The notes beneath the pieces were generated by a model. The model saw only the letters and a program-made list of their open reading frames with translations. It did no database searches and was not told the DNA's origin. From a virus: a stretch of DNA of 49,825 nucleotides. This document shows positions 1-49,825 of the stretch, piece after piece. The stretch covers positions 1-49,825 of IMG/VR virus record IMGVR_UViG_3300033388_000805. One strand, 5' to 3'. Position numbers and translations under genes: made by a program. How positions within the stretch are numbered: the first letter of the stretch is position 1; each line of letters starts with the position of its first letter.

Positions 1-114
1 ATCATGGTAGCCCAGAGTATCCCTCTGACTTCTGATGTGTATTGGGATAAACGTCTATTGACTTGGTTCATTGATTCTTATCTCGCCATCGGTTGCGGTC
101 CTGATCGAACTGAT
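1..114. repeat. Terminal overlap, left copy (circular assembly)
   Basis: This stretch is identical, base for base, to the last 114 bases of the window. It lies inside the major capsid gene and keeps that reading frame open across the join. It is therefore best read as the overlap of a circularly closed assembly, not as the physical ends of the phage. Confidence 0.95.
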
Positions 115-141
115 GTAGGCGCAGGGATCTTTAAAGCATAG
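1..141 (+). CDS. Major capsid protein, 3' end (continues from 48854)
   Basis: The frame is open from base 1 to TAG at 139-141 and encodes the last 46 residues of the capsid protein, ending in GAGIFKA. Joined to the part starting at 48854 it gives one gene of 332 codons (858 nt before the repeat plus 141 nt here). T7 gp10A has about 345 residues. The gene is followed by an untranslated stretch and a strong hairpin terminator, as T7 gene 10 is followed by T-phi. The start is not in this fragment; the split is produced only by the choice of break point. Confidence 0.9.
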   Translation: MMVAQSIPLTSDVYWDKRLLTWFIDSYLAIGCGPDRTDVGAGIFKA

Positions 142-151
142 AATAAGTAGC

Positions 152-167
152 ATTAACACCCTCTACG
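152..167 (+). promoter_or_regulatory. Weak candidate phage-polymerase promoter
   Basis: ATTAACACCCTCTACG shares the ATTAA and ACCCTCTA blocks with the clear promoter at 43757-43780, but it lacks the three bases between them and the AGTA that follows. It sits just after the capsid stop and ahead of the tail genes, a sensible place for a late promoter. The match is imperfect, so this is only a candidate. Confidence 0.25.
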
Positions 168-250
168 CCTCTCAACCCCTAGTGGCAAGTGAAGCGCACT
201 TAGAGGGTTCTTTGGCATAGCCCTAGCATATGTCCTCTCCCGGCGCTCGT

Positions 251-279
251 TTGATCGGTGAAGAACACTAGGTTATAAT
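251..279 (+). promoter_or_regulatory. Sigma-70-like promoter inside the late region
   Basis: TTGATC at 251-256 and a perfect TATAAT at 274-279 are separated by exactly 17 bases. The expected start, about 285-287, falls within the left arm of the hairpin terminator at 283-319. A transcript from here would lack part of that arm and could escape termination into the tail genes. The match is strong by eye; activity is inferred. Confidence 0.5.
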
Positions 280-282
280 TGA

Positions 283-319
283 GCCTCCTTGGGGAATATC
301 CCTGGGGAGGCTTTTTTTT
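283..319 (+). terminator. Terminator after the major capsid gene
   Basis: GCCTCC at 283-288 pairs with GGAGGC at 306-311, with a further GGGA/TCCC pairing inside, and is followed by eight T residues. It lies between the capsid and tail tube A genes, the position of T-phi in T7. It should reduce, not abolish, transcription of the tail genes. Confidence 0.8.
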
Positions 320-333
320 CATATTGGAGATTC

Positions 334-900
334 ATGGAACAGACAGAGTTAAAAGTAGTTAATGCACTACTAAAGATTATCGGAGAATCACCTCTGAATA
401 CAGTAGATTTGAGTCACCCTGATGTCCTGTCTGCTCTAGGAGTCTGGGAAGAGACGAGTTCAGAGATACAATCTAGAGGATGGTGGTTCAATTTAGAAAC
501 CTGGGAATTACCTGTGGAAACCTCAGGGGAAGTTAAGCTCCCTAGTACAACCACAGCGGTACTCGCAACGGATACGAATTATATCAAGAGGGGCAGTAAG
601 TTATACCGCCTAGATACGCATAACTATGATTTCAGTGAGTTCAATACAGTAGACGCTGACCTCGTAACCGAATGGAGCATAGAAGATCTACCACCAACGG
701 CCTTCAATTACATCCTGGCAGAAGCTAAGGCAACTATGTTAGCCGACTTCGCTATGGATGCTAATAAACTAACTAAGCTCACTAATGCAGCAACCCTAGC
801 GTACCATAGGTTACAAGTCCAGAATCTTAAATTCAGTGGGCCTAATGCTACTACAAGTGGTGCTGCCCAGACGTTACTACAGAATCAACCAACTAGATAG
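334..900 (+). CDS. Tail tubular protein A (T7 gp11-like)
   Basis: This 188-residue protein matches the T7 gp11 family in length (196 in T7), in position between capsid and tail tube B, and in its N-terminus, which has the family pattern IGESPLN, then HPDV, then a QSRGWWFN block. In the virion it forms the upper tail ring between portal and nozzle. The ATG at 334 follows GGAGA with good spacing. A longer frame begins upstream at a TTG, but that lies inside the terminator hairpin and is rejected. The stop codon overlaps the ribosome site of the next gene. Confidence 0.85.
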   Translation: MEQTELKVVNALLKIIGESPLNTVDLSHPDVLSALGVWEETSSEIQSRGWWFNLETWELPVETSGEVKLPSTTTAVLATDTNYIKRGSKLYRLDTHNYDFSEFNTVDADLVTEWSIEDLPPTAFNYILAEAKATMLADFAMDANKLTKLTNAATLAYHRLQVQNLKFSGPNATTSGAAQTLLQNQPTR

Positions 901-909
901 GAGGCTATC

Positions 910-3384
910 ATCACAGTTTATAACGGAGCTATTGATAATCTCCTTCAAGGAGTTTCTCAGCAACCCACTAAGGAGCGCCGACCCGAGCAGTTGGAAGAGC
1001 AGGTAAATTGTACCAGTAGCATTATAAATGGCCTTAGTAAACGCCCAGGAACTTATCACCTTAAACGATGGGATAAATCAGTGTTCCCTGCTGGTAACTC
1101 TACGGCTTTCTATGCGTACGACAGAGGGGATACAGAAGAGAAGTACTTAATAGGCTTTGGGGCAGCAACCATAAGTCCTATAGATTTGAACACAGGGGAT
1201 CTCGTAGATATAGTATATGAAGCATCTGCTGATTACTTAACCACAGATGACCCCCAGAAGGACCTAAGGTTCCACACGATTGCTGACACTACGTTCATTG
1301 TGAATAAAAGTAAGACTCCCTTAACTGGTACACCTTCCCCAGAGAACGCTACTTGGCAAGCTATGATATACTGTAAGGTTGCTCATTGGGGGAAGGTATC
1401 AAGAGTAGACATAGATGGTGTCCAGGTGGCTGAGTACATAGCCCCGGCTACTATCTCGCTACCTCAATCTACTACCGCCTCTACCGCAGATAAACGTATA
1501 ACCCTGAATACCTTAGATGTAATAGCTGGACTTGAACCAGAGTTACAAGCATGGGCTACAACTAACGGTGTCACCCTAGAGATCGTTGGGGATGTCATGT
1601 ATCTCTCCAAGGCCGCTGGATCGTACTCTATTACAGTATACGATGGGAACAACGGGGTAGACCTTATTACAGTTGAGACGATGATAAGTCAGTACAGCGA
1701 TCTCCCTGATACCGCTAAGGATGGCTTTAAGGTCCAAGTTACTGGAGTAGATAACTCAGCAGATAACGATTACTACGTTAAGTTCAACACCGATAGTGAT
1801 GCCTCAGTAGGTAAAGGAGTCTGGGAGGAGTCCATAGGATTCGGCCTGGATACTACCTTTGTGGCTACCACGATGCCCCATAAGTTAATCAGGGAAGCAG
1901 ACGGGAAGTTCTATTTCAGAGAGATCGAGTGGGCCGATAGGTCTGCTGGTGACGACGATACGAACCCTGAGCCTTCCTTCGTGGGGAACACTATATCAGA
2001 TATCATTTCGTACCAGGGGAGACTCGTATTAACCACAGAGGAGAATCAGTGCGCCTCTGTGACATTCGATTACTTTAACTTCTGGGCTGCCTCTGTGATT
2101 CAATCCTCAGATGATGATCCTATAGATACCGCTTCGAGTGACAACCAAGTTACGAATCTGCATAACACCTTGGTATTCAACTCATCCCTTGTGTCGTTCT
2201 CAGATAAAGCTCAGTTCGTACACCCAGGGAATTCAGCCTTTAGTTCCAAGACGTTCTCTCTAGCTTCCCAATCTAGATACCAGAATAACGTACACTGTGA
2301 TCCTGTAGCCTCGGCTAATAGTGTGTTCTTTGCGAATAACTTCGGGTTATACACAGGTATAAAAGAGATGCGCTTCGATAGTGCTACAGAGAATACTGCT
2401 GTAGAGAGTATCACAGAGCATTGTAAGAAGTACCTCAGGGGTTCTGCCCTACAAATAGAATCAAGCACAGACTATAATATCCTGGCTGTGAGAACAACAG
2501 GGATTGATCCTGAGTTATATATCTATGAGTGGTACGATAGGGATAACAAGAGGGTACAAGCAGCCTGGCACACCTGGGACCTAGACGCTCCCCTGTTGTA
2601 CCACAAGATCATAACAGATCATATGTACCTAATCACTGACCGAGGGGATGACTACGCTATAGAGTACATAGACTTAGCTGATCAGAATACCCGAGGGGTA
2701 GAGTTCCCTGTTCGTTTAGAGACAATGGAAGAATTAAGTATTGTAGTTAATGACTCAGGGTACTATCTGCATCCTACTATAAGCGACTACACAACGATAG
2801 CTATAGACGATCTTATAGTAGTAGCCGGGAAGGATACTGGTTTAGCTGGGAAGACGCTAACTTGGGAACAAGACGGGCATTTCATTAAGCTCACCTTAGA
2901 TACCCTGGAGTTACCTGATGAAGTACTGTATGATGACACCGGGAATATCCTCACAGATGATCTAGGGGACTACTTAGTAGATGATTCCTTTGATACAACC
3001 TGTTGGGTAGGCTTACGGTACACAGCTAACGCTCAGATAACGAACCCATACGTCAGGGATAACTTCGATAGACCTAAGACCAAGGGTACGCTAAGGTACG
3101 GTTCAATGACCTTTAACCTAGCTGACACAGGGTACGTAGAAATAGAAGTAACCAGAGATAGTGGCCAGGTGTATTCCAAGGTGTACGATACGAAGATCAT
3201 TGATGACACCCTGTTCATATTGAACGGACCACCGGCTATAGAAGACGCAACTCTTCCTGTCAGTGTCAGGACGAACTCAGACCGTTGTAGAATCCAGATT
3301 AAATCAGATAGCCATTTACCGTTCTCTGTATCAGATGTAGATTGGACAGGAGATTACTATGAATCAGGTAGACGAACCAAATAA
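910..3384 (+). CDS. Tail tubular protein B (T7 gp12-like), apparent ATC start
   Basis: This is the tail nozzle protein of T7-like virions: about 824 residues here, 794 in T7. The first ATG/GTG/TTG in frame is a TTG at 991, but the family's N-terminal pattern (GVSQQP at 961-978, then EEQVN and GLSKRPGT) starts upstream of it, so the true start must be earlier. The previous gene's in-frame stop is at 898-900, leaving only 901-960. AGGAGG at 899-904 is five bases from ATC at 910-912, which would give a protein starting xTVYNGAIDNLLQG. ATC is a rare start; a sequencing error for ATG is the alternative. Identity is secure, the start is inferred. Confidence 0.85.
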   Translation: MTVYNGAIDNLLQGVSQQPTKERRPEQLEEQVNCTSSIINGLSKRPGTYHLKRWDKSVFPAGNSTAFYAYDRGDTEEKYLIGFGAATISPIDLNTGDLVDIVYEASADYLTTDDPQKDLRFHTIADTTFIVNKSKTPLTGTPSPENATWQAMIYCKVAHWGKVSRVDIDGVQVAEYIAPATISLPQSTTASTADKRITLNTLDVIAGLEPELQAWATTNGVTLEIVGDVMYLSKAAGSYSITVYDGNNGVDLITVETMISQYSDLPDTAKDGFKVQVTGVDNSADNDYYVKFNTDSDASVGKGVWEESIGFGLDTTFVATTMPHKLIREADGKFYFREIEWADRSAGDDDTNPEPSFVGNTISDIISYQGRLVLTTEENQCASVTFDYFNFWAASVIQSSDDDPIDTASSDNQVTNLHNTLVFNSSLVSFSDKAQFVHPGNSAFSSKTFSLASQSRYQNNVHCDPVASANSVFFANNFGLYTGIKEMRFDSATENTAVESITEHCKKYLRGSALQIESSTDYNILAVRTTGIDPELYIYEWYDRDNKRVQAAWHTWDLDAPLLYHKIITDHMYLITDRGDDYAIEYIDLADQNTRGVEFPVRLETMEELSIVVNDSGYYLHPTISDYTTIAIDDLIVVAGKDTGLAGKTLTWEQDGHFIKLTLDTLELPDEVLYDDTGNILTDDLGDYLVDDSFDTTCWVGLRYTANAQITNPYVRDNFDRPKTKGTLRYGSMTFNLADTGYVEIEVTRDSGQVYSKVYDTKIIDDTLFILNGPPAIEDATLPVSVRTNSDRCRIQIKSDSHLPFSVSDVDWTGDYYESGRRTK

Positions 3385-3393
3385 GGAGGTTCT

Positions 3394-4038
3394 ATGTTCA
3401 CATTAATAGCAGGACTAGCCTCCTCGATACTTGGGGGTATAGGAAAGAGAAAACAGGCAGAGGCCCAGAATAAGGCTCTAAAGGCCCAGTTCGAAATGAA
3501 CAAGAGTATCACCCAGGAAGCCCTGAGTACACTGAGTTACCGCACAGACGTGGCTGAGACTGAGGTAGTCAGAGATAGGGTTAACAGGAATATAGCAACC
3601 AAGAAGGCTGTAAGGAAAGCTACAGGAAGCGCTAAGGTTTCCGCTGCCCAACTAGGTATCGCTGGAAGAAGACCAGATTTAGCCCTCAAGGAAGCATCTA
3701 AGGAAGGCGCTAATCTGATCTCCGATAGTAACATCAACGCTCAGATCCAGTTACAGAACTTAACGAACCAGTTGAATGACACAGCGGCTACTATGGTAGC
3801 GAACCTGAATAACGCTAGACCAGTGTACGCTGAGGTTCCCGGCACAGGTGCGCTCATAGTGAACGCTGGAATTAGCTTAGTGAATTCCTATGACGGTATG
3901 AGCGATGAATCTAAATCGGAACTCAGCGCAGATGTATCGAGTTTATTCAAGAAAGATTCCATACCCGATTGGGGTGTTACTAATCACTTCGGCAATAACA
4001 CAGGCTCCGCTGGAGCGCAAATCGGAATTGGTGCTTAA
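3394..4038 (+). CDS. Internal virion protein (T7 gp14-like)
   Basis: The 214-residue product starts with a hydrophobic, glycine-rich stretch (MFTLIAGLASSILGGIG) followed by a long Ala/Gln/Lys-rich helical region, as in the T7 gp14 class of ejected core proteins (196 residues in T7). It lies directly between tail tube B and the larger gp15-like protein. In T7 the homologue is ejected and inserted in the outer membrane to start the DNA channel. The start follows AAGGAGG closely. Sequence similarity to gp14 is weak by eye; order and size carry the call. Confidence 0.7.
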   Translation: MFTLIAGLASSILGGIGKRKQAEAQNKALKAQFEMNKSITQEALSTLSYRTDVAETEVVRDRVNRNIATKKAVRKATGSAKVSAAQLGIAGRRPDLALKEASKEGANLISDSNINAQIQLQNLTNQLNDTAATMVANLNNARPVYAEVPGTGALIVNAGISLVNSYDGMSDESKSELSADVSSLFKKDSIPDWGVTNHFGNNTGSAGAQIGIGA

Positions 4039-4054
4039 TACACAAGGAAACTAT

Positions 4055-6892
4055 ATGGCAGAGTTAGAACGGACAGCAATCGGGAGTCCTTACAGACCTC
4101 TTGATACAAAGAGCCATGCGGTACAGGCTGATAGAACCTACGATGTTCTGTCCGGTCTAGCTGCATTAGCTGGTGGTACTTACAAGGTATACAAACAGGA
4201 ACACGCCAAGGAAATGACTAGGCGAGCTAAGAATGACCTAGTTAATAACACAATTAATCCTGATCTACAGGAACAGGAAATAGCTTATGCTAATACTGTA
4301 GCTAAGGGGCAAGCCCTGAATTCCTTCCAGGATTTGAAATCTCGGATGAACTCTGGTGAGTTCGATGAGATGGACCCAGAGAAGTTCCAAGGATTCATTA
4401 ATGCAGAACACAAGGCTACTACTAATGGTTACAGCACAAGTAAATACTACGAAAGTGCCACGAGTACGTATAACGATTTCTGGGTGAATAATGAGGCTAC
4501 CCTCTCAGCAGGACACGCAGGGAGATACCGTGGTGTACTCAAGGGTAAGCAACAGAATTCCTTGTCAGAGCAATTAATTAGTATGGCAAGGGCTAAAACC
4601 TTTACTACACAAGATATCATAAATGAGATAACAAGCCCAGATTATTCCCTATTGGATCATAAAGATCGTATGGATACAGCGTTGATAGCTGGAGGTCTTC
4701 TGGCTAGTACAGGGGATTCTAAGTTGCTGTCTGACTTCAACGATGAGTTCGACTTCGCTAGTGACCCTGAGCGGTATAAGTTATATCAGGCTAGCATGAA
4801 GACCGCCGATAAGATACATCGTACACAGAGTACAGAAGACTCACTACGATTATACCAGGCTTTCATTAAGAAGCGTGATGAGGGTACTCTTATACCAGAA
4901 GACTACAATGTACTTAAAGGTAAACTAAAACCCAATGGTGAACAGATTGTATCAATTACGAAGTTCTCTGAGGCATTAGCTAAGGGGTACTCTAAGCGTA
5001 TCACGGCATCACATATTAATAGTGGGGTTACTGGTATGACGAATGAGATAGACCTAACCGCTACCCACAGTGATAAAGAATTCAACGAGGTAGCGACTAT
5101 TGTATTCAATGATATCATGTCTAAAGAGATTGATTCCTTAGATAAGATGGCTATCTTAGGTACTAAGATTGTCGCCCAGAAGCGCCCTATCAAAGAAGTT
5201 ACCAGTATGGCACAGAAATGGGGGACTACACAACTGTACTTAGGGAACGATATTAATCCCTTAGCACAACAAGGGTTCACTCAATGGAAAGCTATGCGAT
5301 CCGCTATGAATAACGACAAGCTCTTTTATAAACAATTAGGACCTGGGGCTGATCGCTTTAAGTACATAGATAGCACAGCTAAGTTCACTGAGGGTACCGA
5401 GCAAGAAAAGGCTACTGCTGGTATTGAATCGGCTAGGACTATAGAAGATACTATAGCCAAGGGTATCCAGAGAAAGCACACAGTTATTACCGATGATCAG
5501 ATTAAGGTACGTGATAAAGGCTTAGAGACAGCTTTAGAGGGTGATGATACTTGGTTCGGTTGGGATTCTAATGAACTCGATGAGGCCGTAGCAGAAGCCC
5601 GTGAGTACATTAATCAGAAGTACTTTGAGAATGTGAATCTGAAACTACATGATCCAGAAGCAGCTATGGAATTAGCCATAGATCAAGTTATGAGTACAGT
5701 TAAGTTAATTGATGGTTCCCTTGTGAATACTCGTGGTATTGACACAGGAGTTAATGACTACGGAACCTTCATAGAATCATTCAAAGAGAATAAGATAATC
5801 TCTGAGGCGTTACCAGAGGGTTGGGACAACTATAAGGTTAAAGTCTCAGTAGATGACCAAGCGTACCTGATTGTAGACAAGCAGAATAACATACAGCATA
5901 CTGTTGGATTTAAGGATGCCATAGCCCTGATTAACTCAGAGAACCTAGGAATATATGATGGGGTGGACTATGACTCTATCTTCACAAAGGACTATGCTAA
6001 AACTACTGAGGGTAGGGAGAGACAGAGTTTAGAATTAGATAACAACGATGCGTTCTATAAGGATGTATTGAAGCTCGATGAATTCAAGGATCTACCCGGA
6101 TTACCTGAGTGGGCTACTATGAATCATGCTGATAGGATGCGTATCAGGACTAAGTTCTACAAGGACTACGAGAATGATATGAAGGAAGCCTTTCATGTAG
6201 TGAATCAATTGAAACTAAAGGAAGCAGTTGTACCTGAGTTTGAACTCAGTAGACAACCAGACTTTACCTTTGATGAATCTCTATACGATCCTTTTGCTGT
6301 TGAAGCTGATGATATACTATTTGGTAGGGGTATAAAAGCACCAGAGATTTCTACTAATAGGGCAGTTAGTAGTCCCGCTAATAAGTTTAAAAGTTTAATT
6401 AGTAAGGGGGAGGGTACAGGTCAGAACTATAATACAACTGTAAGGTACGGAAAAGATGCTCCCAAAGGTTTCAATGGTAATCTAACCAACAAGACTTTAC
6501 AGGAAGTATATGACCTAGGTATAGAATTCAGGAAGAACGAGCAGAAACGTACAGGCAGGATAAGTGGCAAGACTAGTTCAGCTATGGGTCGTTGGCAGAT
6601 AACAGGGCAGAATATGAAACAGATGGCTAAGGAACTGAAACTCCCGATGTCAACTAAGTTCACAGCCGAAGTACAAGACCAGATGTTAACACAGATATTA
6701 ATGAAGAAGCGTGGATTACAGAAATACATAGATGGATCTAAGACCCAGGCTAAAATGATAACCGACATAGCTAAGGAATTCGCTAGTTTCCCTAAGGATA
6801 AATCTGGGAATTCTTACTACGGCAACAAGACTAAGGCTAAAGTATCTTATAAAGATGTAGTCGCCTTATTGGATAGCTTAAAGGAGAAATAA
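4055..6892 (+). CDS. Internal virion protein (gp15-like) with C-terminal lysozyme domain
   Basis: The 945-residue protein occupies the T7 gene 15 position (747 residues in T7) and is probably an ejected core protein. Most of it is helical and charged. The last 160 or so residues look different: an SKGEG motif, a SSAMGRWQ motif, then FTAEVQDQM and KKRGL. This is the pattern of the lambda R type lytic transglycosylase, in which E follows SxG and GRYQ lies downstream. In T7 the wall-cutting domain is instead at the N-terminus of gp16, so its place here is unusual. ATG at 4055 follows AAGGAA; an in-frame start at 3905 overlaps gp14 and is rejected. Confidence 0.75.
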   Translation: MAELERTAIGSPYRPLDTKSHAVQADRTYDVLSGLAALAGGTYKVYKQEHAKEMTRRAKNDLVNNTINPDLQEQEIAYANTVAKGQALNSFQDLKSRMNSGEFDEMDPEKFQGFINAEHKATTNGYSTSKYYESATSTYNDFWVNNEATLSAGHAGRYRGVLKGKQQNSLSEQLISMARAKTFTTQDIINEITSPDYSLLDHKDRMDTALIAGGLLASTGDSKLLSDFNDEFDFASDPERYKLYQASMKTADKIHRTQSTEDSLRLYQAFIKKRDEGTLIPEDYNVLKGKLKPNGEQIVSITKFSEALAKGYSKRITASHINSGVTGMTNEIDLTATHSDKEFNEVATIVFNDIMSKEIDSLDKMAILGTKIVAQKRPIKEVTSMAQKWGTTQLYLGNDINPLAQQGFTQWKAMRSAMNNDKLFYKQLGPGADRFKYIDSTAKFTEGTEQEKATAGIESARTIEDTIAKGIQRKHTVITDDQIKVRDKGLETALEGDDTWFGWDSNELDEAVAEAREYINQKYFENVNLKLHDPEAAMELAIDQVMSTVKLIDGSLVNTRGIDTGVNDYGTFIESFKENKIISEALPEGWDNYKVKVSVDDQAYLIVDKQNNIQHTVGFKDAIALINSENLGIYDGVDYDSIFTKDYAKTTEGRERQSLELDNNDAFYKDVLKLDEFKDLPGLPEWATMNHADRMRIRTKFYKDYENDMKEAFHVVNQLKLKEAVVPEFELSRQPDFTFDESLYDPFAVEADDILFGRGIKAPEISTNRAVSSPANKFKSLISKGEGTGQNYNTTVRYGKDAPKGFNGNLTNKTLQEVYDLGIEFRKNEQKRTGRISGKTSSAMGRWQITGQNMKQMAKELKLPMSTKFTAEVQDQMLTQILMKKRGLQKYIDGSKTQAKMITDIAKEFASFPKDKSGNSYYGNKTKAKVSYKDVVALLDSLKEK

Positions 6893-9800
6893 TGCTCGCA
6901 GAACTATATAGCAACCAAGGTAATCTAGAAGCTATGAGTTCAGTTGTACAGAAAGCTGGTCTAGTGTCTTCCCCGGAGGACACTAATCAGTACACTCTGG
7001 ATGAACTGTACGCTAACGGTGCAGCTAAGAGAGATGCTATGGATGCCTACAATGAGGAACTAGATAATTACGATGACAGTATCCTCAAGGCTGTATATGG
7101 ATCTTTTAGGCATAGTACAGCATTCGGTGCATTAACTGAACAAGCAATAGAGAACGTGAACCAAGACTTTGATCCTGAGTTCAATATCGTTGACTCCATT
7201 GATGAGATTAAACTTAATGGGTATTCCAAGGAAGAACTTGAGGTACTCAGCAAGGGTCGTAATAATGAACATTTTGCATCTCTTGTAGAGAAGGTTAATG
7301 ACTACAAGGATCATAAGATGAACCTACAGGCCCTTGGTGTACCCTTAGCTATGGCCTCTCAGTTACTAGCTGAGGTAGCTAACCCTATTAACTACATACC
7401 CTTCATTGGGCAGGGAGCGGCTGCAACCCTCACAGTTAAAACAGTTCTAGCAGGGGCGGCTATTCAAGGGGCTTTTAATGCAGGGGAGGAAGCCTTAATT
7501 AGTACTGTATATAAAGACCGCAGTACAGTAGATTATGCCGCCTCGTTCGCCTTGGGGGTAGCCCTGAGCGGTACTATTAACGCAGCTAGACTCGGCCTAG
7601 ACCGTAAGCGCATAACTCAAGCGGCGACTGATGCTAAACAAACTAAGATATACGCTGAGTCTATGCTCAAGGATAAAGCCGACGAGGGTGTAGCCACAGC
7701 GAAAGCAGGACCACCCCCAGAGAGGGACTACACAGACTCTAGTGCCTTACGAGATAAAGATGGGGTATTGAATCCTGAGGTAGCTGATGATATGCGGGCC
7801 AAGGGGTACGATCCTGATAACGAAGTTGATAATTGGGTGCATCGCTATGATACACAAGGACTAATCCCTAGAGTACAGAAGGTAGTCCAGGAGACACTCA
7901 AGTTAGCTGGATTCTCCCAGACATTAGCAGGAAGTCCTAATAAGCATACTAGAGCTTTAAATAGGGTTCTATTCGAGCATGGTGAGGGTGGCACAGGTGT
8001 CCATAAGGAACACACAGCGACCCTTGAGGCTCATATGCAGCATAACTTCGTGTACGCTAAATACGCAAAGAGGTATGAAGAAGCTAAAGCACTGTTTACC
8101 CAGAGTGGTAAAGATACTGGTCTTACTATGAATGATTTCAATACAATTGCATTTAAGTACATAGATGGTGGGGAGAATTGGAAAGATCCTAGGTTAACTG
8201 AGGATATGATTAAGACGCTGGAGGACTTCCAAGGTGTATATAATACAGCCATTGGGGAGGTAACTGAAATAGCGCATAAGGCCGGTGTCTCGGAATTCAA
8301 GGATTGGCAGGGCATAGATAACTTCTTGTTCCGTCGACATGACCCTGAGGCGTTATACAAGTTAACCCAGGAGTTCGGGGACGATGGGAAGGCTATTAAG
8401 GAGTTATACCGTAAGTCTATAACTAATGGTGGTTGGAGACATTACTCGGATAAGATCATCCAGAAGGCCGGGGATAAGTACGATGCGACAGTAAAGGTAT
8501 GGAAAGCTAAAGGCTCTAAGGGACCCGAACCAGCTAAACCTGGGTACGATCCTAAAGACGTAGAAGCAGATATAGAACAGATAGCTAACGCTCTGTACAA
8601 CAGAATGATCAATAGGGCTACTACAACGACTGCTGATGCTAATCTTCTTAGTTCTGCGAACCAGAGTATACTATTAGACACCCTAGATGACCTTGGGTTA
8701 AGTGAAGCGAAGATGAAGCATTTCAAAGCTATGCTCAGAGAGTCTGGTAGGGATGTCAAAGGGGACCCATCTAAAGCTCGGATACAGATGGATATGACTA
8801 CCACTATAGATATTAACGGTAGGACCTTAAGTATGACTGATCTGTTAGATACTGATCTATCCCAAGGGTTCGCCTCAGTTGGTCGGTATTGGTTAGGAAG
8901 AGCAGCTATGGCTAGAAAGGGTGATCATCTTGCATCCGTTGCGGATATTCAGAAGACCTTGAATCATGCTGCTAAAGAAGGACTTAAAGCTGGTGTAGAT
9001 AAGAAGGTAAATAACCAAGAGACTAAGATTATGGAGCAGGGTATAAGGATGATCTTAGGGCAGTCTGCGGAAAGGGCAGATACTACAGGAGCTAAGTTCA
9101 TGCGTACCATTCGCAAGATGGCTGCTGCGTCATCCTTAGGTAGACTCGGTATAGTACAGGCAGGAGAAACAGGGCGTATGGTGGGTGCCGTAAACGCTGC
9201 CCAACGTATCCCTATGATCCGAGATTTAACTAAGGGCGTACTCACAGGTAAATTCAGTACAGCATCTCTAAAAGGTATTGAGGATTACGTCATAGGTGAT
9301 GTAGCCTTTAGGAAATTCTTGAACCACCCAGATTTCAGGGCAGATGACTTCGGAGAGAAGTCTGGTAAGGTTGATCAAGTCTTTGATAAGCTCGGGTATT
9401 ATCTTAGTCAAGCCTCTGGGTGGCACATAATGCACACTATGCAGACTAAGGGGTTAATAAATACTTTAGATCAGAAGTGGTACAAAGAGGTTATGGATGG
9501 TACTATGAAACCTACCCAGATGCGTGACTTAGGTGTAGATAATATTCTCATGGCAGACCTTAAGAGAAATATGAAGGCGCACGCTACAAAGACCGAAGGG
9601 TTAACCGGAAAGAAAACTCAGTGGGAAATGAATATAGAGAAGTGGGACCCTAAGACCCGTAGAGCTTATGGTATGATGCTCACAAGGAAATCTAATAACG
9701 CTATCCAGGGTATAATGACCGGAGAGACCCCTATGTGGCTGAATACAGAGATAGGGAAGTTCCTTGGTCAATTCAGGACGTTCTCTGTAGCTGCATTATC

Positions 9801-10317
9801 TAAGCAGACTACAAGGGACTACAAGATGATCCGGGAGGGTGACATGGAGGGTGCTATAAGTATGTTCTTTAATACTTGTACCTCAGTTATGGCTAATACA
9901 GCTAAGATAGGTTTCATAGCTGCTACGTTACCCTCAGATGAACGTAAGAAGTACGTAGAGAAAGCCTTGAATCCTGTAGCAATGGCGAACCAGACATTAT
10001 CCTATGTAGGTGCTTTATCTCCTTTAATGGAAGCAGGGAATCTCTTAGGGGATACTATGTTCGGTGACAAATGGGGAGAATATGCTGGAGGTAAGATTTA
10101 TAGGGGTAAAGGATTATCTGGCATGGTCCCAGGTATCAATTATATTAATAACGCCTATAAGGGTGTTACTGGTATAACCACAAGCGCACTAACGGATGCT
10201 GAGTTAACGAAGAGTGAGTACAGAGCTATGTATAGCACGATACCCTTTAGTAATAATTATGCTTCCGATTTCATAAATAACAGAGTAATTACCCCAGCGT
10301 TGTTCGGGGATAAATAA
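6892..10317 (+). CDS. Internal virion protein D (gp16-like)
   Basis: This is the largest core protein, 1141 residues against 1318 in T7, and lies in the gene 16 position between gp15 and the fibre. Its start overlaps the previous stop as TAATG, so the two are translationally coupled. Near residues 145-235 there are two hydrophobic, Ala/Gly-rich segments that could insert in the host membrane. No transglycosylase motif is visible at the N-terminus where T7 gp16 has one, which fits the domain being carried by the preceding gene. In T7 the homologue helps to pull in the leading part of the genome. Confidence 0.75.
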   Translation: MLAELYSNQGNLEAMSSVVQKAGLVSSPEDTNQYTLDELYANGAAKRDAMDAYNEELDNYDDSILKAVYGSFRHSTAFGALTEQAIENVNQDFDPEFNIVDSIDEIKLNGYSKEELEVLSKGRNNEHFASLVEKVNDYKDHKMNLQALGVPLAMASQLLAEVANPINYIPFIGQGAAATLTVKTVLAGAAIQGAFNAGEEALISTVYKDRSTVDYAASFALGVALSGTINAARLGLDRKRITQAATDAKQTKIYAESMLKDKADEGVATAKAGPPPERDYTDSSALRDKDGVLNPEVADDMRAKGYDPDNEVDNWVHRYDTQGLIPRVQKVVQETLKLAGFSQTLAGSPNKHTRALNRVLFEHGEGGTGVHKEHTATLEAHMQHNFVYAKYAKRYEEAKALFTQSGKDTGLTMNDFNTIAFKYIDGGENWKDPRLTEDMIKTLEDFQGVYNTAIGEVTEIAHKAGVSEFKDWQGIDNFLFRRHDPEALYKLTQEFGDDGKAIKELYRKSITNGGWRHYSDKIIQKAGDKYDATVKVWKAKGSKGPEPAKPGYDPKDVEADIEQIANALYNRMINRATTTTADANLLSSANQSILLDTLDDLGLSEAKMKHFKAMLRESGRDVKGDPSKARIQMDMTTTIDINGRTLSMTDLLDTDLSQGFASVGRYWLGRAAMARKGDHLASVADIQKTLNHAAKEGLKAGVDKKVNNQETKIMEQGIRMILGQSAERADTTGAKFMRTIRKMAAASSLGRLGIVQAGETGRMVGAVNAAQRIPMIRDLTKGVLTGKFSTASLKGIEDYVIGDVAFRKFLNHPDFRADDFGEKSGKVDQVFDKLGYYLSQASGWHIMHTMQTKGLINTLDQKWYKEVMDGTMKPTQMRDLGVDNILMADLKRNMKAHATKTEGLTGKKTQWEMNIEKWDPKTRRAYGMMLTRKSNNAIQGIMTGETPMWLNTEIGKFLGQFRTFSVAALSKQTTRDYKMIREGDMEGAISMFFNTCTSVMANTAKIGFIAATLPSDERKKYVEKALNPVAMANQTLSYVGALSPLMEAGNLLGDTMFGDKWGEYAGGKIYRGKGLSGMVPGINYINNAYKGVTGITTSALTDAELTKSEYRAMYSTIPFSNNYASDFINNRVITPALFGDK

Positions 10318-10327
10318 AGGAGATTAT

Positions 10328-13300
10328 ATGGCTTATAGTTATATACAAGTAGTAGGAGACGGTGTAACCTCAGTGTACACCCTAGCGTTATCTGGGCCTT
10401 CACCTGGGTACATATCTCAGGATCATATCTTTGTATCTTATGATGGGATTCTCCAGGATCAATCAGATAGGGAATTCGTCACGGAACAACAGGTAAGACT
10501 CCTGACGGTTCCTGCTGGTGGTACAGTAATTAAGGTATTCAGAGAGTCTGGCATAGAGAACCCCATAGTGAACTTCGAGGGTGGTGCTGCGTTATCCGAG
10601 AGTAACCTAGATTTGAATACCACACAGATGCTTATGTTAGCCCAGGAGGTTGAGGATACAGCCGGGAGTACCACAGAGGAACTCGATGCTGCTGTAATAT
10701 CGGCTGCGGCTAGTGCTACCTCGGCTGCTGCCTCTGCTGTTACCTCGGATGCTTATGCGAATACCGCTGAGGACGTTGAGATAGAAGCCGGGAAGTACTC
10801 TGGTCTGCATTACAGGAATAAGACCCAGGAGCTAGTTGATAGTATCACAGCGACTCCTGGAGATATGCTCAAGAGTGTATACGATACGAATGACTCAGGG
10901 GTAGTAGACTTCGCTGATACAGCTAATGCGTTAGGTGGCGCACAAGCTACAGCTATAACGGCGAACTCAGCGCACGCAGCATCTACGAGTAACCCTCATG
11001 GAGTAGACGCAGATACCGTTAATGCGTTAGCCAAGGATAACACAGACGTATACACACCTACCCTAGATTATCACCCGGCTACGAAGAAGACAGTAGATGA
11101 CGCTGTGATCTCTGCGGGCGCTGGGGATATGACTAAGGTTGTGTACGATACGAACGATGATGGTACAGTAGACTCAGCGGATACCGCAGCGGCCCTCACG
11201 GGTACTCAGGCTACCGCTATCACAGATAATACCGCTAAGGTATCCTATAGTACCGCTGCCTCTGACGCTGTAGCCCTGAATACCGCTAAGGTAACTAATG
11301 CTACGCACACAGGGGATGTCACAGGGAGTACAGTTTTAACTCTGGCTGAAGTTAATGCTAATATAGGATCTTTTACTGCTGCGAATATTACTGTTAACGC
11401 TAAGGGGTTAGTCACTGCTGCTACTGATGGTTCTGGTGGAAGTGGCTCTGGTACTGTGATTGATGTACAGACTTATGGTACAGACACAGCAGCGATTACG
11501 TCTGCCTTTGCAGCAGCAGGACAAGGAGACACAGTACTCTTCTCTAAGGCTGCTGGTGGGTACACTCTGACTTCCCCCGTAACCGCTTCCTTCAATGGTA
11601 TCATCCAGGGTGGTATGAATACAGTAACCTTGTCTGGTACAGGAGGATTCATCCTAAGTGGTACTAAGTTACTCTTTGAGGATTTCTTCCTTAATAGTGC
11701 TGCTACGAATACAGCCTCGATCCCAGCGTGTACTGGTGTATCTGTAACTCAGAGTTATGTTACTGTACAGAACGTGTACATAGATAGATTAGATAAAGGT
11801 ATCGTGGTTACTGGTAACGTAGATCATAATATCAATAACATTAAAATGAGGAATATTAAGACTACTGCTATTGAGTTAGCTAATACTGTTGGTACTACGA
11901 TGTCCGATATTAAATACGACACAGACACAGGGAGTTACTCTAAAGTTCTCCAAGGGTTGCATGTGTACGGTGAGGGTTCTCAGGTATCTGATTGTGACTT
12001 CATTAATGCTGATGTCGGTTTGAAGATTCATGGGAGATCTGTAGGAACAACTGACTGGAACTTCTTTAATACTTGTTTCTTTGACCAGTGTACCTATGCT
12101 GCTTACATCTATAATACCACAACAAGCCAACAAGTCCGTGGGCAGATATTCGATCAATGCTGGTTCGCATCAAGTACTGGTGCTGCTGGGGTGTACATCA
12201 CCGGCCCTGCTGTGGTAGATGGAATTACATTCCAGGGCTGTACCTTTATAAATAACTTCCAGAGTGCAATCTCTCTTAATAGTGTCATAAAGAACCTTGA
12301 TATCAACGGGTGCGTATTCTCAGGGAACTCCGCAGTATCCTCAGGCACGTACTCCACGATTGTATCTAATCGGACTATTGATGGAAGTACTGAGGCCGAT
12401 GCTGCACTCATCAGGAATAACTTCTTTGGTTCCTGGGGTGCCTTAGCGAATAACCAGAATGCTGATATCCAAAGGGGTAACACTGACGCTACTATGTTCA
12501 TTGATGGTAATGTAGCCCTTAGTACAGTGACTACATCGAATGTTATAGCAGGATCTTCTGTTGCTCCTGAGTACGGGGTGAACTTCGGTGGTATCCCTAG
12601 TGCCTCTGGTGGTGGTTCGGGTGATATGACTAAGGCCGTTTATGATACTAATAATGATGGGACTGTGAACTCAGCGCATACTAGTGCTGCCTTGACGGGA
12701 ACCCAGGCTACAGCTATAAGTAGCAATACGTCAGCTAGACATGCCCAGAGCCACACAGTTGCTTCTCATAGTGACACAACGGCTACCGGGAGTGAATTAG
12801 AAGTATTAACTAATGGTAGTACTACCACGTTGCATTACCACTCTGCCCCCTCACATACTATAGCATCCCACAGTGACACAACCGCTACTGGTAGTGAACT
12901 AGAGACTTTAACTAATGGTAGTACAACTGCTTTACACTATCATAGTGCCCCCTCACATTCCCTGAATTCACACACGGCGGCAACTGGTACTGTGGATATG
13001 GGTGGACAGAATCTAGGTAACACGGCTACCGTGAGTAACACAGGGATTATTAATTATAGTTGTGGGTCTGGGTCTACCCATAATTTTTTACATAGTACTT
13101 CCTTAACCGCTTATTTAGCGTCAACCTTGCTTGCTCCCAATAGCGCTAATACAGTAGCTTTAGGTTCTTCTGGTCAGTACTGGAGTGATGTACAGTCCCA
13201 AGTATTCCACCAGAAGGGTGGTGGTTATCTTGATACAATGGATGATTTAGCTGTGATGGCTGAGTTCACCCCTATGACCACTGTAGTGAACTCAGAGGAA

Positions 13301-13621
13301 GTACTCGATCTACATCCTGAGACGGGGACTATGCAGATTGATCTGAACGCCTTACCTGAGTTATTCACTAATAAGGCTACAATTCGTAAGGAGATCCAAA
13401 CTGAGTGCGGCCCGAATGTAACCGAGGAGCATATAGAGATACTCCTGGCTGACCCTAAGAAAGCTGGGCATCTGCTAAGTAGGGATCTGGGTATGTTCGG
13501 GGATCTAACCTCAGGTGCCGTCAGGCAGTTAGACATAGAGATGAAAGAGGTATTTGAACTCCTGATGTCTCGGATAACTACCCTTGAGAATAAACTCAAG
13601 GCCGTTGGGGAATTAATCTAA
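10328..13621 (+). CDS. Tail fibre (T7 gp17-like N-terminus, beta-helix body)
   Basis: Residues 1-110 match the T7 gp17 N-terminal virion-attachment domain (MAYSYIQVVGDG, SYDGILQ, LNLTTQ-like DLNTTQ). An Ala-rich stalk follows. Three loops of the type YDTNxDGxVDxAD occur near residues 184-197, 272-285 and 771-784; the first two have the spacing of calcium-binding EF-hand or dockerin loops. Between them, from about residue 380, lies a VxxYGTD start and Asn-rich rungs typical of a pectate-lyase-like beta-helix. Two 34-residue His-rich repeats follow, then an LGSSGQYW segment and a C-terminal coiled coil (TTLENKL). It should recognise the host surface. ATG at 10328 follows AAGGAG. Confidence 0.85.
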   Translation: MAYSYIQVVGDGVTSVYTLALSGPSPGYISQDHIFVSYDGILQDQSDREFVTEQQVRLLTVPAGGTVIKVFRESGIENPIVNFEGGAALSESNLDLNTTQMLMLAQEVEDTAGSTTEELDAAVISAAASATSAAASAVTSDAYANTAEDVEIEAGKYSGLHYRNKTQELVDSITATPGDMLKSVYDTNDSGVVDFADTANALGGAQATAITANSAHAASTSNPHGVDADTVNALAKDNTDVYTPTLDYHPATKKTVDDAVISAGAGDMTKVVYDTNDDGTVDSADTAAALTGTQATAITDNTAKVSYSTAASDAVALNTAKVTNATHTGDVTGSTVLTLAEVNANIGSFTAANITVNAKGLVTAATDGSGGSGSGTVIDVQTYGTDTAAITSAFAAAGQGDTVLFSKAAGGYTLTSPVTASFNGIIQGGMNTVTLSGTGGFILSGTKLLFEDFFLNSAATNTASIPACTGVSVTQSYVTVQNVYIDRLDKGIVVTGNVDHNINNIKMRNIKTTAIELANTVGTTMSDIKYDTDTGSYSKVLQGLHVYGEGSQVSDCDFINADVGLKIHGRSVGTTDWNFFNTCFFDQCTYAAYIYNTTTSQQVRGQIFDQCWFASSTGAAGVYITGPAVVDGITFQGCTFINNFQSAISLNSVIKNLDINGCVFSGNSAVSSGTYSTIVSNRTIDGSTEADAALIRNNFFGSWGALANNQNADIQRGNTDATMFIDGNVALSTVTTSNVIAGSSVAPEYGVNFGGIPSASGGGSGDMTKAVYDTNNDGTVNSAHTSAALTGTQATAISSNTSARHAQSHTVASHSDTTATGSELEVLTNGSTTTLHYHSAPSHTIASHSDTTATGSELETLTNGSTTALHYHSAPSHSLNSHTAATGTVDMGGQNLGNTATVSNTGIINYSCGSGSTHNFLHSTSLTAYLASTLLAPNSANTVALGSSGQYWSDVQSQVFHQKGGGYLDTMDDLAVMAEFTPMTTVVNSEEVLDLHPETGTMQIDLNALPELFTNKATIRKEIQTECGPNVTEEHIEILLADPKKAGHLLSRDLGMFGDLTSGAVRQLDIEMKEVFELLMSRITTLENKLKAVGELI
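12749..12952 (+). repeat. Two in-frame 102-nt repeats in the tail fibre
   Basis: Two copies (12749-12850 and 12851-12952) encode 34-residue units starting SHTxASHSDTTATGSELE and ending LHYHSAP; a partial third unit starts at 12953. The units differ at only a few residues. Each carries SH..SH and HYH, the kind of HxH clusters that bind metal ions in fibre and needle tips. Confidence 0.85.
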
Positions 13622-13785
13622 TGGATGACCTCTTGGATGTACTAGAGATGTTACTTCACACGAGCTACACAATAGGCGCTGTGGTGCTATCTAATTGGCA
13701 ACCAGTTGGCGCTGGGATACTCATGGTAATGCAAGGAGTGTACCTGTTCTATAAAATTAAACAGAAACGTAAGGAATGCAAGTAG
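13621..13785 (+). CDS. Small membrane protein, probable class II holin
   Basis: This 54-residue protein begins within the fibre stop codon (TAATG), so it is coupled to it. It has an acidic start (MDDLLDVLEM), one or two hydrophobic segments between about residues 15 and 45 and a basic tail (KIKQKRKECK). Its position between fibre and small terminase is that of T7 gene 17.5, the holin (67 residues). Holins release the lysis enzyme by making holes in the inner membrane. It was too short for a 60-residue cutoff. The call rests on topology and place, not on sequence identity. Confidence 0.65.
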   Translation: MDDLLDVLEMLLHTSYTIGAVVLSNWQPVGAGILMVMQGVYLFYKIKQKRKECK

Positions 13786-13794
13786 GAGGATAAT

Positions 13795-14070
13795 ATGTCA
13801 ACAGGAGCAGCCACCGAGGTAACACTCGGTGAACTCCATGCAGGAATTGCAAGGAGACTCAAGATACACGTAGATGATCTAGAGAGTGATCCTAGGTATA
13901 TCCAGATGGCAATCAAGTTCGTCTCTGATAACAAGATCACTTGTGTAATGGATGAGAGGAATGAACTAGGGGCGCTCGATAAATCCCTACAGAAGCGTGA
14001 GAAAAGAAAGTTCGGATCGAACGTAACAGATATAGCCACTAAGATGGCGCAGGAGGCAATCAATGAGTAA
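13795..14070 (+). CDS. Terminase small subunit (T7 gp18-like)
   Basis: The 91-residue product has the length (89 in T7) and position of gp18, which recognises concatemeric DNA for packaging. It has a helical N-terminus (LGELHAGIARRL), an internal IQMAIKFVSDNKI segment and a charged C-terminal helix. It follows AGGAGG with good spacing. In T7 the large subunit follows after two small lysis genes; here it is separated from it by 4.7 kb of other genes. Sequence similarity is only moderate by eye. Confidence 0.65.
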   Translation: MSTGAATEVTLGELHAGIARRLKIHVDDLESDPRYIQMAIKFVSDNKITCVMDERNELGALDKSLQKREKRKFGSNVTDIATKMAQEAINE

Positions 14071-14116
14071 CGTGGAAGTAAACTTAATGAGAGATAAGAA
14101 TTACAGGAAATTATAA
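14063..14116 (+). CDS. 17-residue ORF, possible truncated gene
   Basis: An ATG within the 3' end of the small terminase gene, after AGGAGG, opens a frame of 17 codons that stops immediately before the next gene's ATG. It may be the surviving start of a gene interrupted when the following cassette was acquired; T7 has its spanin genes here. It may equally be only a coupling peptide. No family is recognisable. Confidence 0.3.
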   Translation: MSNVEVNLMRDKNYRKL

Positions 14117-14593
14117 ATGAAAGCCGCAATATTTATAAAGATAAACCCTGGGAAAACATCGAGTGAAGGTGATATCGTTGATATCCTACCTATTGATATT
14201 ACGTCTATAAATTCCTTAAAAAATTACAACAGGATCTTTGATAAACATCTGCTTATTGTTGCTGATTTAATGATCCCATGTGGAGAGAAATTTAACAATT
14301 GGGATATTCAGTGTCACAAATGTCTGGTAAAAAATATGTGTGACAGGATTAAGTATATGGGGGCTATCTTTGATGATGCAACTCTTAAAGTAACTTCAAA
14401 ATATAAATGCAAGATAGACTATAAAACCTTTATTTCCGCCGATTCTCTTACGCTTATAGACGTTGAAAAAAAGACTGCAGAAGATAGAGCCAAATTAGTC
14501 GCTTTGGCATTTAATAATCCAAAAGACACGTCATTTATTATGGACAAAGCCACAACAACAAAGATTGACACAATATCAGCGGAGAAAGGGTAA
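14117..14593 (+). CDS. Hypothetical protein, first gene of the inter-terminase cassette
   Basis: The 158-residue protein begins MKAAIFIKINPGKTSSEGDI, a beta-strand-rich start, and has a Cys cluster around residues 55-75 (CGEKF, CHKC, MCDR) that could bind a metal. I do not recognise the family. Its DNA is visibly richer in A and T and uses more AAA and TTT codons than its neighbours, which suggests acquisition from another source. Its stop overlaps the ATG of the beta-helix protein, so the two probably moved together. Confidence 0.6.
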   Translation: MKAAIFIKINPGKTSSEGDIVDILPIDITSINSLKNYNRIFDKHLLIVADLMIPCGEKFNNWDIQCHKCLVKNMCDRIKYMGAIFDDATLKVTSKYKCKIDYKTFISADSLTLIDVEKKTAEDRAKLVALAFNNPKDTSFIMDKATTTKIDTISAEKG

Positions 14594-15651
14594 TGGCCTG
14601 GAGTCAATTAAGCAACACTGTTGGCCCTGCTGCTGCTTTTGGTGGGTCAAGCGACTATGCCACTCTAAATTTATTCGAGTCTGCATTTGATGGAGAAACT
14701 CCAGGGGGCGGTACTCTAACTGCTTTGTGTCGTGGTGTTGTCTGTACGTCTACGCTGTACTGGCAGGGTTGGCAATCAGGGATGGATAATGACTCTCGTA
14801 TAATCGTCAAAGCTGACGAGGGATACGAGACAGATGGCACTAACGGTGATTCTGCCTCCCCTGACTACAAAGCGATCATAACAACAGATCAGCAGTTAGT
14901 TATGGCATCAAATGCACTCTACATTGATTTTGTTGGACTTGAATTTAATACTGGGTATATTTATGTTCAGCCTGATTCTGGTGGCCCATATCAATTGCAA
15001 GCAGCAAAAAATCTTTTTAGAGATTCCCCAAGTACAGCAGTTAAGGCATCAAGTGTTGGGGTTGATGTTGTCGTCAGAATTGGTGGGAATTTAATCAAGA
15101 ATTGCGGATCGAGTCAATACGAGTCTGCATTAACATTTCTTGATGACTCTATAACCACAAGCCCTGATGTATGTAATAATACCATAGATGGTCAAGGTGG
15201 TACTTATTGGGGTATCAACGAAAACTTAGCGCAAGACGTAACTTTGCGAAATACTGTCATTGTTGACACTGTAGGTACAAATTTTCGTGGTACTGATGAT
15301 GAAGAGAATTGTGCGTCAGAAGACACAAGTGCAAATGGAACAGATTGTATTACGGGCATATCTTTAACCGCTGGTGTTGATTTTACAGACCAACCAAATG
15401 AAGATTACACGATACCAGACGATTCTTCTGAGCTATACCATACTGGTACAACTCAACCAGCGTGGTTCACGGCAATAACTGGTGGGACAGATTTAGCGGG
15501 TAACAATTGGCATACAACAACACCAAGTATTGGGTGTTTTGAGTTTGCAGAGTCAACACAATTGCCTATTAACCTTACAGGGGGTGCTACAATGGGTGCC
15601 ACCTTAACACGCCGGGTATTTTACAATAGAACATTAGAAGGAGCAATATGA
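14593..15651 (+). CDS. Putative beta-helix surface protein
   Basis: This 352-residue protein starts MAWSQLSNTVGPAAAFGG and contains repeated short strands with Asn ladders (VVVRIGGNLIKNCGSS, DVCNNTIDGQGG, VTLRNTVIV) typical of right-handed parallel beta-helices such as pectate lyases and tailspikes. It has no evident signal peptide. It is likely a virion surface or host-binding protein, inferred from the fold and from surrounding structural genes. Its base composition resembles the previous gene more than the phage core. It ends in TRRVFYNRTLEGAI, which could be an attachment segment. Confidence 0.6.
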   Translation: MAWSQLSNTVGPAAAFGGSSDYATLNLFESAFDGETPGGGTLTALCRGVVCTSTLYWQGWQSGMDNDSRIIVKADEGYETDGTNGDSASPDYKAIITTDQQLVMASNALYIDFVGLEFNTGYIYVQPDSGGPYQLQAAKNLFRDSPSTAVKASSVGVDVVVRIGGNLIKNCGSSQYESALTFLDDSITTSPDVCNNTIDGQGGTYWGINENLAQDVTLRNTVIVDTVGTNFRGTDDEENCASEDTSANGTDCITGISLTAGVDFTDQPNEDYTIPDDSSELYHTGTTQPAWFTAITGGTDLAGNNWHTTTPSIGCFEFAESTQLPINLTGGATMGATLTRRVFYNRTLEGAI

Positions 15652-15884
15652 TAGACTTCATTAAACGTCTAATCTTTTGGTTCTGGAACCCCCGATGTAT
15701 ACGAGATGCAACCGGGTGTATTATACCAGACCACAAGAGTAGGAAACACAGTAAGGACCTCCAGGCTAAAATAGACTCTGGAGAAATCATTTTACCTAAG
15801 AAAATACAAGGAGAACCTAGATGCTACAAGGTGTTAACAAAGAAGAATATAGTCCTGAAAAAATCAGGGCAGAAGTTGAAGTAG
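15648..15884 (+). CDS. Small hypothetical protein with N-terminal hydrophobic patch
   Basis: The 78-residue product starts MIDFIKRLIFWFWNPRC, a short aromatic hydrophobic patch that could associate with membrane, and then is strongly basic (KSRKHSKD, KKNIVLKKSGQKLK). It follows GAAGGAGCA, overlaps the previous gene's stop by four bases, and its 3' end overlaps the next gene by 64 nt in another frame. Both frames have good ribosome sites, so both are probably used. Function unknown. Confidence 0.5.
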   Translation: MIDFIKRLIFWFWNPRCIRDATGCIIPDHKSRKHSKDLQAKIDSGEIILPKKIQGEPRCYKVLTKKNIVLKKSGQKLK

Positions 15885-16402
15885 GGATAGTACCTAAAGG
15901 ATGCACAGTAAGCACAGTCCTCGATGCCCTTAGGTGCACTAAGAAACCTAATGTCCTAGAGGTATTCGGGCTGTTATCCCTAAAGAAGACTTCTGGTGGT
16001 GTAACAGAAGACCTCGGATTATGCTCAGTACAGTTAGTAACCACAGCCTTTACGGAGTATCTCGTTAACGCTATGCAGGATTCTAGTACGTACCCTATGG
16101 ATGTATTCCAGTATCATGGGAGTGGTACAGGGGTTACTGCTGAGGCTAATACCCAGACCACCTTAGTTACCGAGGTAGAAACCAGGGACACAGGGACAAC
16201 AGAACAAGGGGCTTCTGCTAATATCTATAAATCCGTTGCTACGCATACGTATGGTTCTACCTTAGCTATTATAGAACACGGGTTATTCTCTGCATCCTCT
16301 GGGGGTACTATGTTAGATAGATCGAGGTTAGCTACAGCGGTGAACGTGGAGGATGATGACGAGATTGAATTCACTTATCTATTAACAGTTAATGCGGAGT
16401 AG
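15821..16402 (+). CDS. Putative structural protein, jelly-roll type
   Basis: The 193-residue product has a region (about residues 70-193) rich in Thr, Ser and Gly with the pattern YHGSGTG, TTLVTEVETRDTGT, EHGLFSASSGGTMLDR and a final FTYLLTVNA. I have seen this pattern in structural proteins of many environmental phages; its exact role is not established to my knowledge. It starts at an ATG after CAAGGAG. It lies among other likely surface proteins, so a decoration or tail-attached role is plausible. Confidence 0.55.
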   Translation: MLQGVNKEEYSPEKIRAEVEVGIVPKGCTVSTVLDALRCTKKPNVLEVFGLLSLKKTSGGVTEDLGLCSVQLVTTAFTEYLVNAMQDSSTYPMDVFQYHGSGTGVTAEANTQTTLVTEVETRDTGTTEQGASANIYKSVATHTYGSTLAIIEHGLFSASSGGTMLDRSRLATAVNVEDDDEIEFTYLLTVNAE

Positions 16403-16405
16403 ACT

Positions 16406-17005
16406 ATGCCCTTCTCTGGAGATATAAATAAAAGTATCTCCTTGCATCGAGTTGTAGATGGTTCTAGTGCTTTCTCCGGGTCATTAGGGGAAAGTTCTAG
16501 TTACCATAAAACGGTACAGGGGAGTACTTCTTTTACTGGTACTGTCACAGATGTATTAATAACCGTATTAACCGTATCCGTTGGGGGTATTCTTTCTTTC
16601 TTAGGGTCACTCGGAGCTAATAATAGTTACCAAAGAACTGTGCAGGGAAATGCCTCTTTTATAGGTAGTGTTACTGATGTATGGTCGGGTAAACTCTACA
16701 GAACCTTAGGGGGAGTATTAGAATTACTCGGCAGCGTTGGGAGTGCTAGCAGTTACAAAGAAGGGGTTCAAGGGGATTTAGCTTTTGTAGGGAGCCTGGA
16801 AGGGGCCTTAGCCGGTAAATCTTTTGAAATAGTCGGTGGTATCTTGTCTTTCTTTGGGAGCGTCGGTAGATCGAGTAGCACCATCCAGGTTCTCTCCGGG
16901 GTACTCGGGAACTTCAAGGGTAAAATAACAATGAAACTAAATGGTACTCTAATAGGCAGACTATTTTTAAAGATAACTCACGCCTTCAAGGTGAATATAG
17001 GATAA
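16406..17005 (+). CDS. Repetitive Gly/Ser-rich structural protein
   Basis: The 199-residue protein consists of about four degenerate repeats of 35-40 residues, each with a GxLSFxGSLG or SFxGSV core followed by SSYxxTVQG. Similar chains of GTLSFSGAL-type repeats occur in tail and decoration proteins of other phages. The regular strands suggest a stacked beta structure. It starts at an ATG three bases after the previous stop with GGAG in front. No catalytic motif is visible. A fibre shaft or capsid decoration are the best guesses. Confidence 0.55.
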   Translation: MPFSGDINKSISLHRVVDGSSAFSGSLGESSSYHKTVQGSTSFTGTVTDVLITVLTVSVGGILSFLGSLGANNSYQRTVQGNASFIGSVTDVWSGKLYRTLGGVLELLGSVGSASSYKEGVQGDLAFVGSLEGALAGKSFEIVGGILSFFGSVGRSSSTIQVLSGVLGNFKGKITMKLNGTLIGRLFLKITHAFKVNIG

Positions 17006-17014
17006 AGGATTAAT

Positions 17015-17278
17015 ATGGAAAGAACTAACGCAATAAATCATGCTTACACTGGAACAACCTCAGCGGTAAAGATTATAGACCCCGATCCGAATAGGGCTTA
17101 CATATGCCTGTACGCAGTATCAGGGGATTGTCAGATAGCCTTTGGTGTAGAAGCCGGGACCGCCTTTGCAGATAATCACATATTATTACCTGAGGGTGTT
17201 ATGTGGGAACCTAGGATAACCCTCACAGAAGAAGTATGGTTCCTCGGGAATACCTCTAAGCTCACTGTGCTGTACTAG
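17015..17278 (+). CDS. Small beta-rich phage protein
   Basis: The 87-residue product alternates hydrophobic and polar residues (SAVKIIDPDPNRAYICLYAV, WFLGNTSKLTVLY), as in a small all-beta sandwich. Such proteins are common next to phage fibre genes and may be structural or accessory. The ATG follows AAGGATT. It is part of a run of closely spaced + strand genes with short gaps and its own ribosome site. The family is not recognised with certainty. Confidence 0.5.
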   Translation: MERTNAINHAYTGTTSAVKIIDPDPNRAYICLYAVSGDCQIAFGVEAGTAFADNHILLPEGVMWEPRITLTEEVWFLGNTSKLTVLY

Positions 17279-17286
17279 GAGGTTAC

Positions 17287-17814
17287 ATGATAACACTAGA
17301 GAATCGAATAGGGGAACCTGGGAGTCCTGCTTCATTAGGGCCTACTGTAATTGGTGAAGAATTTGGTGGTGGTTATTATGCCGGAACAGTCGGTGGTTAT
17401 TATATCATATGCCCTCCGATATCAGGGCAGAATTCAAATATTCAATGGAAAACTACTGACACTGCTACAGCGGGGACGACAAGTTTAGTTGATGGCTACG
17501 CTAATACACAAGCGATGGTTACTGGTGGTATTGAGTTACACCCAGCAGCAAGTTTTTGTATCAACTTAACAATAAACTCATTTTCAGATTGGTACTTCCC
17601 AGCCAAAGATGAGATGGATTTGCTTTATACAAACAAGACCGTCTTAACCTCGGCAGGTGCCGGGAGTTTTAATGATACTGACGCTTACTGGTGTTCTTCT
17701 GCAAGTAGTAGTACTGCTGCGTGGAATATCTATTTTGTGGATGGCTCTTGGGATGATGTTTCTTCTAAACCCAACAGCTATAGCCTAAGGGCCATAAGAA
17801 GAGTAGCAATATAA
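17287..17814 (+). CDS. DUF1566/Lcl-like C-type-lectin-fold protein
   Basis: The 175-residue protein has the pattern of the DUF1566/Lcl group: GGGYYAGTVGGYYII near residue 33, SDWYFPAKDEMDLLYTNK in the middle, then AYWCSSASSSTAAWNIYFVDG and a final SYSLRAIRRVAI. Members of this fold bind ligands at cell surfaces and some phages use C-type-lectin folds as adhesins. Here it is most likely a host-binding tip or decoration. It follows TAGGAGG. I searched by eye for a reverse transcriptase and template repeat, since such folds can be diversified targets, and found none. Confidence 0.6.
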   Translation: MITLENRIGEPGSPASLGPTVIGEEFGGGYYAGTVGGYYIICPPISGQNSNIQWKTTDTATAGTTSLVDGYANTQAMVTGGIELHPAASFCINLTINSFSDWYFPAKDEMDLLYTNKTVLTSAGAGSFNDTDAYWCSSASSSTAAWNIYFVDGSWDDVSSKPNSYSLRAIRRVAI

Positions 17815-17823
17815 GGAGGTACA

Positions 17824-18756
17824 TTGACGAAACTCAGAGATGACCTCAGGGATGAATACGGAGTTGATACCACGTACGGTTCAGACGACGCTACGATCTC
17901 TGGGGATATAACGCACAATGGAGACTTAGTTAGAACCGGGGGTACTACCCTGGTTGGCGCCTTAACTAACACAGGACCCTTAGCTGTAACAGGAACCCTG
18001 AATCACGCAGGGGGTAAAATAGATGGGTTAACTATAGTTAATACCGCTACGTACACAGTACTACCCTCTGATAATTTATTACACGTTACGTACACTGGTG
18101 CGGTTACTATAACTATACCTACAGCCTTGGTGCAGACAGGGCGTATCCTAGAGGTTAAGGCTGCGAACGTAACTAGCTTGAACCCTATTACTGTCCAGAC
18201 AGAAGGCTCAGAGCTTATTGAGGGTGTAGCGAATACCGTTATGTATAACGACTACGGTAAGATCAGTTTGTACTCTGATGGTACTGACTGGTTCCTAGGG
18301 CAAGCCTTTGGGCAACAGACGTACCCTCATGTATACGCCTATATAAGCACCGCAGCACAAACCACAGTTACTACAGCAGCTACCTTTTACCCTATAGAGG
18401 GAACCTTTGTGAACCCTATTGTAGAGGGCTTCACTATTGGGGCCTCTGGTATAACCTATGATCTAGCAGAGACACGATTATTCGAAATAGATTGGTCGGC
18501 TACGGTATTCAGTGACGATGCCAGTAGAACTATTCATGTAGGTCTCGCTAAGAACGCCGAGGCCCTTACGTACGACTCACCTACTATAATGGGGATGTTC
18601 TTGAGGTACGCTGATGACCCCCTTGGACTTTCTGGGACTTCCGTAATTGAATTAGCTCAAGGAGACACTATATCTATTGAGATAACATCCCAGAGTTCTG
18701 GGAATGTACTCCAAATTGAACACTTCAATACAACTATTAGACCGTTCAAGAGGTAA
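17824..18756 (+). CDS. Putative fibre or adhesin protein, TTG start
   Basis: The 310-residue product begins with a polar segment of short repeats (GDITHNGDLVRTG, LVGALTNTGPLAVTG) like the shaft of phage fibres, then a strand-rich middle (TDWFLGQAFG) and a C-terminal jelly-roll-like half that shows general resemblance to the protein at 15821. Start is TTG at 17824, supported by AAGGAGG five to six bases upstream; there is no better ATG. It is the last gene before the large terminase and closes the inserted cassette. Confidence 0.55.
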   Translation: MTKLRDDLRDEYGVDTTYGSDDATISGDITHNGDLVRTGGTTLVGALTNTGPLAVTGTLNHAGGKIDGLTIVNTATYTVLPSDNLLHVTYTGAVTITIPTALVQTGRILEVKAANVTSLNPITVQTEGSELIEGVANTVMYNDYGKISLYSDGTDWFLGQAFGQQTYPHVYAYISTAAQTTVTTAATFYPIEGTFVNPIVEGFTIGASGITYDLAETRLFEIDWSATVFSDDASRTIHVGLAKNAEALTYDSPTIMGMFLRYADDPLGLSGTSVIELAQGDTISIEITSQSSGNVLQIEHFNTTIRPFKR

Positions 18757-18759
18757 CTA

Positions 18760-20559
18760 ATGAGTGAATACGAGAAACAACAGGATATAGATTGGCGCTG
18801 GAATGAGCTGAGTAAACTACAGGAACACTACAGAGATTTCAGAGACTTCTATGCTGATTGTTCCGAGATGTTACTCGGGTTCACTCCTTCGGATATGCAG
18901 TACGACATAGCGAACTACGTAGCGAATGGTCCTTTATATAGTATGGTCCAGGCGCAGCGTGGGGAGGCTAAGACTACAATAACTGGATGTTTCGCTGTGT
19001 GGTGTCTGATACACGACCCGACATTCCGTGTACTTATTATATCTGCTGGATCAAAGATGGCGAAGCAGATAAGTACTTGGTGTATCCAGATTATTAACAA
19101 TATGCCTGAGTTAGATATTATGAGGTGCGACAAGAGTCACCCTGGGGCTAGAGCCTCGGTAGAAGCCTATGATGTCCATTGGCAGCTCAAGGGGGCAGAC
19201 AAGTCACCCTCGATAGCCTGTATGGGAATTACGAGTTCCATCCAGGGATTCCGGGCTGACCTCTTGGTTGCGGATGATATCGAGTCCAGTAAGAACGCCT
19301 TGACTGAGACGATGAGAGAGCAACTACAGCATCTTACCCTGGACTTCACTAGTATTAACTCCAAGGGACGCATAGTGTACCTCGGGACACCTCAGAGTAC
19401 AGACTCAGTTTACAATAGATTACCCAGCCGTGGGTTCGAAGTGAGAATCTGGCCGGGACGCTACCCTACCCCAGCAATGGAAGAACAGTACGGAGAACAC
19501 CTTGCCCCGTATATCAAGGTGCGGATGTACAAAGATCCAATGCTAAGAGAAGGTGGTGGCCCTGTTGGAGACCTCGGACAACCCTCAGATCCTATTATGA
19601 TGGACGAAGAGATATTAACCAGGAAGCAACTAGATCAAGGTCTAGCGTATTTTAATCTACAGTTCATGCTGAATACTTCCTTGATGGATGCTGATAGATA
19701 CCCCTTGAAATTAAATGACTTAATGATCCATACCTTCGATGAAGAAGAGTGCCCTGGGAAGTTCATCTGGGGTAACGATCTCGCACACAGGATACCTATG
19801 GTATCTGGCTCAAACTTACCGAAGGAGAAACTCTATGCACCGATTAAGGTACATGATGAATACTTCCCGTATAGTATCCGTCTGATGAGTATAGACCCGG
19901 CTGGTGGTGGACAGAATGGTGATGAGACCGGAGTAAGTGTTCTTTATGAGTGCAACGGATTCATTATTGCTAAGTGGGTCACAGGTATCCCCGGAGGTAC
20001 AACAGAGGACCGTTTGAATTTAATCGTAGATATGATCGTGAAGTACCGTGTTAATAAAGTCCTCTGTGAGAAGAACTATGGTAACGGTGCTTACACCGAG
20101 GCATTACGAGGAGCATGTATCAAGAGGGACGTTAAGGTAGATATCGAGGAAGTCTGGTCAGCAGGACAGAAGGAACTCCGTATCATAGATTCCCTAGATC
20201 CCGTCATAGGGTCGCACAAGTTACTCATAGATACCCGTGTGATAGAACACGATGTCATCAGTACAGAGCGTTACCCTATTGAGAAGCGTACCTCGTATCA
20301 ACTCCTGTTCCAGATGTGTAAACTCACACGGGACAGAGGGGCATTGATACACGATGATAGACTAGAGAGCTTATCTCAGGGTGTCACGTACCTCATGCAG
20401 AATATAAGTAAGGATGCTAACTGGGCTATAGCTCAGAAGAAGCAGAGAAAGTTACAAGAGTTCCAGCGTGATCCCTTTGGTGTCTGGAGACACCGCTACC
20501 AGGATAACCACGCTATTCAACCAGGATCAATGGGCAATGCCCTTGGTCGATTCAAATAA
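18760..20559 (+). CDS. Terminase large subunit (T7 gp19-like)
   Basis: The 599-residue protein (586 in T7) is the DNA-packaging ATPase and nuclease. The ATPase half has a Walker A variant AQRGEAKTT at residues 65-73 and a Walker B LLVADDIES near 168-176. The nuclease half starts at MSIDPAGGGQNGDETG near residue 377, where the Asp is the first acidic metal ligand, and has further acidic residues in VLCEKNYGNG. Processing at concatemer ends with direct terminal repeats is expected for this family. The ATG follows AGGTAAC three bases after the previous stop. Confidence 0.9.
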   Translation: MSEYEKQQDIDWRWNELSKLQEHYRDFRDFYADCSEMLLGFTPSDMQYDIANYVANGPLYSMVQAQRGEAKTTITGCFAVWCLIHDPTFRVLIISAGSKMAKQISTWCIQIINNMPELDIMRCDKSHPGARASVEAYDVHWQLKGADKSPSIACMGITSSIQGFRADLLVADDIESSKNALTETMREQLQHLTLDFTSINSKGRIVYLGTPQSTDSVYNRLPSRGFEVRIWPGRYPTPAMEEQYGEHLAPYIKVRMYKDPMLREGGGPVGDLGQPSDPIMMDEEILTRKQLDQGLAYFNLQFMLNTSLMDADRYPLKLNDLMIHTFDEEECPGKFIWGNDLAHRIPMVSGSNLPKEKLYAPIKVHDEYFPYSIRLMSIDPAGGGQNGDETGVSVLYECNGFIIAKWVTGIPGGTTEDRLNLIVDMIVKYRVNKVLCEKNYGNGAYTEALRGACIKRDVKVDIEEVWSAGQKELRIIDSLDPVIGSHKLLIDTRVIEHDVISTERYPIEKRTSYQLLFQMCKLTRDRGALIHDDRLESLSQGVTYLMQNISKDANWAIAQKKQRKLQEFQRDPFGVWRHRYQDNHAIQPGSMGNALGRFK

Positions 20560-20568
20560 GGAATGTAT

Positions 20569-21084
20569 ATGTTAAAGATTCAAGGACAACCGAAAGTATG
20601 GATGGGTGATGTGATTAGTGCAAAAGTAGGTGTAGCCACCGTAACCACTGGTGCAATTGTGAGTGCAACCGCAGCTAGCCCTTGTGTTGTAACAGACACA
20701 GGTCATGGTCTGTCTGATGGTGACGTTATTACCTTCGGCACCCTCAATGAGCTGGTTGAGCTGAGTGACCGAGAGTTCATTATTTCTAACGCCGCCACCA
20801 ATACTTTCCAGCTACTTGACGAGAGTGGCGCTATGGTAAGTACTCTTGGTCTTACCGCTGAGACTACAGCAGCAGCGACCTGGGCGCTCATGGAGACTGA
20901 CGAGGGTACTGTTACATTAACTATGGATGGGCAGGAGATCGCTCTTACTGTGTTGTGGAATACTGTGACTGTAGGAGATTACCTTGTATCCCCTATTACC
21001 GTCTCTGCTGCAACCGGGGCTGCTGTCTGGGAGATCGTCTCTGCGGCCACCTTCGCTAAGTACCTTGTAGCACAGGGAGGCTAG
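20569..21084 (+). CDS. Putative structural protein with FCCH-like domain
   Basis: The 171-residue protein contains CVVTDTGHGLSDGDVITF and FIISNAATNTFQLLD, a pattern widely seen in phage structural proteins and compared with the FCCH domain of E1 enzymes. The rest is Thr/Ala-rich strands. An ATG at 20563 touches the ribosome site AAGGAA, while the ATG at 20569 is six bases away, so I prefer 20569. It lies after the large terminase, so it may be a decoration or head-surface protein; there is no evidence for a nucleic-acid role. Confidence 0.55.
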   Translation: MLKIQGQPKVWMGDVISAKVGVATVTTGAIVSATAASPCVVTDTGHGLSDGDVITFGTLNELVELSDREFIISNAATNTFQLLDESGAMVSTLGLTAETTAAATWALMETDEGTVTLTMDGQEIALTVLWNTVTVGDYLVSPITVSAATGAAVWEIVSAATFAKYLVAQGG

Positions 21085-21085
21085 C

Positions 21086-21547
21086 ATGGAAGAGTGGAAG
21101 TTCTATGACTATCTAAGGACAGTTAAGATAGGACCGAAGCTCTGGATGCTGACAGAAGACTTTACCGCTAAGACACCCCGAGGGGATATAACAGTCCCTA
21201 AGGGGTACTTAACGGATCACGCTTCTGTACCTCGGTTATTCCATTCAGTATGCGCCCCGGCTGCTACACCAGTGGCCGAGGCTGCCGTCATACACGACTG
21301 GTTATACAATAAAGACTCCGAGGATGTACCCAGGGAGTTCGCTGATCTATGTCTAAGGGAACTGAGTATCCGGAATGGTACCAGTAGGTCCTTAGCGTAC
21401 ACAGTGTGGGGAGCAGTAAGGGCAGGTAACATCGGTCCTCTGACCACTTATAACAAAGAATACTACGAAAACAAATTAAAGACTATGGCGTACAGGGAAT
21501 TCCAGGGCTACCCCTTGGATTACGTCCGGCATTGTCTGGGAGTATAA
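21086..21547 (+). CDS. DUF1353-type protein
   Basis: The 153-residue protein has the DUF1353 pattern: TVPKGYLTDHASVPRLF near residue 36, then AAVIHDWLYNK near 68, where the Asp and His of DHAS and HDW are conserved. The biochemical function is not established, though the paired His/Asp motifs suggest a metal-dependent hydrolase, possibly acting on the cell wall. As no endolysin is recognised elsewhere, this late gene near the lysis and packaging genes could be considered, but that is speculation. Starts at ATG after GGGAGG. Confidence 0.6.
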   Translation: MEEWKFYDYLRTVKIGPKLWMLTEDFTAKTPRGDITVPKGYLTDHASVPRLFHSVCAPAATPVAEAAVIHDWLYNKDSEDVPREFADLCLRELSIRNGTSRSLAYTVWGAVRAGNIGPLTTYNKEYYENKLKTMAYREFQGYPLDYVRHCLGV

Positions 21548-21549
21548 CT

Positions 21550-21753
21550 ATGAGAGTGACACATATAGTGAAGGATGACATAATATACTGGAGTACAGTA
21601 ATTAAAGAATACGTACACACGGATTGCAATAAGGAAGTGGCCTGCTTTGACTCAATGAGTATTCCTGTGCCCGGTGATATTATAATTGAACTACCCGGTT
21701 ATGCTTCTCCACTTATGCGTAAAGAGGGGGAATACTATCTTGAACGAATTTAA
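21550..21753 (+). CDS. Small hypothetical protein
   Basis: The 67-residue product (MRVTHIVKDDIIYWSTVIKE...) has alternating strands and no recognised motif. The ATG at 21550 follows GGGAG with seven bases of spacing; an upstream in-frame TTG overlaps the previous gene and lacks a site. Its end overlaps the next gene by 14 nt. Confidence 0.5.
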   Translation: MRVTHIVKDDIIYWSTVIKEYVHTDCNKEVACFDSMSIPVPGDIIIELPGYASPLMRKEGEYYLERI

Positions 21754-22000
21754 ACCGAGCAGTTGGCAACAGGAACCCCAGGATATAGCTAAGGAATTCA
21801 CAGCCTGGGAGGACGCTCAGGATGCCCCTGATGAAGTCCAGACAGCACCCGAGGAGCTCTCTAAGAGATTAGTCCGAAAGGGAATCCTAGACCCCATGAC
21901 CGGCCTTGAGACGGGTCACTCGAAACAGAGACACCTCACGTCCTGGCAGCCGACTAAGAGATTCAAAACGAATTATGAGACAGCTTTCGGTCACGCATAG
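21740..22000 (+). CDS. Hypothetical acidic protein, last late gene
   Basis: From TTG at 21740, after the purine run AGAGGGGG at 21723-21730, the frame encodes 86 residues: NEFKPSSWQQEP, an acidic middle (AWEDAQDAPDEVQTAPEE) and a basic end (LTSWQPTKRFKTNYETAF). It ends just before a strong terminator and so closes the late transcript. An alternative start is ATG at 21701, giving 99 residues. The family is not recognised; its place matches T7 genes 19.2 to 19.5. Confidence 0.5.
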   Translation: MNEFKPSSWQQEPQDIAKEFTAWEDAQDAPDEVQTAPEELSKRLVRKGILDPMTGLETGHSKQRHLTSWQPTKRFKTNYETAFGHA

Positions 22001-22040
22001 GCCGGGGGTTATCCTGAATGATACCAAGGGGTTACAATAG

Positions 22041-22074
22041 AAAGTGTCTCATTAATCCGAGTGAGACACTTTTT
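22041..22074 (+). terminator. Late terminator, copy 1 of a twin pair
   Basis: AAAGTGTCTCA at 22041-22051 pairs perfectly with TGAGACACTTT at 22062-22072 and runs into a T tract. Nearly the same hairpin, including the loop start TTAATC, occurs at 44515-44548. It ends the structural and packaging transcript. Confidence 0.85.
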
Positions 22075-22083
22075 AGGCCATTT

Positions 22084-22101
22084 TAGTTGACTAGTCAACT
22101 A
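22084..22101. other. 18-bp perfect palindrome
   Basis: TAGTTGACTAGTCAACTA reads the same on both strands with no central gap. It sits ten bases after the late terminator at the start of the non-coding genome-end region. A protein-binding site, such as one for terminase or another end-processing factor, is possible. It does not look like a terminator because it has no loop. Confidence 0.6.
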
Positions 22102-22221
22102 CTTTAAGGGAGTCCTGAGCGGAACCCCTAGAACCCCAAGGATCTTCACCGATTCTACTCCGGGGATAGTACGATTAGTCACTACTTTCAGGGCCGCTAA
22201 GTATCTGATATCATTAAGGAA

Positions 22222-22241
22222 TTAACTACCCCCTCTAGTAG
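22222..22241 (+). promoter_or_regulatory. Phage-polymerase promoter, best consensus copy
   Basis: TTAACTACCCCCTCTAGTAG matches four other sites in this window (29150, 29220, 43757, 44617 areas) and aligns without gaps from ACCC onward to the T3 promoter core ACCCTCACTAAAGGG. It lies between the late terminator and the early genes, a place comparable to the origin-linked phi-OL/phi-OR promoters of T7. Assignment is by recurrence and alignment. Confidence 0.7.
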
Positions 22242-22690
22242 AGTCCACCTAGAGAAAAGCGCTCTGTGCGCCCGTAGGATACGACCGGGGGAATAGAGTA
22301 AGAATTCAGGGTACTGACGGGTCCTTGCGCTCCGATAGCCCTTAGTCACCCTTTCGGTCGCCTAGGTAACCTTAGTATACAGCAGAGCGACTCTCGGGGC
22401 CTGGTCAGCGGTTACTAAGCGGTCGTTCTGAGAAAATATTATGGAAATACAAGGGGGTATCTACTACTAAGCCCGCCCAGGTTTCCCCCCATAGGCCCCT
22501 CGGGATTCCGCTGGGGGTGGTAGGCCGGGGGATACTCCGGAAATCCGCTCAGCGGGCAACCAGGGGCAGCCATGGGTATCCTGGAAGTGTAGACAAAGGG
22601 GATGAAGCCCTGTTTTCGTCCAGATAGCCTTTGACTATACGCTCTATAGCCATTAGCTATACCGATAGATCACCACCAGGTGACGCTCAG

Positions 22691-22708
22691 TGTATACAAT
22701 TGGATACA
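22691..22708. repeat. TGTATACA-type palindrome, copy 1
   Basis: TGTATACAATTGGATACA differs at one base from the perfect 18-bp palindrome found at 25987. This is the leftmost copy and the only one in the genome-end region. Confidence 0.6.
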
Positions 22709-22921
22709 ATCCTTAGTCTACCCCTTTCGGTTCCTGGATGCTCGCTTAGTGTATGCAAGGATCGTACCACAATGAACTCTATAGTCTTTCCCTATACTTA
22801 ATCTAAGGGGGTAAATAACCCGTTTAACGCCCTGTTTTCTCTTATTGGACCTTGGATACGTTTAATCCTTGAATGCCTGTCTATTGCATTTTAGGGTATA
22901 AATCTGGTCAGATCGCTTAGA

Positions 22922-22960
22922 GTTCATTATATTGAACCTAAGTATCCTTAATGATATCAA
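22922..22960 (+). promoter_or_regulatory. Candidate early host promoter with inverted repeat
   Basis: GTTCATTATATTGAAC at 22922-22937 ends in TTGAAC, a usable -35, followed after 17 bases by TATCAA. The same 16-mer recurs at 22998 with a better -10. AT-rich DNA lies upstream. Two or three tandem host promoters ahead of the early genes would match T7 A1 to A3. Confidence 0.4.
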
Positions 22961-22997
22961 CACCTTAGGATGATTCTATGATATATCCTTAATATGA

Positions 22998-23035
22998 GTT
23001 CATTATATTGAACATAGCTAACCCCTTGATATAAC
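22998..23035 (+). promoter_or_regulatory. Candidate early host promoter, second copy
   Basis: A second exact GTTCATTATATTGAAC at 22998-23013 places TTGAAC 16 bases before TATAAC at 23030-23035, five of six bases of the -10 consensus. A diverged third copy (TTCATAATCTTGAAC, 23066-23080) has no good -10. This is the best early promoter candidate I see upstream of the early genes. Confidence 0.45.
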
Positions 23036-23413
23036 TCAGGAAGTCACTAAAGTTTACATAACTAATTCATAATCTTGAACTATTCTAAGTGATATTAGCC
23101 CTATAGAGTCTATAGGTATTCTCTATGAAAGATTTATTGGTAATGATATCAATGGGTTACAAGATAGTTCATCTTTCGTTTCATTCTTTGGCACACCCAT
23201 TGCAATACCATATAAACGTACGGCAGGATGGTCTTTGACAATCAGTAGGAGTAAGGTGAACCACCCAGGTGAAACACGGACGATAACACCGGGCAGCTTA
23301 GCAAACTACCCGCTTAATACTCTCCCCAATATAACCCAGGGTTAATGGCCTTAGAGTACAGTGAGGGAATAAAATAGCTCACTATCCAAGAACACTTAAT
23401 GCAGCTGTAACGT

Positions 23414-23484
23414 GTGTTACCTTAATAGACTTTAGAGTTTACACCATATAGGAGATTTAAAGTCTATTCGGATTAACATAAGTT
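23414..23484 (+). promoter_or_regulatory. Leader hairpin 1 (conserved flanks, covarying stem)
   Basis: GTGTTACCTTAAT opens the element and ATTCGGATTAACATAAGTT closes it. AATAGACTTTA at 23424-23434 pairs perfectly with TAAAGTCTATT at 23458-23468. The same flanks with a different but still paired stem recur at 23798-23853. Each precedes an early gene. RNase III processing, as in T7 early mRNA, is a reasonable guess. Confidence 0.6.
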
Positions 23485-23520
23485 CAATCTAATTAACCTA
23501 ATGAATAACAAGGGGGAAGC

Positions 23521-23793
23521 ATGAATTATCCTAATAAAGATGACTATGAAGACAACTTTTGGAATAATAACTACCGTGTCACGTTAACCATGCAAGGGAT
23601 AGAGTTCTTGGTGAATGCTGATAATAAACAAGATGCTATAGATTACGTTATAGACTACTGCCAGGATAACATACCTGGGTTACTAATGACAATAGAAGAA
23701 CAAGAGCAAGAAGAATACCTTGAAGATTATATATCAGGCGGTAACGAGGGGTTATACCTGAATACGTATAATATAAATATAGTAGAGATATAG
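23521..23793 (+). CDS. Early hypothetical protein
   Basis: First gene of the early block, 90 residues, acidic. It begins MNYPNKDDYEDNFWNNNYRV and has a strand-helix core (GIEFLVNADNKQDAIDYVID) and an acidic helix (TIEEQEQEEYLEDY). Position corresponds to T7 gene 0.3, whose product mimics DNA to block restriction; the acidic composition is compatible with that but no homology is visible. The ATG follows AGGGGGAAG. Leader hairpins flank the gene on both sides. Confidence 0.55.
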   Translation: MNYPNKDDYEDNFWNNNYRVTLTMQGIEFLVNADNKQDAIDYVIDYCQDNIPGLLMTIEEQEQEEYLEDYISGGNEGLYLNTYNINIVEI

Positions 23794-23797
23794 ACTC

Positions 23798-23853
23798 GTG
23801 TTACCTTAATGCACCTTAGGTACGCTTAGGGTGTATTCGGATTAACATAAGTT
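23798..23853 (+). promoter_or_regulatory. Leader hairpin 2 (conserved flanks, covarying stem)
   Basis: It has the same flanks as hairpin 1. AATGCACCTTA at 23808-23818 pairs with TAGGGTGTATT at 23827-23837 through eleven pairs, two of them G-U. The stem sequence differs from copy 1 at several positions yet stays paired, which argues for an RNA structure. It lies between the first and second early genes. Confidence 0.6.
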
Positions 23854-23880
23854 AGTCACAAATGAACTAAGGAGAATACC

Positions 23881-24075
23881 ATGACAATTCAAGAAGAAGA
23901 ACTATTAAAAGCATTAAAAATGTATTATGGGACAATAAAAGACCCGGTGTGTTTATTGGACGCTATTGGGGCAGTAGTAGCAGCTACTAAATTCGCTGGG
24001 GTTGTAGGGAGTAACCCCTTGTGTGTATTAAATAGAACCATTGAAACCTTAATTAAAGAAAGGAGTCACCCGTGA
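23881..24075 (+). CDS. Early hypothetical protein
   Basis: The 64-residue product is mostly helical (EEELLKALKMYYGTIKD, LDAIGAVVAATKFAGVVG) and shows no motif I recognise. It follows AAGGAG with good spacing and overlaps the next gene's GTG by four bases, so the two are translationally coupled. As an early gene of unknown function it could act in host takeover. Confidence 0.5.
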   Translation: MTIQEEELLKALKMYYGTIKDPVCLLDAIGAVVAATKFAGVVGSNPLCVLNRTIETLIKERSHP

Positions 24076-24302
24076 CAGAATTATTGTATTACGTTAAATA
24101 CGACCCAGTTAGGACAACAACGGATGGAGTAAGTGGAATGAGACATAGTTCACCTATGTTCACAAGAATAGGTGACGCTATGGAATACGCTCGGTTAGGT
24201 ACAATGACCAATGGGTATAGTTTTAAGGAATACGCCGTGATAGAGTTCAGCGACACTGATAGGGTAATAGTCCAGGGAACGACTGATATAGAAACCAATT
24301 AA
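24072..24302 (+). CDS. Early hypothetical protein, GTG start
   Basis: The 76-residue product starts at GTG within GTGA, four bases before the previous stop ends, preceded by AAGGAG. It has strands around ELLYYVKYDPVRT and YAVIEFSDTDRVIV with a short helix between (IGDAMEYARLG), an alpha-beta pattern. The family is not recognised. Confidence 0.5.
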   Translation: MTELLYYVKYDPVRTTTDGVSGMRHSSPMFTRIGDAMEYARLGTMTNGYSFKEYAVIEFSDTDRVIVQGTTDIETN

Positions 24303-24317
24303 ACTAAGGAGTAACCC

Positions 24318-24506
24318 ATGGCAACACAAGATTTAGTACGAGAGGTAACAGCTATAATTGAGTACGATACTTTAGAATTATGTATCCCACCAGTCGTACA
24401 TGACGAAGAGAACCCAGATATCCTTTGTGCATTCATGGCTTGTAAAGGGTCTGGCGTAGCATGTTCTAAGTGTATCATTAAAGTTATTAATGCTGTAAAA
24501 TATTAA
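24318..24506 (+). CDS. Early small Cys-containing protein
   Basis: The 62-residue product is acidic in the middle (VVHDEENPDILC) and ends with CKGSGVACSKC, three cysteines that together with an upstream one could bind zinc. It follows AAGGAGTAAC, the same leader used by the next gene. The function is unknown. Confidence 0.5.
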   Translation: MATQDLVREVTAIIEYDTLELCIPPVVHDEENPDILCAFMACKGSGVACSKCIIKVINAVKY

Positions 24507-24517
24507 GGAGTAACACC

Positions 24518-25306
24518 ATGACAACCAAGAACACATCCAAGCTAATCGTTAGTATCACGTCCAAAGAGTTATCCACTGAATTGATTTCAAGGGAAGCACG
24601 TATCCGTGTAGCATCCAGGTCTTTCTATGATATCGGAGAGAACCTGAACGTGATCTGTAATGAAGACCTCTACAAAGAACGTGGGTTCACCTCCTTTGAA
24701 TCTTATGTAGAAACCTTCTTTGATATTACCAGGGATTATGCCTATAAGATGATCAATGCTTACCGTGTTAATGAGATATTGAAGTCATCCGGGTATAAAC
24801 CAAGCGAGTTACCTATAAATGAGGCACAATGCCGCCCAATGACCGCCTTGGATGATAAGGATATACTACCGGTCTGGGCTGGGGTTATCGCTAAAGATAC
24901 CCGGATTACCGCCAAGTTAATCAAAGAGTTATGTGACAAGGCAATGGGTAAAATTGAAGTCAAGAAGGATACCCCAGTGTTAAATGATAACGTATCGGGG
25001 GATGACATCCCGGTCGACCCTTCCAGCGTAACCCCTGGGCAGAACATAGAAGTAGGCCCGGTGATTAACGGGGAGAAGATGTACACAGAACAGGAGATGG
25101 GTATCCTCAAGGGGCAATTAGCAGAGGCGAAGCAGAGATGCGCCACAATGGAAGCTAAGCTATTAGCTGAGAGACAGACAGGGGGAACTAAGGTATCTAA
25201 GATGGGCCGTGAAATGATCAACGCTGGATTTAAAGCCCTTGCGCCTACCCTGGATGCAGACCAGCAGAAAGAACTGTTAGAGATTAAAAAGGCGTTACTT
25301 CAATAA
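24518..25306 (+). CDS. Putative DNA-binding protein with coiled coil
   Basis: The 262-residue product has a middle region with YKERGFTSFESYVETFF, then SRSYAYRLI-like TRDYAYKMINAYRV and LPINEAQCRPM. This is the pattern found in phage and plasmid proteins with a helix-turn-helix-like DNA-binding domain. A charged linker follows and then a coiled coil around residues 188-222 (QEMGILKGQLAEAKQR), suggesting an oligomer. It is the largest early protein apart from the polymerase and may regulate transcription or replication. It is a possible reader of the repeated palindromes nearby, but nothing in the sequence proves this. Confidence 0.5.
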   Translation: MTTKNTSKLIVSITSKELSTELISREARIRVASRSFYDIGENLNVICNEDLYKERGFTSFESYVETFFDITRDYAYKMINAYRVNEILKSSGYKPSELPINEAQCRPMTALDDKDILPVWAGVIAKDTRITAKLIKELCDKAMGKIEVKKDTPVLNDNVSGDDIPVDPSSVTPGQNIEVGPVINGEKMYTEQEMGILKGQLAEAKQRCATMEAKLLAERQTGGTKVSKMGREMINAGFKALAPTLDADQQKELLEIKKALLQ

Positions 25307-25307
25307 C

Positions 25308-25385
25308 ATGGGAGACCGTCTAATAACACTATGGATAATCATAGGTACAACCCTGTCAATATTCTGGTTGTATTCAATAACCTGA
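25308..25385 (+). CDS. Possible 25-residue membrane peptide
   Basis: The frame from ATG at 25308 encodes MGDRLITLWIIIGTTLSIFW and five more residues, almost entirely one hydrophobic segment. No ribosome site is evident, so translation would depend on coupling to the gene that ends two bases before it. Confidence 0.25.
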   Translation: MGDRLITLWIIIGTTLSIFWLYSIT

Positions 25386-25404
25386 ATGAACAAAGGAGAA
25401 ACCC

Positions 25405-25587
25405 ATGGAAAACTTAAACGAAACCATCTTTTGTCCAATGGATTGCGCCTGGTTATGTAAGGGGGGTTATATGCCTCCGAAGTGCGCCCGAGATGAATCC
25501 CCACAGTTCCTTAGAGAGCATTCCTTGAACGTCCCTATGAAATCCTTGACGTGTATCGAAGGAGAATTATATGAAACCAAGGAATAG
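25405..25587 (+). CDS. Early small Cys-rich protein
   Basis: The 60-residue product has CPMDCAWLCKGG, a further Cys at KCARDE and one at LTCIEG, which may bind zinc. ATG at 25405 follows AAGGAG. Its 3' end overlaps the next small gene by 17 bases. The function is unknown. Confidence 0.45.
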   Translation: MENLNETIFCPMDCAWLCKGGYMPPKCARDESPQFLREHSLNVPMKSLTCIEGELYETKE

Positions 25588-25723
25588 AAATCAAATAGGT
25601 GCTAAATTCATTCAGGATACCCATAAAAAGCTCATTGAACCCGAGGCGATAGTCTTGTGTCACTATGGGACGGAGTCGGTCTTAAAACGGCTGCCCTCGG
25701 GTGCTGTGAAGCGTGTAACCTGA
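25571..25723 (+). CDS. Early basic microprotein
   Basis: The 50-residue basic product (MKPRNRNQIGAKFIQ..., ending KRLPSGAVKRVT) starts at an ATG with GGAG seven bases upstream and overlaps the preceding gene. I recognise no family. The ribosome site and its place in a chain of overlapping frames support its being real. Confidence 0.4.
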   Translation: MKPRNRNQIGAKFIQDTHKKLIEPEAIVLCHYGTESVLKRLPSGAVKRVT

Positions 25724-25762
25724 TGGACAAAGTGGTTCCCGGTGGGAGCTATGGGGTAGAAT

Positions 25763-25780
25763 GGTAGACAATTGTATACA
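25763..25780. repeat. TGTATACA-type palindrome, copy 2
   Basis: GGTAGACAATTGTATACA has one intact arm and two changes in the other. It lies 25 bases before the start of the 25-residue gene at 25805. Confidence 0.5.
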
Positions 25781-25804
25781 CTTTTAAAGAACTAAGGAGG
25801 TAAC

Positions 25805-25882
25805 ATGGGCGCGATCAAGATATGGCTAAGGTGCATCATGGAAGAACTACAGAATGAACTCATGCGAGGTAACTATAGATGA
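25805..25882 (+). CDS. 25-residue early microprotein
   Basis: ATG at 25805 follows AAGGAGG with five bases of spacing, one of the best ribosome sites in the region. The product (MGAIKIWLRCIMEELQNELM...) is a single amphipathic helix. Its stop overlaps the next start as ATGA. Confidence 0.4.
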   Translation: MGAIKIWLRCIMEELQNELMRGNYR

Positions 25883-25983
25883 AAATGCTCGCAGATTGGT
25901 TCTTTGGTACCATTGTTGTAATACTATGTTCCTGTTTGGCTTTACTGACTATTAAAATGACTTACATTATATTGATTAAATAA
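25879..25983 (+). CDS. 34-residue membrane microprotein
   Basis: It starts four bases before the previous stop ends (ATGA). MKMLADWFFGTIVVILCSCL and the residues after it form one transmembrane helix, ending in a short hydrophobic tail. Early phage microproteins of this type can target host envelope functions, but nothing specific is visible here. Confidence 0.4.
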   Translation: MKMLADWFFGTIVVILCSCLALLTIKMTYIILIK

Positions 25984-25986
25984 CCC

Positions 25987-26004
25987 TGTATACAATTGTA
26001 TACA
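25987..26004. repeat. TGTATACAATTGTATACA, perfect copy
   Basis: This is the exact 18-bp palindrome from which the other copies differ by one or two bases. It lies three bases after one microgene and 16 bases before the next, in a position fit for an operator. Confidence 0.75.
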
Positions 26005-26020
26005 CCAGGAGGCACACTAA

Positions 26021-26155
26021 GTGAAATCCAAGATCAAAAAGAGTCAAATCAAGGAATTGAACCGCTTCGGTAAACGTCTAATCAACGGGCATAAACCGAG
26101 CGGAACCAAGGTATTTAACCTGAGTCAAGACAAGAGGAATAGGTGGGAACGATGA
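26021..26155 (+). CDS. Early basic microprotein, GTG start
   Basis: The 44-residue product is very basic (KSKIKKSQIKELNRFGKRLI..., ending QDKRNRWER), suggesting nucleic-acid binding. The GTG at 26021 follows CAGGAGG. Its stop overlaps the next ATG (ATGA). Confidence 0.45.
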   Translation: MKSKIKKSQIKELNRFGKRLINGHKPSGTKVFNLSQDKRNRWER

Positions 26156-26319
26156 TTGGGCAATACAGTCATACTGAGATGTTAAGTATGCGTAATATTG
26201 TATCTACTGTATCCCAATTGAATCGTGGTTATATTATAAGGCGTGTAAGTCGTACTATAAACTATTATAGACAGCACAATGATACCTCATGGACAAATTA
26301 TAATTGTCGGGTAGTATAA
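26152..26319 (+). CDS. Early hypothetical protein before the RNA polymerase
   Basis: The 55-residue product is basic and rich in Ser, Tyr and Arg (MIGQYSHTEMLSMRNIVSTV..., GYIIRRVSRTINYYRQHND). It starts through ATGA overlap with the previous gene. A TTGTATACAA half-palindrome follows at 26322, between it and the polymerase gene. No family is recognised. Confidence 0.4.
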   Translation: MIGQYSHTEMLSMRNIVSTVSQLNRGYIIRRVSRTINYYRQHNDTSWTNYNCRVV

Positions 26320-26352
26320 CTTTGTATACAACTCGATTTAAGGAGAATAACA

Positions 26353-29040
26353 TTGGAAGCAATTGAAACGGAATCCCGACAAGTCCTCTGGGAGAAACAA
26401 ATGATGTCATCGGGGGTAGACAGGTATTTCCTGGGTATCGCCAGGGCTAAACAGAAGCGGAACAAGGATGGTGTCTTCGTTACTATCCGAGATGAAGCTA
26501 ATACGTCATATGGTGTGAATATGCTCAGGTACTACGTCCAGAGTATCAGGGATACCTTAGCTTTAGATATTAAACAGGCTAAGGGTAAAGCAGGGACTAC
26601 CCCGATTGCCTGGGAGTACCTCAGTAGATTGAACCTTGAGACTGTCGCCTTTATTACCGCTAAGTGCATTATCAATGGTATCAGTAGTACCTCGAAGTTA
26701 ACCGCCTTGGTATCCAAGATAGCCACCAGGGTTGAAGATAACGCCCGCTTTGAGGCGTTCGAGAAGGATGACAAGAAGTACCTCCAGAGTACCCTACGAT
26801 ACCTCAAGGATCGCAAGGTTAATGACTATAGAACCAAGAAAGAAACCCTTCTGCAATCAAGTATTAAATCAGAGAAGATCAAAACATGGAACGAGTGGCC
26901 TAATAAGCACAAGGTACACATCGGGGTTGCGTTACTTGAGGCATTTATCCGGGCTACCTCTGATTACGCTGAGGGTAGACGTATACATGGCTCAGGGTTA
27001 GTTGAGAAACACGCCCAAAGGAACCGCGGGAAGACTATCTACATCGTCATGGGTACAACTAAGGCGTTCGAGTGGATAGCAGCGAACCATGAAGTTATGC
27101 AAGATATGCTCCCTGATTTCATGCCTTGTATAGAACCCCCCTTAGATTGGGAGTCTCCGACGTTAGGGGGATTCCACACAAGGGAAATGCAAAGACGGAA
27201 ACCCTTGGTTAAGATGCAGAGGAAATGCTATTTGCATAACATGGCTAAGACTATCCAGCAGATGCCCACGTTCTATAGTGCTGTGAATACCCTCCAGAAG
27301 ACAGCCTGGGAAGTGAATACAATTGTATACAACCAAATGATCAGGGAGTTCAAAAGGCGAGATGGCGTAGATATGCCTCAGCCTGAACCTTATGTAGTAC
27401 CCCCGAGTCCTTTACCTGAATGGGAGAAGGGTACTATGACCGGGAAGGAGTTCAGGGAGTTCAAGATCAGACAGAAACAAGAGCTATCCCTTGAGGCGAA
27501 GTCTGAGTACGCCTCGTGGCACATGGATAAACGCCGGTTAGAACTCTTGGAGTCCGAAAGGGTTTCCAAGGCGATGCACATAAGTAGAACACTGAATATG
27601 GCAAGGAGGTTACTGTATGAAGAGGAAATCTATTTCGTTTGGACCGCTGATTTTAGGGGTCGCTTATACGCTTGTGGCACAGCCTTATCCCCACAAGGTA
27701 CGGAAAAGGCCAAGGCTCTCCTTCGTTTCAAAGAGGGGAAGCGATTGGGGTCGTCTGGGTTTAAACATCTGTGTATACATGCCTGCGGATGCTTCGGGAA
27801 TGATAAAATACCACTTCCTGAACGTATTTCTTGGGTACTCGACCATACCCAGGAGATAGTAGCCACAGGTAACGACCCAGAGGAAACCAGGGACTTCTGG
27901 AAGCAAGCTGATAAACCCTATAGCTTCCTTGCGGTATGCCTGGAGTTAGCTGAATGTATACAATTGAATACAGAGGAGAGAAAAGATTATGTTTCATATA
28001 TTCCTTGCGCCCAAGATGGTTCATGTAATGGTATCCAGCATTATAGTGCTATGCTCTGTGATCCAATTGGTGCTAAGTCTGTTAATCTTGTTGATTCTGT
28101 TGTACCTTCCGATATATATACTGATGTCGGTGATAGGGTACTGTATTGGCTGAATTACGCTGTGGAAAACAGGAAGAAATTCGATGGTCACGAGTGGTCC
28201 TATAGCATGAATATAGATCATCTCATGGCTGAACTCTGGCTTAAACACGGTATCGAAAGGAGTTGTACAAAGAAACCTACGATGGTTATACCCTATGGTG
28301 GAACCAAGATAGCCTGTCGGGACTCCTGCTATAAGTATCTCATAGAAACCGATGAGAAACGCCTGAAAGTAGACGGAGACTATAGGAACCCGTTCAAGGA
28401 TATAACTATCCCAGGGGATGGTGACACTGATCCTGAGAAATACGCCATAACTTATCTGCATCATCTGGTCTGGCTAGCCCTGGATGAAGTCGTGATAGCC
28501 GCCAGGGTAGCCATGAAATTCCTAAAAGATGTTACTAAGGTAGTAGTCAGGGATGGAGACCAAGGAAGTATCCTGAAATGGACTACTCCCACGGGTTTCG
28601 TGGTGTACATGGACATAAAGAACACTAAGGATACCCGAGTTGAAACCCAATTAGACGGGAGGTTACGTCTGCATTTCAAGGAAGAACTCAATAAAATAGA
28701 TACGTACCGTATGGGAACCGGAATTGCCCCTAATTTCGTTCATAGTATGGACTCCAGCCACCTCCAGTTGTGCGTTGCGACAGCGAATGACCTCGGAATT
28801 ACTGATTTCGCCTGTGTTCATGACTCATTTGGTACCCATGCGGGGGATTGTAGCATGTTACATGCTGTAATTCGGAGTACTTTCTGTGAATTACACAAGG
28901 AAAACCTCCTGGAAGCCTTCTGGAAGGAACAAGCAGGGTATAAACCGGAGCTTCGAAAGGACTTCCCAGAGATAAAACAGGTGAAACGTAAGGGTTTCAG
29001 GTTGAAATCCGTGTTAGACTCAACGCATTTCTTTAGATAA
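26353..29040 (+). CDS. T7-type single-subunit RNA polymerase
   Basis: The 895-residue protein (883 in T7) transcribes middle and late genes. Visible motifs in order: DFRGRLYA near residue 433; motif A AQDGSCNGIQHYSAM with catalytic Asp about residue 555; the O-helix region CTKKPTMVIPYGG with Lys640 and Tyr648, spaced as T7 Lys631 and Tyr639; a specificity-loop region (TQLDGRLRLHF) before GIAPNFVHSMD; and motif C VHDSFGTH with Asp about 824. Start is TTG at 26353, eight bases after AAGGAG, with no better ATG. Two TGTATACA-type palindromes lie inside the gene. It ends at a UUCG terminator. Confidence 0.95.
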   Translation: MEAIETESRQVLWEKQMMSSGVDRYFLGIARAKQKRNKDGVFVTIRDEANTSYGVNMLRYYVQSIRDTLALDIKQAKGKAGTTPIAWEYLSRLNLETVAFITAKCIINGISSTSKLTALVSKIATRVEDNARFEAFEKDDKKYLQSTLRYLKDRKVNDYRTKKETLLQSSIKSEKIKTWNEWPNKHKVHIGVALLEAFIRATSDYAEGRRIHGSGLVEKHAQRNRGKTIYIVMGTTKAFEWIAANHEVMQDMLPDFMPCIEPPLDWESPTLGGFHTREMQRRKPLVKMQRKCYLHNMAKTIQQMPTFYSAVNTLQKTAWEVNTIVYNQMIREFKRRDGVDMPQPEPYVVPPSPLPEWEKGTMTGKEFREFKIRQKQELSLEAKSEYASWHMDKRRLELLESERVSKAMHISRTLNMARRLLYEEEIYFVWTADFRGRLYACGTALSPQGTEKAKALLRFKEGKRLGSSGFKHLCIHACGCFGNDKIPLPERISWVLDHTQEIVATGNDPEETRDFWKQADKPYSFLAVCLELAECIQLNTEERKDYVSYIPCAQDGSCNGIQHYSAMLCDPIGAKSVNLVDSVVPSDIYTDVGDRVLYWLNYAVENRKKFDGHEWSYSMNIDHLMAELWLKHGIERSCTKKPTMVIPYGGTKIACRDSCYKYLIETDEKRLKVDGDYRNPFKDITIPGDGDTDPEKYAITYLHHLVWLALDEVVIAARVAMKFLKDVTKVVVRDGDQGSILKWTTPTGFVVYMDIKNTKDTRVETQLDGRLRLHFKEELNKIDTYRMGTGIAPNFVHSMDSSHLQLCVATANDLGITDFACVHDSFGTHAGDCSMLHAVIRSTFCELHKENLLEAFWKEQAGYKPELRKDFPEIKQVKRKGFRLKSVLDSTHFFR
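27314..27331. repeat. TGTATACA-type palindrome, inside RNA polymerase
   Basis: TGAATACAATTGTATACA, one base from perfect, lies within the polymerase coding sequence and encodes part of NTIVYN. Its retention inside a gene argues that the DNA sequence itself is selected or mobile. Confidence 0.55.
27955..27972. repeat. TGTATACA-type palindrome, second inside RNA polymerase
   Basis: TGTATACAATTGAATACA, one base from perfect, lies in codons for ECIQLNTE shortly before motif A. It is the same variant as the copy at 29125. Confidence 0.55.
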
Positions 29041-29066
29041 TACTAAATAATACCACAGTTGCACCT

Positions 29067-29094
29067 CGGGGAGCCTTCGGGTTCCCCGTCTTTT
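29067..29094 (+). terminator. Early terminator with UUCG loop
   Basis: CGGGGAGCC, loop TTCG, then GGTTCCCCG and TCTTTT: a nine-pair stem (one G-U) closed by the very stable UUCG loop. It follows the RNA polymerase gene and precedes the phage promoters, so it probably ends host-polymerase transcription, like T7 TE. Confidence 0.85.
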
Positions 29095-29124
29095 CTGTTT
29101 CAGGTGCGTTCTGGGGGCCTCTGA

Positions 29125-29142
29125 TGTATACAATTGAATACA
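29125..29142. repeat. TGTATACA-type palindrome before promoter
   Basis: TGTATACAATTGAATACA, one mismatch, sits between the early terminator and the first phage promoter at 29150. Confidence 0.6.
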
Positions 29143-29149
29143 GATTGAA

Positions 29150-29169
29150 TTAACTACACCCCCTAGTAG
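29150..29169 (+). promoter_or_regulatory. Phage-polymerase promoter (variant)
   Basis: TTAACTACACCCCCTAGTAG differs from the 22222 copy at three positions in the CCC/CTC block but keeps TTAACTAC and CTAGTAG in register. It is the first of two promoters driving ligase and the DNA-metabolism genes. Confidence 0.6.
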
Positions 29170-29191
29170 TAACAACAGTCTGTACTCCGGT

Positions 29192-29209
29192 TGTATACAA
29201 TTGTATTCA
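29192..29209. repeat. TGTATACA-type palindrome between promoters
   Basis: TGTATACAATTGTATTCA, one mismatch, lies between the tandem phage promoters at 29150 and 29220. Confidence 0.6.
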
Positions 29210-29219
29210 CTCTGGGTAA

Positions 29220-29239
29220 ATAACTACCCCCTCTAGTAG
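29220..29239 (+). promoter_or_regulatory. Phage-polymerase promoter upstream of ligase
   Basis: ATAACTACCCCCTCTAGTAG matches the 22222 copy except at the first base. It lies 41 bases before the ligase start and should serve the middle genes. Confidence 0.7.
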
Positions 29240-29279
29240 TACAGACCGGGTACATAACTTATTAATACAAAGGAGTTCC

Positions 29280-30584
29280 ATGACAGTAGCTTTCTACGAT
29301 TTAATCCAGCAGTTAATCGGGGTAGGCTCCAAGGAGCAACTAAGGGTACTAACCGAGCATAAAGACTCAGAAGATATCAAGGAGTTATTCCGGTTAATGC
29401 TCTGTCCGTCTATCGTGTATAATATCAAGAAGGTTCCTAAGGAATTACCTAATGCTTACTACCGGATGGTAGAGGATATTGAATTAATAGATAAGATTGA
29501 ATCTCTATTAAGACAGGATCTTAGGGGTAAGAATTTAGATAATGAAATAGGGCGTATTTCTGGTCATTGCACTCGTACTTTATCAGAAGTCCTATCCTGG
29601 GTATTAGACAGGAAAAACCCAGCGAAAATTGGGAAGTCCCTCGTGAATAAAGTCTGGCCTGACCTCGTGCGTACCCAGGTTTACATGGGTGCAGTCAGTG
29701 GTTCACCTGTGAACCTTGAAAGGCTCCCATGGTCTACAGGTGTATCAGTCCAGGTTAAAGAGGACGGTATGGCTATCCTGGTTGACTACTTAGATGGAAC
29801 CCCGGTGGCTATCAGGACACGCCAGGGGAATAGAATAGATCAGTATATCCCGAAGTTCTTCTCGAGGTTACGTCCTTGTGGTTCTTGGAATGGCACAGTA
29901 CACCATGAGTTATACGTCTGGGATACCGAGGAAGATAAACCCTTGGATCGTAAGACAGGTAACGGGTTGATTAACAAGTGCGTTAAGAACGGCTGCCCTC
30001 AGCCTGGTGTAGACAATTGTATACAGTCTGTTATACTTGATCATTATTCTGGTGGGCACCAAGGTAATAGATACAGATATCTAATGAATTTCATCTCCCC
30101 TTGGTCCCGTAGAGTACACCAGGAAACCTTTTATTCCCTCAGCGATGCCCGAGCGTACACCCAGAAGTTAATCCAGGCAGGACATGAAGGGACAGTCTGT
30201 AAAGATCCCTCGAAGCCTTTCAAAGATGGTAAGCCTTGGTGGAATGTGAAGATCAAGAATGAATTCGAGGTAGAGCTAAGGGTTATCGGTTGGAAAGCCC
30301 ATAGTAAAGACTCAGATAAGCTCGGGTCACTATTATGCCAATCTGAGGATTGTATCTTACAGGTATCTGTTGGGTCTGGCTTCTCAGACGAACAACGAGA
30401 AGACCCTTGGGTATATATAGGGTGTATCATCACAGTACGTGCTGAGTCAGTTATCAGGAATAAAGGTAAGAAGAAACCATCGTTGTATCTCCCAAGGTTC
30501 ATTGAGATACGACCAGAGAAAATGAGGGCAGATACTTATCATAAAATTAAGGAACAAGAGGAGGCTTCAAGAAATGTATCCTAA
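29280..30584 (+). CDS. ATP-dependent DNA ligase
   Basis: The 434-residue protein joins nicks, for example between Okazaki fragments. Motif I is VQVKEDGM with the nucleotide-accepting Lys at residue 160; further motifs are HHELYVW (III), EGTVCKDP (IV) and WWNVKIK (V), in the right order. A C-terminal OB-fold region follows. T7 ligase is shorter (359 residues); the extra N-terminal 130 residues are helical, as in several larger phage ligases. ATG at 29280 follows AAGGAG. One TGTATACA-type palindrome lies inside at 30008. Confidence 0.9.
   Translation: MTVAFYDLIQQLIGVGSKEQLRVLTEHKDSEDIKELFRLMLCPSIVYNIKKVPKELPNAYYRMVEDIELIDKIESLLRQDLRGKNLDNEIGRISGHCTRTLSEVLSWVLDRKNPAKIGKSLVNKVWPDLVRTQVYMGAVSGSPVNLERLPWSTGVSVQVKEDGMAILVDYLDGTPVAIRTRQGNRIDQYIPKFFSRLRPCGSWNGTVHHELYVWDTEEDKPLDRKTGNGLINKCVKNGCPQPGVDNCIQSVILDHYSGGHQGNRYRYLMNFISPWSRRVHQETFYSLSDARAYTQKLIQAGHEGTVCKDPSKPFKDGKPWWNVKIKNEFEVELRVIGWKAHSKDSDKLGSLLCQSEDCILQVSVGSGFSDEQREDPWVYIGCIITVRAESVIRNKGKKKPSLYLPRFIEIRPEKMRADTYHKIKEQEEASRNVS
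30008..30025. repeat. TGTATACA-type palindrome inside ligase
   Basis: TGTAGACAATTGTATACA, one mismatch, encodes part of GVDNCIQS in the ligase, between motifs III and IV. Confidence 0.55.
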
Positions 30585-30843
30585 AGTAAAGAACTGCGTA
30601 TCATCAAGAGGTAATCCTGTCCCTAACCAGTTCATTATCGAGACTGCCAAGGGGACGTTCTTTCAATCTTATAGCAGCACTATAGCTTACAAAATGGCTA
30701 ACGGAGAGGTACGCCTGGATAAGACTTATTGGAGCTACTCAAGTTCAACCGGGAAATACCGTAATGACTTCCTTGGGGAAGGTATAGCGGAAACCAGGGC
30801 GAAGATCAAGTCTGGTGAGTATTCGTTATGGGATCTTAATTGA
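30574..30843 (+). CDS. Small conserved-type phage protein
   Basis: The 89-residue product contains FFQSYSSTIAYKM, GEVRLDKTYWSYSSSTGKYR and a final helix (AETRAKIKSGEYSLWDLN). This FQSY..IA....V.LD..YW.YS pattern is familiar from small proteins of many phages, function unknown. The ATG overlaps the ligase end by 11 bases and follows GAGGAGG. Confidence 0.55.
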   Translation: MYPKVKNCVSSRGNPVPNQFIIETAKGTFFQSYSSTIAYKMANGEVRLDKTYWSYSSSTGKYRNDFLGEGIAETRAKIKSGEYSLWDLN

Positions 30844-30861
30844 TGTAGATAAGGGGGTTAT

Positions 30862-31086
30862 ATGGGCTTTAATGAAAAAGACGTGATACAACAGTGGTAC
30901 GATGTGGTGTTACCTCGTGTACATGAGATATACGAATCAGACTACGTTATTGATGTGCCTGCCAGGAGTGAATCATTTAATGACCTAGTTGATTCCTTGG
31001 CCAGCGCTGGAATCATAGAGTGGGAATTAGCCGGGAATATATGTCTCCCTGATATATTTGAACACGAGTTCCACCCGATGTTATAA
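30862..31086 (+). CDS. Hypothetical protein
   Basis: The 74-residue acidic product (MGFNEKDVIQQWYDVVLPRV..., FNDLVDSLASAGIIEWELAG) is largely helical. It follows AGGGGG and precedes the primase. I do not recognise it; its place suggests a small replication-region accessory. Confidence 0.5.
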   Translation: MGFNEKDVIQQWYDVVLPRVHEIYESDYVIDVPARSESFNDLVDSLASAGIIEWELAGNICLPDIFEHEFHPML

Positions 31087-31101
31087 CACAAGGAGGTACT
31101 T

Positions 31102-31911
31102 ATGGAAATACACCCTGAGGATTACACTGAGTACACAAAGAAACTCACTGTTGGTCAGACCCGTAAAGTACCCCACAAAGAATGCAGCAATAGCAACGTC
31201 CTACGCATAGAGAATTCTATCGAAGGGTTGAAATTCTATTGCTTTAAATGCCGAGATTATACCTTTGAGTCCTCCTTCAATTCCCCAAGGGAAAGAGCCA
31301 GGAGACAAGAGTCATTCGATGCTTACCGAGAAGCGAAAGCTAAGGTCAACTACGACCTACCGCTGGATTTCTCCCACACGATTCCATCGAAGGCCCTTGC
31401 TTGGTTAGGCCAGGGAGGTTGGACCATTGGTATGATCCGGTGTTACAATATAGGTTACTCTGAGAAGTTACACCGGGTAGTTATCCCGGTTGGTAATTCA
31501 GGGTACATAGCAAGGGCGGTTGAGTCATGGCAATCGCCTAAGTATCTAGAGAAGGTTCCTAAGGGTGCTATGTGGGAATCTTGTATAGAATTAGCGAATA
31601 AAGTAGCTACTGATGGAGAGACTAATAATCCGATGTCATGTGTTGTATGCGAAGATATCCTATCCGCTGGAAGATGCGGGGAATACATCAAGGCGTACGC
31701 CCTGCTTGGAACCTCTCTAGATACTACCCAATTATCCGTTCTGATGAAATACCAGAAAATTTTCTTGTGGTTAGACCCTGACAAGGGTGGACGACAAGGG
31801 GTAAAACAGGCGGTTAATAGACTAAGAATGTTCTCTGAGGTACAGATAGTGAATTCCCCAGTGGACCCCAAGAAGTTAACTAATGAACAGATTAAGGAGT
31901 ACCTAAGATGA
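31102..31911 (+). CDS. DNA primase (stand-alone, Toprim)
   Basis: The 269-residue protein makes RNA primers. An N-terminal zinc site is formed by His25, Cys28, Cys47 and Cys50. The Toprim domain has CVVCEDILSAGR (Glu184) and FLWLDPDKGG (Asp225, Asp227). In T7 primase and helicase are one protein, gp4; here the primase ends on its own stop and the helicase follows after one small gene, as in several marine T7-like phages. ATG at 31102 follows AAGGAGG. Confidence 0.85.
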   Translation: MEIHPEDYTEYTKKLTVGQTRKVPHKECSNSNVLRIENSIEGLKFYCFKCRDYTFESSFNSPRERARRQESFDAYREAKAKVNYDLPLDFSHTIPSKALAWLGQGGWTIGMIRCYNIGYSEKLHRVVIPVGNSGYIARAVESWQSPKYLEKVPKGAMWESCIELANKVATDGETNNPMSCVVCEDILSAGRCGEYIKAYALLGTSLDTTQLSVLMKYQKIFLWLDPDKGGRQGVKQAVNRLRMFSEVQIVNSPVDPKKLTNEQIKEYLR

Positions 31912-32081
31912 TTATTGAAACGAAAACTAAAATTATGATGCCTATTATCTCCAACGACGCACGCCACGAGGTATGTAAGAGAGCAGATTGTACTAATATT
32001 GAATGCGAGGATTGTATCTTTGAAATAGAAGATGACTTAGACCTCTATAAGACGCTCAGAGATTTTGTAAATAAGGACTAA
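31908..32081 (+). CDS. Small Cys-rich protein between primase and helicase
   Basis: The 57-residue product has VCKRADCTNIECEDCIFE, four cysteines spaced as in a small zinc-binding knuckle, then an acidic helix. It starts four bases before the primase stop ends (ATGA). It lies exactly where T7 gp4 has its primase-helicase linker, which may be chance. Function unknown. Confidence 0.5.
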   Translation: MIIETKTKIMMPIISNDARHEVCKRADCTNIECEDCIFEIEDDLDLYKTLRDFVNKD

Positions 32082-32082
32082 T

Positions 32083-33267
32083 ATGTTCATAGATAAAACA
32101 CTCTTGCAACTCATGGGTACTAAGAAGGGATGGTCGAAGTTATGGTCTTGTATCCCACTGGACCGCTTCGATAAGGAAGTACGTCTAATCCTGTCATCCC
32201 TGAATAAGTACTGGAGGGACACAGAGGATACAGACCAGATTGATATCGAGGTATTCTCCTTGAAGTTCTTCTTGTGGCACACTCTGGACCCTGAGGAACG
32301 TAAGGTTTACCAAGGGTTAATCCAGATAATCACAGAGGAAATAGACCAGGATACCGCTAAGGTAATAACCAGAGAGTTACGCCTGATGGAATTCAATAAG
32401 GAGGTGGAGGATGCACAGAATAGATACGCAGTTGGGGAGGACATTGATCTATACGAAAGAGTCCGATCCTGCGTTACTGAATATGAACAGGATGTGCGGA
32501 AGTCTGTGGACTCCTCGTATTGTACAGCGAGTATCCAAGAAATCATTGAGGAATCTACCCAAGGTACCAGCCTTCTATGGAGTCTTGACTGCCTTAATAG
32601 GTCAATGCCGGACTTACGAACAGGTAAGCAGATATTGGTTGGAGCAAGACCAGGGAAAGGAAAGACCTCCTTCGTTGCAGACCAAGTTGTACACTTCACA
32701 AGATCCCCTTGGGTCCAACGAGATAAAAGACCTATCGTATGGTTCAATAATGAAGGAAAGAAAATCATGCAGCAGAGAAGGAATTCCAGCGGATCGTCGG
32801 TGGACCTGATATGCTACAGATATATGATATCCATGGTAAAGACTATGCGTACCTTGAACGAATCATTGATAGAGAAAGACCCTCCGTTGTCGTCTGGGAC
32901 ATGCTCGATAATGTCCAGGGTAATCCAGGAAGTAGAGGTACTGACAGAACAGACCAAAGACTTGAGGGATTATATCAGTGGGGCAGAGAGTCTGCCGTTA
33001 TCTATGACTTCTTATCTCTTCCGACATCACAGGTATCGGTTGAGGGGGCGGGATTACAATGGATTCCTGACTCTGCTCTCAAGGACTCCAAGACTGGAAA
33101 GCAAGGTGCTTGTGATGCGATACTCACAATTGGAACTGATGACCGCCCTGGGTTTGACCGGAGTAGATTCATGTACTTCCCTAAGACTAAATCCCAAGCG
33201 GTCCCTGGGGCGTTCGCTGATTGTCGCACTGAGGTCGTTTTTAACTCGGCTACGAGTAACTATTTAA
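32083..33267 (+). CDS. Replicative helicase, N-terminal part (frame-broken)
   Basis: Residues 1-231 read as a DnaB/T7-gp4-like helicase: helical N-terminus, then LVGARPGKGKTSF (Walker A, 186-198) and PIVWFNNEGKKIMQQ. After about residue 231 the frame stops resembling a helicase, although it stays open to 33267. The rest of the helicase, including Walker B, is in another frame from about 32760. Between NNEG and the next recognisable motif (IYDIHG) some 25-45 residues normal for the family are missing. This points to a deletion with a frameshift, or an assembly fault. Confidence 0.7.
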   Translation: MFIDKTLLQLMGTKKGWSKLWSCIPLDRFDKEVRLILSSLNKYWRDTEDTDQIDIEVFSLKFFLWHTLDPEERKVYQGLIQIITEEIDQDTAKVITRELRLMEFNKEVEDAQNRYAVGEDIDLYERVRSCVTEYEQDVRKSVDSSYCTASIQEIIEESTQGTSLLWSLDCLNRSMPDLRTGKQILVGARPGKGKTSFVADQVVHFTRSPWVQRDKRPIVWFNNEGKKIMQQRRNSSGSSVDLICYRYMISMVKTMRTLNESLIEKDPPLSSGTCSIMSRVIQEVEVLTEQTKDLRDYISGAESLPLSMTSYLFRHHRYRLRGRDYNGFLTLLSRTPRLESKVLVMRYSQLELMTALGLTGVDSCTSLRLNPKRSLGRSLIVALRSFLTRLRVTI

Positions 33268-33284
33268 ATCCAAAGGTGGTATGA
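32811..33284 (+). CDS. Replicative helicase, C-terminal part (other frame)
   Basis: Upstream of the first ATG this frame already reads EFQRIVGGPD from about 32781, and it is open from 32754. It continues with IYDIHGKDYAYLERII, Walker B PSVVVWDMLDN (Asp30 of this part), LPTSQVSVEGAG and an arginine-finger-like DRSRFMYFPKTKS. Together these are the second half of a RecA-type replicative helicase. If made separately, the ATG at 32811 has only a weak GGTGG in front. No classic slippery heptamer is visible at the frame change. Confidence 0.65.
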   Translation: MLQIYDIHGKDYAYLERIIDRERPSVVVWDMLDNVQGNPGSRGTDRTDQRLEGLYQWGRESAVIYDFLSLPTSQVSVEGAGLQWIPDSALKDSKTGKQGACDAILTIGTDDRPGFDRSRFMYFPKTKSQAVPGAFADCRTEVVFNSATSNYLNPKVV

Positions 33285-33295
33285 TGGAGGATTGT

Positions 33296-33391
33296 ATGGT
33301 ATTGATAACAATAATAATTTTAACTATATTATGTGCAGGGGACCCAGATTTATTGGATGCCCTTATTAAGTACGTATTAACGCAATGCTAA
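33296..33391 (+). CDS. Small membrane protein
   Basis: The 31-residue product MVLITIIILTILCAGDPDLL... has one hydrophobic helix followed by an acidic, then helical end. GGAGG lies five bases before the ATG at 33296; an in-frame ATG at 33281 overlaps the helicase stop but lacks a site. Similar tiny proteins with a GDPDLLDA end occur in other phages; the function is unknown. Confidence 0.45.
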   Translation: MVLITIIILTILCAGDPDLLDALIKYVLTQC

Positions 33392-33392
33392 A

Positions 33393-33410
33393 CGTATACA
33401 ATTGTATACA
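33393..33410. repeat. TGTATACA-type palindrome before broken HNH gene
   Basis: CGTATACAATTGTATACA has one mismatch at its first base. It lies directly after a small gene and 24 bases before the GTG of the HNH gene. Confidence 0.6.
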
Positions 33411-33434
33411 GTCTTTTAAAATAAAGGAGTTTAA

Positions 33435-33731
33435 GTGAACTATACAGATAAAATCAGTATACTATTTGAATATACTGATTTAACCAGAGAGGATATTATA
33501 GCTATATGTTCATGTACTGTATATGAGTACCGCAAGCATATAGAATTAGAGTATACACCAGAGGAGCGTAAGGCCCGCAAGTACCGTCTAATTAGTGCTG
33601 CCCAGATTGGACGTGTTATGCCTAAGGGTAGTGGTAGTCCTACTTGGAAAGGTGGTACAACTGTACACCAGGGGTATATGATGTTAACTGCACCTGAATG
33701 GTACAATGGAGCATATTTTAGTCTATTGTGA
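33435..33731 (+). pseudogene. HNH homing endonuclease, N-terminal part (broken)
   Basis: The frame from GTG at 33435, five bases after AAGGAG, encodes 98 residues: a helical N-terminus and then GSPTWKGGTTVHQGYMMLTAPEWYNG, the usual approach to an HNH domain. The HNH motif itself is not in this frame. It resumes in the +1 frame at about 33706. Compared with intact relatives roughly ten residues between EWYNG and HILVYC appear lost, so a small deletion is more likely than a single-base error. The gene sits directly upstream of DNA polymerase, a common homing site. Confidence 0.65.
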
Positions 33732-33876
33732 TGCGAATGATATAGATCATATACCCCAAGGTTATGTTGTACATCATATTGATGAAGATAAATTAAATAA
33801 TGATTATACTAATCTGGAGCTACTTACAAGAGCAGAACATATACGAGTACATAAGGTTAACAGATGGATTACTTAG
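33706..33876 (+). pseudogene. HNH homing endonuclease, C-terminal part
   Basis: From ATG at 33706 the frame reads MEHILVYCDANDIDHIPQGY, then VVHHIDEDKLNNDYTNLELL and TRAEHIRVHK: a textbook HNH motif with the His-His, Asn-Asn and His residues in place. It overlaps the DNA polymerase start by 13 bases. No ribosome site precedes it, so it is probably the silent remainder of the gene begun at 33435. Confidence 0.65.
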
Positions 33877-36095
33877 TATTTGACATTGAAACGCATTATG
33901 GAGAGTCTAATGGACGTGTAGGGAACCGATGGGACCCTGAGTTCGGCCTGTGTTCAATCGGGTGGAAACCAGGGAAAGGGGAGTACGATGATGCTTATAC
34001 GGTGGATGAAAGAGAATGTAAACGAATGGGTAGAAGACCTGATATGGTTCTGCCGTTCCCAGACTTATCTGATATTAGCCTTCTCGTTGGTCATAATATC
34101 AAGTTTGATCTGTTATGGTATTGGGATCATCCTGAGGTAATTCAGTTCTTTAAACGAGGGGGAACCGTGTGGGACACGATGTACGCTGAGTACCTCCTGA
34201 GCGCACAGTTCTACAGTCAACAGAACCGACAAGAGGGTATGGGGATCAGTCTATCAGCCTGTGCTAAACGTAGAGGATTAGCTTACCAGAAGTTAGACGT
34301 AGTTAAAGCCCTGTGGGACAAAGAGGTACGCACTGAGGATATCGAGGAGGCTATCCTCTTGGAGTACCAGAAGTACGATGTCCTTACAACCGAGGAGTTA
34401 TTCCTGGCTCAGATCAAGCAAGCCAGAGAGCAGGACCAAGTTCACATGATCAAGGGTCGCATGGAAGGACTCCTGGCTACCACTGAGATGGAATTCAATG
34501 GTATGCACATAGATCAAGTTACCGCTGAGATCCAGATGGATGATCTCAGTAAAGACATAGAAGTACTTGGAGAAGACCTAGAGAAGTACATCCCAGAGTT
34601 ACCCAAAGGCTGTGAATTCAAGTGGGGATCTTGGAGGAACATCTCAGCGTTAATCTTCGGTGGTTACTTGAAATACACCGGATTAGAATTCAGCTTAGAT
34701 GATGAGGGACAGAAGCAGTACTACAAATGTACTATACAAGAAACAATCTTAGATGCTGGTGAACCTGTTCTGTACAAATCTGGTAAAAATCAGGGGAAAA
34801 TTAAAACGAAGAAGAAGATAATCCCGGATATCGCTCGGGGTCCGAAAACGAGACAATGCGATAAGTACTATAAATTACCTGGGATGGCTGAACCGAAGGA
34901 GAAATGGAAGAGTTCCACCTTAGGGTACTGGAGTACCGCTGAGGATATCCTTGTGCAGATTGATGAAGAGCAAGGGGTCCCTCTGGTTAAGAACCTGTTG
35001 GAACTCAAGGGATATCTCAAGGATCTCGGGACGTATTACAAGAGATTCTCTAAGGGTAAGTGGACAGGGATGCTCACTAATATACAACCTGATGGGTGCG
35101 TCCACGGGCAACTGAATCATAGTATCACAGTTACATCCAGATTGAGTAGTTCTAAGCCGAACCTCCAGAATATACCTAAGAAGGGTAAGTCTTTGATTAA
35201 GAAGACATTCACCTCTAGGTTCCCTGAGGGTGTAGTCTCAGAGATTGACTACAGTCAGCTCGAAGTAGTCTGCAAAGGGGTTATCTCACAGGACAGGGCG
35301 TTACTCCAGGCGTTAATTGATAAGGTATGCTTCCATTGCGAGTGGGCAGCATTCATCACAGGTAAACCGTACGACTTCGTGTACCACAAGGTGAAAGTCG
35401 AGGAAGACGCTGGGTGGATCGAGATCAGACAGAACGCTAAACCGATTACTTTCGGGGAAGCCTATGGCGCAGGGATACCGCATCTCTGTGAACAGACAGG
35501 GTTAGATGCTGATACGATTGACAAGGCTATCAAGGCGAGGAAACTGAAATACGTTAAGATGTATCAGTTCGATGAGGACGTTAAGGATGCAGTCCAGAAG
35601 TCCCGACAGATAACTACCCTGAGGACAGATGATGGATACCAGAGAGCAATCGGGTACTACCGGAGCTGCACAGGGACTATCTATAGTTTCCTTGAGGGTG
35701 ACGCTCCAGCCTGGAGGAAATCCCAGGGGGTACATACAGCGTTCTCTCCTACCCAAATGAAGAACTATCCTTCTCAGGGTATCGGTGGGGAGATCATGCA
35801 GGTACAAGCTGGACGAGTCTGGAGATACATTATTCAGAATGAGTTACAGCACGATATCCTCTTGACGAACACTGTGCATGACTCGTTGTACACAGATATA
35901 CGCTCAGAGGAAATAGCTCAGAAGTACCTCCCGGTGATCTCTGGGATACTCGAAGATGTATGCCCGTATTTCAATCGGATGTACCCTGAGGTTCATTGGG
36001 ATACACCCTTTCCGGTAGACACAGAGTACGGTAAGAATATCATGGAAGCTAACATAAAAATAACAGAAAGGATTACACAATGGCAGTTAAAGTAA
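33864..36095 (+). CDS. DNA polymerase, family A (T7 gp5-like)
   Basis: The 743-residue protein (704 in T7) replicates the genome. The 3'-5' exonuclease has FDIET (Asp7, Glu9), GHNIKFD (Asp82) and YQKYDVL. The polymerase has TSRLSSSKPNLQNIP, motif A EIDYSQLE (Asp462), motif B RQNAKPITFGEAYGAG with Lys526 and Phe530, and motif C VHDSLY (Asp673). The residue at the Pol I 762 position (Phe530) is Phe, the form often linked to fast lytic growth. The ATG lies inside the end of a broken HNH gene, with AAGG in front. Its 3' end overlaps the next gene by 16 bases. Confidence 0.95.
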   Translation: MDYLVFDIETHYGESNGRVGNRWDPEFGLCSIGWKPGKGEYDDAYTVDERECKRMGRRPDMVLPFPDLSDISLLVGHNIKFDLLWYWDHPEVIQFFKRGGTVWDTMYAEYLLSAQFYSQQNRQEGMGISLSACAKRRGLAYQKLDVVKALWDKEVRTEDIEEAILLEYQKYDVLTTEELFLAQIKQAREQDQVHMIKGRMEGLLATTEMEFNGMHIDQVTAEIQMDDLSKDIEVLGEDLEKYIPELPKGCEFKWGSWRNISALIFGGYLKYTGLEFSLDDEGQKQYYKCTIQETILDAGEPVLYKSGKNQGKIKTKKKIIPDIARGPKTRQCDKYYKLPGMAEPKEKWKSSTLGYWSTAEDILVQIDEEQGVPLVKNLLELKGYLKDLGTYYKRFSKGKWTGMLTNIQPDGCVHGQLNHSITVTSRLSSSKPNLQNIPKKGKSLIKKTFTSRFPEGVVSEIDYSQLEVVCKGVISQDRALLQALIDKVCFHCEWAAFITGKPYDFVYHKVKVEEDAGWIEIRQNAKPITFGEAYGAGIPHLCEQTGLDADTIDKAIKARKLKYVKMYQFDEDVKDAVQKSRQITTLRTDDGYQRAIGYYRSCTGTIYSFLEGDAPAWRKSQGVHTAFSPTQMKNYPSQGIGGEIMQVQAGRVWRYIIQNELQHDILLTNTVHDSLYTDIRSEEIAQKYLPVISGILEDVCPYFNRMYPEVHWDTPFPVDTEYGKNIMEANIKITERITQWQLK

Positions 36096-36913
36096 ACGAC
36101 AGTGACCTCCAGGAGTACGACGGAGATTTCACTAAGGAAACACAGATTATTGAAGCAGGGCCGCACCCTGCAAGATTAGTATCCTATGTAGAACTCGGGA
36201 AGCACTACCCGATCTACCAAGGGAAACGTAAAGTATATGAGTCTGGTAAGCGTAAAGATGAAGAGAAACCTGAGGCACTACTAATTCATTTAGTCTTTGA
36301 GTTCCCGAATTGTGAGTTCGATAACGTACCCCTGACGATTAAGACGAGTGTACCCTATGGAGATAAAGGGGATTTCATTAATGAACTCTCGGTGTCAGAC
36401 TCATTAGCCTCAGGGAATATATCCTTGTCGTTCGCTAATCGTTCAGGCTTTATGAAATACAAGAACGCTATGAACGCCGCTACAGGAGCTAATTACCCTG
36501 GCCTTGATTCTCACGTAGGGTCTCCCTTTATTATCACAGTGACTAACAAGGCCGGAACCAAGGCCGACGCTGATGGGAACCTCCCGGTGTACTCTAATAT
36601 GAAACCAGATGGAATCCAGAAGACATCCTTTAGGAATCCTGGGACCGGGAAGACAGAAGAAGTAGAAGTCCCTGAGATCCAAGGGGAGTACTGCCCGGTA
36701 TTCGATTGGGATGAACCGGCTAAGGAATCCTGGGATCTTGTCCCAGAGTACCTCCAGAAGACGATCAAGAAGGCTGTGAATTTCCCTGGGAGTCCTATTC
36801 AGCTTCTACTACTGGATTACCCTGAGGGGAATACTGATCCTGATACCCCAGAAGAGAACAAGCCACCTACCTCAGATGCAGCCCCAGCGCAGACTGATGA
36901 TATCCCGGTGTAG
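36080..36913 (+). CDS. Putative ssDNA-binding protein (gp2.5-like role)
   Basis: The 277-residue protein directly follows the polymerase. Residues 20-160 are strand-rich (IEAGPHPARLVSYVELGKHY, LLIHLVFEFPN) and could form an OB fold. The last 30 residues are acidic and Pro-rich (YPEGNTDPDTPEENKPP, ending TDDIPV). An acidic tail is the hallmark of T7 gp2.5 and other SSBs that bind polymerase and helicase. The terminal aromatic residue of gp2.5 is absent. The call is by position and composition. The start overlaps the polymerase and is preceded by AAAGGATT. Confidence 0.5.
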   Translation: MAVKVNDSDLQEYDGDFTKETQIIEAGPHPARLVSYVELGKHYPIYQGKRKVYESGKRKDEEKPEALLIHLVFEFPNCEFDNVPLTIKTSVPYGDKGDFINELSVSDSLASGNISLSFANRSGFMKYKNAMNAATGANYPGLDSHVGSPFIITVTNKAGTKADADGNLPVYSNMKPDGIQKTSFRNPGTGKTEEVEVPEIQGEYCPVFDWDEPAKESWDLVPEYLQKTIKKAVNFPGSPIQLLLLDYPEGNTDPDTPEENKPPTSDAAPAQTDDIPV

Positions 36914-36916
36914 CCC

Positions 36917-37288
36917 ATGAAGGTAATAGTAATCCCAGATAATTGTTATATCACCAGAGTCCCTGAGGTTAACGATTGTAAAGGCTGTGTATTTGAGAAC
37001 CTAAGTGAAGATGAGAATAACGAATTAGACTGGTGGTGCGCTATGGATAAGACTTGTAGAGTACCCTGTGTTGGTACTATATACGCCATAGTGGAATACA
37101 GGGATGACGAAGAAGGAGGAAACCTGATGGGAGACTTTTGTGATTTCTGTGGGCAAGGGGTAGATACAGAGTATATATTTAATTCTACGGTGGATTGTAA
37201 TGATGGGGCAGAGCTAGGTACAGGTGATTGGCAATGCCCTGCTTGTGATCATACTAATTTTGAACGCTGGAGACGGGAGGATACATAA
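36917..37288 (+). CDS. Cys-rich protein, possible two zinc sites
   Basis: The 123-residue product has two Cys groups: NDCKGCVFE plus WWCAMDKTC and VPC in the N-terminal half, and DFCDFCGQG plus WQCPACDHT in the C-terminal half. The second group looks like a CxxC...CxxC zinc ribbon. AAGGAGG lies upstream of an in-frame ATG at 37127, so the C-terminal ribbon could also be made alone (53 residues). Its stop overlaps the exonuclease ATG (TAATG). Confidence 0.5.
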   Translation: MKVIVIPDNCYITRVPEVNDCKGCVFENLSEDENNELDWWCAMDKTCRVPCVGTIYAIVEYRDDEEGGNLMGDFCDFCGQGVDTEYIFNSTVDCNDGAELGTGDWQCPACDHTNFERWRREDT

Positions 37289-38235
37289 TGGCATTTAAAT
37301 TACCAACCGTGGCTCCCGTCGAGGTAGTACCTGGGAGAGAGTGCCTGATAGACGCTGATATGGTAGCTTATTACGCCGGGTTCGGTCAGGATGACTGTAT
37401 GCTATCCTCAGCAACCCGGAGGTGCGACGAGAGGATGCAACAGATGATAGACGAGAGTCAGTCTGAGAGTTACACAGCGTACCTCACTGGCCCTGGGAAC
37501 TTCCGGGACCATATAGCAACCCTCCAGCGATACAAGGGGAACCGATATGACAAAGATGGTAAAAGAACCAAGGAACAACCAAGGTGGCTCCAAGAGATCC
37601 GAGCGCACCTCATCGACAAATGGGATGCTATTCTGTGCAATGGGGAAGAAGCTGATGATGCACTTGGGATACACCAAGCGAAGAACCTCAGGGAAGGTAA
37701 AGGGAGTATAATCTCATCAGGAGATAAGGATCTCCAGATTAACCCTGGGTTGCACCACAATATGTACAACGGGTACGTTACAGAGGTGACTGAATTCGGT
37801 CATCTTGAGGTAGATACCAAGGGTAAAGTCAGGGGGTCTGGTCTGATGTTCTTCTACGCTCAGATGCTCATGGGGGATAACGCTGATTGGATCAAGGGTT
37901 TACCTAAGGTTACTGAGGAGATGAAGGAGATATTCCCGGAGATACGTAGAGGTGGCGTTGGGCCTAAGACTGCCTATCAGATTCTATACGACAGTCCTGA
38001 TGAATTACAGCTCTCTAATACCGTATGGTTCTGCTATAAGTCCTACTGGATGGAGCATAGCTATAAACATTGGAAAACAGGGAAGGAATTCAAGGCTGGC
38101 TTGGGTACCGCCAAGAAACAATTTATTGAACAGGGGAGATTATTATGGATGCGACAAGAAGTAGCCCAGATGTGGGAACCGAGATTCCAGATTCTTATAT
38201 TTATAAACAAGCAGGATATGATGTATTATGTATAG
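37288..38235 (+). CDS. 5'-3' exonuclease (T7 gp6-like, FEN type)
   Basis: The 315-residue protein degrades host DNA and removes primers. It shows the FEN-family acidic motifs LIDADMVAYY near residue 20, NGEEADDALG near 117, SSGDKDLQINPG near 144, GDNADWIKGLP near 195 and the helix-hairpin-helix GVGPKTAYQIL near 222. The family's usual C-terminus ends around LLWMRQEVAQMWEP. The last 17 residues are translated from DNA downstream of the junction and are probably new. The final 115 bases of the genuine coding part occur a second time at 38880. Confidence 0.9.
   Translation: MAFKLPTVAPVEVVPGRECLIDADMVAYYAGFGQDDCMLSSATRRCDERMQQMIDESQSESYTAYLTGPGNFRDHIATLQRYKGNRYDKDGKRTKEQPRWLQEIRAHLIDKWDAILCNGEEADDALGIHQAKNLREGKGSIISSGDKDLQINPGLHHNMYNGYVTEVTEFGHLEVDTKGKVRGSGLMFFYAQMLMGDNADWIKGLPKVTEEMKEIFPEIRRGGVGPKTAYQILYDSPDELQLSNTVWFCYKSYWMEHSYKHWKTGKEFKAGLGTAKKQFIEQGRLLWMRQEVAQMWEPRFQILIFINKQDMMYYV
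38074..38188 (+). repeat. 115-bp direct repeat, copy A (exonuclease 3' end)
   Basis: It runs from AAAACAGGGAAGGAATTC to CCGAGATTCC and is identical to 38880-38994. It encodes the exonuclease segment TGKEFKAGLG to MWEP and also, in another frame, the start MDATRSSPDVGTEIP of the following gene. Copies lie 806 bp apart and flank a methyltransferase-like gene. Confidence 0.95.
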
Positions 38236-38762
38236 GAAAAGACACAGGGGTACAGAATTATACCCCTCCCGATAATGTTTATGGTATTATAGCTAACCCT
38301 GTGTGTACTGAATTCAGTTGTGTGAAGGGGTTTGATAAAGAAGGAGATATCCAAAAGGGTATGTTCTTAGTTAATCACTGCCGCAGAATAATTCAACAAG
38401 CAAAACCTGTATTCTGGTGTATAGAGAATCCAGGCAGTGGTAAACTTAAAGAGATATTAGGTCCCCCGCAATTCCAGTACCAGCCTTGGGAATTCGGTAG
38501 CCCTTGGACTAAACTAACTGCGCTCTGGGGTAACTTCAATATCCCCACTAAACTTTATACTAAATGGGACGATGTTCCTAAGAATGATAAGCTATATATG
38601 CGCCCCGGAAGGAAAAAACCGGGGTTAGCCTTTCTACATAAATCAGCTATTTCCCATATCCCGGAATTCGCACCATTTAAGAGTAGTATTGTAGACGATA
38701 ATGGTTTTAGATCCTTATGCCCACAAGGGTTCGCTAAGGCTTTTTTTGATGTTAATCAATAA
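38145..38762 (+). CDS. C5 cytosine-methyltransferase-like protein, altered N-terminus
   Basis: The 205-residue product has AGYDVLCIGKD near residue 23, VYGIIANPVCTEFSCV near 45 (motif IV, usually PPCxxFS; the catalytic Cys is kept), FWCIENPGSGKLKE near 90 (motif VI, ENP) and KLTALWGNFN. Motif I (FSGTG type), which binds AdoMet, should come first but is replaced by MDATRSSPDVGTEIP, translated from the exonuclease repeat. The protein is therefore probably truncated and may be inactive. It could have modified phage DNA against restriction. Start ATG at 38145 follows GGGGAGA. Confidence 0.55.
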   Translation: MDATRSSPDVGTEIPDSYIYKQAGYDVLCIGKDTGVQNYTPPDNVYGIIANPVCTEFSCVKGFDKEGDIQKGMFLVNHCRRIIQQAKPVFWCIENPGSGKLKEILGPPQFQYQPWEFGSPWTKLTALWGNFNIPTKLYTKWDDVPKNDKLYMRPGRKKPGLAFLHKSAISHIPEFAPFKSSIVDDNGFRSLCPQGFAKAFFDVNQ

Positions 38763-38779
38763 TAAACAATGGAGTGTAT

Positions 38780-38881
38780 ATGGAAACCGAAGTACCCTAT
38801 GAGTTAACTGAGTACGAACGAGTGAAGTCTGGGGAATACTACAGGGAGGATTATGGCTACGACGAACCCAAAGATACTTAA
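38780..38881 (+). CDS. 33-residue hypothetical protein
   Basis: ATG at 38780 follows ATGGAG at suitable distance and encodes METEVPYELTEYERVKSGEY and thirteen more polar residues. Its end overlaps the old endonuclease VII start at 38853. It is a plausible original upstream partner of that gene. No function can be assigned. Confidence 0.35.
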   Translation: METEVPYELTEYERVKSGEYYREDYGYDEPKDT

Positions 38882-39062
38882 AACAGGGAAGGAATTCAAG
38901 GCTGGCTTGGGTACCGCCAAGAAACAATTTATTGAACAGGGGAGATTATTATGGATGCGACAAGAAGTAGCCCAGATGTGGGAACCGAGATTCCTAATGG
39001 TAGCGTATATCCAACTGGAGGTTGCTTATGTGATCATCCAGTACAAGACTATGATATCTTAG
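38853..39062 (+). pseudogene. Endonuclease VII start fused to copied exonuclease end
   Basis: The frame begins MATTNPKILK after GGGAGG, which matches the N-terminal PKILKVGKEL of endonuclease VII at 39429. It then switches, within the shared bases AAACAGGGAAGGA, into the copied exonuclease end (TGKEFKAGLG...MWEPRF) and runs 20 residues into unrelated sequence. It is a 69-codon chimera with no complete domain. It records a recombination event and is unlikely to work. Confidence 0.6.
38880..38994 (+). repeat. 115-bp direct repeat, copy B
   Basis: It is identical to 38074-38188. It starts inside the former endonuclease VII leader and ends in the start of the 164-codon gene at 38951. Complete identity means the duplication is recent or an assembly product. 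Confidence 0.95.
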
Positions 39063-39445
39063 TGGAATCAGCATGTACTTCTGGAGATGTAATCAGGTTA
39101 GTACACGGGTGGTACAAAGATGGCTACTTCAAAACAGTAAGCATCACCCATGCCTATGAAGAACAGACTGATAAACGGTATCATACAATTGCTGTATTGA
39201 CCACAGAAAATTATAAGATTGATTTACTATTCATGCAACCTAATATGGATGTATATAAAGTAATGCTAGAGTATCCCTTGAGTATACAGAGACAGGTATT
39301 AATTAATGATACTCTTGTACAGGGACTTGGTTATTCTTCTGCTCCTATCTATGTGTACTTCCATGGTAAATTCGAGGATAAATACAAGAAGTACTATCCA
39401 GATAAGGAGTTCAAATATATTGGAGCAGACACCAAAGATTCTTAA
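38951..39445 (+). CDS. Possible nucleotidyltransferase-fold protein
   Basis: The 164-residue product shares MDATRSSPDVGTEIP with the methyltransferase-like protein because its first 45 bases lie in the repeat. The rest has QDYDILVESACTSGDVIRL, NYKIDLLFMQPN, LEYPLSIQRQVL and a C-terminal EDKYKKYYPDKEFKYI. The order DYDI, then IDLLF, then a Lys/Tyr-rich helix resembles phage Pol-beta-type nucleotidyltransferases, but the first Gly-Ser motif is not clear (GSVYPTGG may be its remnant). Start ATG follows GGGGAGA. The assignment is tentative. Confidence 0.4.
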   Translation: MDATRSSPDVGTEIPNGSVYPTGGCLCDHPVQDYDILVESACTSGDVIRLVHGWYKDGYFKTVSITHAYEEQTDKRYHTIAVLTTENYKIDLLFMQPNMDVYKVMLEYPLSIQRQVLINDTLVQGLGYSSAPIYVYFHGKFEDKYKKYYPDKEFKYIGADTKDS

Positions 39446-39791
39446 AGTAGGGAAGGAGCTAACCGCCTGGAAAGTTCAGAATACCCCTGAGAAATGCCCT
39501 TTATGTGAAAGGGATTTCAGGAGTATCACTATGGCGAACCGGATAGTAGACCATGATCATACCACGGGTGAAATCCGGGGTGTACTCTGTCGGAACTGTA
39601 ATGGCCTTGAGGGTAAAGTATGGAACCTAGCGGTACGTGCAGGGAATTGCATAGATAACATCAAGTGGCTACGGAATTGTATAGACAGATGGTTAACCTG
39701 GAAGTCTACCGGGGTGTATTACCCAGGTACTACTCTGGTTAAAGGCAAGACGGTAGCCCCGAAAGTTAAACGAAGGAGACGTAAGAGATGA
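39420..39791 (+). CDS. Recombination endonuclease VII
   Basis: The 123-residue product has the endonuclease VII signature KCPLCERDF, IVDHDHTTGEIRGVLC and RNCNGLEGKVWNLA: two CxxC pairs for zinc and the DHDH catalytic core. It resolves branched DNA before packaging, a job done by gp3 in T7. TTG at 39420, after AAGGAG at 39404-39409, gives EQTPKILKVGKELTAWK. The older start MATTNPKILK at 38853 is now cut off by inserted DNA. Longer frames from 39306 overlap the previous gene and carry no conserved residues. Confidence 0.8.
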   Translation: MEQTPKILKVGKELTAWKVQNTPEKCPLCERDFRSITMANRIVDHDHTTGEIRGVLCRNCNGLEGKVWNLAVRAGNCIDNIKWLRNCIDRWLTWKSTGVYYPGTTLVKGKTVAPKVKRRRRKR

Positions 39792-39985
39792 ATGACATAG
39801 AAATCCAAGTACACGTTAATATAATTGACAAGAGTGATTATTCTAATAAAGTTAAGATAATGCTGTCTTCGTGTATACCAGAGAACTCGACAGTAGACAC
39901 TAAGCGGGGTATATATTATGCCCTACTTACAGCACTAACTGGTATTGAGGTAGACTATATTAATGAAGAGGTAGTACCACTTTAA
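39788..39985 (+). CDS. Small hypothetical protein
   Basis: The 65-residue product starts MNDIEIQVHVNIIDKSDYSN and ends with a helix and EEVVPL, an alpha-beta pattern without known motif. The ATG overlaps the endonuclease VII stop by four bases, so they are coupled. A TGTATACA-type palindrome follows its stop by one base. Confidence 0.5.
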   Translation: MNDIEIQVHVNIIDKSDYSNKVKIMLSSCIPENSTVDTKRGIYYALLTALTGIEVDYINEEVVPL

Positions 39986-40003
39986 CGTATACAATTGTAT
40001 ACA
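39986..40003. repeat. TGTATACA-type palindrome, rightmost copy
   Basis: CGTATACAATTGTATACA, the same one-mismatch variant as at 33393, follows the stop of a small gene. No copies are seen beyond this point. Confidence 0.6.
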
Positions 40004-40060
40004 CAGAACCGTCCATAAGGACACTTAATTAAACGCCCTCGGGCAACACAAGGAGTCAAC

Positions 40061-40417
40061 ATGACTGAAGTAAATGGAACAGAAGAAGTAATCGTAGAAG
40101 TAACAGAAACCCCCGTAGTGTATTCTGGCGTAGCCTTTAAAGTGAACCAGAAGATCAATGTTCTGAAAGAAGTACTGGCTATCGCAGTTGAACTTGAGTC
40201 CGGCCTGGATACCCAGGCTGCGATCAAGAGGGTATCCACAGAACTTCGGAGTAATCTCCTGCCTATCTCCAGAGAACTACATGGCATTTACTCTGATGTA
40301 ATCGGGATTCGCTCAGAGCTACTTGGTGGTGTAGGAGAAGTCCAGAAGGTTTCCCAGAAAGATAAACTATTGAAACTCCAGGAAGAAACTGCTGCTAAAC
40401 TCGCTGCCCTGGGTTAA
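40061..40417 (+). CDS. Hypothetical helical protein
   Basis: The 118-residue product has an acidic strand-rich start (NGTEEVIVEVTETPVVYSG) and then long helices with heptad-like spacing (VLKEVLAIAVELESG, DKLLKLQEETAAKLAALG), so it may form coiled-coil oligomers. It follows AAGGAG and a short leader. No family is recognised; it lies between recombination and nucleotide genes. Confidence 0.5.
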   Translation: MTEVNGTEEVIVEVTETPVVYSGVAFKVNQKINVLKEVLAIAVELESGLDTQAAIKRVSTELRSNLLPISRELHGIYSDVIGIRSELLGGVGEVQKVSQKDKLLKLQEETAAKLAALG

Positions 40418-40435
40418 TTCTTACTGAGGATATCT

Positions 40436-41119
40436 ATGAAGTTACAAGATGTAACAACAGGGGTGATATCAGACACACAGATCCCAGGGCATCACGACGA
40501 TGCCTTGGCGTTCTGTATCAGGACCTTTGAAGAAAAAGGGGTTCAACAAGTGATACACATCGGGGATCTAATTGATCATCATTATATCAGTAGGCACCCA
40601 ACGGAACTAGATGCGCTATCCCCAAGGGATGAGTGGGAGGCTGCTAAGTGGGAACTCAAGAAATGGGTCCGAGCGTTCCCTGATGTATTCATTTGTAAAG
40701 GCAATCACGACATGATACCAGAGAAACGTATGAAGGAACTCGGAATACCTGCTGAGATATTTATGAAGTCGCTGAATGAAATCTATGGGCTACCCTCGGG
40801 GTGGGTCTGGGATAGATCCTTTACGTTATTCAATAGAGTCCTAGTTGATCATGGGCTAGGCTCTGGGGGTATGTACGGGGCTAAGAACACAGCGAATAAA
40901 CTCGGGGTATCTTACGTCCAGGGGCATACTCATGGATACGGTGCTACCTTCGATATCCCCAGGGAGTTCGAGGATTCTGCTGCGATGAACGTAGGGTGCC
41001 TCATGGATGAAAGAAAGTATTTCGCAAGGTACGGAGTCGATAGATTCAAGGTCCCTGTGTCACTAGGTGTAGGGATTATATATTCACAGAACCATATGGA
41101 ATTCGTTCCAATGAACTAA
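40436..41119 (+). CDS. Calcineurin-like metallophosphoesterase
   Basis: The 227-residue protein carries the metallophosphoesterase motifs in order: [12 protein letters not shown] near residue 9, IGDLIDHH near 42, CKGNHDMIP near 86, VDHGLGSGG near 137 and QGHTHGYGA near 161. Two metal ions would be held by these Asp, His and Asn residues. Members cut phosphodiester or phosphomonoester bonds; in phages the substrate is seldom known and may be DNA ends or nucleotides. The ATG lies 18 bases after the previous stop with GAGGAT in front. Confidence 0.8.
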
Positions 41120-41129
41120 CGGGAGCAAC

Positions 41130-41564
41130 ATGGAAATTAAAATAAAGTACCTCAGGGACATTGAGCCTATTGAGAAGATAGAACAAGGTGACTGGATTGA
41201 TCTCCGTGTTGCTGAGAAGACGAGGATCAACTGTGGGGATAGTTTCAGAATGATTCCCCTAGGTGTAGCAATGGAATTACCTCCTGGGTACGAGGCTCAT
41301 ATTGTACCTAGGAGTTCCACCTTTAAGAAATACGGGATCATCCAGGCTAATGGCTTCGGGGTAGTAGATGAGAGTTACTCTGGGGATACCGATGAGTGGT
41401 ACTTCCCCGCGTACATCTTGGAGCCTAAGGTTAATGTTATCCCTAAGAATACCAGGATAGCACAATTCAGGATCATCAAGAAGCAACCTAAGATTACCTT
41501 CAAGGTCGTGGAGACGTTGGATAACGTCGCTAGGGGTGGCTTTGGAAGTACGGGGGAGAAGTAG
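41130..41564 (+). CDS. dUTPase (trimeric type)
   Basis: The 144-residue protein hydrolyses dUTP to dUMP, keeping uracil out of DNA and supplying the substrate for thymidylate synthesis. The motifs are visible: WIDLRVAEK (1, weaker), [11 protein letters not shown] (2), [13 protein letters not shown] (3), IAQFRII (4) and RGGFGSTG (5, phosphate-binding tail). Its stop is one base from the ThyX-like ATG. Length matches bacterial and phage trimeric enzymes. Confidence 0.85.
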
Positions 41565-41565
41565 A

Positions 41566-42138
41566 ATGGAGATGAGAATTATATTAGAGGCTGGACACGC
41601 CTATGCTACCAAGGGTATGTCCTTTAGTCACGAACAGGAGTGTCCTCTTGAGGGTGTGGATTGGGTTAACTTTGAGGAGCATGGGCCACCAAAGACCGCT
41701 GAGGTACTCTCCAGCAAAGATGGGGGTCACAACAAGTTCCTTGAATCGTGCATCGTGTGGTTCGATATCAGAGCCCCGTTGTACTTCTGGAAGCAGTTCG
41801 ATACGTACCGCATAGGGGTTACTAAACAGAGTAAGTCAACGATGCACACCTTGATGCGCCGGGAGTTAACCCTGGAAGACTTCACGGAACGTGTAGATAT
41901 CTGGGCTATAGCTGATATCAATGATCATATAGAGGAGGGTGACTTTCAATGGGTTATTGAGAATCTACCCTCAGGATACCTCCAGACACGCCGGGTGTGT
42001 ACCTCGTATAAAGCTATTCGGACTATGATTAAACAACGGCAGAACCATAAGCTCCCTGAGTGGGAACAGTTCTGTACGTACATGAAAGATAACCTGGAGT
42101 TCCCAGAGTTACTTGGAGGTGACCTTGTTCAGAACTGA
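41566..42138 (+). CDS. ThyX-like protein (flavin thymidylate synthase family)
   Basis: The 190-residue protein has APLYFWKQFDTYRIGVTKQS and then STMHTLMRRELTLEDF, the pattern of a distant phage and firmicute branch related to ThyX; the classic RHRxxSxxxxSxR signature is not present. Context is strong: dUTPase precedes and ribonucleotide reductase follows, overlapping by 14 bases. It may convert dUMP to dTMP using flavin and folate, but the lost signature leaves room for a different activity. ATG at 41566 follows GGGGGAG; the upstream in-frame start lies in dUTPase. Confidence 0.55.
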   Translation: MEMRIILEAGHAYATKGMSFSHEQECPLEGVDWVNFEEHGPPKTAEVLSSKDGGHNKFLESCIVWFDIRAPLYFWKQFDTYRIGVTKQSKSTMHTLMRRELTLEDFTERVDIWAIADINDHIEEGDFQWVIENLPSGYLQTRRVCTSYKAIRTMIKQRQNHKLPEWEQFCTYMKDNLEFPELLGGDLVQN

Positions 42139-43723
42139 ATTCGGAAAGACTATTTTCTATAATAAATACAGTAACCCCAAGGGCGGCTGTGGAACCTGGG
42201 AGGAACTCTGTGATACACTCGTTAAACGAGTATGCACAGGGCTAATGCCCCCAGGTGATATGACTCAGTTAGCTGCTTACATGAGAGATATGAAGTTCAT
42301 CCCTGCTGGGCGTTACCTGTACTACGCTGGGCGTGAGGCAGCGTTCTTTAATAATTGCTTTAGCTTCATTGCTGAGGACTCCCGAGAGGGTTGGGCTGAT
42401 CTCGGCTTTAAGCACTTCATGGCCTTGATGGTCGGAGGTGGTTGTGGTACTTACTACGGGAAGGTCCGGGGATACCAGGAAGTCATTTCTAAGACCGGAG
42501 GATTCGCCTCAGGACCACTACCTTTGATGTACGCTATGAATGAAATCGGGAGGAATGTCCAGCAAGGGGGATCTCGGAGATCCGCTCTGTACGCCTCTCT
42601 TCCCTACTGGCACCCTGATATCGCTGAGTTCCTAGGTAGTAAAGATTGGAGTAAAGAGGCCAAGGATCTAAAGGCTCGGGATTATAACTTCCCAGCTCCC
42701 CTGGATATGACTAATATAAGTGTGCAGTACGACTCGGAGTTCTCCTTGGAGTCCCCAGCGTTCATCCAGAATATCAGACAGGGATGCCAATCAGGGGAAC
42801 CTGGGATGCAATTCGATCTATATACCCCTGATGAAGTCGGACGGAACGCCTGTGCTGAATTCATTACAGACCAAGATTCTGACCTATGTAACCTAGGGTC
42901 AATTAACATGAGTAGGATCGAGTATATCCAAGAGATGAAGGATGTATCTTACCTCGCTGCCCAATTCCTTGTATGCGGCTCAATTAAAGCTGAGTTACCT
43001 TATGAGAGATGCTATGGTATCCGAGAGAACCATAGGAAGATCGGATTAGGTCTTATGGGTGTACACGAATGGATGCTCAGGAGGAACTATAAGTACGGTA
43101 TTTCCTTTGAGTTACACCGGTGGTTACAAACGTATGAAATCCAGAGTACAAAGGGGGCTGACTCTCTGACTCACACCCTGAGTTCCTCAGATTGCGTCAG
43201 GTACAGATCAGTGGCACCTGCTGGATCTATTAGTATATTAGCCGGGACTACTTCTGGGATAGAGCCTTTGTTCGCTACGGGGATTAAGAGAAGATTCCTT
43301 GAGGGGAACGACTGGAAATATCAGTACGTCGTGGAACCCTTAGCGAAATACCTAGTATCAGAAGGGATCAACCCAGATACTATCGAGACGGCCTCTGATT
43401 TATCTAAGGATATCGAGCGTAGGATATCCTTCCAGGCCGAAGTCCAGGACTACGTGGACATGGGTATCAGTAGCACCCTGAATCTTCCTTCTTGGGGTAC
43501 AGAGTACAATAATGAGGACACTATCGAAGGAATCACGGGTATTGTGCGGAAATACGCCCCGATGCTCAGGGGTCTGACCTTTTATCCTGATGGGTCCCGA
43601 GGGGGTCAACCGTTAACTGCTGTCTCGTATAACGAGGCGTTACATAAAGAGGGAACCACGTTCCAAGAGGATCTAGAATTCTTGGAGACAGTTAGCTGTC
43701 CCTCGGGGAGTTGTGGTATTTAG
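42125..43723 (+). CDS. Class II (B12-dependent) ribonucleotide reductase
   Basis: The 532-residue protein reduces ribonucleotides to deoxyribonucleotides. Visible: FNNCFSF (first redox Cys), MVGGGCGTYYGKVR, QQGGSRRSAL, RNACAEF (the N-x-C-x-E thiyl-radical triad), CNLGSINMS (second redox Cys), APAGSISILAGTTSGIEP and a C-terminal CPSGSCGI swinging Cys pair. No radical-generating small subunit gene lies nearby and no ATP-cone is present, which favours class II. Start is TTG at 42125, placed four bases after GGAGGTGA; an upstream TTG at 42113 overlaps that site. Confidence 0.85.
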   Translation: MFRTEFGKTIFYNKYSNPKGGCGTWEELCDTLVKRVCTGLMPPGDMTQLAAYMRDMKFIPAGRYLYYAGREAAFFNNCFSFIAEDSREGWADLGFKHFMALMVGGGCGTYYGKVRGYQEVISKTGGFASGPLPLMYAMNEIGRNVQQGGSRRSALYASLPYWHPDIAEFLGSKDWSKEAKDLKARDYNFPAPLDMTNISVQYDSEFSLESPAFIQNIRQGCQSGEPGMQFDLYTPDEVGRNACAEFITDQDSDLCNLGSINMSRIEYIQEMKDVSYLAAQFLVCGSIKAELPYERCYGIRENHRKIGLGLMGVHEWMLRRNYKYGISFELHRWLQTYEIQSTKGADSLTHTLSSSDCVRYRSVAPAGSISILAGTTSGIEPLFATGIKRRFLEGNDWKYQYVVEPLAKYLVSEGINPDTIETASDLSKDIERRISFQAEVQDYVDMGISSTLNLPSWGTEYNNEDTIEGITGIVRKYAPMLRGLTFYPDGSRGGQPLTAVSYNEALHKEGTTFQEDLEFLETVSCPSGSCGI

Positions 43724-43756
43724 GGCTTGTGGGTAACTCCTTGTAATTATTAGTTA

Positions 43757-43780
43757 TATTAATAGCACCCTCTAGTAAGG
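43757..43780 (+). promoter_or_regulatory. Phage-polymerase promoter before HNH gene
   Basis: TATTAATAGCACCCTCTAGT followed by AAGGG keeps ACCCTCTAGTA of the family and has a GGG start like the T3 promoter. It sits between the RNR stop and the HNH-AP2 gene. Confidence 0.6.
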
Positions 43781-43808
43781 GATATACCATTAATTATTAG
43801 GAGGGAAT

Positions 43809-44312
43809 ATGATTGAGGATTATTTGGGGTACAATGAGTTCACAGGTGAGCTTTTTTGGTTAAAATCCACAGCGCACAGAGTAAAAGTTGGTGATAGGGC
43901 CGGTTATTATGGTAGATATGTAACAGTATCTTTGTTAGGAAAAAGGTATAATGGACATGATCTCTGTTGGTTCCTGCATCACAGGGAATTCCCTAAGGGT
44001 CAGCTTGATCATAAAGACCAAGACACCCATAATAACAGGATTGGGAATCTACGAGATGTTACACCTAAAATTAATGCCAAAAACAAACCGAAGCGCAGGG
44101 ATAATACCTCTGGGGTTACTGGTATATCGAAAGATAAGGCATCAGGTAAATGGGTTGTCAGAATTAAAAACAAAGAGGGTAAATATGAAAACAGAGGAAG
44201 ATATACTTCATTTGATGAAGCTAAACGAGTCCGTGATCAAGCGACTTATGAGCTTGGGTATCATCAGAACCACGGAAGAGAGTTGTCAAGACTACCATAT
44301 AGGAGAATCTAA
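43809..44312 (+). CDS. HNH homing endonuclease with AP2 DNA-binding domain
   Basis: The 167-residue protein has an N-terminal NUMOD-like stretch, the HNH core LDHKDQDTHNNRIGNLRDVT near residues 64-83, and a C-terminal AP2 domain (NTSGVTGISKDKASGKWVVR, then YTSFDEAKRVRDQA and YHQNHGREL). Such free-standing enzymes cut relatives lacking the gene and so spread. ATG at 43809 follows AGGAGGG. The last 128 bases overlap, in another frame, a gene of older phage type, suggesting insertion at its 5' end. Confidence 0.8.
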   Translation: MIEDYLGYNEFTGELFWLKSTAHRVKVGDRAGYYGRYVTVSLLGKRYNGHDLCWFLHHREFPKGQLDHKDQDTHNNRIGNLRDVTPKINAKNKPKRRDNTSGVTGISKDKASGKWVVRIKNKEGKYENRGRYTSFDEAKRVRDQATYELGYHQNHGRELSRLPYRRI

Positions 44313-44508
44313 TTATAGTACTCAGGTAATTCAACCATGGCATATATGGTTAGAATACGACCTGAACCCCTGGGACGCTGACATCGTTAAACGCATCCTG
44401 AGGACCAAGAAGGTATCAGGAATGACGAAAGACGAACAACGGATACTAGACTACCAGAAAATCATCCACTTCGCCCAGGAGCGTATTAGACAGCTCTCAG
44501 AGGGATAA
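44185..44508 (+). CDS. DUF3310-like small phage protein
   Basis: The 107-residue frame ends with QPWHIWLEYDLNPWDADIVK, RILRTKK, and ILDYQKIIHFAQERIRQL, a pattern like the DUF3310 group common in phages (W.I..EY.LN, IVKR, DYxKIIH). Function unknown. This conserved part begins near 44298, just where the HNH gene ends. The first 38 codons overlap the AP2 coding region and may be only a fortuitous extension from ATG 44185 (after AGAGGG) that rescued translation after the insertion. A terminator follows directly. Confidence 0.55.
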   Translation: MKTEEDILHLMKLNESVIKRLMSLGIIRTTEESCQDYHIGESNYSTQVIQPWHIWLEYDLNPWDADIVKRILRTKKVSGMTKDEQRILDYQKIIHFAQERIRQLSEG

Positions 44509-44514
44509 GACCAG

Positions 44515-44548
44515 AAAGTGTCTCATTAATCTATGTGAGACACTTTTT
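44515..44548 (+). terminator. Terminator, copy 2 of the twin pair
   Basis: AAAGTGTCTCA pairs with TGAGACACTTT and runs into five T residues. Its stem and the loop start TTAATC match the terminator at 22041. It separates the metabolism genes from the structural operon. Confidence 0.85.
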
Positions 44549-44616
44549 GTAAAAAGGGGTGAAATAACGGGTTTTCAAGGGTTTACCCCTTGTAACCCCC
44601 TGGAATAATAGAGAAA

Positions 44617-44636
44617 TTAATTACCCCCTCTAGTAG
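44617..44636 (+). promoter_or_regulatory. Phage-polymerase promoter for structural genes
   Basis: TTAATTACCCCCTCTAGTAG differs from the 22222 copy at one base, and both continue GAG. It lies between a terminator and the head genes and is the likely main late promoter. Confidence 0.7.
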
Positions 44637-44696
44637 AGAGTCCGGCCACCCCAGCATATATAGTAAGATAGTATTACGAATGTATGGTACACTAGG

Positions 44697-44776
44697 GTAT
44701 ATACTAAGGGTAAACTATAGTATAATATAATAAGTATATACTAAGGGGTATATAACTAAGAATTAACTAAGGGTAC
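44697..44776 (+). repeat. AT-rich leader with repeated GTATATACTAAGGG
   Basis: GTATATACTAAGGG occurs exactly at 44697-44710 and 44734-44747, and ACTAAGGGTAC at 44766-44776. The stretch between is almost pure A and T. It follows the late promoter and precedes the first structural-operon gene. It could be a leader, an origin or a regulatory site. Confidence 0.6.
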
Positions 44777-44812
44777 TACACGGGAACGTGTCGGGGACTC
44801 AGAAGGAATAAT

Positions 44813-45013
44813 ATGGATATTGAATTGTACGTAGACGAATTCGTAGACGCTGAGTCTCGGATTATTATAATTGAGGAAGCAACTGAGTTACTCAGAGATG
44901 GATTCCCCTTAGATGACGAAATTAAAATTAAATTGGAGAGTATTCATGTCTGCCCTGAGCGATTTCAAAGAGAAAATGCCTGGCCAGCGTCTAGTGGACT
45001 TCGAACAAGTTAG
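44813..45013 (+). CDS. Hypothetical acidic protein, start of late operon
   Basis: The 66-residue acidic product (MDIELYVDEFVDAESRIIII...) is helical in its first half. ATG at 44813 follows AAGGAAT. Its end overlaps the next gene by 68 bases in another frame, so its final 20 residues may be unconstrained. No family is recognised. Confidence 0.45.
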   Translation: MDIELYVDEFVDAESRIIIIEEATELLRDGFPLDDEIKIKLESIHVCPERFQRENAWPASSGLRTS

Positions 45014-45212
45014 ATCAGAAGCCCCGGCGGTGTCCCTTGGTATGATAAAGTACCTAGAAACTATGTTCACTGACCCTAAGATTAAACCTGGAATAGATCA
45101 TATGAGTGATCATCTTATATTCCAACAGGGGATTAACTCAGTGTTAGATCATATGAGGAGTTTAAATGAAAGACAAGAAGCAAGAATCAGAGAACAGTAC
45201 TCCAAGGATTAA
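44946..45212 (+). CDS. Hypothetical protein upstream of head genes
   Basis: The 88-residue product (MSALSDFKEKMPGQRLVDFE..., VSLGMIKYLETMFTDPKIKP, ending RIREQYSKD) is mostly helical. ATG at 44946 follows GGAGAG; an in-frame ATG at 44913 has no site. It overlaps its neighbours on both sides. The function is unknown. Confidence 0.5.
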   Translation: MSALSDFKEKMPGQRLVDFEQVRSEAPAVSLGMIKYLETMFTDPKIKPGIDHMSDHLIFQQGINSVLDHMRSLNERQEARIREQYSKD

Positions 45213-45579
45213 TTCCTTGCGTGAAATAGGATTAGAACCAGGGACTTCCCAGGAGTTCTTCCCTACGTTAACCCACGGGATGTACCAAGCTCTCCTTGTG
45301 TTAGGCCCTACAGGTTCAATAGCAGCGTACCTCGCTATGGAAGTACCAGAAGGACCATCGGTTGGACTTCATCTGTATATCCCTAAGGACCTTAGGACCA
45401 AAGAGAACATAATGTACCTTACGACTGTGTTCTTCAAAGACGTTCACCCCTGGATTAAATCTAAGGGGAAGGATTACGTAATCGTTACTTGTGACTACAA
45501 GGATGATAAAACTAAAGAATTATTTAAGACTTTCGGCTTCGATCCCTCTGCGGTATGGATGGGCTTCATGCCGGTCTAA
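45166..45579 (+). CDS. Possible GNAT-fold protein near the portal gene
   Basis: The 137-residue product has strands and helices in an acetyltransferase-like order: SIAAYLAMEVPEGPSVGLHL, then RTKENIMYLTTVFFKDVHP, IVTCDYKDDKTKELFKTFGF and a final VWMGFMPV. The ending (helix, FxxxGF, strand) resembles the last part of GNAT proteins, but the acetyl-CoA loop is not clear. It may be an assembly or virion-linked factor. ATG at 45166 overlaps the previous gene. Confidence 0.4.
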   Translation: MKDKKQESENSTPRINSLREIGLEPGTSQEFFPTLTHGMYQALLVLGPTGSIAAYLAMEVPEGPSVGLHLYIPKDLRTKENIMYLTTVFFKDVHPWIKSKGKDYVIVTCDYKDDKTKELFKTFGFDPSAVWMGFMPV

Positions 45580-45587
45580 GGAGGAGC

Positions 45588-45926
45588 ATGGCATCAGTAT
45601 TATCAGGAATAGGGTTCGCAGTACTAGGAGCATCGGCCTCTGTCACATCAGCAGTAGCAGTAGGCGCTGTAGTAGTAGCAGGAGTAGGGGCATACGCCGG
45701 GGGAGCCTTTGATTCAGTCCCAGATGGACCAGCCCAGATAGGAACTATGGTAGACAAGACAGCGGCGCAGGCTAAGGAAGAACTAGACGCACCCCTGATC
45801 GCAGACGAGAAATCAAGGAAGCGTAAGAAGGCGGCTTCTAAGTCACAGTTCAAAGTCGATAAGACCGAGGCTGTATCTGGAGTTAATCTACAGGGTACTG
45901 AGAAAGTATCCGGTGTGCAACTCTAG
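45588..45926 (+). CDS. Tail assembly / host-range protein (T7 gp7.3-like)
   Basis: The 112-residue product has an Ala/Gly/Val-rich hydrophobic N-terminus (GASASVTSAVAVGAVVVAG) and a basic C-terminal half (EKSRKRKKAASKSQFKVDKT, then SGVNLQGTEKVSGVQL). T7 gp7.3 has the same position before the portal, a similar size (99), and a comparable RKKA...KSL...GGGINI end. In T7 it is needed for adsorption-competent tails. ATG at 45588 follows AAGGAGGAG. Confidence 0.6.
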   Translation: MASVLSGIGFAVLGASASVTSAVAVGAVVVAGVGAYAGGAFDSVPDGPAQIGTMVDKTAAQAKEELDAPLIADEKSRKRKKAASKSQFKVDKTEAVSGVNLQGTEKVSGVQL

Positions 45927-45934
45927 GAGGAACT

Positions 45935-47485
45935 ATGGAATACGATCCTTCTATACCTAAGACAAGGTACGAGGAATTAAAGGCTGGGCGTGACCAGTAC
46001 GTTACCCGAGCCGAGAGTTACAGCAAAGTAACCCTGAGTTATATCATGCCTGATTCAGAAGACAGGACTTCCCAGGAAGTACAGAATGATTTTAATTCAG
46101 TTGGCGCCGAGTTAGTGAATCATTTATCGAACCGTTATGTCCAAGAGCTATTCCCGACAGCAAAGCCTTTCTTTCGGCTCAGGATAGACGAGTTCACCAA
46201 GAAGCCTGAGGAAGATACCTCGGAGACAGATGCCCTGTTAGCTATCGGTGAACGCCGGGCAAGGTGGGCCTTTGAACAGAGGCAAGCTAGACCTGTCCTG
46301 ATGGACTCATTGCAGCACTGCATCGTTGCAGGGAACGCTATGTTAATGTTCCCACCTTCTGGGGTTAAACCCACGATGTACGCCTTGAATGAATACGTTG
46401 TCCAACGGAGTCCTAACGGGGATATCCTGGAGATCATCACAGAAGATGTCAAGGCTATTAATGCCTTGGATGAAGAAATCAGGGACACAGTTATAGCTGA
46501 GTTAGACCTCGATGCTGATGCTAATATGAACGAGGAAACCGCCACGATCTATACTTATATCAGAATAGACGAGGAGAACCCAGAGAACTTCCTGGTTGAC
46601 CAATCGGTTGAATCTGTAGCCGTAGGAGATCCTGCACAGAGTTACCCCAAGGATTTACTCCCTTGGATACCCCTGGTGTGGAAGAGGACACGTAAGGAGC
46701 ATTACGGTAGAGGTCTAGTTGAGGATCATTATGGTTCCTTCTGGGCGTTATCTGTGTTAACCGAGGCAATGGTCACGGGTGCTGCCGTTATGACAGATAT
46801 CAAGTACCTAGTCCGTCCAGGATCAGTCCTAGATGTCGTAGCGATGAACCAAGCAGGAACCGGGACGTATCACTATGGCTCCCCGGATGACGTAGGGGCT
46901 GTCCAGACTAATAAACAGGCTGACTTCCAATTCATAGCTGTTATCATAGCTGACTACAAGAAGCACCTGGGGAAAGTCTTCCTGAGTATCTCCAGTCAGA
47001 TCAGGGATTCAGAAAGGACCACAGCCGAGGAGAACCGCTTAAGGGCTGCTGAGTTAGATCAGAGTCACGGAGGTACGTTCTCGAATTTCAGTATCACTTT
47101 ACAGGGACCAGTAGCCAGGATACTCCTAAGGGATATCGACCTGAATATCAAGGGATCTAGTATAGACCCTGTGATAGTAACCGGGTTAGATGCTATGGGT
47201 AGATCAGCAGAGAACGAGAAGATCCGTTATCTCTTTGATGACATGGCTATGCTCAATAACGTCCCAGAGGAATTCCGAGCGAGGATTAAACCCTCTGATC
47301 TAATGAACGTCCTATCCACAGGCCGGGATGTAGAGGGGGAGAAATGGATATTAACCCAAGCGGAATTCGAGGCACTAATGGAACAGCAACAGGCAGCACA
47401 GGCCCAGCAGCAAGCCGGTGAAGCTATGTTAGATAAAGCAGACGCTACCCAGATAGCACAAGGGGTACAGCAAGGAGCAGAATAA
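45935..47485 (+). CDS. Portal protein / head-tail connector (T7 gp8-like)
   Basis: The 516-residue protein (536 in T7) forms the dodecameric ring through which DNA is packaged. It begins with a YEELKAGRDQYVTRAESY region, has LPWIPLVWKRTRKEHYGRGL in the middle (typical of T7-type portals) and a Gln-rich C-terminal end (MEQQQAAQAQQQAGEA). The place before the scaffold and capsid genes agrees. ATG follows AGGAGG; the stop overlaps the scaffold ATG as TAATG. Confidence 0.9.
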   Translation: MEYDPSIPKTRYEELKAGRDQYVTRAESYSKVTLSYIMPDSEDRTSQEVQNDFNSVGAELVNHLSNRYVQELFPTAKPFFRLRIDEFTKKPEEDTSETDALLAIGERRARWAFEQRQARPVLMDSLQHCIVAGNAMLMFPPSGVKPTMYALNEYVVQRSPNGDILEIITEDVKAINALDEEIRDTVIAELDLDADANMNEETATIYTYIRIDEENPENFLVDQSVESVAVGDPAQSYPKDLLPWIPLVWKRTRKEHYGRGLVEDHYGSFWALSVLTEAMVTGAAVMTDIKYLVRPGSVLDVVAMNQAGTGTYHYGSPDDVGAVQTNKQADFQFIAVIIADYKKHLGKVFLSISSQIRDSERTTAEENRLRAAELDQSHGGTFSNFSITLQGPVARILLRDIDLNIKGSSIDPVIVTGLDAMGRSAENEKIRYLFDDMAMLNNVPEEFRARIKPSDLMNVLSTGRDVEGEKWILTQAEFEALMEQQQAAQAQQQAGEAMLDKADATQIAQGVQQGAE

Positions 47486-48345
47486 TGGCAACCGGAGAAA
47501 TAAATGACGAAACCCTAGAGGCTCTTAATGAGCAATCAGGGAACGTCGTAGATGAAACGATAGTAGAAGCCACGGGAGAGTCGGACACCGACAAGGGGAA
47601 CACAGACGCTACCGAGGATATCGACCTGCATCTTGAGGACACTGACACTGATAACGACACTGATGAAGGCACGACAGATGCCGAGGACGTTAATGCAACA
47701 GTAGATCAGACACTCACAGATGCAGGATTCGATGTAGAAGCAATATCCCAGGAGATCCTGGAGACAGGTAAGATCTCTGAGGAACTCATAGCGAAGGCTA
47801 AGGAGAAGATTGATCCTGCCTTAGTTGACGCTCATGTAGGTCGCTTGACAGCAGAATTCGAGTTAGCTAAGATCAAAGCCACGGATACCTATAAGGAACG
47901 TCAGGCAGCAGAACAGGCTGTACAGGATATGAACGCCTATGTTTATAAGTCTGTGGGTGGCGAAGATAAGTTCAAGGCTCTTGCTGAGACATTGAAAGAG
48001 AGTATGTCTAAGGAAGACCTCGGGGTTATTAACGCTCAGTTACTATCAGGGAATAAGTCCCTAGTTAACGAAGGATTAAAGAAAGCAGTCGCAGCTTATA
48101 AGGTAGCTAAGGGACTCGGAGGGAAGCTCATGGAAGGTGACGGTAACGTAACCCAAACAGATACTATTACGCATATTACTAAGGAAGATTTCAGGGCTAT
48201 TATCAAGACTGAGAAATATAAGACAGACCCGGCTTACCGGGGTAAGATGGAAACTGCCAGGTTGAAGTCTATCGAGGCCGATAAAAAGAAATACGGTCCA
48301 GGGACTTACTATGGATTTAATCAAAATGGTCGTTATGAACTGTAA
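47485..48345 (+). CDS. Capsid assembly scaffold (T7 gp9-like)
   Basis: The 286-residue protein (307 in T7) is very acidic in its first half (ATEDIDLHLEDTDTDNDTDE) and helical with a basic, Tyr-rich end (IEADKKKYGPGTYYGFNQNG), as in scaffolds that guide capsid assembly and then leave. It is coupled to the portal by TAATG and is followed by an HNH gene and then the capsid gene. Confidence 0.85.
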   Translation: MATGEINDETLEALNEQSGNVVDETIVEATGESDTDKGNTDATEDIDLHLEDTDTDNDTDEGTTDAEDVNATVDQTLTDAGFDVEAISQEILETGKISEELIAKAKEKIDPALVDAHVGRLTAEFELAKIKATDTYKERQAAEQAVQDMNAYVYKSVGGEDKFKALAETLKESMSKEDLGVINAQLLSGNKSLVNEGLKKAVAAYKVAKGLGGKLMEGDGNVTQTDTITHITKEDFRAIIKTEKYKTDPAYRGKMETARLKSIEADKKKYGPGTYYGFNQNGRYEL

Positions 48346-48371
48346 GTCTATACCAGGTATACAAACTGCTC

Positions 48372-48854
48372 GTGGTTATACGTATAACAGAGAACGGTAT
48401 AATTTGTAATGATACTACAGGTTATATAATGAAACAAAGTATAGATTCTTATGGTTACATGGTAGTTAATTTAGGGCATGGTAAAACATATAAAGTACAT
48501 AGGTTGCTGGCTATTACCTATTTACCTAATCCTGATGAGTTAGAGACTGTGAACCATAAGGATGGTATAAAAATCCATAATTATGTATCTAATATAGAGT
48601 GGATGTCAGCAAAAGATAATTTAAAACACGCTAGAGACACTGGACTAAGTGCTGGTGGAATACGTAGTGGACGTTCTAAATTAACTGAACAACAAGTAAA
48701 AGATGTATGGCTACAACGAGGTAAAATAATCGCTAAAGAGGTCATACGGGTACTTAACCTACCTTGCAGTATTAATGCTGTATATGATATTTGGGAGAGT
48801 AGATCTTGGACGCACCTAACGAGTAAATTACACAAACAATTAAGGAGTAATTAA
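48372..48854 (+). CDS. HNH homing endonuclease between scaffold and capsid
   Basis: The 160-residue product has SIDSYGYMVVNLGHGKTYKV, HRLLAITYLPNP, ETVNHKDGIKIHNYVSNIEW and DNLKHARDTG: the HNH core (NHKDG, HNYVSNIEW) and the usual C-terminal helix-turn-helix (SKLTEQQVKDVWLQRGK). Start GTG at 48372 has no clear ribosome site; ATG at 48429 is an alternative that would drop part of the domain. Its end touches the capsid ATG, whose AAGGAG site lies inside this gene. Its DNA is more AT-rich than the genes on both sides. Confidence 0.7.
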   Translation: MVIRITENGIICNDTTGYIMKQSIDSYGYMVVNLGHGKTYKVHRLLAITYLPNPDELETVNHKDGIKIHNYVSNIEWMSAKDNLKHARDTGLSAGGIRSGRSKLTEQQVKDVWLQRGKIIAKEVIRVLNLPCSINAVYDIWESRSWTHLTSKLHKQLRSN

Positions 48855-49825
48855 TGGCAGAACAGGATGTATCCGCTAATCTAACGTACCCGATGTCCCA
48901 GAACTTCTCTGCTGACAAATTCGCATTAACCATTGAGATGTTCGATGGTAGAGTCCACGAGACTATGCAAGCAGCTAGTGTTCTAGATGGAGTTAATGAA
49001 TTCAAAGCCCTGATCGGTACAGACACGATGTCTAATAACATCATGGGTAATCCTACTTTGCAGGCTGTGGCCCCTGGGGTTGAACCTGCGGCTGGGACCA
49101 TTGAAGTAGGTAAGAATATAGTCCAGGTTAAAACTCCGATTATCGCTCGGGTAACTACAGCTATGCTAGCTGACGTTCAGGATCATCTGAATATCAGATC
49201 CAGAACCCCGGCGAACTTCGGGAAGCGTATTGCGAAGTCTATTGATGAAGTCCAGTTCGTACAGATGGTTAAGTCTATTCTGTATGATGATGGCGGTAAG
49301 GGTACTGGTGGGATTCTCCCTGTAGGTACAACCTATGACCTAGCCTCTGGGGATGAGCTTGACGCTGCTGACCTGACCACAGCTATCTACAAGATTTCTG
49401 AGGACTTGATGACTCTTGAAGTAGGCCAGGAAGATGGTAAGTTATACATGGCTCCTGCTCAGTACTTCACTCTGTTGAAGAACCAGCTTCTTCTCGACAA
49501 AGATATCAATAAAGATAACGGTTCTTATGCCCATGCGGCCATTGAAGTAGCCTCTGGTATGACCCTGGTTGCAACTAATAGAATCTCCCAGGCGGCTGAT
49601 ACAGTAGCTTCTCCCTCTAAGGTTGATTCTACAGCGGCCCTCTATGGTTCTACCTATGAGACTTCTGCCGCAGAAGCTAAGGCAGTAGCCCTGTTTATTA
49701 CCGCTGAGACTATCATGGTAGCCCAGAGTATCCCTCTGACTTCTGATGTGTATTGGGATAAACGTCTATTGACTTGGTTCATTGATTCTTATCTCGCCAT
49801 CGGTTGCGGTCCTGATCGAACTGAT
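48854..49825 (+). CDS. Major capsid protein, 5' part (continues at base 1)
   Basis: ATG at 48854 follows AAGGAG. The frame is open to the end of the window and, because 49712-49825 repeats 1-114, continues to TAG at 141, giving 332 residues in total. Its sequence (SQNFSADKFALTIEMFDGRV, VKTPIIARVTTAMLADVQDH, IDEVQFVQMVKSILYDDG, LYMAPAQYFTLLKN) fits the T7 gp10 HK97-fold family, as do its place after the scaffold and the terminator behind it. The duplicated part must be counted once. Confidence 0.9.
   Translation, partial: MAEQDVSANLTYPMSQNFSADKFALTIEMFDGRVHETMQAASVLDGVNEFKALIGTDTMSNNIMGNPTLQAVAPGVEPAAGTIEVGKNIVQVKTPIIARVTTAMLADVQDHLNIRSRTPANFGKRIAKSIDEVQFVQMVKSILYDDGGKGTGGILPVGTTYDLASGDELDAADLTTAIYKISEDLMTLEVGQEDGKLYMAPAQYFTLLKNQLLLDKDINKDNGSYAHAAIEVASGMTLVATNRISQAADTVASPSKVDSTAALYGSTYETSAAEAKAVALFITAETIMVAQSIPLTSDVYWDKRLLTWFIDSYLAIGCGPDRTD
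49712..49825. repeat. Terminal overlap, right copy (circular assembly)
   Basis: This is the exact counterpart of 1-114. Removing one copy leaves a 49,711-bp circle. Confidence 0.95.

Follow-up and report, generated by a model that had tools for sequence, protein, structure and literature searches.

The genes between TerS and TerL

The window, by which we mean the whole stretch of 49,825 nucleotides analysed here, is G000, a complete virus record whose two ends are identical over 114 bp. Its gene order is syntenic with that of T7-like phages, and the RNA polymerase, portal, TerS and gp17-type fibre anchor (Table 1) mark it as a T7-like phage of the Autographiviridae type. The closest cultured phages by TerL are the Rhizobium phages Paso and RHph_X3_9, which are about 50% identical. 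The 54-aa membrane protein that precedes TerS has homologues in relatives L014-L016.

Table 1. Landmarks of the window and genes of the TerS-TerL interval
Feature	Position	Strand	Evidence or remark
Tail tubular proteins, internal virion proteins, gp17-type fibre	289-13621
gp17-like tail fibre, 1097 aa	10328..13621	+	N-terminal anchor PF03906, E 2e-15
54-aa membrane protein, class II holin position	13621..13785	+	position and hydrophobic segment
TerS, left slot border	13795..14070	+	PF11123 (DNA_Packaging_2), E 2e-14
17-codon ORF	14063..14116	+	AGGAGG ribosome site; overlaps TerS end
c1, 158 aa	14117..14593	+	GC 33.8%; no detectable relatives
c2, 352 aa, Ser/Thr/Gly/Asn-rich	14593..15651	+	judged on sequence; no detectable relatives
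c3, 78 aa, basic, hydrophobic N-terminus	15648..15884	+	overlaps c4
c4, 193 aa, tail-collar/fibre-associated family	15821..16402	+
c5, 199 aa, tandem-repeat protein, period 42 (2 x 21)	16406..17005	+
c6, 87 aa	17015..17278	+	a weakly similar protein is encoded amid the virion genes of L083, a T7-like locus
c7, 175 aa, putative DUF1566/Lcl_C (C-type-lectin-like) domain	17287..17814	+
c8, 310 aa, fibre-like, TTG start	17824..18756	+	phrog_20556 baseplate protein, E 2e-8
TerL, right slot border	18760..20559	+	phrog_17672, E 1e-121
Single-subunit RNA polymerase	26353-29040		PF00940, E 1e-92
Family A DNA polymerase	33864-36095
Portal (T7-type)	45935-47485		PF12236, E 8e-48

The gap between TerS and TerL amounts to 4690 bp and is filled by eight ORFs, all on the same strand and here named c1 to c8. 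The original prediction, made from the sequence alone, had placed seven genes between the terminase subunits; the insert is indeed multi-gene, and the count rises to eight with c6, which had been overlooked. The stop codon of the 17-codon ORF abuts the start of c1 (TAAATG), and the length of this ORF is by itself unremarkable. In relatives the first slot gene begins at the overlap with the TerS end where the window has the 17-codon ORF, which is possibly a leader or a remnant of an earlier first slot gene.

The first two genes had also been described as AT-richer than the rest. This holds for c1, set against a genome mean of 44.4% GC, and fails for c2 at 42.9%, where GC is depressed at third codon positions only (0.30); GC3 is low in c7 as well. 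By codon usage c1 (z -3.0) and c2 (z -2.7) are mildly atypical, yet two core genes deviate as much (-2.8 and -3.3), making codon usage weak evidence of foreign origin, and it was dropped as proof that c1 and c2 were imported. Import is shown by comparison with relatives and not by base composition.

A phage-promoter-like motif is found in four copies within the window (at 22223, 29151, 29221 and 44618). Because the motif scan gave no copy inside the slot, the slot is probably transcribed late together with the structural operon. Scanning the slot region for sigma-70 promoters gave fewer sites than shuffled sequence did.

The terminase interval across relatives

The gap was compared in a sample of about 85 loci, consisting of eight annotated cultured relatives and the best 80 IMG/VR relatives. 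TerS and TerL are almost always adjacent in the 60-odd relatives. Among loci in which both genes could be located, only the clade of the window and locus L086 exceed a gap of about 230 bp. The latter has a gap of 1089 bp with genes of lysis type, namely lipoprotein-like, membrane and cell-wall-hydrolase-like genes (identified by eye). Among cultured phages, T7 and Salmonella phage 1Sgal1PP carry Rz between TerS and TerL, mutPK1A2 carries an HNH gene there, and cyanophage S-CBP3 has other genes spanning about 2.4 kb; in the remaining cultured phages sampled down the TerL ranking the two genes are adjacent. The ORF adjoining TerL in vB_PaeP_YZ2 is TerS by HMM.

In the TerL tree the window forms one clade with G001 (L010), L011, L012 and L013 (support 100/99), with L014-L017 (gaps of 126-138 bp) as its sister. 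The clade comprises five IMG/VR metagenomic records, two of which are 99.75% identical. Besides that of the window, its gaps measure 3947 bp (G001), 1036 bp (L011 and L012) and 870 bp (L013), and the slot is specific to this TerL clade. As all five members have an insert and the sister group is without one, the simplest reading is that the slot opened once, in the stem of the clade.

These comparisons bear on the spanin genes, which had been expected between the terminase subunits and reported as missing. They are indeed missing, there being no family or sequence sign of a spanin among the eight slot ORFs. The nearest relatives have none there either, however, and the expectation is modelled on T7 and is wrong for the lineage of the window. 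A displaced lysis region, in which the cassette replaced spanins that formerly lay between the terminase genes, would fit the presence of Rz at this junction in T7-type phages. The junction is empty in the sister clade and in almost all of the nearer relatives, so there was nothing to replace, and this very improbable explanation was rejected.

Variable content at the same boundaries, the check proposed with the original prediction, was found: the other four clade members have different genes between the same borders. None of c1-c8 was found in these four members, no slot genes are common to different sub-lineages of the clade, and vertical conservation of the same genes was not seen. G001 and L012 are alike on both sides of the slot: identity is 87% on the left, up to a point 82 nt inside the first slot gene, and 92% on the right, from 11 nt before TerL onward. 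Between these breakpoints there is no detectable homology between the 3.87 kb of G001 and the 0.96 kb of L012 (the G001 junction was obtained by joining contig ends over a 99-bp overlap). Between G001 and the window the packaging, structural and main replication genes are syntenic, with 35-76% protein identity, and no late region lacks a counterpart apart from the slot and distal tail fibre; the capsid gene, which spans the ends of the window, lay outside this comparison set. The interval is an exchangeable genomic slot with fixed borders, the content of which is replaced wholesale between close relatives.

In G001, the nearest complete relative, the slot encodes two proteins of the tail fibre family (290 aa, E 4e-10; 459 aa, E 1e-28), a Gly-rich protein of 427 aa that matches 'tail fiber assembly' phrog_863 (E 7e-7), and a protein of 156 aa without assignment. 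The slot proteins of L011/L012 (245 and 102 aa) and of L013 (293 aa, with a signal-peptide-like start) gave no family match, so fibre identity is firm only for G001. In G001, L011 and L012 the gp17 gene consists of the anchor domain alone (117-119 aa); PF03906 was found in the window fibre and the anchor-only gene of L011, of which the G001 gene is a homologue. No other long fibre gene was found in G001, and with an anchor-only gp17 the slot would have to supply the receptor-binding part. That the window has a full-length gp17-type fibre of its own was counted against the reading developed below.

A nearly identical N-terminus of 22 aa (M-P/A-YTYR-x-VKGSPLTH...) is encoded by the first slot gene of G001, by that of L011 and by the 459-aa gene of G001; over this stretch the two G001 proteins, otherwise unrelated, are 86% identical. 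The peptide is absent from the window and from elsewhere in the loci searched. It may be a docking tag.

The complete replacement of content between G001 and L012, together with the tail fibres in the G001 slot, supports the earlier suggestion of an exchangeable host-recognition or decoration module, the products of which would be located at the virion surface. A mixed accessory (moron) island, that is, a junction permissive to any gene in which surface-like genes are only part of the content, would be in keeping with the different genes found at this junction elsewhere, in T7, mutPK1A2, Hafnia phage Ca (PMC8861465), L086 and S-CBP3, as well as with c1, which bears no sign of a virion protein. 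Such an island is nonetheless unlikely, as the identifiable content within the clade is fibre or adhesin and a decoupled fibre anchor occurs in these very genomes.

Resemblances of the window's slot proteins

IMG/VR scans returned no relatives for c1, c2, c5 and c8. For c2 there were none in genome contigs either, a single weak phage match (E 0.04) being all that was found, and neither c2 nor c8 had a match in PDB sequence searches. Judged by eye, c2 is possibly a parallel beta-helix surface protein. A virion role for c1, c2 and c3, which are without informative relatives, would be a guess. AlphaFold models of c4 (from a 4-sequence alignment) and c8 (from the single sequence) were both poor, with a pLDDT of 39; the low-confidence model of c8 suggests that its C-terminus is probably a beta-rich tip.

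In other phages the relatives of c4 have fibre genes or repeat proteins as neighbours. In Achromobacter phages, c4 homologues lie directly upstream of tail-fibre genes, and in siphophages a homologue lies between the tape measure and the tail fibre. A match to PF23140 (Gp80, podophage GP4 fibre I) at 18.7 bits (E 0.002) falls below the curated cut-off of 27.0 and is taken as a lead only. A weak match to phrog_240 'head protein' (E 1.5e-4), and the position of the homologue shortly downstream of the major capsid gene in L090, L091 and MW202796, would instead suit a head-decoration module, with c4-c6 coating or decorating the capsid and not acting as receptor-binding parts of the tail. The siphophage location speaks against this, as does MW202796 itself, where the c4 homologue is part of a cluster of fibre genes downstream of the capsid gene and is followed by fibre and C1q-type genes; moreover the G001 slot is clearly one of tail fibres. 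We judge head decoration to be as improbable as the mixed island.

A repeat protein comes after the c4 relative, either immediately or a few genes further on, in L090 (period 21), L091 (period 19) and MW202796 (period 18). The periodicity of c5 and of these three proteins exceeds that of 200 shuffles, whereas that of four control proteins does not. By phmmer the 21-residue repeats of c5 had no direct similarity to the repeats of L090, L091 and L118; as such, the c5-like proteins are tied together by architecture and linkage to c4 and not by repeat sequence.

The DUF1566/Lcl_C profile matches c7 at 32.9 bits, somewhat below the curated cut-off of 34.9 (E 9e-8), and c7 also matches phrog_4245 (E 3e-24) and, weakly, HbP1 in the PDB (8q4e, E 0.009). 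A LamG-DUF1566 adhesin-like protein of L116 is 45% identical to c7 in its C-terminal part, its N-terminal part being a ConA-like lectin (LamG) domain. DUF1566 proteins are frequent targets of diversity-generating retroelements (DGRs; PMC6642488), and c7 would by its domain fit a DGR target region. No reverse transcriptase was found in the window, G001 or G004, in a search whose control was positive in three genomes, and no pair of template and variable repeats was found at c7. The DGR, the least probable of the explanations considered, was thereby rejected.

A proposed slot for surface proteins and its known parallels

We consider it likely that the TerS-TerL interval is a clade-specific exchangeable slot for virion surface proteins, that is, for parts of tail fibres or adhesins. 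The slot would supply the parts that bind the receptor, and these would attach to the gp17 anchor or to the tail, with the short common N-terminus of the relatives' slot proteins acting as the docking tag, and its products would most likely enter the virion as fibres or adhesins. Exchange would proceed by homologous recombination in the flanks, namely TerS plus the tag on one side and TerL on the other, which is probable because the breakpoints sit just inside these conserved segments. The window, retaining its full-length gp17-type fibre, would use the slot set to add to, widen or change surface binding. That set may be made up of c4 and c5 as a fibre or decoration pair, c7 as a lectin-like adhesin, c8 as a fibre and c2 as a possible beta-helix.

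A more far-reaching reading, to which we give less than even weight, is that the clade has uncoupled receptor binding from gp17. Some members would keep a bare anchor, and a slot in the packaging operon, from TerS plus the tag to TerL, would take up whole fibre sets. The set in the window would then include an undescribed two-component fibre, made of the collar-like c4 and of c5 with repeats of 18-21 residues, a pairing that is also found linked in three or more other phages.

The usual view of T7-like phages is one of rigid synteny and of a host range set mainly by gp17. With a fixed slot away from gp17, at which close relatives swap entire sets of fibres, host-recognition genes would escape tools that examine gp17 alone. 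The genomes compared here also form a natural series, from an anchor with slot fibres, through a full fibre with extra slot proteins, to phages with no slot, which is suited to the study of how phages shift between designs with one fibre and designs with several. A concrete candidate for a fibre type not yet described is the recurrent pair of c4 and a tandem-repeat protein.

Modular receptor-binding proteins are known to be exchanged on a T7-type anchor, and this has been tested (PMC8262889). As in the T7-like Klebsiella phages KP32, K11 and KP34 of that report, in which receptor-binding and anchor proteins can be distinct, a conserved virion anchor would in the clade of the window be combined with receptor-binding parts that move horizontally. 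In the Klebsiella phages, however, these parts lie inside or beside the gp17-type gene, whereas in the clade of the window the slot is located past the holin and TerS genes and holds up to eight genes. Cobaviruses (PMC6775973) likewise have T7-like virions and a multi-protein, genome-specific fibre region beside the terminase gene, but theirs separates the terminase gene from the end of the genome and does not lie between TerS and TerL. The insertion junction itself is shared with T7 (Rz), with mutPK1A2 and with Hafnia phage Ca, where a homing endonuclease (HNH) lies at the TerS-TerL junction; those inserts are short lysis or homing-endonuclease genes, unlike the multi-gene, putative surface module of the window. 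In Podoviridae sp. ctwe8250 (MW202615), a podovirus found via the MW202796 member, TerS and TerL likewise have a c4-family 'tail collar fiber protein' between them. The literature searched, which covered sources outside subscription, yielded no account of a fibre module placed between terminase subunits. The modularity of tail fibres is already known, and what appears from sequence comparison to be new is its place between the terminase subunits.

Promoter-like and palindromic sequences

The 19-mer TAACTACCCCCTCTAGTAG, of which the window holds four copies against 0.03 expected, is likely to be a promoter of the phage RNA polymerase, and each of two terminator-like hairpins lies about 70–150 bp ahead of one of its copies. 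Palindromic GTATACAATTGTATAC elements are repeated in the early region and are possible operator sites.

Features in the window and in a podovirus
Feature	Genome	Position	Strand	Remark
Conserved 19-mer TAACTACCCCCTCTAGTAG	Window	22223, 29151, 29221, 44618	+	4 copies
Terminator-like hairpin pair	Window	22027-22074, 44501-44548		83% identity to each other
Palindromic GTATACAATTGTATAC elements	Window	22689, 25764, 25986, 29126, 29193, 30009, 33394		Early region
Exact direct repeat, 115 bp	Window	38074-38188, 38880-38994		Copies 806 bp apart
c4 + c5 pair	Window	15821-17005		
Locus with a c4-family 'tail collar fiber protein'	L122 (MW202615), podovirus	432-7835		Between TerS and TerL

Direct repeat and tail fibre motif

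The direct repeat copies overlap ORF starts at 38145 and 38951. Within the gp17-type tail fibre (10328-13621) the motif DTNxDGxVxxAxT, resembling a calcium-binding loop, occurs three times; an EF-hand_6 match to this protein (E 1e-4) was under the cut-off.

The c4 pairing and the terminase junction in other phages

The pairing of a c4-family (tail-collar/fibre-associated) protein with a tandem-repeat protein of 18-21-residue repeats, like c5, was found in four phages: L090, L091, L118 (MW202796) and the window. In another T7-like lineage (L086, 683-1632), the interval between the small (TerS) and large (TerL) terminase genes contains one lipoprotein-like gene, one membrane gene and one cell-wall-hydrolase-like gene, so the TerS-TerL junction is an insertion point used recurrently.

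Follow-up and report, generated by a model that had tools for sequence, protein, structure and literature searches.

Two identical copies of the 3' end of an exonuclease gene stand in one assembled phage genome, each followed by a different gene, and the locus raises the question of whether this repeated DNA serves to donate starts to arriving genes, as an earlier note proposed, or records an exchange between phages. The window (the whole stretch of DNA that was analysed) is a metagenome-assembled phage record of 49,825 bp. Its genes for polymerase A, exonuclease, endonuclease VII, phosphoesterase, dUTPase, a ThyX-type protein and ribonucleotide reductase all point in one direction; family matches were obtained for the exonuclease, endonuclease VII, a methyltransferase and a nucleotidyltransferase only, and the other genes were named by order and resemblance. 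The locus lies between the exonuclease (phrog_107) and endonuclease VII (PF02945), and its features given below are all on the + strand. Relatives were sought by exonuclease, polymerase, nucleotidyltransferase and exact patterns, which yielded four close ones (L003, L004, L038 and L039), or five informative genomes counting the window; the genome contigs searched held only remote exonucleases. No RNA families or tRNAs were detected in the window, and native and foreign parts could not be told apart by codon usage.

Positions 38074-38188 (copy A) and 38880-38994 (copy B) are the same at 115 of 115 bases, as had been claimed, with a start-to-start spacing of 806. An identity of this length is not due to chance. 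The sequence makes up the final 115 bp of the exonuclease gene and occurs only twice in the record, where the 114-bp overlap of the record's ends is the only other long exact repeat in 49.8 kb. Each copy contains a ribosome-site-like stretch and an ATG (AGGGGAG-N6-ATG, with the ATG at 38145 or 38951) that is out of frame with the exonuclease, and the ORFs behind both copies (38145-38762 and 38951-39445) open with MDATRSSPDVGTEIP. The exonuclease itself (37288-38235; PHROGs E 7e-54; aligned to L003 at 80% and to L004 at 72%) is native up to 38188, and its final 15 codons run into an inserted methyltransferase fragment.

To learn where the start came from, we compared the exonuclease ends of the relatives. 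The exonucleases of L003 and L004 end in ..PLE/PLD, just past the point where that of the window changes. The ORF that follows in L003 has its ATG (3714) at this same position and overlaps the exonuclease, whose stop is at 3768, by 55 nt; in L038, this start likewise opens the next gene and the overlap is also 55 nt, and L039 resembles L038, the start reading MDET.. inside the exonuclease end in both. In L004, the ATG is present with a very short frame, and endonuclease VII starts slightly further on, also inside the exonuclease end. Because out-of-frame starts lie inside the exonuclease 3' end in L003, L038 and L039, the start is native rather than cassette-borne. By this comparison, MDATRSSPDVGTEIP is evidently the native N-terminus of a gene whose start follows from overlapping-gene architecture, and the overlapped start is written by a conserved C-terminal motif of the exonuclease, QGRLLWM. 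Thus, the proposal that the repeat supplies a ribosome site and a start holds insofar as both following ORFs use the AGGGGAG and the ATG, but not as a donation to arriving genes, since the start is native to the next gene.

Copy B gives a nucleotidyltransferase-like gene (38951-39445; phrog_1614 E 6e-4; tblastn to L038/L039 E ~1e-14) its ribosome site, start and first 15 codons, an arrangement that is found in L038 and L039. In these two genomes, the slot between exonuclease and endonuclease VII holds the same nucleotidyltransferase-like gene in the same order and on the same strand, followed by endonuclease VII (tblastn), and so copy B represents the old arrangement and its gene the slot's old occupant. 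When aligned with L038/L039, the window's nucleotidyltransferase is missing 14 residues right after residue 15, that is, right after the repeat. At the sensitivity of the searches, neither the annotated phages nor the viral contigs contained any member of the nucleotidyltransferase family beyond those of the window, L038 and L039. Next comes an intact endonuclease VII gene (39420-39791; Pfam PF02945 E 4.5e-14; 69% to L003, 61% to L004). The ATG of its relatives is absent, apparently lost to the nucleotidyltransferase end, and TTG at 39420, with AAGGAG ~10 nt upstream, is the likely start.

The ORF behind copy A (38145-38762; phrog_757 E 1e-23; relatives L006-L018) fuses 15 exonuclease-overlap codons to a DNA methyltransferase without its first ~14 codons. 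We found 27 loci with related methyltransferases. All 13 that were aligned (L006-L018) carry a K-I/L-I-L-x-L-C-type head ahead of the point where homology starts, opening KKIILHLCADLGS-DS.. or similar, a strand followed by SAM motif I (KIILHLCADLGS). This head directly precedes the first residue in common with the window (DSYIYKQAGYDV), where the window has MDATRSSPDVGTEIP instead, and it is missing from exactly 38188/38189. Like other phrog_757 phage DNA methyltransferases, the window copy is homologous from codon 16 to the natural C-terminus; unlike them, it lacks the first strand and SAM motif I, which is expected at the N-terminus of a functional member of this family. From these alignments, the gene is best read as a fragment cut at 38188/38189, exactly the end of the repeat, and the encoded protein probably has no methyltransferase activity. 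Such a beheaded gene is an example of a truncated gene that passes for intact with a plausible start. No exonuclease or endonuclease VII gene adjoins any of the 27 methyltransferase loci. Of the two parent arrangements, the exonuclease-nucleotidyltransferase type was found (L038, L039), and a parent phage with a methyltransferase in the exonuclease-endonuclease slot was not, either among the 27 loci or in pattern searches of viral contigs.

These two cargoes bear directly on the start-codon-donating cassette of the earlier note, a 115-bp piece that would move or recombine at an insertion hotspot with varied cargo, giving each a start. Each cargo has a shortened N-terminus that meets the common start at one shared nucleotide, and each is richer in AT than the exonuclease (39% and 36% GC vs 48%); the slot also varies among relatives, and all of this would suit such a cassette. 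However, the start is positionally conserved as well as native, the gene behind copy B was already in the slot, and the gene behind copy A did not arrive complete; having lost SAM motif I with its first codons, it was cut rather than served. No mobility gene was seen nearby, the methyltransferases of the 27 loci are found away from exonucleases, and a search of other viral contigs for the same repeat with other cargo found neither the repeat nor the start pattern, the relatives bearing only their own diverged exonuclease end. We therefore regard a mobile cassette as highly unlikely. A related idea, which we hold to be quite unlikely, is that the exonuclease end is a standing acceptor: QGRLLWM would be written to hold a ribosome site and an ATG in another frame as well, and DNA fragments arriving behind it would become new proteins whose N-terminus is borrowed; the two shortened cargoes would be its products, perhaps through repair of one break at 38188. 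A transposon target-site duplication was rejected, the duplication being 115 bp of coding exonuclease, with a methyltransferase fragment and a small ORF as the ORFs between the copies and no terminal inverted repeats. An intron or intein and an integron-type cassette were also considered and rejected.

The DNA between the methyltransferase fragment and copy B points to another origin for the duplication. At 38776-38881 lies a remnant (75% DNA identity to L003 3739-3809) in which the last codons of an exonuclease (WKPKYPMS, stop at 38805-38807) are overlapped by a small ORF (38780-38881). It is followed by an orphan endonuclease VII start (MATTNPKILKTGKE, 38853-38893) that continues in frame into the exonuclease sequence of copy B (ORF 38853-39062). 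The whole of 38776-38893 is homologous to the exonuclease tail, small ORF and endonuclease start of L003; its WKPKYPMS differs from the window's own WEPRF, and by these comparisons the stretch comes from a different lineage than the resident genes. The orphan start matches the real one (39432-39457) at 88% over 26 nt and is therefore no recent copy from the same genome. Copy B begins inside this orphan start, as the earlier note had recognised, at 14 bases, AAAACAGGGAAGGA (38880-38893), which are common to the endonuclease VII start and the exonuclease and identical between otherwise unlike sequences, in agreement with the proposed recombination at short homology. The joint thus has the two sides of a mosaic, with an orphan endonuclease start and exonuclease tail that differ from the resident ones, and a methyltransferase that is absent from the slot in relatives.

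A plain tandem duplication within one genome, running from the exonuclease end to the endonuclease start (806 bp) with one cargo later replaced, would also leave the observed spacing, and the 14-bp identity resembles a duplication end point. A recent event of this kind predicts matching sequence to the left of both endonuclease starts, where only the 88% match over 26 nt was seen; in addition, the exonuclease tails differ and the cargoes share nothing past the repeat. This makes a simple tandem duplication very unlikely.

We consider it probable that the locus is a recent recombination scar in a phage, left by an exchange between coinfecting phages, and so a mosaic joint with a partial duplication. 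Originally, endonuclease VII would have followed the nucleotidyltransferase, which itself started out of frame within the 3' end of the exonuclease. An exchange with DNA of other phages would then have put ~690 bp between the exonuclease and its duplicated tail, a patchwork of the headless methyltransferase fragment followed by the tail of a relative's exonuclease, a small ORF and the start of an endonuclease VII. The exonuclease's final 115 bp would be present twice because this patchwork rejoined the exonuclease at AAAACAGGGAAGGA. Since the tail of the exonuclease serves at the same time as the nucleotidyltransferase 5' end, inserted DNA spares the nucleotidyltransferase only when the tail is duplicated, and for this reason the repeat resembles a start donor. 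Copy B may have been tolerated or needed, as it would return the ribosome site, start codon and first 15 codons to the nucleotidyltransferase. The absence of any difference between the two 115-bp copies suggests that the duplication step is young compared with the divergence of the parts. If the two copies recombined, 806 bp would be expected to drop out, and the order exonuclease, nucleotidyltransferase, endonuclease VII to return. This model is built on the repeat, the overlap geometry in the relatives, the methyltransferase truncation, the foreign endonuclease start and the 14-bp identity, all of which are observed; coinfection, the order of events and selection for copy B are what we infer from them.

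Three observations count against a recombination scar. The methyltransferase parent was not found, and no other viral contig had either pattern searched, from the repeat or from the orphan start. The two cargoes are joined within a few bases of one shared nucleotide (38188/38994), a feature that the model does not require. This shared position could reflect selection, being just past the last conserved exonuclease codons (W..P), or one break at 38188 repaired by run-off copying of the broken end, or a branch point between haplotypes. A DNA hairpin at the junction, as a cause of the shared end point, was not found beyond shuffles (z -0.3), and there are no inverted repeats at the ends of the duplication. 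Finally, the repeat length of 115 is close to that of the 114-bp end overlap, which may be the assembler's k.

This last point raises the possibility of an assembly or library chimera, in which two coexisting haplotypes (exonuclease-methyltransferase fragment and exonuclease-nucleotidyltransferase) were joined in tandem and each real genome has a single copy. The record is a circularly closed assembly, whose positions 1-114 equal 49712-49825 inside a 333-codon ORF that is open across the ends, and this overlap is probably set by the assembler (k-1, k = 115); terminal repeats have been reported to cluster at assembler k lengths (CheckV; PMC8116208). The ORF across the ends reads, by eye only, like a major capsid protein. 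Under such a chimera, the shared end at 38188/38994 would be a graph branch point, and the internal repeat is one base longer than the end overlap. However, the sequences joined at 38880 share just 14 bases, far fewer than any assembly k, and we estimate the chance of such an end-to-start match at ~1e-6 or less. A chimeric read, or a PCR template switch or amplification product, would be required, and the record contains no N. We judge a chimera to be unlikely, and continue to favour recombination in the phage.

Several other sequences in these genomes were recorded. A 16-bp palindrome, GTATACAATTGTATAC, has 11 sites between 22.7 and 40.0 kb when as many as 3 mismatches are allowed, against 0.37 expected, and is perfect in three of them (sites at 22692, 25764, 25988, 26314, 27315, 27956, 29126, 29193, 30009, 33394 and 39987), and looks like a candidate operator or other regulatory site of the phage. 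TAACTACCCCCTCTAGTAG has four sites at a tolerance of 2 mismatches, where 0.03 would be expected (22223, 29151, 29221 and 44618), and is a possible phage promoter. Two hairpins that are 83% alike and end in T runs (GTGTCTC..GAGACACTTTTT; 22027-22074 and 44501-44548) are probably duplicated terminators. A 102-nt unit is present twice in tandem (12752-12955, 75% alike) within a 1097-codon ORF. In L039, an HNH-like ORF (by eye; 8124-8600) lies between the dUTPase-like and ribonucleotide reductase genes, and L038 is without it.

Among the close relatives, the exonuclease-endonuclease slot has no additional gene in L004; it contains a small ORF in L003, the nucleotidyltransferase in L038 and L039, and the patchwork in the window. 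These comparisons mark it as a variable position, which is the part of the suggested insertion hotspot that stands; five close genomes are too few to establish a hotspot. More distant phages often have a small overlapping nuclease gene right after the exonuclease, or one or two small genes ahead of that nuclease. The exonuclease-endonuclease VII/HNH pair of Zobellviridae and some Autographiviridae (Vibrio phage 172P1, Roseobacter phages CRP-5 and CRP-6, Citrobacter phage CVT22 and Erwinia phage VyarbaL) likewise has a small nuclease after the exonuclease, often overlapping its 3' end, with 0-2 small genes between; in contrast to the window, these exonucleases are remote (~31-36% identical), and there is no methyltransferase, nucleotidyltransferase or repeat in the slot. 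Overall, the locus has the look of a usual mosaic joint between phages rather than of a novel device for capturing genes. It would show, in a recent case that is easy to read, that two overlapping genes can be parted by new DNA through a displaced crossover of related phages while the second stays unsilenced, its start still borne by the duplicated tail of the first. Illegitimate and homeologous recombination have been described as comparable sources of phage mosaicism (PMC2327257). The lambdoid phages of that study also show gene-scale exchange between related phages, joined close to gene ends where homology is slight or absent, with gene order otherwise kept; the window differs in that its joint left a 115-bp partial duplication, because the recombining sites were displaced, an endonuclease start against an exonuclease end.
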